Origin: a virus
IMG/VR virus record: IMGVR_UViG_3300012920_000111
Coordinates: 1 to 36,515 of that record
Reading direction: 5' to 3' (one strand)
DNA length: 36,515 nt
The translations under genes were made by a program, and so were the position numbers. The stretch's first letter is position 1; the number at the start of each line of letters is the position of its first letter. This document shows positions 1-36,515 of this stretch, piece after piece. The notes under the pieces were generated by a model. The model worked only from the letters and a program-made list of their open reading frames with translations, searched no databases and had not been told where the DNA came from.

Positions 1-15
1 GGCTACTCATATCAA
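1..15. repeat. Contig-end overlap, left copy
   Basis: The first 15 bases (GGCTACTCATATCAA) are identical to bases 36501-36515. The reading frame of the gene cut by the contig end continues exactly through this overlap, so it is an assembly overlap of a circular map, not a biological terminal repeat. Confidence 0.93.
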
Positions 16-46
16 AGCTGTTAAGGACGCTAATCCAAAACCATGA
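1..46 (+). CDS. C-terminal end of the small structural/tail-region protein split by the contig ends
   Basis: These bases encode the last residues of the gene starting at 36223. After the 15-bp overlap the frame reads through Lys, Ala-Val-Lys-Asp-Ala-Asn-Pro-Lys-Pro and stops at TGA 44-46. The joined protein is 107 aa. The stop overlaps the ATG of the next gene (43-45) in an ATGA arrangement, which suggests translational coupling. See the entry at 36223 for the description of the protein. Confidence 0.85.
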   Translation, partial: ATHIKAVKDANPKP

Positions 47-678
47 GTCGTTTAATTACCAATGCTATAAGATCCACTTCTGCAACAGCAGATGCCATTA
101 CTATGGATGGATCAGGTAATGTTACCTTCCCTGCTAATGCAACCTGTTCTGGAACTGCTACAGGTTTCGGAGGAGGTAAACTTCTTCAAGTAGTAACAAA
201 CTCAACTCAAGATTCTGCTGGTAGTTTAAGTATTGGAAGTCAAAGCACACCTGTTGATATACCTAATCAAAGTGTATCTATAACTCCTTCAGCAACAAAT
301 AGTAAAATACTCGTTTCTTTTCACCAAATGGGGGAAACATCTTCTGGGCCACAAGTTTATTATTTTGTTTTGAAAAGAGCAATATCTGGAGGTGCAACAA
401 CATCTATAGCTGGTACGGCAGCTGGTAACAGGATTGGTGTTTTTACTCAACCTCTTAGAACTCCCGATTATGTAAATAGGGGCGACACTCCTGAGTTCGC
501 ACATTGTTCTGGTTATTTAGATTCTCCAAATACAACAAGTGCTGTTACTTATACTGTACAGATTGGAAATAATGATGGGACAGGAACGTATTATTATAAT
601 AGAAGTGTAGATGATGCAAATTACGCATCAAGAGAACGTGGACTCAGCTGGATAACAGTACAGGAGATAGCAGCATAG
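43..678 (+). CDS. Tail-fibre-like virion protein, paralogue C
   Basis: 211-aa Ser/Thr/Gly-rich protein without membrane segments. The N-terminal ~45 residues (ITNAIRSTSATADAITMDGS, then VTFPANATCSG) form a fibre attachment-like module. From about residue 46 (KLLQVV) to the C-terminal EIAA it shares a beta-rich domain with the proteins at 35041 and 35580: an SITPSATNSKILV-type motif in the middle, SPNTTSAVTYT near residue 165 and a hydrophobic last strand ending xxEIAA. Proteins built this way follow the tail fibre gene in marine podoviruses and are taken as tail or fibre accessory proteins. Function is inferred from position and composition; the receptor is unknown. The start ATG overlaps the stop of the preceding gene. 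Confidence 0.65.
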   Translation: MSRLITNAIRSTSATADAITMDGSGNVTFPANATCSGTATGFGGGKLLQVVTNSTQDSAGSLSIGSQSTPVDIPNQSVSITPSATNSKILVSFHQMGETSSGPQVYYFVLKRAISGGATTSIAGTAAGNRIGVFTQPLRTPDYVNRGDTPEFAHCSGYLDSPNTTSAVTYTVQIGNNDGTGTYYYNRSVDDANYASRERGLSWITVQEIAA

Positions 679-686
679 TAGCTGCT
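669..686 (+). terminator. Possible weak terminator hairpin
   Basis: AGCAGC (669-674) and GCTGCT (681-686) form a 6-bp stem with a 6-nt loop across the TAG stop codon of the preceding gene. A T-rich stretch follows only after about 15 nt, so this is a weak terminator at best. Confidence 0.3.
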
Positions 687-697
687 GATTAATTTGC

Positions 698-725
698 TTG
701 ATTTTTAAATAAAAACGACTATTAT
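698..725 (+). promoter_or_regulatory. Sigma70-like promoter candidate before the outer-membrane-barrel gene
   Basis: TTGATT (698-703), a 16-bp spacer and TATTAT (720-725; 5 of 6 matches to the -10 consensus) lie 21 bp before the ATG at 747. The site would let the host polymerase transcribe this accessory gene separately. In AT-rich DNA such matches are common, so confidence is limited. Confidence 0.35.
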
Positions 726-746
726 TGAGCTTTATTCTAAGTAATT

Positions 747-1100
747 ATGCTTAAAAAAGTATTAACAATAGCTGCTGCTTCAGCACTATCAACACCTGCG
801 TTTGCTGGTTTCTATTTAAACGTAGAGAACAATGGTTCTTATACAGGTAAAGACTTTACTGGGTCTGGTACTGACTTACATCTTGGTTATGAAAATGGCA
901 ATGCTTTTGGTAGCTACTACGTTCAAGGTGGTGCATATCTAAACAACCCAGATGGAGCAGATTCAGAAACAAACTTTTCTGGTAAAGCTGGTGGTTCTGT
1001 AGTTGTATCAAAAAATATTGATGTATATGGTGAGCTATCTGTTGTTACTGACGATACAAACAGCTACGGAACTAAGGTTGGTTTGAAGTATAAGTTCTAG
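747..1100 (+). CDS. Small outer-membrane beta-barrel-like protein with signal peptide
   Basis: 117 aa. Residues 1-20 are a clear Sec signal peptide: two Lys, a hydrophobic core and an Ala-Phe-Ala cleavage site before Gly21. The mature ~97 residues alternate polar and hydrophobic positions (YLNVENNGSY, DLHLGYENG, GSYYVQGGAY, DVYGELSVV, YGTKVGLKYKF), as expected for antiparallel membrane strands. The protein ends in Phe, the usual C-terminal signature of outer-membrane proteins handled by the Bam machinery. It is far shorter than a porin and could make about 6-8 strands. A role in altering the infected cell surface (superinfection exclusion or permeability) is a guess. It looks host-derived in style, but no host homologue can be named from sequence. 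Confidence 0.7.
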   Translation: MLKKVLTIAAASALSTPAFAGFYLNVENNGSYTGKDFTGSGTDLHLGYENGNAFGSYYVQGGAYLNNPDGADSETNFSGKAGGSVVVSKNIDVYGELSVVTDDTNSYGTKVGLKYKF

Positions 1101-1200
1101 TCATCATTGATATTGTGACGTACAAAGGTGCTAGTGCCATAATTCCTACAAAAGTTATTATGGTTACAGGCACTAATGCTTTAGCAAAAGCTTCTCTCAT
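1072..1200 (-). CDS. Possible small membrane protein, antisense mini-ORF
   Basis: A 42-aa reading frame on the minus strand starts at ATG 1200-1198 and stops at TAG 1074-1072. It begins MREAFAKALVPVTIITF and continues with a single hydrophobic segment (about residues 9-33), then a polar tail. About 33 codons occupy the otherwise empty gap between the genes at 747 and 1204. No convincing ribosome binding site is visible, and the tail overlaps the end of the barrel gene. It is protein-like but unproven. Confidence 0.25.
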   Translation of the reverse strand: MREAFAKALVPVTIITFVGIMALAPLYVTISMMTRTYTSNQP

Positions 1201-1203
1201 AAT

Positions 1204-1713
1204 ATGGACGAAATATACTTACCAAACTTACCAGATACAAACTATATACTCAATCCTCCTAAAACAATTTTTTACCCTCCCCAAGCGGAGATACCTTATT
1301 TAGATCCAGTTCTTTTACCGAGTCTGGAACAAGTTCAGTCGGGTTTGGCAGAAGAGAAGGCAAATACTTCTTCAGAAGAAAAGGAGCAAGACGAGGAAGT
1401 AACAGGTATAAAGCCAGAAGCGATACCAACGAACCTCCCACAAAACTTAGAAAATACTTCATTAGAAACTGTAGCTACTTTCAATATACCATTTTTTAAT
1501 TATGACTTTCCTGTACCAGCCCCAGAAATCATAGCTTCGTCAGTAATTTCTAGCGGTGTAAGTGCAACTTTAGCGGTAAGTGGTTCAATAGTACTACAGA
1601 GTCTAATAGGCCAACTTAAAAAGATAATGAAAAAGATATTCACTAAGGTTTTGAAGAAGGAAGTAGCAAATGTTAAAGAAAATATGACAAAGAAAAAAGA
1701 TAAGCTACAATAA
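1204..1713 (+). CDS. Proline-rich single-TM protein of unknown function
   Basis: 169 aa. Residues 1-45 are rich in Pro, Tyr and Asn; residues 48-70 are very acidic (Glu/Lys/Asp). A short FNIPFFNYDFPVPAPE motif at about 93-108 is followed by one hydrophobic segment (109-136), and the C-terminal 30 residues are strongly basic (KKIMKKIFTKVLKK). This layout matches a cyanophage protein family I remember, with no known function. The basic end would lie on the cytoplasmic side. A 62-aa ORF in another frame (1115-1303) overlaps the start and is rejected. A different start is not evident; the ATG at 1204 has no strong Shine-Dalgarno sequence. Confidence 0.65.
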   Translation: MDEIYLPNLPDTNYILNPPKTIFYPPQAEIPYLDPVLLPSLEQVQSGLAEEKANTSSEEKEQDEEVTGIKPEAIPTNLPQNLENTSLETVATFNIPFFNYDFPVPAPEIIASSVISSGVSATLAVSGSIVLQSLIGQLKKIMKKIFTKVLKKEVANVKENMTKKKDKLQ

Positions 1714-1768
1714 CTAATACGAGGTACTCCCCGAAATCCTAACGGACTAGGTTGACAATGCCTCTACT

Positions 1769-1832
1769 AAACAAAGGAAGCTGTAGGCAAGTTAATTAAA
1801 TTTAACCTCTGACCGAAGATGATCCTTTGTTT
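1769..1832. terminator. Inverted repeat between convergent genes, candidate bidirectional terminator
   Basis: AAACAAAGGA (1769-1778) and TCCTTTGTTT (1823-1832) are perfect 10-bp complements. The 44-nt loop contains a second dyad, GTTAA (1791-1795) with TTAAC (1802-1806). The outer arm ends in a T-run (1830-1834) on the plus strand and the opposite arm gives T's on the minus strand. It lies between the plus gene ending at 1713 and the minus gene ending at 1898, where transcription from both sides must stop. Confidence 0.5.
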
Positions 1833-1897
1833 TTAAGCTTACAACTTTTACATCGTGCTGATAAAACAGCCACCGTTCTGTATTAGTCAATGTGGGC

Positions 1898-2437
1898 TTA
1901 TTTTTTTGTCTTAAAAAGATTTGGATTAGCTTTTACATAACTTCTTATATTTATTACATCACTACAAAGGTTTGCATAAGGTGATTTAGGATTAATCATA
2001 TAACCGCTTGCATGAAGCTGTGAACACTTTAAAACTCTCACTAATTGCTTATCATGCACTTGCTTGCTTAATTCTTCTTTGGCTAAGTTTAGTTTTACTT
2101 TTGCTAGATCCTCACACGTTTGATTACTACCGCCTAATGGGATCATAAAACTCATTTGCACTCCCCAACCTTCATTGATGCTATAAGTTTCTTCACCTTG
2201 AGCATCATTACCTGTATAGAAAGGAGTTACAGCCATAGTAGGTTGACTGCAAACCAAGTTCCCAAACTGTTGTTTGCCTGTCATTCCATTATTGATATTC
2301 ATATTCTGATTAATTATTGATGAATTACCTACAGCATTAGGTTGAGCCTGTACATTAGTATCGCCTTCGGCTCTTGCTTTATTACTGACTAAAGACAGAC
2401 AAAGAAGTGATAACGCTAGTAGTCGTAATCGAATCAT
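1898..2437 (-). CDS. Secreted protein of unknown function, cyanophage-type
   Basis: 179 aa. A signal peptide covers residues 1-23 (Arg-rich start, Leu-rich core, cleavage after Ala-Arg-Ala). The mature protein has an Asn/Gln-rich part (about 25-60, with NAVGNSSIINQ), then TPFYTGNDAQGEETYSINEG, WGVQMSFMIPLG and four Cys (VCSQ, QTCEDL, LKCSQL, NLCSDV) that could pair in the periplasm. A charged helical stretch (DLAKVKLNLAKEELSKQ) precedes LVRVLKCSQL. I recall similar proteins in cyanophages, all uncharacterised. Its start lies 56 bp inside the upstream gene (2382-2747), so the two are translationally linked. A lipobox is absent: the only Cys in the signal core is preceded by Leu-Leu. Confidence 0.65.
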   Translation of the reverse strand: MIRLRLLALSLLCLSLVSNKARAEGDTNVQAQPNAVGNSSIINQNMNINNGMTGKQQFGNLVCSQPTMAVTPFYTGNDAQGEETYSINEGWGVQMSFMIPLGGSNQTCEDLAKVKLNLAKEELSKQVHDKQLVRVLKCSQLHASGYMINPKSPYANLCSDVINIRSYVKANPNLFKTKK

Positions 2438-2747
2438 TCTGTGTAATTTTTTCAGTCATTTGATTAGCAGCCCTTGTAGTTATAGACAAAGACCAATCAG
2501 CAGTTACAGTTTTTGGTGTAAAGATAGCGTCTGAATGAGCTATACCACCACTAGAAGCACTTGTAACCTCTATGTTTGATGCTTCCCAAGTATTTAACGC
2601 TGCCCCATATTTCTCAGTTACTACAGATCTTGTAATGGTCTGAGTAGTATTCTCTGTACGGTTACTAGAGCCAGTAGTCCAAGAAGGCACTCCATTGGCA
2701 TATACAGGACTAAACAAAAATAAAGACAGCAATAATAGCTTTTTCAT
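2382..2747 (-). CDS. Secreted Ser/Thr-rich protein of unknown function
   Basis: 121 aa. Residues 1-18 form a signal peptide (MKKLLLLSLFLFSPVYA, with Asn-Gly following). The mature part is rich in Thr and Ser: WTTGSSNRTENTTQTITRSV, YGAALNTWEASNIEV, LSITTRAANQ, SVFSQ at the end. It has no Cys and no further TM segment. The composition suggests a beta-structured exported protein. Its ATG overlaps the stop of the holin-like gene (ATGA at 2747-2744), and its 3' end overlaps the next gene by 56 bp, so all three form one compact minus-strand operon. Overlapping secreted genes after a holin recall spanin pairs, but no lipobox or N-terminal anchor supports that. Confidence 0.62.
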   Translation of the reverse strand: MKKLLLLSLFLFSPVYANGVPSWTTGSSNRTENTTQTITRSVVTEKYGAALNTWEASNIEVTSASSGGIAHSDAIFTPKTVTADWSLSITTRAANQMTEKITQNDSITTTSVITSLSVFSQ

Positions 2748-3124
2748 TTTTTATCAGTATCTAAGGTTAATTTTAAAGGAGTTTCAATACGAACGAGTTG
2801 TGTCTTACCTAACACTTCCTGTAACTCAGCCTTTACATTAGTACCATTCTTACCTTTCTCACCACCTTTCTGTGTAATACTAGCCCCGAAGCTACTAGCA
2901 AGTCCTACAAAAACCGAAGCAATAAAGGTCGGATCTATCTTTTGCTGCGGTATTCCTAGTTTAGATAAGTCTAAATATGAAAGGCTTAACATTGCTGTAG
3001 CCCAAGTCAACAAAATTAGTCTGACTCCTAGTGATACCAATTCAAATTGTTCTTCTCTGCAAGGTACAGCTTCTTGTAATTTGAACCATACACTTTTCTT
3101 TTGTTCTTTTGGTTGTTCTGCCAT
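2744..3124 (-). CDS. Two-TM holin-like membrane protein
   Basis: 126 aa. The N-terminus (1-28) is charged and hydrophilic. TM1 is at about 29-50 (SLGVRLILLTWATAMLSLSY) and TM2 at about 64-83 (PTFIASVFVGLASSFGASI). A basic/polar C-terminal tail of 40 residues follows. Size and topology fit a class II holin (two TM segments, both ends cytoplasmic). It is the first gene of a minus-strand operon with two secreted proteins. No canonical endolysin adjoins it, so the assignment rests on topology only. Cyanophage proteins of this shape are usually annotated as hypothetical or holin. Confidence 0.5.
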   Translation of the reverse strand: MAEQPKEQKKSVWFKLQEAVPCREEQFELVSLGVRLILLTWATAMLSLSYLDLSKLGIPQQKIDPTFIASVFVGLASSFGASITQKGGEKGKNGTNVKAELQEVLGKTQLVRIETPLKLTLDTDKK

Positions 3125-3130
3125 AAATAA

Positions 3131-3183
3131 ATAACTACCTAATAATGGGGAGATAGCGTCATAGGCTAATAATAGGTAGTTAT
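3131..3183. repeat. Inverted repeat in the divergent intergenic region
   Basis: ATAACTACCTA (3131-3141) and TAGGTAGTTAT (3173-3183) are perfect 11-bp complements 31 bp apart, in the short gap between the minus operon and the plus genes. The interior also holds a direct repeat CTAATAAT (3140-3147 and 3166-3173). It may be an operator for divergent promoters or a structure in the 5' leader of the minus operon. Confidence 0.55.
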
Positions 3184-3197
3184 GGCAAACTTAACAA
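3169..3197 (-). promoter_or_regulatory. Candidate sigma70-like promoter of the minus-strand operon
   Basis: Read on the minus strand: TTGTTA (3197-3192), a 17-bp spacer and TATTAT (3174-3169; 5 of 6 consensus). Transcription would start near 3162, leaving a leader of about 38 nt before the ATG at 3124. The -10 element overlaps the right arm of the inverted repeat, so a protein binding there could block it. Confidence 0.35.
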
Positions 3198-3232
3198 ATC
3201 TTGGTATGTTTGGAAAGTAACACATTACTTTT

Positions 3233-3397
3233 ATGTTAAAGATTTTAAAACCAATACTGCTAAAATTCTTCTCTACAACTGCTGTTAAGAGATTAGTAGT
3301 GGACTTGCTTCGTGCTATTTGTAAGCAAACTTCAAATACATTAGACGATAAAGCTGTAGATATGTTGGAGTATCAGTTATTTCCTAAGCAGAACTAA
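3233..3397 (+). CDS. Small conserved-type phage protein, unknown function
   Basis: 54 aa: a basic hydrophobic start (MLKILKPILLKFF), then VKRLVVDLLRAICKQ, TSNTLDDKAVDMLEYQLF and a lysine end. It is probably two amphipathic helices with no Cys pair and no true TM segment. The stop overlaps the next ATG (TAATG, 3395-3399), so it is coupled to the following gene. I recall similar short proteins with SNTLDDKAV near the lysis/terminase genes of cyanophages. No function is known. It is too short for standard ORF cut-offs. Confidence 0.6.
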   Translation: MLKILKPILLKFFSTTAVKRLVVDLLRAICKQTSNTLDDKAVDMLEYQLFPKQN

Positions 3398-3696
3398 TGA
3401 AAGATAAAGACTTCTTTCATATACTTCTAGGTGAACCACCACCAGAAGTAGAGTTTGAGATTGAACTAAAGATTAGAGAAGTAAATCAACTACCTGATTC
3501 TTTATTAAGACAACATTGTTCTGATCTTGTGAGACACTCAAGACTACAAGATCTATTGCTTACTGCTGCTCTTACTCGTATGGCAGAATCAGAAAGTAAA
3601 TGCTTTCGAGCAGAACACAAGCTTCGTAAGTATAAACAAAGTAATATTTTCAATAAGATTCACTATGTCTTGTTTGGCAAAAGACCTAAAAAGTGA
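3397..3696 (+). CDS. Conserved-type phage protein upstream of terS, unknown function
   Basis: 99 aa, charged and predicted helical. The core (about residues 28-68, LREVN-like region through DSLLRQHCSDLVRHSRLQDLLLTAALTRMAE) reads as two helices. The C-terminal 25 residues are basic (HKLRKYKQ, FGKRPKK). There is no enzyme motif and no TM segment. Its position right before the terminase genes suggests a late role in packaging or lysis, but this is only context. It is coupled by TAATG to the preceding small gene; 28 bp separate it from terS. Confidence 0.6.
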   Translation: MKDKDFFHILLGEPPPEVEFEIELKIREVNQLPDSLLRQHCSDLVRHSRLQDLLLTAALTRMAESESKCFRAEHKLRKYKQSNIFNKIHYVLFGKRPKK

Positions 3697-3724
3697 TTAT
3701 ATTAATTCATAAATACAGCTAACT

Positions 3725-3943
3725 ATGGATAAGAATTTTAAATTATTAGAACAGTTACACCTAGTCTTAGCTCAAGAATTATTAGACAAGGTTAAAAGTG
3801 GTGATGCAAAAGCAGGGGATCTAAATGTAGCTAGACAGTTTTTAAAAGATAATGGTGTTGAATGTATTCCTGTAGAAAAAAATCCTATGGAAGAACTAAT
3901 GTTAAATCTTCCAGACCTAGATGCTGTACCTTTAGCTGATTGA
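3725..3943 (+). CDS. terS: Terminase small subunit (DNA maturase A, T7 gp18-like)
   Basis: 72 aa; T7 gp18 is 89 aa. The pattern of a helical start (KLLEQLHLVLAQELLDKVKSG), a helix-turn region (DLNVARQFLKDNGVECIPV) and an acidic tail is the usual one for small terminase subunits of T7-like marine phages. It recognises the concatemer and regulates the large subunit during packaging. The gene ends 3 bp before terL, which fits the conserved terS-terL order. There is no ATP-binding motif, as expected. Confidence 0.8.
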   Translation: MDKNFKLLEQLHLVLAQELLDKVKSGDAKAGDLNVARQFLKDNGVECIPVEKNPMEELMLNLPDLDAVPLAD

Positions 3944-3946
3944 TAA

Positions 3947-5668
3947 TTGCACCCCTTACCAGAAAAACTACAAGATTTTAGATATTTCTTAATCGTTACT
4001 TGGAGACATCTAAACCTACCAGACCCTACACCAGTTCAGTTAGACATAGCTGAATACCTACAATATGGTGCTAGACGTAAGATCATACAAGGATTTAGAG
4101 GTGTAGGTAAGAGTTGGATTACTTCTACCTATGTAGTGTGGAGACTTCGTATGAATCCACAACTTAAATTCTTAGTTGTCTCAGCCAGTAAAGACAGAGC
4201 AGATAATTTTACTACCTTCACTATGCGTCTTATCAATGAAATGCCTATACTCTCTCCATTGATCCCCAGAGACGATCAGAGAAACAGTAAGGTAAGTTTT
4301 GATGTAAGACCAGCACAAGCCGATCATGCACCTTCCTGTTCGTCCAGAGGGGTCTTAGGGCAGATGTCTGGTGCTAGGGCTGATGAAGTTATCGCTGATG
4401 ACGTAGAAGTACCCAATAATTCTTTTACCCAACCTATGAGAGACAAGCTATCGGAAGCTGTAAAAGAATTTGAAGCAATACTAAAACCAAATGGCAAAAT
4501 TACCTTCCTTGGTACACCACAGGTAGAAAATTCTGTATATCTAACCTTAGAAGAACGTGGATATGAAACTAGAATCTGGACTGCTAGATACCCAGAACTT
4601 AAAAACAACTACGGAGATAGACTTGCTCCCAAAATCCAAAAAGAACTCCTAGAAGGTCTTGTAAAGCCTAAAGATCCTGTAGATCCTATAAGGTTCTCTG
4701 CACAGGATCTAATGGAACGTGAAGCTTCCTACGGACGTTCTGGGTTTAATCTACAATTCCAACTAGATACCACCCTTTCAGACCAAGATAGATACCCATT
4801 AAAAATAAACGACCTAGTAATTGCTTCTATCAACAAAGAATTTGCACCAGAAAAAGTTATCTGGTCTAATAATCCCGAATATGTAATACAAGATCTACCC
4901 TGCGTAGGCTTCAATGGTGACAGATTTCATAGACCTGCACAAGAATTTGGTGATTTCATAGAATATACAGGCTCAGTTATGTTTGTTGACCCTTCAGGAA
5001 AGGGTAAGGATCAGACCGCTATAAGCTGCGTTAAGATGCTCAACGGTAATTTATACGTAACTGAGTGTTTAGGGCTGTCTGGGGGTTATACAGACCCTGT
5101 TCTGCTTAAAATATCTAGACTGGCTAAGGAAAATAATATTAATACTATCCTCATTGAACAAAACTTCGGAGGTGGTATGTTTGCTGAACTACTAAAACCA
5201 TTCATATCTCGCATACACCCTTGCCAAATTGAAGACATTAGAAATAACAAGACCAAAGAACTACGAATAATTGATACCCTTGAACCTGTTATGAACTCTC
5301 ACCGTCTAATAATTGACCGCAAAGTAATAGAAAAAGACTTCAGATCCAACCCTCAAGAAACTCCAGAAAGAAGACTCAAACTTCAACTCGTTTACCAACT
5401 GTCACGCATCTCTCGCCACAGAGGTTCCCTAGTACATGATGATCTCGTTGATTCCCTTGCAGGTGCAGTTGCCTACTGGACTGACTACATGGCTCAAAAT
5501 GAAGACTTAAACATGGCTAGAAGGCAAGATGAACTTCTCTCAATACATACTGATAACTGGTCCTCCTTACTAAACAACACCATCTCTCAGACTGCTATGG
5601 GTATGACTCCTCAACAAATAAGAAATACCAACTCCCAAAACCAAGGTTTCATAAGCGATCTCTATTAG
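3947..5668 (+). CDS. terL: Terminase large subunit (DNA maturase B, T7 gp19-like)
   Basis: 573 aa; T7 gp19 is 586. Packaging ATPase and nuclease that cuts concatemers and drives DNA into proheads through the portal. Walker A GFRGVGKS is at residues 49-56 and the Walker B region IADDVE carries Asp151-Asp152. The C-terminal RNase H-like nuclease has FVDPSGKG (Asp348), ILIEQNFGG and HDDLVDSLAGA (Asp498, Asp499, Asp502). The start is TTG at 3947, just after the terS stop; no ATG occurs in frame before the ATPase domain, so the unusual start is well supported. It is the last gene before the long non-coding region, as in T7 where gene 19 lies near the right genome end. Confidence 0.96.
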   Translation: MHPLPEKLQDFRYFLIVTWRHLNLPDPTPVQLDIAEYLQYGARRKIIQGFRGVGKSWITSTYVVWRLRMNPQLKFLVVSASKDRADNFTTFTMRLINEMPILSPLIPRDDQRNSKVSFDVRPAQADHAPSCSSRGVLGQMSGARADEVIADDVEVPNNSFTQPMRDKLSEAVKEFEAILKPNGKITFLGTPQVENSVYLTLEERGYETRIWTARYPELKNNYGDRLAPKIQKELLEGLVKPKDPVDPIRFSAQDLMEREASYGRSGFNLQFQLDTTLSDQDRYPLKINDLVIASINKEFAPEKVIWSNNPEYVIQDLPCVGFNGDRFHRPAQEFGDFIEYTGSVMFVDPSGKGKDQTAISCVKMLNGNLYVTECLGLSGGYTDPVLLKISRLAKENNINTILIEQNFGGGMFAELLKPFISRIHPCQIEDIRNNKTKELRIIDTLEPVMNSHRLIIDRKVIEKDFRSNPQETPERRLKLQLVYQLSRISRHRGSLVHDDLVDSLAGAVAYWTDYMAQNEDLNMARRQDELLSIHTDNWSSLLNNTISQTAMGMTPQQIRNTNSQNQGFISDLY

Positions 5669-5684
5669 GGACCACTATAGGAGA
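5663..5684 (+). promoter_or_regulatory. T7-promoter-like sequence at the end of terL
   Basis: CACTATAGGAGA (5673-5684) matches the T7 class III promoter core and initiation region except for one missing G. The 10 bases before it (TATTAGGGAC) match only about half of the T7 recognition part. It begins inside the terL stop region, the place where T7 carries phi-OR. Against it: close copies are not seen before other genes, and a shorter CACTATGG string recurs at several start codons (7190, 21734, 36220), so it could be a translation-signal relic. Confidence 0.3.
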
Positions 5685-5971
5685 AAAAACAACCTCTACT
5701 CACTAAGATTACATTAAGAATATACTTAGGATTCCACTAGGGGGAAGGATCCTTGACCTGCTGCTGCATGATACTACCCCAAAAAAATTAGGAGCAAAAA
5801 TTTGAAGGGGTTATACGTATATAGAAAATAAATTTTACCCCTAGCCTGTCACAAAAATATAAAAATAATAGTCTAATCCTATTAAAACCATTGATATAAC
5901 TAGTGTTTCATAATATATCTTATATTATTCTTAGTGTATCTGGTCTTATTTTTCTTGTTTAGATGTATTCA

Positions 5972-6000
5972 TTTTCATATTATCGCTAGGGGAGTATAAT
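5972..6000 (+). promoter_or_regulatory. Candidate early sigma70-like promoter 1
   Basis: TTTTCA (5972-5977), a 17-bp spacer and a perfect TATAAT (5995-6000). The -35 element is weak (4 of 6). It lies 153 bp before the first early gene. The spacer contains the octamer GCTAGGGG that is complementary to 5838-5845. Confidence 0.45.
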
Positions 6001-6068
6001 ACAACAAAGTGTTAAGAAGTAATTACTAAGTAATACCAAGGGATCAGAAGAAATCAATAAACAAATAC

Positions 6069-6098
6069 TTTACAAATACCAGAATATGTTGGTATATT
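6069..6098 (+). promoter_or_regulatory. Candidate early sigma70-like promoter 2
   Basis: TTTACA (6069-6074; 5 of 6), an 18-bp spacer and TATATT (6093-6098; 5 of 6). Initiation would be near 6105, about 48 nt before the ATG at 6153. It is the best host-type promoter in the region and suits the host-polymerase-driven early class of a T7-like phage. Confidence 0.55.
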
Positions 6099-6104
6099 AA
6101 AAAC

Positions 6105-6124
6105 AGTTAGTAAACCAGCTAACT
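6105..6124. promoter_or_regulatory. Dyad at the predicted transcription start (operator-like)
   Basis: AGTTAG (6105-6110) and CTAACT (6119-6124) form a perfect 6-bp dyad with an 8-bp centre at the expected +1 of the promoter at 6069. Its left part, AGTTAGTAAAC, recurs at 12817-12827 before the SSB gene. It could be an operator or a 5'-leader hairpin. Confidence 0.35.
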
Positions 6125-6152
6125 AATCAGTACAAACCAAACAACCAAAACC

Positions 6153-7109
6153 ATGACATTTACATCAAAGAAACCAAGAGTAAAAGTAGAGGAAGAAATT
6201 CTTAAGGATGTTATCAACGCTCTTGAAAATAGGACTTCAGATATTAGTCCTTGGCGTAAGCCTTGGAAACCTGATAACCAAGGTATTCATCAAAACTTTT
6301 TAACTGGTCATCATTACACAGGATCTAATCCAATTATCTTAGAGCTTTATATGTGGTCTAAAGGTCAAGACTTACCTTTATGGATAGGCTACGGCCAAGC
6401 TAAAGAGCAAGGATGGACAGTTAAAAAGGGATCTAAGGCTGCAAGAATTTTGAGACCTAATCCATTTAAGATTGACCTTACAAATGAAGATGGTTCACCA
6501 AAACTTGATAAAGAAGGTAATCAGGAATTTATTATGAAGGTTAGCTTTAAAGGAGCTACTGTCTTTAATGTTTCAGATATTGAAGGTAAAGACCAAAAGA
6601 GCCAAGATAAACTTGACGCAAAGTTAGCAGAGTTTAAGAATCAAAGTATTAAATCTGCTAGGCCTTTAGAGGATAGATGCAAGCAAGCCTTAGAACGCCT
6701 TATGACATACTCAAAAGGCTTAGAGGGTGGATTGCATCACGCAGGGAATAGAGCCTTTTATAGAAGCTCTACGGACTTTGTGAACATGCCAAGAAGGGAA
6801 TCATTTGATAATGATGAAGCTTACCTTGCTACCTTGGCTCATGAGCTTGCCCATTCAACAGCACATAAAACAAGATTAGATTTACCAATAGGTAATCCTT
6901 TTGGATCTAAACTCTATTCATTAGAAGAATTACGGGCGGAATTTTCCAGCATGCTCATAACCAATAGGCTACAAATTAGCTGCGATACTCAGAACCACGT
7001 AGCATATTTTGATTCTTGGATTAAGGCTCTTGATGGTAAAGCTTCTAACCTTATGAAAGTATTCTCTAATGCTGTTAAAGCTGCTGATCTTGTAGTAGGT
7101 GAGCAGTAA
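6153..7109 (+). CDS. ardC: ArdC-like antirestriction protein with zincin metallopeptidase domain
   Basis: 318 aa. The N-terminal ~145 residues match the ArdC/DUF1738 ssDNA-binding domain pattern: SPWRKPWK near 31-38, GHHYTGSNPIIL, LPLWIGYGQAKEQGWTVKKGSKA, then SFKGATVFNVSDIEG. The C-terminal domain is the zincin-type peptidase usually fused to it: LATLAHELAHSTAH with HELAH at 230-234, and EELRAEF (Glu258-Phe264) supplying the third metal ligand. ArdC-family proteins on plasmids protect incoming DNA from restriction. As the first gene after the inferred left end, behind host-type promoters, it occupies the position of T7 gene 0.3 (Ocr), so antirestriction on entry is a reasonable inference. 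Whether the peptidase is active is unknown, but its motif is intact. No strong SD precedes the ATG (ACCAAAACC). Confidence 0.82.
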   Translation: MTFTSKKPRVKVEEEILKDVINALENRTSDISPWRKPWKPDNQGIHQNFLTGHHYTGSNPIILELYMWSKGQDLPLWIGYGQAKEQGWTVKKGSKAARILRPNPFKIDLTNEDGSPKLDKEGNQEFIMKVSFKGATVFNVSDIEGKDQKSQDKLDAKLAEFKNQSIKSARPLEDRCKQALERLMTYSKGLEGGLHHAGNRAFYRSSTDFVNMPRRESFDNDEAYLATLAHELAHSTAHKTRLDLPIGNPFGSKLYSLEELRAEFSSMLITNRLQISCDTQNHVAYFDSWIKALDGKASNLMKVFSNAVKAADLVVGEQ

Positions 7110-7116
7110 TTAAGAC

Positions 7117-7152
7117 TCTCTCTTATAGGCTCTTAGGAGCCTGTAAAAGAGA
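7117..7152 (+). terminator. Hairpin after the ArdC-like gene
   Basis: The core stem AGGCTC (7127-7132) / GAGCCT (7137-7142) has a TTAG loop. The stem can extend with CTCTCTT on the left and AAAAGAG on the right (one mismatch). No clear U-run follows directly, so it may be an attenuator, a processing site or a terminator. The same AGGCTC/GAGCCT core recurs in the hairpin at 7956-7977. Confidence 0.45.
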
Positions 7153-7194
7153 CTCTAAACAAGTCTCTTATTATCAACCTTATTAGGAACCACT

Positions 7195-7491
7195 ATGGAA
7201 TTTAACAAACAAAACTTAAAACTAATAGAAACACTATTAGAAGATAAGATTGATTTTTATTTAACGATTATTAATAATCTTAAAATAGATATAGATTTAA
7301 ATACACCTACTGATAGTTGTAAATTTAAATTATCTGAATCAATGCAAGTTAAACATGACGATAATAAAAAAGCTTTAATAAAAGCTAGAGAAAATCGTCT
7401 TGAATGTTATGAACTTTTAGAACAAGTAAGAAAAGAACTTGAACTAAAAAAGAATTGTGAAGGCACTTTTGTAACTGGCTTTCACGATTAA
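7195..7491 (+). CDS. Small early protein, unknown, probably coiled-coil
   Basis: 98 aa, rich in Lys, Glu, Leu and Asn. Mostly helical: NKQNLKLIETLLEDKIDFYL in the first half and a long charged helix (about 52-88, KKALIKARENRLECYELLEQ then VRKELELKK). Two Cys are separated and have no zinc-site spacing. No known domain is recognised. The start follows AGGAACCACT, an A/G-rich ribosome binding site shared in form with the genes at 8735 and 9049. It is probably an early host-interaction protein by position only. Confidence 0.6.
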   Translation: MEFNKQNLKLIETLLEDKIDFYLTIINNLKIDIDLNTPTDSCKFKLSESMQVKHDDNKKALIKARENRLECYELLEQVRKELELKKNCEGTFVTGFHD

Positions 7492-7540
7492 ATAAATTAT
7501 CTAGTCATCCTAATAAATTTACCTTTGGGCATTTTATGGG

Positions 7541-7569
7541 TTGACTTTTTTAATATCTTAAATTACACT
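7541..7569 (+). promoter_or_regulatory. Candidate sigma70-like early promoter
   Basis: TTGACT (7541-7546; 5 of 6), a 17-bp spacer and TACACT (7564-7569; 4 of 6) upstream of the gene at 7626. It is the best -35 match in the window and lies in a 134-bp non-coding gap. Confidence 0.5.
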
Positions 7570-7575
7570 AGATAT

Positions 7576-7593
7576 AGTCATGTTTATATGACT
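7576..7593. promoter_or_regulatory. Dyad at the promoter start site (operator-like)
   Basis: AGTCAT (7576-7581) and ATGACT (7588-7593) are exact complements with a 6-bp centre, lying at the expected +1 of the promoter at 7541. The arrangement resembles the dyad at 6105-6124 near the other early promoter, although the sequence differs. Confidence 0.35.
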
Positions 7594-7625
7594 TACAACC
7601 AACTTACAAAAGGAACCTAAACATC

Positions 7626-7904
7626 ATGGAATTTTCTTGTTTACAGGGCTATGCTCAAACAACTTATGACGCATTAGTAAACGCATTAGGGGAGCCTGAC
7701 TACATAAGGGAGGGAACCTATACCAATCCTAGTATTAATGATGGTGACGGAAAGGTATCAGTCGAATGGATGACTAAAGACTTTACTGTTTACGATTACA
7801 AGCTAGATGAAACCCCAAAAGGTTTACATCATTGGCACATAGGAGGGATGAATAAAAAAGCTTTACAAAAGTTTGAAGCTACTACTGGTATAAAGACAAC
7901 ATGA
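7626..7904 (+). CDS. Conserved-type small phage protein (GEPD...WHIGG family), unknown function
   Basis: 92 aa. The order YDALVNALGEPDYI, then KVSVEWMTKDFTVYDYK, then HHWHIGG is one I recognise from uncharacterised small proteins in many unrelated phages (FGEP... EW... YDYK... WHIGG). It looks like a compact alpha/beta domain without TM segments. The RBS is AAAGGAACC 13 bp before the ATG. The stop overlaps the next ATG (ATGA at 7901-7904). The role is unknown; an early region gene for host takeover is plausible from place only. Confidence 0.65.
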   Translation: MEFSCLQGYAQTTYDALVNALGEPDYIREGTYTNPSINDGDGKVSVEWMTKDFTVYDYKLDETPKGLHHWHIGGMNKKALQKFEATTGIKTT

Positions 7905-8071
7905 CCAAAAGAAAAACCTATCAAACTCTCTGGGAACTAGAGAGTATTTACCACCGAGCCTGTAGGATTACAGGCTCTTCTATTGACACTAATTTCTTAC
8001 ATAATAAAGATCCAAAAGAATGTATATCTTTATTGAAAAGAAAGATAGTGTCTATTATTTTGGAGGTTTAA
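7901..8071 (+). CDS. Small ORF overlapping a pair of hairpins, unknown
   Basis: A 56-aa frame with an ATGA overlap to the preceding gene: MTKRKTYQTLWELESIYHRA, then CRITGSSIDTNF, with KRKIVSIILEV at the end. The coupling and lack of gaps argue for a real gene. However, two perfect hairpins (7925-7945 and 7956-7977) lie inside it, so the stretch may instead be, or also be, a structured RNA. Its last codons contain the GGAGG that serves the next gene at 8074. It is basic, without known motifs. Confidence 0.45.
   Translation: MTKRKTYQTLWELESIYHRACRITGSSIDTNFLHNKDPKECISLLKRKIVSIILEV
7925..7977 (+). other. Two adjacent perfect RNA hairpins
   Basis: ACTCTCT (7925-7931) pairs with AGAGAGT (7939-7945) across a 7-nt loop. 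GAGCCTGTA (7956-7964) pairs with TACAGGCTC (7969-7977) across a GGAT tetraloop. The second is followed by TTCTATT. Two perfect stems only 10 nt apart suggest an RNA element such as a terminator, processing signal or translational control of the downstream genes. Confidence 0.5.
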
Positions 8072-8073
8072 CT

Positions 8074-8217
8074 ATGAACTTTATGGAAGAATTAGATAAA
8101 GAAGCTCAAGCTATGTTGAAGCAAATCAAGATAAGAAAAATTGAGAAGACAGAAAACGCAAAGAAAAGAATCTCTGAATTAAAAACACTTATTAAATTTT
8201 GGGAGGAAAAACAATGA
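8074..8217 (+). CDS. Small charged helical protein, unknown
   Basis: 47 aa: MNFMEELDKEAQAMLKQIK, then a Lys/Glu-rich helix and KFWEEKQ at the end. The start at 8074 is chosen because GGAGG (8062-8066) lies 7 bp upstream; the longer in-frame ORF from 8020 has no RBS and overlaps the previous gene. It is probably one long coiled-coil helix. It overlaps the next start as ATGA. Confidence 0.55.
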   Translation: MNFMEELDKEAQAMLKQIKIRKIEKTENAKKRISELKTLIKFWEEKQ

Positions 8218-8453
8218 ATGGAGATGAAGAATGGTTTGATTATTTTACTGAAGCTGAACTTGATTTAATTTGTAGGCATATTTGTAAAATATCAGATGAG
8301 AATGTCATTGTTAGAGATGTACCAGAATCTTTAATAACAGAACTTGTTGATACTGTTATGGCTTATCAACTTATGTGTGTAGGCTGTGAAGTATCAAAAA
8401 CTATTTACCATTTAGGTCATAAATACAGACTTGTTGAAGAGGTAAAAGCATGA
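8214..8453 (+). CDS. Small acidic early protein, unknown
   Basis: 79 aa: MNGDEEWFDYFTEAELDLIC at the start, then HICKISDENVIVRDVPESLI and a helix with VDTVMAYQLMCVGCEVSK. The ATG at 8214 is preferred over the upstream TTG (8199) because GGGAGG (8201-8206) lies 7 bp before it. Four Cys are present but with no zinc-ribbon spacing. The acidic N-terminus with aromatic residues might mimic a partner surface, but that is speculation. It is coupled by ATGA to both neighbours. Confidence 0.58.
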   Translation: MNGDEEWFDYFTEAELDLICRHICKISDENVIVRDVPESLITELVDTVMAYQLMCVGCEVSKTIYHLGHKYRLVEEVKA

Positions 8454-8710
8454 AGTGTCCTAAATGTGAGAGCCTAGAAAGTCAAGTGTTTGACAGTCGG
8501 GCTACTCTCTCTCAACGTGGTCACAAAATAGGCAAGCCAGTACCCACTTACAAACAACAAAGAGAGGATTTTATTCCTTACATTTGGAGGAGGAGGAAGT
8601 GTCTAGCTTGTGGTCATAGATTTTCTACTAGGGAATACACAATAAAAAACCTAGTAGATTTTAATAAACAAAGCTATCTAAAAATGATAGATGAATTAAT
8701 GCCTGACTAA
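8450..8710 (+). CDS. NrdR-like zinc-ribbon protein without ATP-cone
   Basis: 86 aa. The N-terminal CPKC (Cys3, Cys6) and CLACGHRFSTRE (Cys51, Cys54) with the preceding RRRK match the zinc-finger half of NrdR (MxCPxC...DSR...RRRxCxxCxxRFTTxE); SQVFDSR at residues 11-17 also fits. A 20-residue insert lies between the halves. NrdR is the bacterial repressor of ribonucleotide reductase operons and has a C-terminal ATP-cone, which is absent here. The phage protein could bind NrdR boxes in host nrd promoters without nucleotide control; that is inference. No RNR gene is in this genome. It overlaps the previous gene by ATGA. Confidence 0.75.
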   Translation: MKCPKCESLESQVFDSRATLSQRGHKIGKPVPTYKQQREDFIPYIWRRRKCLACGHRFSTREYTIKNLVDFNKQSYLKMIDELMPD

Positions 8711-8734
8711 TAAACTTACCTTTGAGGAACCACA

Positions 8735-9052
8735 ATGAAAACTAAAAATAAAAAAATCTTTGCATACAAATCAGACTTACATGGTAGGTGGTTTTGGTTG
8801 TCTGATGGGTTTGATCTTAGGTCACACCCTCTTATAGAACAAAAACTATTTAATAATGTTCATATGCCTATAGCAGATACTACAGGCGATTATGTTTGTG
8901 ATTGGTCATGCTTTGATGATTTAGATTTAGAGCAACATCAAGAACTAATAAAGATACAAAAAACTTTATTCTGTTTTGAGCATATGCAAAAGCAATTAGA
9001 CAATACAGAATTAAGACACATTTACTTAATTGAAATAAAGGAACCACAATGA
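8735..9052 (+). CDS. Early protein of unknown function
   Basis: 105 aa: basic start (MKTKNKKIFAYKSDLHGRWF), WLSDGFDLRSHPLIEQKLF in the middle, an acidic WSCFDDLDLEQHQELIK part, then two helices and a short strand (IYLIEIKEPQ). No domain recognised. The RBS region GAGGAACCACAATG is nearly identical to that of the integrase gene (AAGGAACCACAATG), and both proteins start MKTK, so the two start regions look duplicated. The stop overlaps the integrase ATG (ATGA). Confidence 0.58.
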   Translation: MKTKNKKIFAYKSDLHGRWFWLSDGFDLRSHPLIEQKLFNNVHMPIADTTGDYVCDWSCFDDLDLEQHQELIKIQKTLFCFEHMQKQLDNTELRHIYLIEIKEPQ

Positions 9053-9978
9053 AAACTAAAATGCCTACACTTTCCGAAGCAACTAAAGTTGTATATCGAA
9101 GAAGGAAAAATGGTACAAAATCTGCTGCTAATTTCTTGATAGGAATGAAGCACAACATCAAAGCACTTGGGGATCTACCAGTAAATAAAATTACTAGACC
9201 CTTAGTAAATAAAATGATGGACTATCACAAAGAAAAATTAAAGAATAGTAATGCAGTTATCAATCAGAAGATGGGTTATCTTAGGGTCGTCTTATCTGAG
9301 ATGGAGGAGGACGGATTTATAGAGATGATTAAAATGCCAAAACCTAGACCAACAAAGAACAGTAAGGTGCATTATCTAACTAAAGATATGGAAGATGAAC
9401 TGTTATCTTGGTTTGAAGGAAATAAAATTTATAAAGAAACTATAGAATACAGATTGATAAATTTTCCACATCAAGTTTCTAAAGTACAAAGATATAATTT
9501 ACAAGTAATTAAAGAACAATTAGAAGCAAGAGATATTATAATTTGCTTGATTGATTTAGGTTGCAGGGTAAATGAACTTCTAAATTTAGAAAAAAGATTT
9601 GTTGACTTTGACAATAATCAAATCAATTTTAATGATAGAAAAAACGATCAAGCTGTAGCTGTACCCATGACAGATAGAGTTAAATTAATAATTAAAAAAT
9701 ACTATGACAACTGTAAAGACTTCGATAAATTATTTAGTCTTAACTACTCAAAAATGTATGGATTCTGGCAAGGTGCAAGAAGGAGTCTAGGCTATGCCGA
9801 TAAGAAGTTTTATACTATCCACCTATGCCGACATACTTGTGCGTCTAGGCTAGTACAAAGAGGAGTACCGATACTGTTAGTTAAAGATTGGCTAGGGCAT
9901 GAAGACATAGAGAACACTATGATCTATGCACACTTACAACCCAAAGCACTACATAGTTATGTGGAGGTGTTGAACTGA
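9049..9978 (+). CDS. int: Tyrosine recombinase, phage integrase
   Basis: 309 aa. The N-terminal SAM-like core-binding domain (about 20-95) has KSAANFLIGMKHNIKALG and NAVINQKMGYLRVVLSEM. The catalytic domain carries Arg173 (GCRVNELL), a lysine in the beta-hairpin (NDRKNDQAV), His258-x-x-Arg261 (HLCRHT), His284 (LGHED) and the nucleophile Tyr293 (MIYAH), nine residues after His284 as expected. The catalytic set is complete, so it should perform site-specific recombination between attP and attB. Integrases of this kind occur in some marine T7-like phages (cyano- and pelagiphages). No excisionase or repressor is recognised nearby, and I see no tRNA-like attP. The gene is in the early block before the RNA polymerase. 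Confidence 0.93.
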   Translation: MKTKMPTLSEATKVVYRRRKNGTKSAANFLIGMKHNIKALGDLPVNKITRPLVNKMMDYHKEKLKNSNAVINQKMGYLRVVLSEMEEDGFIEMIKMPKPRPTKNSKVHYLTKDMEDELLSWFEGNKIYKETIEYRLINFPHQVSKVQRYNLQVIKEQLEARDIIICLIDLGCRVNELLNLEKRFVDFDNNQINFNDRKNDQAVAVPMTDRVKLIIKKYYDNCKDFDKLFSLNYSKMYGFWQGARRSLGYADKKFYTIHLCRHTCASRLVQRGVPILLVKDWLGHEDIENTMIYAHLQPKALHSYVEVLN

Positions 9979-9980
9979 TG
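9963..9980 (+). repeat. Direct repeat, translational-coupling cassette copy 1
   Basis: GGAGGTGTTGAACTGATG: SD, the last codons of the integrase (Glu-Val-Leu-Asn, stop) and the next start codon. It is identical to 10145-10162. Confidence 0.85.
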
Positions 9981-10160
9981 AAGATTGATCTTACTGAAAG
10001 ACAATGTATGGACATAGAGTGGTCAATACTAATGGCATTACATCATGTAGAGAAACAAAGAAAAAAAGAAAAAAAAGAATTAGAAAGTCCGCTTACTAAA
10101 AAACTTTTAGAACTACACGATTACATACAAAAAGCAAGAAAGAAGGAGGTGTTGAACTGA
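9978..10160 (+). CDS. Small charged early protein, unknown
   Basis: 60 aa: MKIDLTERQCMDIEWSILMAL, a very basic/acidic middle (KQRKKEKKELE) and KLLELHDYIQKARKKEVLN. It is probably helical. The start codon overlaps the integrase stop (TGATG) behind a strong GGAGG. Its own end (EVLN, stop) repeats the integrase end exactly, because the 18-bp coupling sequence is duplicated. Function unknown. Confidence 0.6.
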   Translation: MKIDLTERQCMDIEWSILMALHHVEKQRKKEKKELESPLTKKLLELHDYIQKARKKEVLN

Positions 10161-10162
10161 TG
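10145..10162 (+). repeat. Direct repeat, translational-coupling cassette copy 2
   Basis: It is identical to 9963-9980, again giving GGAGG, the codons for EVLN, a stop and the overlapping ATG of the next gene. Confidence 0.85.
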
Positions 10163-10411
10163 CAAGTAAAAGTATTATTAATTAAACCTGATCTTGAATT
10201 GGTGCATGATTATTTGTTAAACAAAAAACTTACACCAATTTTTTTACCTAACATCTCATGGTTTCAAAAGAATAAAGCCTATGGATTGGTTAAGAAAATG
10301 AGTAAATACAAAGGTGGGTTTCCTACTTTTAAAAAAGATTATCAAAACTTTATAGAGAATACTTATTACATCTTTAGAAAACCTATTGACGAGAACTATA
10401 TAGATGTCTGA
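10160..10411 (+). CDS. Small basic protein before the RNA polymerase, unknown
   Basis: 83 aa, basic and aromatic: VLLIKPDLELVHDYLLNKKL, FLPNISWFQKNKAYGLVKKM, FKKDYQNFIENTYYIFRKP. Predicted alpha/beta without TM segments or Cys. It starts behind the second copy of the GGAGG coupling sequence and overlaps the RNA polymerase start by 8 bp, so its translation should feed that gene. No family is recognised. Confidence 0.6.
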   Translation: MQVKVLLIKPDLELVHDYLLNKKLTPIFLPNISWFQKNKAYGLVKKMSKYKGGFPTFKKDYQNFIENTYYIFRKPIDENYIDV

Positions 10412-12800
10412 ACCAAGCAAGAAACAACTAGAGCTAGAGCAAAGCATTTGTTCTATTGCTGCATATAACAAACTCAGCAAACAAAATAGAAACATAGAGA
10501 AGGGGAGAGAGAGTTGTAATTACTACGCTAGAAATCTTATTGAAGCAGGGTTAGATAAGCTTACAAAAGAAATAGATAAACATATACAAGAAGCCTTTAA
10601 CGGTAAGGTCGGAGCCAAAGCTGTCTCTGCTATCTTTCTTAAAAAGTTTAGTGACCTTGATGTAGTTTCTTTTATTGCTTTCAAGGTGATAATAGATAAT
10701 GTTTCGCAGGTAAAAACTACAACACAAACAGCTTTAAAGATAGGGCAAATGTTAGAAGATGAACTAAGGTTTACATCTTTTGAAGAGCAAGATAAAAAGC
10801 ACTATGAAAATATAAAGAACCATACCAGAGACACCAACCACGAAGGATATAAAAAAAGATTAATGGTATATCACATGAATAAGAAGGGTCATACCTATGA
10901 AGAATGGGGTCGTGTTAATAAACTTAAGGTCGGGTTAAAGCTTATAGAGATAGTAATGCTCAAGCTTAGAATGATAAAGCTTATTAATCGTAGGAATAAA
11001 AATAAAACTACCTCTCATGTTATCTTTACTGAGGTGTATATGGATTACATAAGGAAAGGTAGAGCTAATAGGATAGCAGCTTATCCTATCTACCTACCTT
11101 GCTTAGATGAACCTAGACCTTGGACTTCTATATATGAAGGTGGTTACTACACTTACAGATTAAAAACAAAAGCTATCAAGACTAACGACAAATCTTATTT
11201 AAAGTCAGCACAAGAACAAGACTTAACAACAAGTCTAAAAGCGTTGTCTCTTGCTCAACAAACAGCTTGGACTGTAAATAAATTTGTTCTTGAAACTCTA
11301 GTGTATTGTTGGGAAGAACGTATAGAAGTAGGTGCATGTATCGATAGAGAACTGGCAGAGCTACCAACAAAACCTTTAGACATAGATACCAATAAAGAAA
11401 GTCGTAAGGAGTGGAGATATTTAGCTTCTTTAATACATGATATGAACGCACACAATAGAGTCAAGAGATACCAAATACTTACCTTGATTGATACAGCAAA
11501 AAGATATGATGGCGAAAAATTTTTTCACGTTTACCAGTTTGACTTTACTGGTCGGATGTACCCTGTAACAGCACACTTCCATCCACAAGGTAATGATATT
11601 GCTAGAGCCTTACATATCTTTCATAAGGGTGCAGAGATAAAGAATAAACAAGATGCAAATTGGTTGGCAATAAGTGGTGCAAATCATTGGGGTCTTAATA
11701 AACATACCTATGAGGAAAGGTTAGAATGGGCATATACAGCAGGGATTGATATAGCAGAGCAAGTATATAAAGATCCAAAGGCACATACAGCTTTGTGGGG
11801 TCAGGCAAAAGAACCATTCCAATTTCTTGGGTGGTGTAAAGAGTGGCATGAATATCAAATAGTAGGAGAGGGGTATATCTCACATCATTGTTGCTGCCTT
11901 GATGGAACTAATAATGGTTATCAACATATAGCAGGTCTTACATTCGATCAGAGTTTAGCTAATAAAGTGAACCTACAAAATATAAATCAACCACAAGATT
12001 TATATAAACAAGTACTTGATATTCTATTGTTATTACTAAAGAATGAAGATAATGAACAGGCTAAAGAATGGTATAGATATAAAGATAAATTGACTAGGAA
12101 GTTTATAAAGAAACCTGTGCTAATGATTCCATACAACTCAACAACATTTGGTATAGCTAACTATATAGAAAAATATTTTGTAAATGAAAATATATCTATG
12201 GCTAGGAACTATAAAAATAATTTTTACTTAGCAAGTCTTATCGAACAAGCTGTAAAATATATAACACCTGAGAGCTATAACTTATTAAATTATTTAAAGA
12301 CAACTGCTGCATCTTTTAATGAAGAGAATAAACCTATAACTTGGCACTCACCATCTGGTTTCTATGTACAACAAAACTATTATGTAAATGATGTGAAGAG
12401 AATAAAGACAAAGCTTAGTAATATAACTATCAGATTAAATATACATGAACCAAATCAGACAAAGATAGATAAACGCAGACAGTCACAAGGATTTCCTAGT
12501 AACTATATACATAGCTTAGATGCTGCACATTGTCAGTTAAGTTTAGTAAAGGCTAGTCAAAAAGGACTTAAACAATTTTGTGTTATACATGACTGCTATG
12601 GAAGTCCAGCAGGTGAACTAGAAACATTTATTCAATGTGTAAAACAAACATTCTTTGATATATATAGTGACAATAATTTAGATAATTTGTACCATCAAAC
12701 CGCACAACAATTAAGTGATACCAGCAAGTTACCACCTGCACTAGATATGGGTAGGTATAACATTACAGATGTCTTGACTGCACCATATATATTTACATAA
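10404..12800 (+). CDS. T7-like single-subunit DNA-directed RNA polymerase
   Basis: 798 aa; T7 gp1 is 883. It transcribes the middle and late phage genes from phage promoters. The palm/fingers motifs are intact: motif A CLDGTNNGYQH with Asp500 (T7 Asp537), motif B KFIKKPVLMIPYNSTTFG with Lys569 and Tyr577 (T7 Lys631, Tyr639) and motif C IHDCYGS with Asp730 (T7 Asp812). FDFTGRMYPV (T7 DWRGRVYAV) marks the template/primer-contact region. The C-terminus is hydrophobic (APYIFT), unlike the FAFA end of T7 but of similar place and character. The N-terminal ~300 residues, which bind promoters in T7, diverge strongly, so T7 promoter sequence cannot be assumed. Confidence 0.97.
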   Translation: MSEPSKKQLELEQSICSIAAYNKLSKQNRNIEKGRESCNYYARNLIEAGLDKLTKEIDKHIQEAFNGKVGAKAVSAIFLKKFSDLDVVSFIAFKVIIDNVSQVKTTTQTALKIGQMLEDELRFTSFEEQDKKHYENIKNHTRDTNHEGYKKRLMVYHMNKKGHTYEEWGRVNKLKVGLKLIEIVMLKLRMIKLINRRNKNKTTSHVIFTEVYMDYIRKGRANRIAAYPIYLPCLDEPRPWTSIYEGGYYTYRLKTKAIKTNDKSYLKSAQEQDLTTSLKALSLAQQTAWTVNKFVLETLVYCWEERIEVGACIDRELAELPTKPLDIDTNKESRKEWRYLASLIHDMNAHNRVKRYQILTLIDTAKRYDGEKFFHVYQFDFTGRMYPVTAHFHPQGNDIARALHIFHKGAEIKNKQDANWLAISGANHWGLNKHTYEERLEWAYTAGIDIAEQVYKDPKAHTALWGQAKEPFQFLGWCKEWHEYQIVGEGYISHHCCCLDGTNNGYQHIAGLTFDQSLANKVNLQNINQPQDLYKQVLDILLLLLKNEDNEQAKEWYRYKDKLTRKFIKKPVLMIPYNSTTFGIANYIEKYFVNENISMARNYKNNFYLASLIEQAVKYITPESYNLLNYLKTTAASFNEENKPITWHSPSGFYVQQNYYVNDVKRIKTKLSNITIRLNIHEPNQTKIDKRRQSQGFPSNYIHSLDAAHCQLSLVKASQKGLKQFCVIHDCYGSPAGELETFIQCVKQTFFDIYSDNNLDNLYHQTAQQLSDTSKLPPALDMGRYNITDVLTAPYIFT

Positions 12801-12811
12801 GCAAAGATCAA

Positions 12812-12841
12812 GGTATAGTTAGTAAACGTCTTTTATAGACG
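12812..12841 (+). promoter_or_regulatory. Leader with shared motif and small hairpin before the SSB gene
   Basis: GGTATAGTTAGTAAAC (12812-12827) contains the 11-mer AGTTAGTAAAC also found at 6105-6115. It is followed by a hairpin, CGTCT (12827-12831) and AGACG (12837-12841). It sits between the RNA polymerase and the DNA metabolism genes, where a phage promoter or processing site would be expected. Confidence 0.35.
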
Positions 12842-12873
12842 ATTTATCAAGCAACCAAACCAAGGTAAAAAAC

Positions 12874-13530
12874 ATGGAAGAACTCAAGCCAGAGACTATT
12901 AAGATAGTCACACCTAACCCTACTAATTTTAGGTATTCATATCTTGTAACCCCTGATGAATACAAAGGTGTTAGGAAATATAAAGCAGAGTGTCTTATCA
13001 AGAAGGGCACAATGCTTAAAGATCAAATGGGTAAGGAGGTTGATGCTGTTGAACATATCTTTGAACAGCTAGAAGGGTTACTTGAAAGATGGAAAGCTGC
13101 TTTGAAAGAACACTATCCAGACAGAAAGTTTAGTCTTACAAAAAACAAACATGGCGAACCATCATTGCCTTACTTTCTTGAAGATGATTACTTAGTAATC
13201 AGAACAAGCAAGAAGGCTGGTGGTGTTAAACAGAATGGTGATGTATGGACTAATCCACCTGTAACCTTTTGGGCTAATGAAGATCCCTTACGTCTTATGA
13301 CAGAGGAAGAAAAGAAAGAGTATGAAAAGATCAGTCCAGCTTTAGAAGGTCAAATGTCTATGAAGTGTAGTGGCTATGATGCAGGTGCTAATGGTGTCGG
13401 TATCAGATGCCAACCTTTACAAGTCATAGTAAGAAGACACGCTGAATGGACAGGCAGCCCAGACTTTGAAGCAGAAGCACAACCTAACTATGAAGAAAAA
13501 AGAACTGCAACTTCAGCAGCCGACTTCTAA
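12874..13530 (+). CDS. Single-stranded DNA-binding protein (T7 gp2.5-like)
   Basis: 218 aa; T7 gp2.5 is 232. It covers ssDNA at the fork and coordinates the replisome. The fold region (about 10-195) has the pattern of the phage SSB/DUF2815 group: FRYSYLVTPDEYKGVRKYKA, LIKKGT, EHIFEQLEGLLERWKAAL, LVIRTSKKAGG, then SMKCSGYDAGANGVGIRCQP. The C-terminal tail is acidic and ends in Phe (TSAADF), as in gp2.5, where the aromatic end contacts the polymerase and helicase. Since no phage DNA polymerase is encoded, this tail may have to work with a host partner. The gene starts the DNA metabolism block. Confidence 0.88.
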   Translation: MEELKPETIKIVTPNPTNFRYSYLVTPDEYKGVRKYKAECLIKKGTMLKDQMGKEVDAVEHIFEQLEGLLERWKAALKEHYPDRKFSLTKNKHGEPSLPYFLEDDYLVIRTSKKAGGVKQNGDVWTNPPVTFWANEDPLRLMTEEEKKEYEKISPALEGQMSMKCSGYDAGANGVGIRCQPLQVIVRRHAEWTGSPDFEAEAQPNYEEKRTATSAADF

Positions 13531-13873
13531 ATACAAGAGTAAGTTTGAAGCTGACTTTGCAGCTACACTAAACAAAAAGAAAATTGTATTTACTTACGAA
13601 ACCCTTGAAATAGATTATGAAATTACTTGCTGCTACAAGCCTGATTTTATCCTCGACAATTTTATTGTTGAAACAAAAGGGTACTTCTCAAAAGAAGATA
13701 GGAGAAAGCATCTTATCATCAAGAAGACTAGACCCGAACTAGATATTAGATTCTGTTTTCAAAACAGTAAGACTAAATTATCTAAAGCTAAGAACTCTAT
13801 CTCGTATGCCAAATGGTGTACGAGACATGGGTTTCAATATTGCGATAAAACTATTCCTGATGATTGGTATTAA
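13490..13873 (+). CDS. Endonuclease I, Holliday-junction resolvase (T7 gp3-like)
   Basis: 127 aa; T7 gp3 is 149. It resolves branched DNA before packaging and helps degrade host DNA. The PD-(D/E)xK active site is intact: Glu20 (KFEADFA), Asp52 (YKPDFIL), Glu61 and Lys63 (FIVETKGYF). The downstream EDRRKHLIIKKTRPELDIRF and SYAKWCTRHGFQYCDKTIPD and the final Trp-Tyr align well with T7. I use ATG 13490 and not the TTG at 13466. The gene overlaps the SSB gene by 41 bp in another frame, and its stop overlaps the next ATG (TAATG). Confidence 0.93.
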   Translation: MKKKELQLQQPTSKYKSKFEADFAATLNKKKIVFTYETLEIDYEITCCYKPDFILDNFIVETKGYFSKEDRRKHLIIKKTRPELDIRFCFQNSKTKLSKAKNSISYAKWCTRHGFQYCDKTIPDDWY

Positions 13874-14028
13874 TGTTTAACTACCATATACCTGACAACC
13901 CAAAAGCAGGTGATATTTATTTTGATCCTATAAATGATTTATGGAGAGTTTACAACGGTAAGACATGGGTTGATGTAAACCTAAGAGAACACAAATGTAA
14001 CTTAGATGAAGAGTCAATACAAGAATAA
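13873..14028 (+). CDS. Small conserved-type protein between endonuclease I and primase
   Basis: 51 aa: MFNYHIPDNPKAGDIYFDPI, NDLWRVYNGKTWVDV, then NLREHKCNLDEE. The GDIYFDPxNDxWRVYNGxxW pattern is the kind seen in short beta-hairpin domains of phage structural proteins, but it is too short for a firm family. In T7 the amidase lysozyme (gene 3.5) sits here; this protein is far too short and has no amidase residues. It overlaps the primase-helicase start by 23 bp and the endonuclease stop by one base. Confidence 0.6.
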   Translation: MFNYHIPDNPKAGDIYFDPINDLWRVYNGKTWVDVNLREHKCNLDEESIQE

Positions 14029-15613
14029 AAAGATTTGCCCTGAGTGTGGCAAAAAGAATTGTGCAGTCTTTGATGATGGGCATGAACATTGCTTTACTAT
14101 GGGCTGCGACTACACCTACTACCCAAACAAGAAAGAAAAGAAATTGAGTAACATCATTCCAATGAGAAAGCCATCACCTAAATTATTAAAGGTGACACCG
14201 ATAGCCCTACCTAAACGTGGAATCACTAAAGAGACATGCGAACTATTTGGTTATGGACAGGGAGAATATAGAGGACAACCAGTTCAAGTAGCTACTTACA
14301 AAGATCAGTTCGGTAAAGATGTAGCACAGCATGTAAGGTTTCAAGACAAGAAATTTATATGGATTGGTGATATGTCAAAGGTACAACTATGGGGTCAGCA
14401 TCTATGGAGACAACATGGTAGTAATGGATCAGTCTTTGTTACCTGTTGTGAGGGTGAGATTGACTGCATGAGTGCTAGTCAGATACAGGGTAATAAGTTT
14501 CCTTGTATATCTATTCCGTCAGGTGTGCAGTCAGCAGCTAAGTATCTGGCAGCAAACTATAAATGGTTAGATAGTTTTTGTCGTATAGTTCTTTGCTTTG
14601 ATAATGATGAAGCAGGGGAGAAAGCTAGTGAGAAATGTATGGAGGTCTTACCTAAAGGTAAGGTTGCTATTGCAAGACTAGATAGAAAAGATGTTAACGA
14701 ACATTTGGTACTGAATGAAGGAGAACTTGTTAAAGATAGATTATGGAAAGCTAGGCCAGTAAGACCAGACAGTTTAATTAATGCTGCTGATGCTTGGGAT
14801 CTATTTAATAAAGAAACAAGCTTACCTATCTCAGACTTTCCTTATCCAAAGTTAAACGAATATACCAAAGGTTTATTTCCAAGCCAACTGTTTACGATAG
14901 CTAGTGGTAGCGGTGCAGGTAAAAGCACTATATGTAGAGAGATGGCTTATCACTTTCTGCAACGTGACATCAAGGTAGGTTATATCGGACTAGAAGAAAC
15001 CGTACAAAGAACATTACAAGGATTAGTTGGTATAGATCTCAACTGCCCTTTGCATCTCAACGACAATAGATATACAGATGAAGAGATCAAATCTGCATTT
15101 GATAAGCTGACATCTACAAGAAATTTATTTTTATATAACCACTTTGGTAGTCTTGACCCTGATGTACTGCTTGAACAGATAAGGTATCTGGCAACAGTAG
15201 ATAAAGTAAAGGTAGTAATACTGGATCACATATCTATAGTGATGTCTGGTCTTGAGTTAGACAATGAACGTAGGGCTATAGATGTAACCATGACAAAGCT
15301 TAGAAGCTTATGTGAATCTACAAATATAGCTTTGATAGTTGTCAGCCATCTACGAAGACCACAAGGCCAAGGGCATGAGGAAGGTAGAGACATATCTGTT
15401 TCTGATCTACGAGGATCTCATAGTCTGGTTCAGTTAAGTGACATTGTTCTTGGTGCTTCACGAAACCAAGTAGGAGAAGCATACGAAAGATCAAGACTAC
15501 AACTAAAGATACTTAAGTCAAGACATACTGGTATGACAGGAGAAGTAGATAGGTTACTGTACGACCAGAACACAGGTCGGTTAGTTGTTTATGAAGACAC
15601 CTTTGGAGATTAA
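14006..15613 (+). CDS. Primase-helicase (T7 gp4-like)
   Basis: 535 aa; T7 gp4 is 566. The N-terminal zinc ribbon has Cys11, Cys14, Cys29 and Cys34 (CPEC, HCFTMGC). The TOPRIM primase core has Glu149 (CCEGEIDCMSA) and Asp199-Asn-Asp201 (LCFDNDEAG). The RecA-like hexameric helicase has Walker A GSGAGKST (301-308), Walker B VVILDH (Asp407), VVSHLRRPQ and DLRGSHSLVQLSD. It unwinds the fork and makes primers. It would have to hand primers to a host polymerase because this genome encodes none. The exonuclease follows after 2 bp, exactly where T7 has the DNA polymerase gene in between. Confidence 0.96.
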   Translation: MKSQYKNKKICPECGKKNCAVFDDGHEHCFTMGCDYTYYPNKKEKKLSNIIPMRKPSPKLLKVTPIALPKRGITKETCELFGYGQGEYRGQPVQVATYKDQFGKDVAQHVRFQDKKFIWIGDMSKVQLWGQHLWRQHGSNGSVFVTCCEGEIDCMSASQIQGNKFPCISIPSGVQSAAKYLAANYKWLDSFCRIVLCFDNDEAGEKASEKCMEVLPKGKVAIARLDRKDVNEHLVLNEGELVKDRLWKARPVRPDSLINAADAWDLFNKETSLPISDFPYPKLNEYTKGLFPSQLFTIASGSGAGKSTICREMAYHFLQRDIKVGYIGLEETVQRTLQGLVGIDLNCPLHLNDNRYTDEEIKSAFDKLTSTRNLFLYNHFGSLDPDVLLEQIRYLATVDKVKVVILDHISIVMSGLELDNERRAIDVTMTKLRSLCESTNIALIVVSHLRRPQGQGHEEGRDISVSDLRGSHSLVQLSDIVLGASRNQVGEAYERSRLQLKILKSRHTGMTGEVDRLLYDQNTGRLVVYEDTFGD

Positions 15614-15615
15614 TT

Positions 15616-16350
15616 ATGACACTACTTATTGATGCTGATTGGTTGATATTCTCTAGCTGTTGTGCCTGTCAGGAAGACACACAATGGAGTGAATGGGAGC
15701 ATACATTACATAGTGATGTAAGAGACTGTCTTAACTTGATAGAGAATAGACTTGATGTATATAGAACTATTGCAGAGAGCAAGCATGATATTGTCATGTG
15801 CTTTACTTCTTACCCTACATTTAGACATGAGATATTTCCTGACTACAAGATTAACAGGATAGGTAAGCTAAAACCTTTGGCTCTTAAAAATACAATAAAT
15901 AAAGTAAAAGAAAGATATGAATGTATTACTTATCCAAACCTTGAGGGTGATGACGTACTTGGGTTACTTGCAACTAATGGTAGGTATGACAATCCTATTA
16001 TTGTGTCAGTCGATAAGGATATGAGAACCATTCCTTGCAAGCTACTAGCAGCAGAAGAGATAGAACATATTACAGAAAAGAAAGCTAACAGGCATTGGTT
16101 TGAAATGTCTATGGCTGGTGATGCAGGTGACGGAATACTAGGTATTAAAGGTATGGGTATGGTTACAGCAAGCAAGACCTTAGCTGATACACCTGATACT
16201 GTTGAAGCACTATGGGATAAAGTATCAAAGACTTATACAAAGAAAGGACATACACTAGCTGATGCCATACTCAATGCAAGACTTACAAGAATACTAAGAG
16301 AAGGTGATTATAACTATCAGACAGGAGAAGTAAATCTTTGGAAGCCATAA
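15616..16350 (+). CDS. 5'-3' exonuclease (T7 gp6-like, FEN/PIN family)
   Basis: 244 aa; T7 gp6 is 300. It removes RNA primers and degrades host DNA for nucleotides, and also helps concatemer formation. Metal-binding acids of the FEN family are present: Asp6 and Asp8 (LIDADW), Glu110, Asp112 and Asp113 (NLEGDDVLG), Asp133 and Asp135 (SVDKDM), and Asp169 and Asp172 (GDAGDGILGIKGMG, the helix-hairpin-helix start). It is the last gene of the DNA metabolism block and is followed by a strong hairpin. The gene 2 bp upstream is the primase-helicase, leaving no room for a polymerase. Confidence 0.93.
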   Translation: MTLLIDADWLIFSSCCACQEDTQWSEWEHTLHSDVRDCLNLIENRLDVYRTIAESKHDIVMCFTSYPTFRHEIFPDYKINRIGKLKPLALKNTINKVKERYECITYPNLEGDDVLGLLATNGRYDNPIIVSVDKDMRTIPCKLLAAEEIEHITEKKANRHWFEMSMAGDAGDGILGIKGMGMVTASKTLADTPDTVEALWDKVSKTYTKKGHTLADAILNARLTRILREGDYNYQTGEVNLWKP

Positions 16351-16351
16351 A

Positions 16352-16387
16352 GAAAACCCTATGAGGAACCACCAACATAGGGTTTTC
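16352..16387. terminator. Strong 12-bp hairpin after the exonuclease, candidate bidirectional terminator
   Basis: GAAAACCCTATG (16352-16363) and CATAGGGTTTTC (16376-16387) pair perfectly. The 12-nt loop AGGAACCACCAA repeats the AGGAACCAC string used as ribosome binding site by early genes. The A-run on the left and T-run on the right suit termination in both directions. It separates the replication and virion blocks. Confidence 0.65.
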
Positions 16388-16397
16388 AAAGCAGTAC

Positions 16398-16419
16398 AGC
16401 AAGGCAACCAATCCTTGCT
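16398..16419 (+). other. Second hairpin in the replication-virion gap
   Basis: AGCAAGG (16398-16404) and CCTTGCT (16413-16419) pair perfectly with an 8-nt loop. A 44-nt AT-only-rich stretch follows up to the GTG at 16464. It could be part of a processing site or of a promoter region for the virion genes; no sigma70 pair is clear. Confidence 0.4.
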
Positions 16420-16463
16420 ATCTATACATTAACATATAAAATAATTATAACTATATTAAATCT

Positions 16464-16661
16464 GTGGATCATAAATTACCTGTAATTACAGACGAATTGA
16501 TATATAGTTTAGATAATACTTTTCCAAATCGTCACCCTGATTTATCTTTATCTGATAGAGAAGTGTGGTATCGTGCAGGTCAAAGGTACGTTGTAGATTT
16601 TTTAATCGAACAGCAAAAAAGACAAAAAGAAACCATGCTTACAAACAAAGTATTGGAGTAA
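16464..16661 (+). CDS. Small conserved-type protein at the head of the virion block, unknown
   Basis: 65 aa. It starts with GTG at 16464 (Val-coded Met), there being no ATG in frame until near the end. The core LPVITDELIYSLDNTFP, HPDLSLSDREVWYRAGQRYV and VDFLIEQQKRQ is strongly protein-like, and I recall the SDREVWYRAGQRxVVDFL pattern in marine phage genomes. No known function. The sequence before the start is AT-rich without SD. It is followed after 6 bp by the next gene. Confidence 0.6.
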   Translation: MDHKLPVITDELIYSLDNTFPNRHPDLSLSDREVWYRAGQRYVVDFLIEQQKRQKETMLTNKVLE

Positions 16662-16667
16662 TTATTT

Positions 16668-16913
16668 ATGTGCCAAAATCCTTTTCAAGATAACAGACCT
16701 AGACCACCAGCTTTACCCAAGCCAGAACCTAGGGATTCAGCAATAGAAGATACTGCTGATAAAGTTGTAGTCGGAGATAAAAGAACTAGACCTAGAAGAA
16801 GAAAAGCAGTAGCTACAACAGGGGGTAGAAGACTTGGTACTAGATCATTACAAATTCCATTGTTAGGTGGAACTGGTTCTTCCTCCAGTAATTTAAACTA
16901 TCCAAACCCTTAA
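16668..16913 (+). CDS. Small Pro/Arg-rich protein, T7 gp7.3-like tail assembly candidate
   Basis: 81 aa, disordered-looking: MCQNPFQDNRPRPPALPKPE, then EDTADKVVVGDKRTRPRRR, and TRSLQIPLLGGTGSSSSNLN near the C-terminus. Its position just before the portal gene, its small size, its basic middle and its Gly/Ser-rich end resemble T7 gp7.3, a virion protein needed for tail assembly. Similar MCQNPF... proteins precede the portal in cyanopodoviruses. The similarity to T7 itself is in position and composition more than sequence. One base separates it from the portal gene. Confidence 0.5.
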   Translation: MCQNPFQDNRPRPPALPKPEPRDSAIEDTADKVVVGDKRTRPRRRKAVATTGGRRLGTRSLQIPLLGGTGSSSSNLNYPNP

Positions 16914-16914
16914 T

Positions 16915-18510
16915 ATGGAATATTCACAGCAAGGTACAACAGCAGCAAGTAGATATGAAACTCTTGTTAGTGATAGATCAACATACGATAGAGAAGCCAA
17001 GGAATCTTCCAAGCTAACGATACCTAGCCTTATACCAGAACAAACATCTGGTACTAGGGCTAGAATCAAAACACCTTTTCAAGCTACTGGTAGTCGTGGT
17101 GTTAATAGTTTGTCTAATAAATTATTAATGACTTTGCTACCACCAAGCACAGCATTTTTTAAATTAGAAATAGATGATCTTGAAATAAAAAAACAAGGGC
17201 AAGAAGAGTTTGAAAGTGAAATAGATAAAGGACTACGCACAATAGAAAATGCGTTGATGAATCAGATAGAAATATCTAATGACAGGGTTGCTATGTTTGA
17301 AGCTATTAAGCATCTTGTAGTATCTGGTAATGTCTTGTTATATCTGACAGATAAAGGACTAAAGGTTTATCCACTATCAAAGTTTGTATGTAAGAGAGAT
17401 GAAGTAGGTAATGTATTAGAGATACTTACAAAAGAAACAGTACATCCTCAAGCGTTACCTCTTGACTTCTTAGAACAGATAAAGAAGAAAGAGAACTATG
17501 ACGCTAAGACAATGGAAAGTGATCTTGATATATATACTTACATCAAACGTATGAATGATGATGTCATCTGGTATCAGGAATGTAAAGGAGAGAAGATACC
17601 TAATACAGATGGTAGATCTAAGCTAGATGTAACCCCTTGGATACCTCTTAGATTTATAAGAGTAGATGGTGAAGATTATGGAAGAGGATATGTTGAGGAA
17701 TATAGAGGAGATTTAATTAGTCTTGAAGCTTTGATGCAAGCAATAATCGAAGGTGCTGCTGCAAGTGCAAAGACTTTATTTCTTGTAAATCCTAATGGAG
17801 TAACAAGAGCATCAACTTTAGCTAAGGCTCCTAATGGTGCTGTGCGAGAAGGACTAGCTACAGATATAAGTGTTATGCAAGTTGGTAAGAGTGCAGACTT
17901 CTCTGTTGCCTTTAGTGCTATACAACGTATTGAACAAAGACTTGAGTTTGCTTTCTTGATGGCAAGATCAGTACAGAGAGATGCAGAAAGAGTGACAGCA
18001 GCAGAGATAAATCTTATGGCACAAGAACTAGAGAATAGTCTTGGTGGTATCTACAGTATCTTGACCCAAGAGTTTCAACTGCCTTACTTAAGAAGACGTA
18101 TGCACATGCTAGTAAGGGCAGGTAAAGTACCCAAGCTTCCTGATGATTTAGTAAAACCTAAGATCGTTACAGGTTTACAAGGTCTTGGTAGAGGTAATGA
18201 TAGAAACAAACTGATCGAATTTATTGGAACGATAGCTCAAGCTCTTGGACCTGATGTGATGCGACAGTATGTAAACGTAGACGAAGCAGTTAAAAGACTA
18301 GCTACCAGTATCGGAATTGATACTGCTAACCTAGTCAAAACACCTGAGCAGATTCAAGAAGAGCAACAAGCTGCTGCACAACAGCAGTTAATCCAAAGTC
18401 TTGGACCTGCTGCCTTGGGTTCTAAATTATTAGATCCTAAGAACAATGCACAGGCAGCTCAACTACAGGAGGAAACACAAGATGCCGACCAAGAAATCCA
18501 ACAACAATGA
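16915..18510 (+). CDS. Portal, head-tail connector (T7 gp8-like)
   Basis: 531 aa; T7 gp8 is 536. A dodecameric ring at one vertex through which DNA enters and leaves. Recognisable pieces: TRARIKTPFQATGSRGVNSL and LSNKLLMTLLPPSTAFFKLE near the N-terminus, VVSGNVLLYL, the clip/stem part with GRGYVEEYRGDLISLEALMQ, then VTAAEINLMAQELENSLGG and QLPYLRRRMHMLV. The C-terminus is Gln-rich (IQEEQQAAAQQQ, QEETQDADQEIQQQ). Typical T7-order place before the scaffold. Its last 29 bp overlap the next small ORF. Confidence 0.95.
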   Translation: MEYSQQGTTAASRYETLVSDRSTYDREAKESSKLTIPSLIPEQTSGTRARIKTPFQATGSRGVNSLSNKLLMTLLPPSTAFFKLEIDDLEIKKQGQEEFESEIDKGLRTIENALMNQIEISNDRVAMFEAIKHLVVSGNVLLYLTDKGLKVYPLSKFVCKRDEVGNVLEILTKETVHPQALPLDFLEQIKKKENYDAKTMESDLDIYTYIKRMNDDVIWYQECKGEKIPNTDGRSKLDVTPWIPLRFIRVDGEDYGRGYVEEYRGDLISLEALMQAIIEGAAASAKTLFLVNPNGVTRASTLAKAPNGAVREGLATDISVMQVGKSADFSVAFSAIQRIEQRLEFAFLMARSVQRDAERVTAAEINLMAQELENSLGGIYSILTQEFQLPYLRRRMHMLVRAGKVPKLPDDLVKPKIVTGLQGLGRGNDRNKLIEFIGTIAQALGPDVMRQYVNVDEAVKRLATSIGIDTANLVKTPEQIQEEQQAAAQQQLIQSLGPAALGSKLLDPKNNAQAAQLQEETQDADQEIQQQ

Positions 18511-18637
18511 AGAAGCTCCAAAGAAAGAAGAAGCTAAAGCAGTAGTTTCTCAATTAGGAGTGAATGATCCTAACCCTGTTTCTGGTAACAAAGGAGATGT
18601 TGTTACTAAAAATGGGAATATATTAACTTTTAACTAA
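18482..18637 (+). CDS. Small Lys/Glu-rich protein between portal and scaffold
   Basis: 51 aa: MPTKKSNNNEEAPKKEEAKA, then VVSQLGVNDPNPVSGNKGD and KNGNILTFN. I choose ATG 18482 because AGGAGG (18467-18472) lies 9 bp upstream, inside the portal gene; the longer frame from 18446 lacks an RBS. Low complexity at the start and a small beta part at the end. Function unknown; it may be a minor head protein by context. Confidence 0.55.
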   Translation: MPTKKSNNNEEAPKKEEAKAVVSQLGVNDPNPVSGNKGDVVTKNGNILTFN

Positions 18638-18647
18638 CAATTTTTTT

Positions 18648-19511
18648 ATGACTTCATCACAATTAAATGTTTCTGAAACACCACCAATGTCTGCACAAGA
18701 CTTGGAAGGTTTAAAAGATGATAATGGTTTGTATGCTGGCAAGTTTAAAACTGTTGAAGACATGGCTCGTAGCTATAAAGAGCTAGAGGGCAAACTAGGT
18801 TCTATTGAACAGACTAGAGAAGAGACAACAGAATCAGAAGTCTCTGAATCTACAGAAGATGTAGGATTGCCAGAAGGTTACGAAGAGTATTACCTAGAAG
18901 ATGGCACAGTAAATCAAGAGTCTATAGTAGAAAATTATGGTGAAACTTTAAGCGAAATATTTAAGGAAAATAATATTGATCCTTATAAAATTAGTGCAGA
19001 GTTTCACAAAAATGAAGGTGAGATACCAGAAGAGATGTATCAATCTTTATTAGATGCTGGTCTATCTAAGAACGCTGTTGATACTTACCTTACTGGTAGG
19101 GCAGCAGAGATGGGATATGTAGATGGTGAAGAGGGTGCTGCTGGTGAACTGCCTACACAAGAAGTAAAAGATATTAGAGAATCTATAGGTGGAGATGAAG
19201 CCTATGGCAAGATGGTTAGTTGGGCATTAGAGAATCTACCGAAAGATGAAATCAAAGGATTTAATGATGCAACTAACACAATGACAGGACCACAACTTAA
19301 GATGATGGTTCAAGGACTTTACACACAATACCAAAATGCTATGGGAGTAGAACCAAACCTCGTCACAGGAAAACCTGCATCAAGTGGACCAATACCATTT
19401 CAAACTGGTGCAGAAGTTACTGCTGCTATGAGTGATCCAAGGTACAATAAAGATGCAGCATATACACAAAATGTACATGCAAGATTAGAAAACAGTTCAG
19501 TCTTTGGATAA
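18648..19511 (+). CDS. Capsid scaffolding protein (T7 gp9-like)
   Basis: 287 aa; T7 gp9 is 307. Acidic, Glu-rich and helical, as phage scaffolds are. LYAGKFKTVEDMARSYKELE (about 28-47) and GKLG are the typical start motif of T7-like scaffolds, followed by a disordered EETTESEVSESTED stretch, LPEGYEEYYLEDG and a C-terminal helical part (SWALENLPKDEIKGF, MTGPQLKMMVQGLYTQYQNA) that would contact the capsid protein. It directs prohead assembly and leaves before maturation. Its stop overlaps the next small gene (TAATG). Confidence 0.88.
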   Translation: MTSSQLNVSETPPMSAQDLEGLKDDNGLYAGKFKTVEDMARSYKELEGKLGSIEQTREETTESEVSESTEDVGLPEGYEEYYLEDGTVNQESIVENYGETLSEIFKENNIDPYKISAEFHKNEGEIPEEMYQSLLDAGLSKNAVDTYLTGRAAEMGYVDGEEGAAGELPTQEVKDIRESIGGDEAYGKMVSWALENLPKDEIKGFNDATNTMTGPQLKMMVQGLYTQYQNAMGVEPNLVTGKPASSGPIPFQTGAEVTAAMSDPRYNKDAAYTQNVHARLENSSVFG

Positions 19512-19684
19512 TGACTAAGCTATGTGCCAGAGGTAAAGCAGCAGCAAAGCGTAAGTTCAAGGTATATCCTTCGGCTTACGCTAATGCCTATGCTGTAAGA
19601 GTCTGCAAAGGAAACATCAAAGGACCAGATGGTAAGAAAAGAACTGCATCTGGTTACACTAGAAAATCATTGAGGGTTGCTTAA
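19511..19684 (+). CDS. Small basic protein 1 of the capsid-flanking cluster
   Basis: 57 aa: MTKLCARGKAAAKRKFKVYP, then SAYANAYAVRVCKGNIKG and a basic end (KKRTASGYTRKSLRVA). The CARGKAAAKRKFxVYPSAYANAYA signature is one I recall from cyanophage and other marine phage genomes, always uncharacterised and next to head genes. It is strongly basic, with two Cys. A DNA- or capsid-binding role is conceivable but unsupported. It begins at the TAATG overlap with the scaffold gene. Confidence 0.65.
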   Translation: MTKLCARGKAAAKRKFKVYPSAYANAYAVRVCKGNIKGPDGKKRTASGYTRKSLRVA

Positions 19685-19709
19685 TCATGCCACTAAAACA
19701 AAAACAAAA

Positions 19710-19862
19710 ATGGCAAAGCTAACTAACAAGCAGATCGTAAAGCTGCAAGCACATTCAGCACATCACACAAAGAAGCACATGTCTGAAATGCGTACACTTA
19801 TGAGAGGTGGTAAATCTTTTAATGAAGCTCATAAAATAGCTATGAAGAAAGTAGGCAAATGA
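19710..19862 (+). CDS. Small basic protein 2 of the capsid-flanking cluster
   Basis: 50 aa: MAKLTNKQIVKLQAHSAHHT, then KKHMSEMRTLMRGGKSFNEA and HKIAMKKVGK. The HSxHHTKKHMxxMxxxMxxGKxFxxAHxxAMKxVGK pattern is familiar from cyanophages. It looks like two helices rich in His and Lys. The ATG at 19710 fits the usual start of such proteins; the longer frame from 19677 is not needed. It overlaps the next gene (ATGA at 19859-19862). Confidence 0.65.
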   Translation: MAKLTNKQIVKLQAHSAHHTKKHMSEMRTLMRGGKSFNEAHKIAMKKVGK

Positions 19863-20113
19863 GTTTACGCAGATGGTTCAAAGAAAAGTGGGTTGATGTC
19901 AAGACAGGTAAAGACTGTGGACGTACTAAAGGAGATGGACGTCCTTACCCTGCTTGCAGACCATCTAAAAGAGTTAGTAGTAAAACACCAAAAACAAGAA
20001 GTGAATTAAGTAAAGCTGAAACAGCAAGATTTAAAAAAGAAAAAACTAGCAGAAAAAGAATTACTAAAAATTTTAAAAGAAGAAAAGGAAGAGATAGTTT
20101 AAAGATTGCATAA
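19859..20113 (+). CDS. Small basic protein 3 (SLRRWFKEKWVDVKTG family)
   Basis: 84 aa: MSLRRWFKEKWVDVKTGKDC, then GRPYPACRPSKRVSSKTPKT, SELSKAETARFKKEKTSRKR and the end GRDSLKIA. The WVDVKTGKxCGR...YPACRPSKRVSSKTPKT signature is common in marine phages (DUF5872-like in my memory) with no known function. Two Cys and many Lys/Arg. The final GRDSLKI recurs at the end of the 23-aa protein at 21737 and, as RNSLKIA, in the protein at 21576. Confidence 0.65.
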   Translation: MSLRRWFKEKWVDVKTGKDCGRTKGDGRPYPACRPSKRVSSKTPKTRSELSKAETARFKKEKTSRKRITKNFKRRKGRDSLKIA

Positions 20114-20145
20114 GGGTGTTATATTTTAAATAGCTTACATTTTTT

Positions 20146-20409
20146 ATGGCAAAAGGAGTTTCTCTACGCAAAGAGCATAAAAATCCTACAGGAGGGCTTA
20201 GTGCTAAAGGTAGAGATTATCTTAATGCTAAGACAGGTAGTAACTTGCAAGCACCTGTCACAAAAAAAAGTGGTCTTTCGCCCAGACAAAAAGCAAGAAG
20301 AAAATCTTTTTGTGCAAGAATGTTTGCTGCAAAAGGACCATTAAAAAAAGATGGCAAGCTAACTCGCAAAGCCCTTGCTTTAAGGAAGTGGAATTGTGGG
20401 TCAGTATAA
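20146..20409 (+). CDS. Small basic protein 4 (SGLSxRQKARRKSFCARM family)
   Basis: 87 aa: MAKGVSLRKEHKNPTGGLSA, then GRDYLNAKTGSNLQAPVTKK, SGLSPRQKARRKSFCARM and RKALALRKWNCGS. I recognise this order from cyanophage proteins (TKKSGLSxxQKARRKSFCARM... RKALALRxWNC), sometimes grouped as DUF6321. Very basic, two conserved Cys. It closes the cluster before the capsid leader. Possible DNA-condensing or minor head role is a guess. Confidence 0.65.
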   Translation: MAKGVSLRKEHKNPTGGLSAKGRDYLNAKTGSNLQAPVTKKSGLSPRQKARRKSFCARMFAAKGPLKKDGKLTRKALALRKWNCGSV

Positions 20410-20437
20410 ATTAACAGAGTAGAAATCTAAATATCTA

Positions 20438-20497
20438 AAGTGCCTGATGCGTCAGATACCACTTGTGAGAAAGGATCGAAACGAAGTTGGTTTCTCA
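20438..20497 (+). promoter_or_regulatory. Structured leader upstream of the capsid gene
   Basis: Hairpin 1: AAGTG (20438-20442) and CACTT (20460-20464), with an inner CTGA/TCAG stem around a TGCG loop. Hairpin 2: TGAGAAA (20466-20472) and TTTCTCA (20491-20497). They are followed by AAGGAG (20515-20520), a good SD for the ATG at 20528. Two hairpins before the most highly expressed virion gene suggest RNA processing or stability control, as RNase III sites do in T7. Confidence 0.45.
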
Positions 20498-20527
20498 AAT
20501 TTGTAAATTTAATCAAGGAGTTTTCCT

Positions 20528-21520
20528 ATGGCTAACGCCACAGTATCTCGTCTTGGTTTGGTTAATAATACAGGTACATCATTTGATGCACTTTTTTTAA
20601 AGGTATTTAGTGGCGAGGTGCTAACTGCATTTGCCAGAAACAATATCTTTAACGAGCAACTACATTCAGTTCGTACTATCACAAGTGGTAAGTCAGCACA
20701 ATTCCCAGTATTAGGAACTGCTACTGCTGCATATCACACAGTAGGAACTCCACTTGTAGGAGCAAACCAAATCAAGGCAAACGAAAAGATTATCAACATT
20801 GATGATCTATTAATTGCACAGAGTTTCATTGCTAACATAGATGAACTCAAAAATCATTATGACGTAAGAGCTACTTACGCTGATGAACTAGGTAAGGCAC
20901 TTGCCAGAACTTATGACCAAAACGTAGCGAAGCAAATCGCTAACGCTTCCAGAGCTTCTACTAACCTTAGTGGTGGTAATGGTGGTATAGTTTCTGCTTT
21001 CCCAAATGGTGCTGGTAATACAACATCTGCTGGTATTACAGGAGATGAAATAGCTGGTGCTATTTATGATATTGCACAGGCATTTGACGAAAGAGACATT
21101 CCTCCAACAGATCGTTTCTGTGTACTACCACCTGCTGAGTACTACAAACTTGCTGAGTCTGCTACAAGAACAGTAGATGTTGACTTCAACCCACAAGGTA
21201 ATGGTTCATTTGCTTCTGGTCGTGTTCAACAAGTCGCAGGTATTCCTGTAATGATGAGCAACAACGTACCTCAAACAAACGTATCTTCTAACCCAAGTGG
21301 TGCGAACAACACTTACTCAGGTGACGATAGTAAGACTATCGGTTTAGTATTCCACAAATCTGCTGTTGGTACAGTTAAGTTGATGGATATGACAACTGAA
21401 ATCTCTGGTTCTGATTATGGAATAATGTATCAAGGAACCTTAATGGTTGCTAAGTATGCGTTAGGTCATGGCATCTTAAGACCAGAATGTGCTGCAACAA
21501 TTAAACTTGCTGCATCTTAA
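20528..21520 (+). CDS. Major capsid protein (T7 gp10-like, HK97 fold)
   Basis: 330 aa; T7 gp10A is 345. Forms the head shell. Typical pattern: NTGTSFDALFLKVFSGEVLT and AFARNNIF near the N-terminus, SGKSAQFPVLGTATAAYHT, IDDLLIAQSFIANIDELKNH (spine helix region), YDIAQAFDERDIPPTDRFCV, LPPAEYYKLAESATRTVDVD, then GIPVMMSNNVPQ and LMVAKYALGHGILRPECAA at the end. A good SD (AAGGAG) and a structured leader precede it, and a hairpin terminator follows. No frameshift product like T7 gp10B is evident. Confidence 0.96.
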   Translation: MANATVSRLGLVNNTGTSFDALFLKVFSGEVLTAFARNNIFNEQLHSVRTITSGKSAQFPVLGTATAAYHTVGTPLVGANQIKANEKIINIDDLLIAQSFIANIDELKNHYDVRATYADELGKALARTYDQNVAKQIANASRASTNLSGGNGGIVSAFPNGAGNTTSAGITGDEIAGAIYDIAQAFDERDIPPTDRFCVLPPAEYYKLAESATRTVDVDFNPQGNGSFASGRVQQVAGIPVMMSNNVPQTNVSSNPSGANNTYSGDDSKTIGLVFHKSAVGTVKLMDMTTEISGSDYGIMYQGTLMVAKYALGHGILRPECAATIKLAAS

Positions 21521-21529
21521 TTAACAATG

Positions 21530-21562
21530 AAGGGTACTCAGCAATGGGTACTCTTTTCTTTT
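21530..21562 (+). terminator. Rho-independent terminator after the capsid gene
   Basis: GGGTACTC occurs twice (21532-21539 and 21546-21553) around the loop AGCAAT. The octamer is self-complementary if two G-U pairs are allowed, so the direct repeat folds into an 8-bp stem, extendable by the A-A before and the T's after. TTTTCTTTT (21554-21562) follows. T7 has its main terminator T-phi at the same place, right after gene 10. Confidence 0.75.
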
Positions 21563-21575
21563 ACAAAATTCAATC

Positions 21576-21725
21576 ATGCCAAAGAAACAAACACGAAACA
21601 GTTTAAAGATTGCAGGTATTACTGAAGCAGAATACAGGGCAGCTTTAAGACGCTTGGGAGGTAAAGGTCCATTCAGCACAAAAGATAAGCAGATAATTAT
21701 TCAGTACAATAAAGGCAAAGCTTAA
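21576..21725 (+). CDS. Small basic protein 5, after the capsid terminator
   Basis: 49 aa: MPKKQTRNSLKIAGITEAEY, then RAALRRLGGKGPFSTKDKQ and IIIQYNKGKA. It holds the RNSLKIA motif shared in form with the proteins at 19859 and 21737. The middle (ITEAEYRAALRRLGG) looks like a helix-turn-helix-like pair, too short to call. The stop lies 12 bp before the next tiny gene, whose RBS AAAGGAG begins at the stop codon. Confidence 0.6.
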   Translation: MPKKQTRNSLKIAGITEAEYRAALRRLGGKGPFSTKDKQIIIQYNKGKA

Positions 21726-21736
21726 AGGAGAACACT

Positions 21737-21808
21737 ATGGCTTACGGATCAAAGAAAAAAAAGAAAAAGAAAATGGGTGGTAGAGATTCTTTAAAAATTA
21801 AATACTAA
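21737..21808 (+). CDS. 23-aa lysine-rich peptide ending in GGRDSLKIKY
   Basis: MAYGSKKKKKKKMGG followed by RDSLKIKY. A strong SD (AAAGGAG, 21724-21730) lies 6 bp before the ATG, and it ends 2 bp before the tail tubular A gene, so translation is likely. It is seven lysines plus the GRDSLKI motif also found at the end of the 84-aa protein. It may be a minor virion or assembly peptide; function unknown. Confidence 0.55.
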   Translation: MAYGSKKKKKKKMGGRDSLKIKY

Positions 21809-21810
21809 TT

Positions 21811-22419
21811 ATGGCAGTAGCAGCAACTACAGAGCTTGAAGCAATCAACATTATGTTGTCTGCTATTGGTGAAGCTCCTATCAACTCTTTGACAGGTACA
21901 CTTCCTGTTGATGCAAAGATCGCACAATCTACTTTGAACGAAATAAATAAAAAGGTTCAGATGGAAGGTTGGTCTTTTAATACTGAAATAGATGTAACTC
22001 TTACTAGAGATGGATCTAATAAAATAAATCTGCCTATAGATGCCTTAAGAGTAGATCCTAATATTCATCAACATACAACAGTTGATGCAATACAAAGAGG
22101 TTTAAAGCTATATGACAGATTAAATAATAAGTTTGAATTTGATGAAGACTTAATTTGTACTGTTGTATATTTAAGAGACTTTGATGAAATACCAGAACCA
22201 GCTAGATATTATATAACAATAAAAGCTGCAAGGGTTTTTGTTGACAGGTTGGTAAGCGATCAAGGACTTAGAACTTATACACAACAAGACGAAGAAAGAG
22301 CTAGAGCTATACTAATGGAAACAGATTTAAGTAATGGAGATCATAACATTCTTAGAGGAGATCCTTCTTTAACAAATGTCTTTGATACTTACAATCCTTC
22401 AAGAGCATTAATTAGATAG
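21811..22419 (+). CDS. Tail tubular protein A, gatekeeper (T7 gp11-like)
   Basis: 202 aa; T7 gp11 is 196. Dodecameric adaptor between portal and nozzle. Recognisable: TELEAINIMLSAIGEAPINS at the N-terminus, IAQSTLNEINKKVQMEGWSF, NTEIDVTLTRDG, YYITIKAARVFVDRLVSDQG and DEERARAILMETD. The order capsid, gp11, gp12 is conserved in T7-like phages. Start ATG is 2 bp after the 23-aa peptide gene; the next gene starts 2 bp after its stop. Confidence 0.93.
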   Translation: MAVAATTELEAINIMLSAIGEAPINSLTGTLPVDAKIAQSTLNEINKKVQMEGWSFNTEIDVTLTRDGSNKINLPIDALRVDPNIHQHTTVDAIQRGLKLYDRLNNKFEFDEDLICTVVYLRDFDEIPEPARYYITIKAARVFVDRLVSDQGLRTYTQQDEERARAILMETDLSNGDHNILRGDPSLTNVFDTYNPSRALIR

Positions 22420-22421
22420 TT

Positions 22422-24872
22422 ATGGTAGTTGTTTCTAAAGCTATTCCTACTTTACTAAGAGGAGTCTCACAAGCTGCTGATCTGATGAAACAACCAGATC
22501 ATGCTGAGATACAAGACAATGCTGATAGTAACCCTGTCTTGGGTCTTACAAAACGATCTGGCTTACAGTTTGTAACTAGCTTATCTAATTCAACACTAGG
22601 TAATGTTCATATACAAACTATTAATAGAGATGCAAACGAACAGTATGTAGCAATATTTAGTAATGGTAATGTCAAAGTATATGAATTAGATGGTACGGAA
22701 CTAACTGTAAATAAACCTGATGGTACTACTTATCTAAATACAAGTACACCAAGATCCGTTATAAAAACTGTAACTATTGCTGACTTCACTTTTGTTGTTA
22801 ATACAAGTATTACAGCAGCTATGGATAGTGCTTTATCTGCTGGTACTGATACTCAAGCTATTGTATTTATTAATCAAGCTACAGCTTCAACTACTTATTC
22901 TGTAACAGTCGATGGTAATACAGTCACTAAAAACACAAGTGGCGATAGTCCTTTAAGCACCGATACTGTAGCAACAAGTTTAAGAACCAGTTTAAATTCT
23001 GCTTTAACTGGTTTTACTATTGCACAGAATGGACCTGTTTTACATATCAAAAAAAATGATGGTAGTAATTTTTCTATAGATGGAAGTGATACTCAAGGTG
23101 ATACAAAGATGACGATAATAAAAGATACAGTTCAAAGATTTACTGATCTACCTGCTGTTTCACCTAATGGATATGTTGTAGAAGTTAAAGGAGATGAAGA
23201 TACTAACTTTGATAATTATTACGTTAAGTTTGTAACCAATAATGGAGGAGCTTTTGAAGAAGGGCAATGGGAAGAAACAGTAGAGTCTGGTATTACATTT
23301 AAGTTTGATTATGCAACCATGCCACACGTTCTTATACGTCAGGCTGATGGTAATTTTAGATTTGCAAGAGTAGATGGAGATACTTATACAGCAAGTGGTC
23401 AATCATTTGATCTTCCTGTTTGGGGTGAAAGAACTGTAGGTGATCTTATATCAGCACCTAACCCTTCTTTTATTGGTAATAAAATTAATAACGTATTCTT
23501 TTTTAGAAATAGATTAGGCTTTCTTGCAGGTGACAATGTAATTCTTAGTCGTGTATCAGAATTTTTTAACTTCTTTCCTGAGACTGTTATATCAGTATTA
23601 GATAGTGAACCTATAGATGTAGCTGCTTCTCATACAAAAGTAGCGATCTTAAGAAGTGCAGTAACCATAGGAGAAAGACTAATATTATTTTCAGAACAAA
23701 CACAATTTGTTTTAACAGCTTCAGCAGATAATCTTACACCTAAAACAGCTAACGTATTAGTCGCCACAGAATTTGAAAGTAGTGCTGATGCAAACCCTGT
23801 TGGTTCTGGTACTTCTATTTATTTTTTAACTAAGAAAGGATCTTTTGCTGGTGTAAGAGAATATATCATACAAGGAGATTCACAAATAAGAGATGCATCT
23901 AATATCACTATTCATGTACCAAGACTGATACCTAGTGGTATATATAAAATGGCTGTATCAAATAACCAAGATATTTTAGTTTTATTAGGTACTGATAATC
24001 CAAATAAACTTTATATAAACCGTTGGGTATATGGAGATGGTTTTTCAAAACAATTAAACGCTTGGTTTACTTTTACTATTAATTCAAATAGATCAATTCT
24101 AAATGTAGATTTTATTGGCACAGATTTATTTGCAGTAATAGAAGAAGCAAACAAAGTAACTTTAGAAAAAATACCTTTTGAAACAGACTTTAGAGAACCT
24201 AACTCAACCTTTGAATACCACTTAGATCATAAAGTTACAGAGGCAACTAGCGGTGTATCAGTCTCTTATAGCTCTGGTACAGGTCTTACTACCTTTACAG
24301 TTCCATATAGACTAAGAGCTAATATGACAGTTGTAGGCAGGTATTTAGGTACAGGAGAAACAAGTACTTTTGTAGATGCTCAAGGCAATACAAAAACTTT
24401 AGTATCAGGTCAGGTCTTGCAAACTACAAACACTACTAATGGTTCTACTTCTACCATTACAGCTACAGGAGATTTTAGAAATAGTAAGTTTATTATTGGT
24501 GAACCTTATGAAATGCACTATAGATTTAGTAAACAAAAAGCCAACTCTGGTGGGGGTACACCAGAAATAATTAGTGGCAGGTTACAAATACATCATTTTT
24601 ATTTTAAATATGAAGATGCTGGTTTCTTTCAAGTAGAAGTAACACCAGAAAATAGAGATACAAGTATTCATAGATTTACTGGTCGTTTGCTTGGTACAGC
24701 TTCCTCTGCTATTGGAGAGATAAATTTAGATACTGGCACATTTAAAGTACCAATTATGAGTAAATCAGACAGGGTAAATATAGACGTAAAAAATAATACC
24801 TTCTTGCCAACTCGGTTAGCTAGTGCAGAATATGAAGGAGTCTTTCATGTTAGGAGTTCAAGAAGAGGTTAA
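22422..24872 (+). CDS. Tail tubular protein B, nozzle (T7 gp12-like)
   Basis: 816 aa; T7 gp12 is 794. Hexameric tip of the short tail, opened on adsorption. Typical pieces: AIPTLLRGVSQAADLMKQPD at the start, NPVLGLTKRSGLQFVTSL, FTFVVNTSITAAMD, FRFARVDGDTY, NPSFIGNKINNVFFFRNRLG, FLAGDNVILSRVSEFFNFFP, then DSEPIDVAASHTKVAILRSA. The C-terminal half is beta-rich (PYRLRANMTVVGRY, RFTGRLLGTASS). The stop overlaps the next ATG (TAATG), linking it to the core proteins. Confidence 0.95.
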   Translation: MVVVSKAIPTLLRGVSQAADLMKQPDHAEIQDNADSNPVLGLTKRSGLQFVTSLSNSTLGNVHIQTINRDANEQYVAIFSNGNVKVYELDGTELTVNKPDGTTYLNTSTPRSVIKTVTIADFTFVVNTSITAAMDSALSAGTDTQAIVFINQATASTTYSVTVDGNTVTKNTSGDSPLSTDTVATSLRTSLNSALTGFTIAQNGPVLHIKKNDGSNFSIDGSDTQGDTKMTIIKDTVQRFTDLPAVSPNGYVVEVKGDEDTNFDNYYVKFVTNNGGAFEEGQWEETVESGITFKFDYATMPHVLIRQADGNFRFARVDGDTYTASGQSFDLPVWGERTVGDLISAPNPSFIGNKINNVFFFRNRLGFLAGDNVILSRVSEFFNFFPETVISVLDSEPIDVAASHTKVAILRSAVTIGERLILFSEQTQFVLTASADNLTPKTANVLVATEFESSADANPVGSGTSIYFLTKKGSFAGVREYIIQGDSQIRDASNITIHVPRLIPSGIYKMAVSNNQDILVLLGTDNPNKLYINRWVYGDGFSKQLNAWFTFTINSNRSILNVDFIGTDLFAVIEEANKVTLEKIPFETDFREPNSTFEYHLDHKVTEATSGVSVSYSSGTGLTTFTVPYRLRANMTVVGRYLGTGETSTFVDAQGNTKTLVSGQVLQTTNTTNGSTSTITATGDFRNSKFIIGEPYEMHYRFSKQKANSGGGTPEIISGRLQIHHFYFKYEDAGFFQVEVTPENRDTSIHRFTGRLLGTASSAIGEINLDTGTFKVPIMSKSDRVNIDVKNNTFLPTRLASAEYEGVFHVRSSRRG

Positions 24873-25324
24873 TGGGTTATTTAAGAAAAACAAAATTAAT
24901 AGACTTTAAACATGTAGTTAATAATATGAGAGTTATGGATAAAATAGAAGCACATTATCAAACAGGAATGACACCAGAAGATGCGTTGAGCTTTACATTT
25001 TTAGGTAGTCAAATCAATATGACTATTGCAGATGATTATGACAATCCAATAGGTTTATGTGGTGTATATAAAGATGGTTGTATATGGATGGTTGCTACAG
25101 ATGAACTGTTTAATAATAAAAAATATAGAATACAGTTAATAAGACAAGGTAGAGAATGGGTTGATAATCTTTTGACAAGATATAATATGCTTTATAATTA
25201 TGTATATGCAGAGAATACATCTGCTATAAAGTGGTTAAAGACACTTGGTTTTACATTTATTAATTACCATAAAGAATATGGTACATCAAACAAACCATTC
25301 TACGAATTTTTGAGGATAGCTTAA
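24872..25324 (+). CDS. gp13-like virion assembly protein with GNAT-like fold
   Basis: 150 aa; T7 gp13 is 138. In T7 gp13 is needed for virion morphogenesis around the internal core. The pattern LIDFKHVVNNMRVMDKIEAH, DYDNPIGLCGVYKDGCIWM, RIQLIRQGREWVDNLLTRYN, MLYNYVYAENTSAIKWLKTL and GFTFIN is that of phage proteins with an acetyltransferase (GNAT) fold. NxSAIKWLKxLGF is the usual final GNAT helix-strand. There is no sign of which substrate, if any, is acetylated. Position between tail nozzle and gp14 is as in T7. Confidence 0.8.
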   Translation: MGYLRKTKLIDFKHVVNNMRVMDKIEAHYQTGMTPEDALSFTFLGSQINMTIADDYDNPIGLCGVYKDGCIWMVATDELFNNKKYRIQLIRQGREWVDNLLTRYNMLYNYVYAENTSAIKWLKTLGFTFINYHKEYGTSNKPFYEFLRIA

Positions 25325-25918
25325 ATGTGTGTTGGTGCTGCATTATTAGGTCCAGCTTCTACAGCAGCAGGTACAGGATTACTTGGCCTGTCTGCTGCAA
25401 CAACATTTAATATAGGCTTAGGTCTTACTGCTGCTAATGCTTTCTTAGGTAGGCGAGCTAAACAACAAACTGCTAGACAAACTTATCAGACATCTTTAGC
25501 TGCTAACAGATCAGCAGAAGATGACAAGAGACAGCAACAACTAGCTTTAGCAGAAAGGAAAGCAGAGCAAGAGAAGAGTGCAGCACAAGATATATTTGCA
25601 AAGAATATAGTAAACTTACAACGTAGCAGACAGATATTAGCTTCTGAACGTGCTGGTACGACTATAGGTTTGTTATTACAAGATAACGAAAAACAAGGTG
25701 CTAACTATAGAAAAAGTATTAATCAAAGTCTTGAATCAATGAATAGACAGTATGCTTTTAATATTCAACAAACAGAAGCACAATTTGACACTAGAAGAAA
25801 TAATTTGCAGAGTAATATAAATCAAGCTTACAATGCGATACCTTCACTTGGTCAAACCTTGTTAAGTATCGGTACTCAAGGTTTAAGCCTTGGTTTAAAA
25901 TCACTACCTTCAGGATAA
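25325..25918 (+). CDS. Internal virion protein, gp14-like ejection pore
   Basis: 197 aa; T7 gp14 is 196. The N-terminal hydrophobic part (about 1-45, ALLGPASTAAGTGLLGLSAA and IGLGLTAANAFLG) is followed by long Gln/Ala-rich helices (RQTYQTSLAANRSAEDDKRQ, ERKAEQEKSAAQDIF) and a Gly/Leu end. T7 gp14 is ejected and forms the channel in the outer membrane for DNA entry; the same order and composition here support that role. It begins directly after the gp13-like stop and ends in a TAATG overlap with the next gene. Confidence 0.85.
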   Translation: MCVGAALLGPASTAAGTGLLGLSAATTFNIGLGLTAANAFLGRRAKQQTARQTYQTSLAANRSAEDDKRQQQLALAERKAEQEKSAAQDIFAKNIVNLQRSRQILASERAGTTIGLLLQDNEKQGANYRKSINQSLESMNRQYAFNIQQTEAQFDTRRNNLQSNINQAYNAIPSLGQTLLSIGTQGLSLGLKSLPSG

Positions 25919-28791
25919 TGACAGACAGTTTTCAAAGCACAGCTTTCGAGAGTTCAAGGCAACCAGTAAGTACATTTGTTTCTCCTGTAAGAGTGCAACC
26001 TAAAACAAACCTTATGGCCTTAGCTGAAACTATGGCTGAGATAAACCCTACTCTACAAAAGTTTGTTAGCTTTCAAATAGAAAAAGCAAAACAAGAAGGA
26101 ATACAACAAGGTCAGTTACAGGTCTTAGGGTCTGATCCAGAAGGTATAGATAAGCTTAGAAAAGAATTAGAGAAAAAAGAAGGTAAAAGATTTGCTAGGA
26201 ATTTTGTTGGTGGAAATATTTATACACAATACGGAATTGAAAAACAACTAGCAATTAATTTAGGTAATGCTAGTGAAGCTAAAACTAAAAAGTTTTTTGA
26301 TGAATATGTAGTAGATGTTGCATTACCAAATGGACAGACTATTCAAAAACCTTTATCTCAATTTGATACTAACTCTAATGAATTTCAACAAGCAGTAAAT
26401 GAGTTTCAAGAAACATCTTTGATGAATACAAGAGGAATAAGACCAGAGATAGTAAATCAATTCTTATTACCTAAACAAAATTTAGCTTTAGAAAAAGTTT
26501 ATAAAAAACAACAAGAAAATTTAGCAGATGCAAAAATTAAACAAGCAAATCTACTATTTAATAATTCAATATTAAACTCTTGGTTTAGTATTGATAACAT
26601 CAATGACAATATAGAAAATAATTTAATAGAAGATAATAAATCAAAGAATGGATTATCTACAGCAGAAGTTTTATCTTTAAATGAATTACAAGACAATATT
26701 AATTATATGGTGAAAATTGGATTAAGTAGTAGTGTTTCTCCAAGCAAAATAATAGATGTTATGAAAACAAACATCTTGCAAATATTTGATTATTACGAAA
26801 ATAATAATCTTGATATGGAAGTAGCAGAAGAAGAAATACAAGAATATATTAATTGGATAGGTAATTTAAAAGTTACTAATAATCAACCTTTAAGAAATTT
26901 TTATATACAAGATGGAGAAGATAAAATTGAAACATTTATGAGTGATATAAATAAGAAAAAAGCAACTGCTATAAAAAATCAAAACGCTTTTCAAAGACAA
27001 CAAGATCAAGAAAATATAACTAATACTCTTAACAACATAAATTTTTCATTTACTAATTTTGAAAATCAAGACGGAAGTTTTAATATAAAAAAAGCAACAA
27101 TGTACTACAAACAAGTAGGTAATTTATTAGAAGGATTAGCAAATGAATATCCAGAAGAGATTGATTTTTTATATAAACAGTATGATTTAAGAAATTTTAG
27201 TGTTGATAATTTCTTTTTTGATTTAGAACAAAGATACGATCAAGGAGAAGTTACACAGACAGAAGGTTTAAATCAATTAAATGATGTAATGTTAGCTTTA
27301 GGACCAAATGCTTCTAAAGAAGATAGAGCAAAATATACTAAATTAAAAGAATATTTAGGTGAAACAGAAGGTAAAAGTTTAGATTCAAGATTTCCAGAAG
27401 TTGCAAACCTTAAAAAATATGGTTTAAAAACTGTAGGTAAAACTAATGATTATGGAGTTTCATTTATAGGAGATCAACCTACTGTTGATAAAATGGAAGA
27501 TTTGAATTTAGAACTTAATAGATTAGTAAAACAATATGGAGGTCTTACTGGTACATTTACAACTGATGATGATAAAAATATGACTGTAAGAAACTGGTAT
27601 TTAGGAGAAATAAGAAAAATTAAAAATCCTAAAGTATTTGGTCAATATGAATTTTATGATTCAGCTTTAGATTTTACACAGCCAGTACCAGTAATACAAG
27701 AAAAAACAAATGATAGTGGAGATGGTAAAGGTAGAACAGTTAATTTAGATCAACAGAAAGTATTGATATACGATAAAGAAACAAAACTATTTAACGAAGT
27801 AGATCCAAGTAAATTTAAGACAAATGCAAATACTATAGTTGTATCTATGAATGGTGGTTTAACACAAGATGGTTTAGGACTTAAAGATAAATTGAACATA
27901 GATTCTTTTGAAAACTTTAATTACAAACTTTACAACCAAAACTTTGAAAACAAAAAAACAATAGATAAGAATAAAAAATTATTAACAGATGATTTAGAAG
28001 CTGGTGCTGTTACGGAAGTTTCAGATGAAGAAGCAAAAGAAATTATTGAAAGAGAAGATGCACAAGAAAAAGCTTTAGAGTTATACGAAAGCAAATCTAA
28101 AACTTATATTGTTAAATCAGGAGATAACTTATCTGTAATAGCAAAAGAATTTAATATTACAGTCGATCAATTAAAAGAAGATAACAATTTAAAATCTGAT
28201 TTAATTCAACCTAAACAAAAATTAAAGATAAGATACAATCCTATAAATGATAAATTTGATTTTAAATCTACTGAAATATTACCTTTTACGGATCATGGTG
28301 GACTAGCATCAATTATTAGAGATGGAGAAAGCAGCAACAGATATAATGTTGTTAATTATGGTACAACAGATTCAGCTAAAGTCATACCCAACTTAGAAAG
28401 TATGACTATAAATCAAATTATGGAAATGCAAAAAAATGATGGGGTATTTGCTGTAGGTGCATATCAATTTACTCCCGAACCTTTAAAAGAAGCTATGACT
28501 AGGGCTGGATTAAGTGGTGATGTTAAGTTTTCTAAAGACGTACAAGATAGATTATTTTGGGCAAGAATAGCTAATACACTTTTAAGATCAGATATTAGTG
28601 ATTACCTAATGGGTATATCAAATGATTTAGACGCAGCACTTGATTCTTTAGCTGATGAATTTGCTGCTGCACCTAACTCATTAGGTAAAGGTGTACATGA
28701 TAATGACGAAGGTAGAAATAAAGCTAATATTGATTTAACTAAACTAAAAACAGCATTGCAAAATGCTCGTAAAGAATTATTAAAAATCTAA
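25918..28791 (+). CDS. Internal virion protein (gp15-position) with LysM and lysozyme-like domain
   Basis: 957 aa; T7 gp15 is 747. The first ~700 residues are a mostly helical, Asn/Lys/Gln-rich core-protein region. A LysM domain follows at about 728-771 (TYIVKSGDNLSVIAKEFNIT, then LIQPKQKLKI). The C-terminal part (from ~792) reads as a lysozyme/transglycosylase fold: LASIIRDGESSNRYNVVNYG with Glu804 as the likely catalytic acid, and GVFAVGAYQFTPEPLKEAM. It should open peptidoglycan during DNA ejection. In T7 the transglycosylase domain sits at the N-terminus of gp16, so domain placement differs here. TAATG couplings on both sides. Confidence 0.85.
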   Translation: MTDSFQSTAFESSRQPVSTFVSPVRVQPKTNLMALAETMAEINPTLQKFVSFQIEKAKQEGIQQGQLQVLGSDPEGIDKLRKELEKKEGKRFARNFVGGNIYTQYGIEKQLAINLGNASEAKTKKFFDEYVVDVALPNGQTIQKPLSQFDTNSNEFQQAVNEFQETSLMNTRGIRPEIVNQFLLPKQNLALEKVYKKQQENLADAKIKQANLLFNNSILNSWFSIDNINDNIENNLIEDNKSKNGLSTAEVLSLNELQDNINYMVKIGLSSSVSPSKIIDVMKTNILQIFDYYENNNLDMEVAEEEIQEYINWIGNLKVTNNQPLRNFYIQDGEDKIETFMSDINKKKATAIKNQNAFQRQQDQENITNTLNNINFSFTNFENQDGSFNIKKATMYYKQVGNLLEGLANEYPEEIDFLYKQYDLRNFSVDNFFFDLEQRYDQGEVTQTEGLNQLNDVMLALGPNASKEDRAKYTKLKEYLGETEGKSLDSRFPEVANLKKYGLKTVGKTNDYGVSFIGDQPTVDKMEDLNLELNRLVKQYGGLTGTFTTDDDKNMTVRNWYLGEIRKIKNPKVFGQYEFYDSALDFTQPVPVIQEKTNDSGDGKGRTVNLDQQKVLIYDKETKLFNEVDPSKFKTNANTIVVSMNGGLTQDGLGLKDKLNIDSFENFNYKLYNQNFENKKTIDKNKKLLTDDLEAGAVTEVSDEEAKEIIEREDAQEKALELYESKSKTYIVKSGDNLSVIAKEFNITVDQLKEDNNLKSDLIQPKQKLKIRYNPINDKFDFKSTEILPFTDHGGLASIIRDGESSNRYNVVNYGTTDSAKVIPNLESMTINQIMEMQKNDGVFAVGAYQFTPEPLKEAMTRAGLSGDVKFSKDVQDRLFWARIANTLLRSDISDYLMGISNDLDAALDSLADEFAAAPNSLGKGVHDNDEGRNKANIDLTKLKTALQNARKELLKI

Positions 28792-31700
28792 TGACAGACT
28801 CAAGTATTAACAATCTTCTTAACAACAACGAAGAAGATTTAAATTTACAATTAAATAAATTAGTTGAAGAAGAAAATAATAAAAATGCACAATCTTTAAA
28901 CACTAATGTTGTAAATTCTTCTAACTTTACAAATGTTTTTAAAGAAACTAATTATAAACCTTCCTATAACTTTGATGAATATATAAATGAAACTTTTTTT
29001 AATGAAGAACCTTTTGATTTTGCTTCAGAAGATTTTAGTATTACAAATAATATTTTTAATGACTTTACAGAAGAAAAACCTCAACAAGATTTAACAGGTT
29101 TAGCAAAAGGTTTAGGTATAGAAATTAGTACTGGTATAGGTGCTGATTTAGCTTTTGCTCCATTATTAACTCTTGGTCCTTTAGGTATCGCAGCTTATGG
29201 TGGAGGTCAATTTGCTGTTGGTTACTATGCAAATATCGCAGCACAAAAAGCTAGGGGTGTAAAAAAAATAAGTCAAGCTGAAGCTATAGCTGCTGGTCTT
29301 GTACAAATAATACCTGCTGGCACAACAGCAAAAGGTGTTAAAGGTATTGCAAAGAGTGGTGCTTTTGGTGCTGGCTTTGGTGTGGGTGAAACTTTCCTTA
29401 GAGATTTATTAGGAGATGATGTAACTCGTGATGAATATTTATTAAGTCTAGGTTTTGGTGGTGCTTTTGGTGCTGGTTTTAAAGGATCTTTAGATGGATT
29501 GAATGGTATTTTCAAAAAGATTGAAGGTAAAACAAACGTAGAAGCAGATGCTATATTAACTAAACAAGATAACAAAACTATTAATGATGCAGTTAAAAAT
29601 ATAGATACAGTATCAAAAAAACAAAAACAAAAATTAAAACAAGAAGGTGTAGATACTGATAAATTAGATCAAGAAATTAGTAAACGAAAGCAAACAACAA
29701 CAGAGCAAACACCAACAGTTCAAACAGAGGTCACACAAGAACTAACCTTTACAGCACCAGAAGCTTACAAAAGAACTAAACCTCGTTATGGCTCAGCAAA
29801 TTTACAATTTCAATCTGACTTTGATAAGTTGTCTTGGTCTTTAAGAAATGGAAGAAAAGTAAAAGCACAAAATGATGGAAAGATTTTAAAAGTATTTTTA
29901 GATCAAGGCTTTACAGAAAAAGAAGTTAGATTACATGGAGATAAAGTACACGCAAAACTTAAATCAATAGTAAAAGAACAAACTGGAAGTGCTAGTGCTT
30001 CAGTTGCAAATACAAGCGGTTTAAATTTAGAAGTACCAATACTTAAAGACTTTGCAAATAAAGTACAAACACCATTAAACAAACTAGATAGTGAAGGTGA
30101 TTTAGATTTAGGTAACACACAAGTAAATCCTCAAAAGATGAATCGTATTAAAGATATGAAAAAAGGTAAACAAGATTTTGTAACGCAAAAGATAAGAACA
30201 AAAAAAGAAGAAGGTGGTTTTAAAGGTGCTGAAAGAAAAAGTCAATTTGAGACTCAAGAAGGTGGAATAAGTAAAATGATTGATAGTAAAGGCAAAATTA
30301 CAGGTGATCCAAAACGTCTTAAATTTATAACTGAATATACAAAAAGAAAAGCATTACTAGAAGGCAAACTACCAACAGAAGAAGAAGTTGTTATAAACAA
30401 TCAAGGATTACAAATAGCTACAGATAGAGTTGCAAATTCAACTCAAAACTTTTTAGATACTATAAAGAAAAACGCTGGTAAAAATACTAAAAAAAGTCAA
30501 ACTGCTATAGATAAAGCAGGTGCAAAAATAATTGAAGGTGAAAAATTAGTAGATGATTGGTTAGGCATGGGTATTCCTTTAGGAACAAGACTAGGTAGAG
30601 CTATGAACGCTTTTAAAATTAAAGGTATAGAAGGTATAGAAGGCATGACACCTGCTGAAGTTATGAAGCTAAGTCCTTTAGAAAAGAAAAATTTAACACA
30701 ACAGAATGTAGATATTTCTCCAAGTCTTAATAAATTACTAGATCAAAGTGCAGACTTTCAAACAAATTTATTAGCAAAAATAAAAGAAGGACATGAAACT
30801 GGTGATTATTCTGCTGTTATAAAAGTTGCACAAGATATGAAAGATGCAAGTGGCAGTATAGAAAAAATGGTCAAATTATATAATGATGATGCTTTTGGTA
30901 AGTTTTTAAAAGTTGGAAGTCAAACTTCAAGAGTTATTAATGAAGTAGGTATTAATGGAGTTTTGTCTGGTCCTCCTTCTCAAATAGTAAACTTAAAATC
31001 TGGTATTGTAAAAACATTTTTTAAAGCCTTAGAAAATTTTGGTGGTACTTTAGATGTTGAAAATGGAAAAGGTTTAGTAAGACAAGAAGCACTTGAAGCT
31101 GCTAAAAGACATTTATTTGCATTACTCTATAACTTTGATTTTTCATTAAGAGTATGGAAAAGATCATGGGATATGGAAGATAACTTTGTAAATGTTGGTA
31201 ACTCTAAAATTGATACAGGTCAAAGATTTGTTATTTCATCTGAAAATTCTTTCTTTCCTTTAAGAACAGCTATTAATACAACAGGAAAAGCGATAAGACT
31301 TCCTAGCAGATTAATGACATCTAATGATGCTTTAATACAAACACCAAATATTATTGCTTCAACTGCTTATCATGCAACGTTAGAAGGAATAAAAAAAGGT
31401 TTAAAAGGGCAAGACTTAGATGATTATATTAAAGGTAGTATTGATGGAGTTACTCAGTACATATTAAAAGGACAAGAAGGACCATTAGGAAGATTAAAAC
31501 CTTTAGAAGAAAACTTATTTAGTAAAGAAGGTATAGGTCCAAGAGAATTTATTGACGATCCTGTTCTTGCTAAAATATTTCAAAGAGCTAAAAACTTTGG
31601 TAAAGAAATTACATACACACAACAAATAAGAGGTGGTCGTAGTGATGATGTTACAGATCCACTTGGTTTTTTTGCAGAAGAAATAAATAATCTAGCAATA

Positions 31701-33542
31701 CAATTTCCACCTGTAAGAACATTATTTAAGTTTACAAGAACACCAACTAATTTAATTAAAGATGTTATGAGGTATGTACCTATAGTCAATACACCTGCAA
31801 GATTTGGTGGTAGAACAAACTATAATCCTATTAATCGTATTCTTTTACCAGAAATAGCAGCAGACCTCAGAAGTCCTGATCCTCAAGTTCGTACAACTAC
31901 AAGAGGTCAAATCTATGTTGGTAATGCTTTTGGTTTAATTTTAGCTGGTTTAGCTTATAACCAGATATACCAACCAGCAAGTGAGTTTATAAGTTCAAGT
32001 GAATATGATAGTGAAGATGAAATACCAAAAACATTTTTAACTGATGGTGGTCCTAATTACTTTACAAAAGAAGGTGCTGCTAAATATATCTCTCTTTTAA
32101 AAAGTGGTTGGTTGCCATACTCAAGAGCATATTTATTATATGACGAAGATGGAGAAATATTATTTGATGAAGATGGAAAACCAAAATATACTTATGTATC
32201 TTTTGAAACCTTGGCAGACCCAGTAGCATCTTTTATAAAATTATGGGTTGACTTTCAAGGTATGTCTCCATTCTTTACTAAAAAACAAGACAGAATATAT
32301 GATGAATTTACTATTGGTTGGTCTGCTTTTATAGGTCGTAACTTTACAAATAAAAGTTATGTTCAACAAATATCTGAAACAATGGATTTCTTTTCAGCTT
32401 TACCAGAAGTAACAAGTGGTGATCAAGATCCAGAAGATACTATAAGTTATCAAAGGCAAAGAAATATAGCTTACCTATCTAGATTATTTGAATCTTCTGT
32501 TACTCCTTACAGTAGTCTAATTGAAGATTTACAACGTATGCCAGCAGATATAGCAGCAAACCTTTTAGGAGTAGATGAAGAAACAGCACAAAGACTTAGA
32601 AAAGAGGGTTCAGAAGGTATTACTAAATATGCAATAGAAGTGCTTGGTAAAGAAATAAGCTTAGGTAATGTTAAGAATAAAAGAATTATTAGGTTGTTTG
32701 CAAAACTTGATAAAAAAACATACTCAGGAGATTTTGCTGATTTAACAAGGAATCTAAAAAACTTTAGATTTTTAACAAATGAAGATAAATTAGGTTTGTC
32801 GGATTTTGACTATAACGCAGTAAATACTCAACTACAGTATTTACATGGATTAGTTCAAGAAGCAAAACAATATGTACCTTCAAATGTTGGTGGAGATTTA
32901 CCTTTTCAAGTAGAACATATAACAAATGATGTAATTACATATCCTTCAAGACAAGGTTTTAATTTATTTACAAATGCAAAATTTTCAAAAAGTAATAATA
33001 ATTTAATACACGAAGCAACTTATACAATTGGCAGATTAATTCCAGAACCACCTAATGTTATTAGAGGTAGCAAAGTAAAAAGCTTTGTAAAGAACTCTAA
33101 TTTTAGTAGTAAATTTTTTAAGGAAATAAAATTAGATACAATAGAATATAACAACTTAAGAAAATATGTAAATACAAGTATTTTAAATTATGGAGGAAAA
33201 AATTATAATATTGCTGATGCTATGAAAGCTTATCTAAAAGGTGAACTTGAATTAACTGAAAAAGGATTTTCTGCTGGTCAGTACAATTATGAAGCTAATA
33301 AACAACAAATTGAAAGATATGGTTTAAGATCAAATGAAGGGCAAATAGCAGCAGATAGAATATATAAAGTATTAAATAAATTAAATCAAGAATTTATAAA
33401 CTCAGGTATTGAAAATTATTTGAAAGCAACTTATAGCGAAGAAGATTTAGAAGATAGAATAAATGTAAAACTAGATCAACAAACGAATTATAATAATGAA
33501 GTAGAAACTATTTTAGATCAACTTAACTTTAAAAGGTTTTAA
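28791..33542 (+). CDS. Large internal virion protein (gp16-like ejectosome component)
   Basis: 1583 aa, longest gene; T7 gp16 is 1318. The N-terminal 100 residues are acidic and Asn/Phe-rich. A hydrophobic Gly/Ala-rich stretch (about 95-240, LGIEISTGIGADLAFAPLLT and AFGAGFGVGETF) may enter the inner membrane. A long charged helical region follows, then a C-terminal part with SRVINEVGINGVLSGPPSQI, FDFSLRVWKRSWDME and PARFGGRTNYNPI, the conserved part of podovirus internal core proteins. No transglycosylase motif is seen in its N-terminus; that activity lies in the gene before. It would form the inner-membrane part of the DNA ejection channel. Confidence 0.85.
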   Translation: MTDSSINNLLNNNEEDLNLQLNKLVEEENNKNAQSLNTNVVNSSNFTNVFKETNYKPSYNFDEYINETFFNEEPFDFASEDFSITNNIFNDFTEEKPQQDLTGLAKGLGIEISTGIGADLAFAPLLTLGPLGIAAYGGGQFAVGYYANIAAQKARGVKKISQAEAIAAGLVQIIPAGTTAKGVKGIAKSGAFGAGFGVGETFLRDLLGDDVTRDEYLLSLGFGGAFGAGFKGSLDGLNGIFKKIEGKTNVEADAILTKQDNKTINDAVKNIDTVSKKQKQKLKQEGVDTDKLDQEISKRKQTTTEQTPTVQTEVTQELTFTAPEAYKRTKPRYGSANLQFQSDFDKLSWSLRNGRKVKAQNDGKILKVFLDQGFTEKEVRLHGDKVHAKLKSIVKEQTGSASASVANTSGLNLEVPILKDFANKVQTPLNKLDSEGDLDLGNTQVNPQKMNRIKDMKKGKQDFVTQKIRTKKEEGGFKGAERKSQFETQEGGISKMIDSKGKITGDPKRLKFITEYTKRKALLEGKLPTEEEVVINNQGLQIATDRVANSTQNFLDTIKKNAGKNTKKSQTAIDKAGAKIIEGEKLVDDWLGMGIPLGTRLGRAMNAFKIKGIEGIEGMTPAEVMKLSPLEKKNLTQQNVDISPSLNKLLDQSADFQTNLLAKIKEGHETGDYSAVIKVAQDMKDASGSIEKMVKLYNDDAFGKFLKVGSQTSRVINEVGINGVLSGPPSQIVNLKSGIVKTFFKALENFGGTLDVENGKGLVRQEALEAAKRHLFALLYNFDFSLRVWKRSWDMEDNFVNVGNSKIDTGQRFVISSENSFFPLRTAINTTGKAIRLPSRLMTSNDALIQTPNIIASTAYHATLEGIKKGLKGQDLDDYIKGSIDGVTQYILKGQEGPLGRLKPLEENLFSKEGIGPREFIDDPVLAKIFQRAKNFGKEITYTQQIRGGRSDDVTDPLGFFAEEINNLAIQFPPVRTLFKFTRTPTNLIKDVMRYVPIVNTPARFGGRTNYNPINRILLPEIAADLRSPDPQVRTTTRGQIYVGNAFGLILAGLAYNQIYQPASEFISSSEYDSEDEIPKTFLTDGGPNYFTKEGAAKYISLLKSGWLPYSRAYLLYDEDGEILFDEDGKPKYTYVSFETLADPVASFIKLWVDFQGMSPFFTKKQDRIYDEFTIGWSAFIGRNFTNKSYVQQISETMDFFSALPEVTSGDQDPEDTISYQRQRNIAYLSRLFESSVTPYSSLIEDLQRMPADIAANLLGVDEETAQRLRKEGSEGITKYAIEVLGKEISLGNVKNKRIIRLFAKLDKKTYSGDFADLTRNLKNFRFLTNEDKLGLSDFDYNAVNTQLQYLHGLVQEAKQYVPSNVGGDLPFQVEHITNDVITYPSRQGFNLFTNAKFSKSNNNLIHEATYTIGRLIPEPPNVIRGSKVKSFVKNSNFSSKFFKEIKLDTIEYNNLRKYVNTSILNYGGKNYNIADAMKAYLKGELELTEKGFSAGQYNYEANKQQIERYGLRSNEGQIAADRIYKVLNKLNQEFINSGIENYLKATYSEEDLEDRINVKLDQQTNYNNEVETILDQLNFKRF

Positions 33543-33544
33543 TT

Positions 33545-35038
33545 ATGGCTACTAACACCACCGCAACAACGCAGACTCATAATGGCACAGGTAGTCAAGC
33601 TAACTTTGCTATATCATTTTCATTCTTAGCTGATAGTGAAGTTGATGTAACAGTAGGAGGAGTATTAAAAACATTAGGTACACACTATACAATAACTGGT
33701 TCTACTCTTACTTTTACTTCTGGTAACATACCCCCTTCTGGTACAGGTAATATTAAATTTACTAGAGATACAAATATCAGTACAAAGAAAGTAGATTTTA
33801 CAGATGGTAGTGTTTTAACTGAAACAGATTTAGATACAAACGCAGATCAAATATTATTTGCTCAACAAGAAATTACAGATAAATTAAGTGGAATTGAAGA
33901 AGGAGCAACCGCAGATCAGACAGCTAGTGAAATAAGAACACTTGTAGAAAGTGCTAGTGATAGCAACGTGTTTACTGATGCAGACCATACTAAATTAAAT
34001 AATATAGAATCTAATGCAACTGCCGATCAATCTAATGCTGAGATAAAGACAGCTTATGAAGCAAATTCCGATACTAATGCCTTTACTGATGCAGAGAAAA
34101 CAAAGCTATCAGGTATAGCTACTGGTGCTGAAGTAAACGTACAGTCCGACTTTAATGCTACTTCTGGTGATGCTGTAATCCTTAATAAACCAACCATACC
34201 AAGTGCTTTAAATGATCTGTCAGATGTTAATACTTCTGGTGTGGCTGATGGCAAGATACTTAAATATCAAGCATCAAGCAGTACTTTTATTATTGCTGAT
34301 GATGCTAATACTGGAGGTGGAGGTGGTAATTTAACAGATGGAGATAAAGGTGATATTACTGTTTCTGGTTCTGGTTCAATTTTTACAATAGATAATGATG
34401 CTGTTACAAGAGATAAGATTAATGCAATATCAACATCTTCTTTACCAAGTTTTGAAGCTAAAGGTACTTCTGGATCTACAGAAGGTTACATACAACTTAA
34501 CTGTGCTGAAAACTCTCATGGTATAAAACTTAAATCACCTCCTCATAGTGCTGCTGCAAGTTATACTTTTACATTTCCTCAAAATATACAGAATGGTCAG
34601 TTCTTAACTACTGATGCAAACGGAAATACATCTTGGTCTGCAATAGATTTAACAGCTTTAAGTGCATCTAATTTAACTTCTGGAACTGTACCAGATGCTA
34701 GATTCCCTGCTACGTTACCAGCAGCTTCAGCAGCTAACTTAACAGCGATACCTGCTGCTAATATTACAGGTACATTACCTGCGATAAGTGCAGCTAATTT
34801 AACTAATATCCCTGCTGCAAACATAACTGGTACATTACCTGCAATAGATGGATCTAATCTTACTGGTATTTCTACTACAGCAACGGTAGCTGGTGGTGCT
34901 ATCTATGAGAATAGTGCTACTATTAGTTCAACTCACACGATTGCGTCAGGTACTAATGGAATGAGTGCAGGGCCAGTTTCCGTTAGTAGCGGAGTCACCT
35001 TAACTATCAGTTCTGGTAGTGTCTATACAGTAGTTTAA
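33545..35038 (+). CDS. Tail fibre protein (T7 gp17-like N-terminus)
   Basis: 497 aa; T7 gp17 is 553. Residues 1-115 match the T7 tail-fibre attachment domain: HNGTGSQANFAISFSFLADS, LTFTSGNIPPSGTGNIKFTR and TDLDTNADQILFAQQEITDK. Two related ~40-residue units follow (IRTLVESASDSNVFTDADHT and IKTAYEANSDTNAFTDAEKT, each then KL-x-x-I), then Gly-rich and beta repeats, including a 4-fold AANLTxIPAANITGTLPA-type repeat at about 398-440. The end is short and hydrophobic (SGSVYTVV). Trimeric shaft by family. Receptor binding may be shared with the following three genes. Confidence 0.9.
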   Translation: MATNTTATTQTHNGTGSQANFAISFSFLADSEVDVTVGGVLKTLGTHYTITGSTLTFTSGNIPPSGTGNIKFTRDTNISTKKVDFTDGSVLTETDLDTNADQILFAQQEITDKLSGIEEGATADQTASEIRTLVESASDSNVFTDADHTKLNNIESNATADQSNAEIKTAYEANSDTNAFTDAEKTKLSGIATGAEVNVQSDFNATSGDAVILNKPTIPSALNDLSDVNTSGVADGKILKYQASSSTFIIADDANTGGGGGNLTDGDKGDITVSGSGSIFTIDNDAVTRDKINAISTSSLPSFEAKGTSGSTEGYIQLNCAENSHGIKLKSPPHSAAASYTFTFPQNIQNGQFLTTDANGNTSWSAIDLTALSASNLTSGTVPDARFPATLPAASAANLTAIPAANITGTLPAISAANLTNIPAANITGTLPAIDGSNLTGISTTATVAGGAIYENSATISSTHTIASGTNGMSAGPVSVSSGVTLTISSGSVYTVV

Positions 35039-35040
35039 TT

Positions 35041-35583
35041 ATGCCTATAACATTTAACGGAAACGGAACTATTACAGGATTAACAACTTTGCCAGATTCA
35101 GCTATGGCTAGTGGATCTGTCATTCAAGTTATTACTACAACAAAAACAGATGTGTTTTCTGAAAGTCTAGCTTCTGGTGCATTTAGTGCTGACGCTATGA
35201 GTCTGTCTATTACCCCAAGTAGTGCCAGTAATAAAATTCATATTGCAGTTAATTGTTTTTTAGGTTCATCGACAACTTCAAGAGGAAATATAACTATATA
35301 CAAAGCAGGGTCAGTTCTGACAGGTTCTATTGGTGATGCCGATGGAAATAAAAATAGAACTTCTTTACAAGTTGGATTTAATAATACTGCAAGAGGAAAT
35401 ACTGCTGGTGGTACATATGTAGATACTGCTGGTGGTACAAGTGCAATTACTTACAGCGTAAGATTAAGTCATGGTGGAAGTAGCACTCAAACGATATATT
35501 TAAACAGAGTACATTCTGAAAGTGATACTGATGATTATTCAAGAAGTGCATCTACAATTACTCTTATGGAGGTAGTAGCATGA
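35041..35583 (+). CDS. Tail-fibre-like virion protein, paralogue A
   Basis: 180 aa, Ser/Thr/Gly-rich. A short N-terminal module (PITFNGNGTITGLTTLPDSA) leads to the shared beta domain from about residue 28: VIQVITTTKTDVFSE, SLSITPSSASNKIHIAVN, TTSRGNITIYKAGSVLTGS, TSAITYSVRLSHGG and the end STITLMEVVA. This domain recurs in the proteins at 35580 and 43. It begins 2 bp after the tail fibre gene and overlaps the next gene by 4 bp (ATGA), so it is part of the fibre transcript. Probably a fibre accessory or tip protein. Confidence 0.65.
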   Translation: MPITFNGNGTITGLTTLPDSAMASGSVIQVITTTKTDVFSESLASGAFSADAMSLSITPSSASNKIHIAVNCFLGSSTTSRGNITIYKAGSVLTGSIGDADGNKNRTSLQVGFNNTARGNTAGGTYVDTAGGTSAITYSVRLSHGGSSTQTIYLNRVHSESDTDDYSRSASTITLMEVVA

Positions 35584-36191
35584 GCCAGATCAAACTAAAA
35601 CATAGCGGTGGTAATTCAGTAATCATAGCTGCACCAGATAGTAACCCTGCATCTGATCGCACTCTTAAATTACCTAGTGATGGTGATGGTACTATCCTTA
35701 CTACAAACTCTGCTACAGGTAAAATTCTTCAAATTCAATCAACAGTCCTTACAGGTGTTGTAAGTACTACTTCCTCAAGTTATACTGACATATCAGGATT
35801 TAGTGTAAACATAACTCCTAGTGCTACGTCTAGTAAGATTTTGGTACAAGTAGCAATGAGAGTATCAGGAATAGATGAAGAAGCATATCTTCAAATGATA
35901 AGAAGTGTTGGTGGTACTGATACTGCAATAGGCAACGGTACAGGTGGAAATCATGCTTCATTTACTTCATTAGTGGGCTGGTCTGCTGGTAATGGTTATT
36001 ATGATTATCATGATGTTCCATTTCTTTTTCTTGATTCACCAAATACCACTTCTGCTATTACTTATAAATTGCAATGGAGAAGACAACAAAGTTCAACTTT
36101 ATATATAGGTAGAACAGGATATTCAACAACAGCATCAAGCTATTCTGGCAGTTCTTCAAATACAATAATGGTAATGGAGGTAGCAGGTTAA
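35580..36191 (+). CDS. Tail-fibre-like virion protein, paralogue B
   Basis: 203 aa. The N-terminal module (SQIKLKHSGGNSVIIAAPDS, NPASDRTLKLPSDGDGT) is a common connector at the start of phage fibre proteins. The shared beta domain starts at about residue 47: KILQIQSTVLTGVVS, GFSVNITPSATSSKILVQVA, then LDSPNTTSAITYKLQWRRQQ and IMVMEVAG at the end. It is closest to the protein at 43 in the central ITPSATxSKILV and SPNTTSA motifs. The three paralogues differ mainly in their N-terminal modules, which argues for domain shuffling. Confidence 0.65.
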   Translation: MSQIKLKHSGGNSVIIAAPDSNPASDRTLKLPSDGDGTILTTNSATGKILQIQSTVLTGVVSTTSSSYTDISGFSVNITPSATSSKILVQVAMRVSGIDEEAYLQMIRSVGGTDTAIGNGTGGNHASFTSLVGWSAGNGYYDYHDVPFLFLDSPNTTSAITYKLQWRRQQSSTLYIGRTGYSTTASSYSGSSSNTIMVMEVAG

Positions 36192-36222
36192 TGGCTATCT
36201 TTTATAATTAAGGTAAAACACT

Positions 36223-36515
36223 ATGGCACTAGATCACGAAGCTATTTACAAGGCATACGCAGGAACAGTTGTTTCTATTGATGACTCTGCTGGTGCGTTT
36301 GATAAAGATGGTAATTCAGTAACTCTTGAGCAATCTAAAATAGATACTGCAAGAACTGAACTTAATACGGCTGCAGCTCAAATCAAGTATCAAACTGATA
36401 GAACAACTGATGGTTCTACAACCTATGCTTCTATAGGAGATCAGTTGGATATGTTATATAAAGATATAGTAGCTGGAACTGTTACCACTTCTGGTACATG
36501 GGCTACTCATATCAA
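36223..36515 (+). CDS. Small tail-region protein (XkdW-like), 5' part; continues at 1-46
   Basis: 97 complete codons before the contig end; joined with 1-46 the protein is 107 aa. MALDHEAIYKAYAGTVVSID, then DSAGAFDKDGNSVTLEQSKI, DTARTELNTAAAQIKYQTDR and the tail GTWATHIKAVKDANPKP. The AIYKAYxxxVxIDD start is one I recall from short cyanophage proteins that resemble XkdW. The middle is a long helix. It sits between fibre-like genes and is likely a tail or fibre chaperone-type protein, which is inference. The ATG follows AGGTAAAACACT. Confidence 0.7.
   Translation, partial: MALDHEAIYKAYAGTVVSIDDSAGAFDKDGNSVTLEQSKIDTARTELNTAAAQIKYQTDRTTDGSTTYASIGDQLDMLYKDIVAGTVTTSGTWATHI
36501..36515. repeat. 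Contig-end overlap, right copy
   Basis: GGCTACTCATATCAA, identical to bases 1-15. It marks the closure of the map. Confidence 0.93.

Follow-up and report, generated by a model that had tools for sequence, protein, structure and literature searches.

The replication block of the T7-like virus analysed here lacks gene 5, which encodes the family A DNA polymerase, and the best explanation is that a common ancestor lost the gene once, long ago, and that a host polymerase now works behind the phage primase-helicase gp4 (probability roughly 0.84). The analysed DNA (the window) is the metagenomic virus record IMGVR_UViG_3300012920_000111 from IMG/VR, 36,515 nt in length. The main claim was already published in 2022 by Cai et al., who isolated 18 polymerase-less phages, named them MPP-C, and proposed that they rely on Pol I or Pol III of the host or on an unrecognised polymerase of their own (PMC9860041). 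The novelty that the original prediction implied for such a module was therefore largely pre-empted; what is new here is the single origin of the trait, an uncultured GC-rich group that shares it, the paraphyly of MPP-C, and a contrast between the C-terminal tails of gp4 and the ssDNA-binding protein (SSB).

The genome is closed, its ends being joined by a 15-bp terminal overlap across which one ORF reads, and its GC content is 34%. The coordinates of the replication block and of other assigned genes are collected in Table 1. The predicted 2-bp junction between gp4 and the exonuclease, with no gene 5 in between, was confirmed; the right edge given for the block, 16461, overshoots the exonuclease stop at 16350. 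The SSB had no Pfam match, and its assignment came from a profile of 45 relatives, which matched T7 gp2.5 (1je5, E 3e-9), and from an AlphaFold model (pLDDT 81) whose best PDB fold match was also gp2.5 (1je5, TM 0.60-0.70). The gp4 protein aligned with T7 gp4 (PDB 6n7i, E 6e-88) over 516 residues (11-526), and the zinc-binding cysteines, TOPRIM acidic residues, Walker A, and helicase motifs and catalytic residues were all present. The second half of its zinc site is CX4C (CFTMGC) in P-SCSP2-type phages and CX2C in P-SCSP1a and in the GC-rich locus L202. The profile and Pfam matches indicate that SSB, endonuclease I, primase-helicase, and exonuclease are intact, which supports the proposal of a clean loss of gene 5 and not decay of the block.

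Table 1. Features of the replication block and selected other genes in the window
Feature	Coordinates	Strand	Evidence
Terminase large subunit (TerL), TTG start as listed	3947..5668	+	Pfam Terminase-T7_RNaseH-like E 1.9e-35
Tyrosine integrase	9049..9978	+	Pfam Phage_integrase E 1e-20
Single-subunit T7-type RNA polymerase (gp1-like)	10404..12800	+	Pfam RNA_pol E 1.9e-76
gp2.5-like ssDNA-binding protein (SSB)	12874..13530	+	PHROG_112 E 3e-7; profile match to T7 gp2.5 (1je5) E 3e-9; fold match
SSB C-terminal tail, mostly disordered, ends ...AADF	13453..13527	+	Sequence and AlphaFold model
Endonuclease I (gp3-like), TTG start as listed, overlaps SSB end	13466..13873	+	Pfam Phage_endo_I E 1.4e-34
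54-aa ORF of unknown function between endonuclease and gp4	13864..14028	+	Counterpart by position annotated in P-SCSP2 at 5558-5764
gp4-like primase-helicase, 535 aa	14006..15613	+	Pfam T7 primase-helicase, Toprim, DnaB_C; T7 gp4 match
gp4 C-terminal peptide VVYEDTFGD, where most T7-like phages with a polymerase have an acidic ...DF tail	15584..15610	+	Sequence comparison
2-bp junction at the usual position of gene 5 (DNA polymerase) in T7-like phages	15614..15615	.	Exonuclease ATG at 15616
gp6-like 5'-3' exonuclease	15616..16350	+	Pfam 5_3_exonuc_N E 1.9e-13; PHROG_107 E 2.3e-51

Gene 5 is absent from the window. No DNA polymerase of any family was found by Pfam among the 121 window ORFs of at least 40 aa (ORFs lying outside other listed ORFs), short ones included, and six-frame searches of the window with PF00476, PF07733, and PF00136 were negative. 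A T7-type polymerase HMM found nothing in six-frame searches of the window (best E 2), P-SCSP2, or P-SCSP1a, and it recovered the gene in the positive controls Syn5, S-CBP2, P-RSP2, and, split, P-SSP7; three of the control genomes had contributed to this HMM, and a version built without Syn5, S-CBP2, and P-SSP7 also found the gene. Together with the confirmed closure, these results bear out the prediction that no polymerase ORF lies elsewhere in the genome.

The third option of Cai et al. was a phage-encoded DNA polymerase so divergent that it escapes recognition (PMC9860041), and the large ORFs at 25918-28791 and 28791-33542 in the window, being poorly annotated, could have held one. However, a LysM domain and a weak match to an internal virion protein were found in these two ORFs, which are not shared by every polymerase-less group, and they were rejected as virion proteins. 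The ORFs that are conserved in all of these groups encode TerS, TerL, RNA polymerase, SSB, endonuclease I, gp4, exonuclease, a 73-aa product, portal, scaffold, the major capsid protein (MCP), tail tubes, and the gp13-like protein (a few antisense overlaps of conserved genes also scored, as expected), and no unassigned ORF above 160 aa was conserved across all of them. Because every conserved ORF is either an assigned T7-type gene or shorter than 160 aa, a hidden polymerase is very improbable. An assembly artefact or a defective genome, with gene 5 deleted during assembly or in one phage, might be suspected in a metagenomic record. The polymerase-less junction, however, occurs in more than 170 other loci (contigs and isolates), including the nearest IMG/VR contigs, P-SCSP2, and GU943031, and 18 sequenced isolates propagate in culture (PMC9860041). 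This independent recurrence refutes an assembly deletion and leaves such an origin with a practically negligible chance.

The window is a T7-like ocean virus and, by its gene content and trees, a new genome within the P-SCSP2 subgroup of MPP-C cyanopodoviruses; the polymerase-less cyanopodovirus lineage mentioned in the original prediction is a real one (PMC9860041). The features of Autographiviridae were found in the single-subunit phage RNA polymerase and in the T7-type structural and packaging genes: TerL, portal, MCP, and tail tube have homologues in T7 and its relatives, and the scaffold and gp13-like protein were recognised by Pfam. The family A DNA polymerase, usual in the family although not obligatory, is missing, and the family already includes MPP-C members without gene 5. 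As in MPP-C, the window has no DNA polymerase and a small genome (36.5 kb closed, slightly below the published 37.3-37.9 kb of the isolates), and its core genes group with the MPP-C isolates, the window joining P-SCSP2 at 100 in both the gp4 and the structural trees; the latter, built on concatenated structural genes, supplied the suggested comparison of TerL and capsid with polymerase-less cyanopodoviruses. Pfam scans found none of the auxiliary metabolic genes psbA, hli, nrd, talC, or thyX in the window, again as in MPP-C, the NrdR-like zinc ribbon described below not being a ribonucleotide reductase (RNR). The host is probably Prochlorococcus, going by P-SCSP2.

P-SCSP2 (OM416780; PMC9860041) resembles the window in having no DNA polymerase, the same 2-bp junction, an integrase, and the same block order. 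The two are clearly separate genomes, with about 76% nucleotide identity in the replication block; protein identity was 80% for gp4, 75% for the exonuclease, and 82% for concatenated RNA polymerase, portal, MCP, tail tube B, and TerL. P-SCSP2 was reported to have no recognisable endonuclease (PMC9860041). This proved wrong: an intact, unannotated endonuclease I lies at 5185-5628 on the plus strand (L001, stop to stop) and is 86% identical to that of the window over 116 residues. P-SCSP1 (OM416763), from another MPP-C subgroup, likewise lacks a DNA polymerase, carries endonuclease I and SSB, and has gp4 and exonuclease 53% and 54% identical to those of the window; it differs in its RNA polymerase (23%) and MCP (50%) and in having TerL on the opposite strand, and by structural genes it groups with the GC-rich uncultured set. 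T7 has homologous RNA polymerase, SSB, endonuclease I, primase-helicase, and exonuclease (gp1, gp2.5, gp3, gp4, gp6) in the same order, whereas the window lacks gp5 and the acidic, Phe-ended gp4 tail that tethers the polymerase in the T7-type replisome, its gp4 ending in VVYEDTFGD. The MPP-A, MPP-B, and P-RSP2 cyanopodoviruses also carry the T7-type block, but all those examined (Syn5, S-CBP2, P-SSP7, and P-RSP2) have a family A polymerase between gp4 and the exonuclease.

Several other genes of the window were observed. An 86-aa NrdR-like zinc ribbon with no ATP-cone match (8450-8710, plus strand; Pfam E 2e-12) has a homologue in P-SCSP2, and similar zinc-ribbon ORFs sit between gp4 and the exonuclease in some GC-rich relatives; as the phage has no RNR, this protein might act on host RNR control. 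A signal-peptide-like ORF at 747-1100 (plus strand) is, as assigned by sequence, probably the source of a Pfam Phage_OMP match (cyanophage outer-membrane beta barrel, best E 3e-37). The ORF at 6153-7109 (plus strand) encodes an ArdC-type antirestriction protein (ArdcN and zincin-like metallopeptidase), homologues of which occur in P-SCSP2 and, among the polymerase-bearing phages compared, in one. In a genome that is otherwise plus-strand, a three-gene minus-strand cassette at 1898-3124, possibly for lysis, is kept in P-SCSP1a and P-SCSP2 and present in two polymerase-bearing phages.

To survey the trait, 272 gp4 loci were scanned with gp4, exonuclease, and polymerase HMMs: 153 had a polymerase, 104 had gp4 adjoining the exonuclease without one, and 15 were left unclassified. 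The GC-rich locus among the 104, L202, led in a further search to at least 80 loci with a GC content of 54-64%. No polymerase lay between gp4 and the exonuclease in 73 of these and 7 were too short, so that the polymerase-less junction was found in 73/73 informative loci taken from the best 80 of 574 relatives; the group is larger than sampled, since 574 stretches encode relatives, and L272 is the same contig as L202. These uncultured T7-like phages (IMG/VR; L202 and L272-L351) share with the window an RNA polymerase-SSB-endonuclease I-gp4-exonuclease block without a polymerase, and their gp4 is 52% identical to that of the window; they differ in base composition and in their gp4 ends, mostly ...YFGT. 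PF00476 was absent from 14 virus records of the group (32-60 kb). Some members carry inserts between gp4 and the exonuclease, in which the polymerase HMM had no match and the ORFs, read by eye, were zinc-ribbon, ThyX-like, or RlpA-like. The ThyX-like ORF lies where gene 5 would sit in L293, L311, L321, and L337, and the RlpA-like ORF occurs between the same two genes in L315 and L330.

No isolate of the GC-rich group was found, the best isolate matches being P-SCSP1 phages (gp4 57%, MCP 67%). No report of this GC-rich group was found in the open-licence literature, and we know of none. A contig scan of genomes for its host gave only one match (42%), in a Devosia MAG, and no tRNA genes were found in these phages. 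A match to a methyltransferase of Synechococcus phage S-H1 (93 bp, 88%) was too little to assign a host, and the reading of the 60-kb contig L284, which has a 1.2-kb internal repeat (90%), as a prophage was not borne out.

In the gp4 tree of 127 representatives, all polymerase-less sequences formed one clade (SH-aLRT 100) with one change, and the result was the same with the tail removed; in the exonuclease tree, the polymerase-less sequences (25/93) also formed one clade (SH-aLRT 100). Judged by these two phylogenies, the polymerase-less gp4-exonuclease pair was shown to have a single origin common to the P-SCSP2-type, P-SCSP1-type, and uncultured GC-rich groups. The searches began from polymerase-less queries and their relatives, and independent losses may have occurred elsewhere among T7-like phages. 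In the tree of concatenated portal, MCP, tail tube B, and TerL, P-SCSP1a joined the GC-rich phages (100) and the window joined P-SCSP2 (100); forcing the window, P-SCSP2, and P-SCSP1a together was rejected (AU p 2e-20). The grouping of the AT-richer P-SCSP1a with GC-rich phages opposes base composition. Because P-SCSP1 groups with the GC-rich set by its structural genes, MPP-C, on these trees, is PARAPHYLETIC: as named, it is paraphyletic once the GC-rich phages are included.

The sequences fit a single loss of gene 5 with vertical descent. A different history, which leaves the mechanism untouched, would have the gp4-exonuclease cassette arise once and then spread by recombination between the P-SCSP2-type and P-SCSP1/GC-rich backbones, and not by descent alone. 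The gp4 and exonuclease proteins are 52-58% identical across groups, whereas in RNA polymerase (23%) and capsid (50%) the window is at least as far from P-SCSP1a as from polymerase-bearing phages, and the two backbones stay apart in the best structural tree. However, a vertical history was not rejected: a clade of all polymerase-less phages was compatible with the structural genes (AU p 0.27) but had no positive support from them, and gp4, which alone prefers P-SCSP1a with the window group, was also compatible with a placement of P-SCSP1a beside the GC-rich group (p 0.175). We consider spread by recombination unlikely, though deserving of consideration.

In T7, two basic patches on gp5 serve as binding sites for the acidic gp4 tail and its terminal Phe (PMC12593628, PMC12230644). 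Of 137 distinct gp4 tails from phages with a polymerase, 115 finish in F (110) or Y (5), whereas none of 177 polymerase-less gp4s does, their ends being FGD, EDFI, DFADL, FFGEKL, YFGT, and similar; the median net charge of the tail is -4 with a polymerase and 0 without. The SSB, by comparison, has a terminal F in 112/112 distinct proteins from loci in which no polymerase was detected (a few being too short to classify). The question raised earlier, of how the helicase and the SSB tail couple to a host polymerase, is sharpened by this contrast: the gp4 tail that contacts the T7 polymerase is gone, and the SSB tail keeps its terminal Phe. A link between polymerase loss and loss of the acidic, Phe-ended gp4 tail, with the SSB Phe kept, is suggestive only, because it rests on one evolutionary event; the two changes coincide on one branch, which gives one independent pair. 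In the pelagiphages HTVC025P, HTVC011P, and Gjalp, which retain the polymerase, gp4 ends in FDE with no terminal Phe. Because a further role of the SSB tail in T7 is to guard the protein's own DNA-binding site, retention of the SSB tail need not mean contact with a polymerase.

Under one ancient loss with a host polymerase behind gp4, the common ancestor would have lost gene 5 once and DNA synthesis would have passed to a host enzyme. Phage gp4 would still unwind and prime, the gp2.5-like SSB would coat single strands, endonuclease I and the exonuclease would process DNA, and the host polymerase would extend the gp4 primers. With its gp5 partner gone, the acidic, Phe-ended gp4 tail would have given way to a short, aromatic C-terminus of nearly neutral charge, which may contact a new partner. 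The need to recruit a host polymerase, as originally predicted, follows by elimination, and the choice between Pol I and Pol III was left with neither clearly ahead. Pol I, to which we give about an even chance, is slightly favoured by analogy, since it belongs to the same family A as gp5 and since plant organelles pair a gp4-type helicase with Pol I-type polymerases. There, Pol I-type polymerases are coupled to the gp4-type Twinkle, whose C-terminus is not acidic; removal of 10 residues from this C-terminus weakens binding and coupling (PMC12230644).

The host Pol III holoenzyme in place of Pol I is a variant compatible with the first half of this explanation, and we rate it at somewhat below even odds. 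Here, gp4 would replace DnaB/DnaG, and the new gp4 C-terminus or the SSB tail would contact the clamp, clamp loader, or DnaX. Like DnaB, gp4 moves 5'-3', and the SSB keeps the terminal Phe common to bacterial SSB tails, which bind replication proteins. However, the primers made by T7 gp4 are very short and Pol III requires a clamp loaded on a longer hybrid, and the SSB tails AADF, GFDF, and EEEF found among the polymerase-less phages differ from the bacterial DIPF-type motif. That phages without a polymerase can use the host replicase is illustrated by SPP1, in the passage on it in PMC9860041. More tentatively, and with the odds against so specific a picture, the polymerase-less T7 replisome may be an old, successful architecture, arisen once, spanning AT-rich and GC-rich phages of different hosts, with the gp4 C-terminus re-tooled from an acidic, Phe-ended gp5 tether to a short conserved aromatic motif (such as YFGT, FFGEKL, TFGD, or EDFI) for docking a host polymerase or clamp.

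Counts of cyanopodoviruses often rely on DNA polymerase as a marker, and the larger the polymerase-less radiation, the more phages such counts miss; the trait goes back to one old origin and is also characteristic of a large uncultured GC-rich group. T7 provides the textbook four-protein replisome, in which the tether between helicase and polymerase has been described in atomic detail. By keeping the helicase-primase and SSB but losing the polymerase, phages of this kind offer a natural experiment on the transfer of synthesis from a phage fork to a host enzyme, and the contrast between the gp4 and SSB tails offers a specific, testable target.
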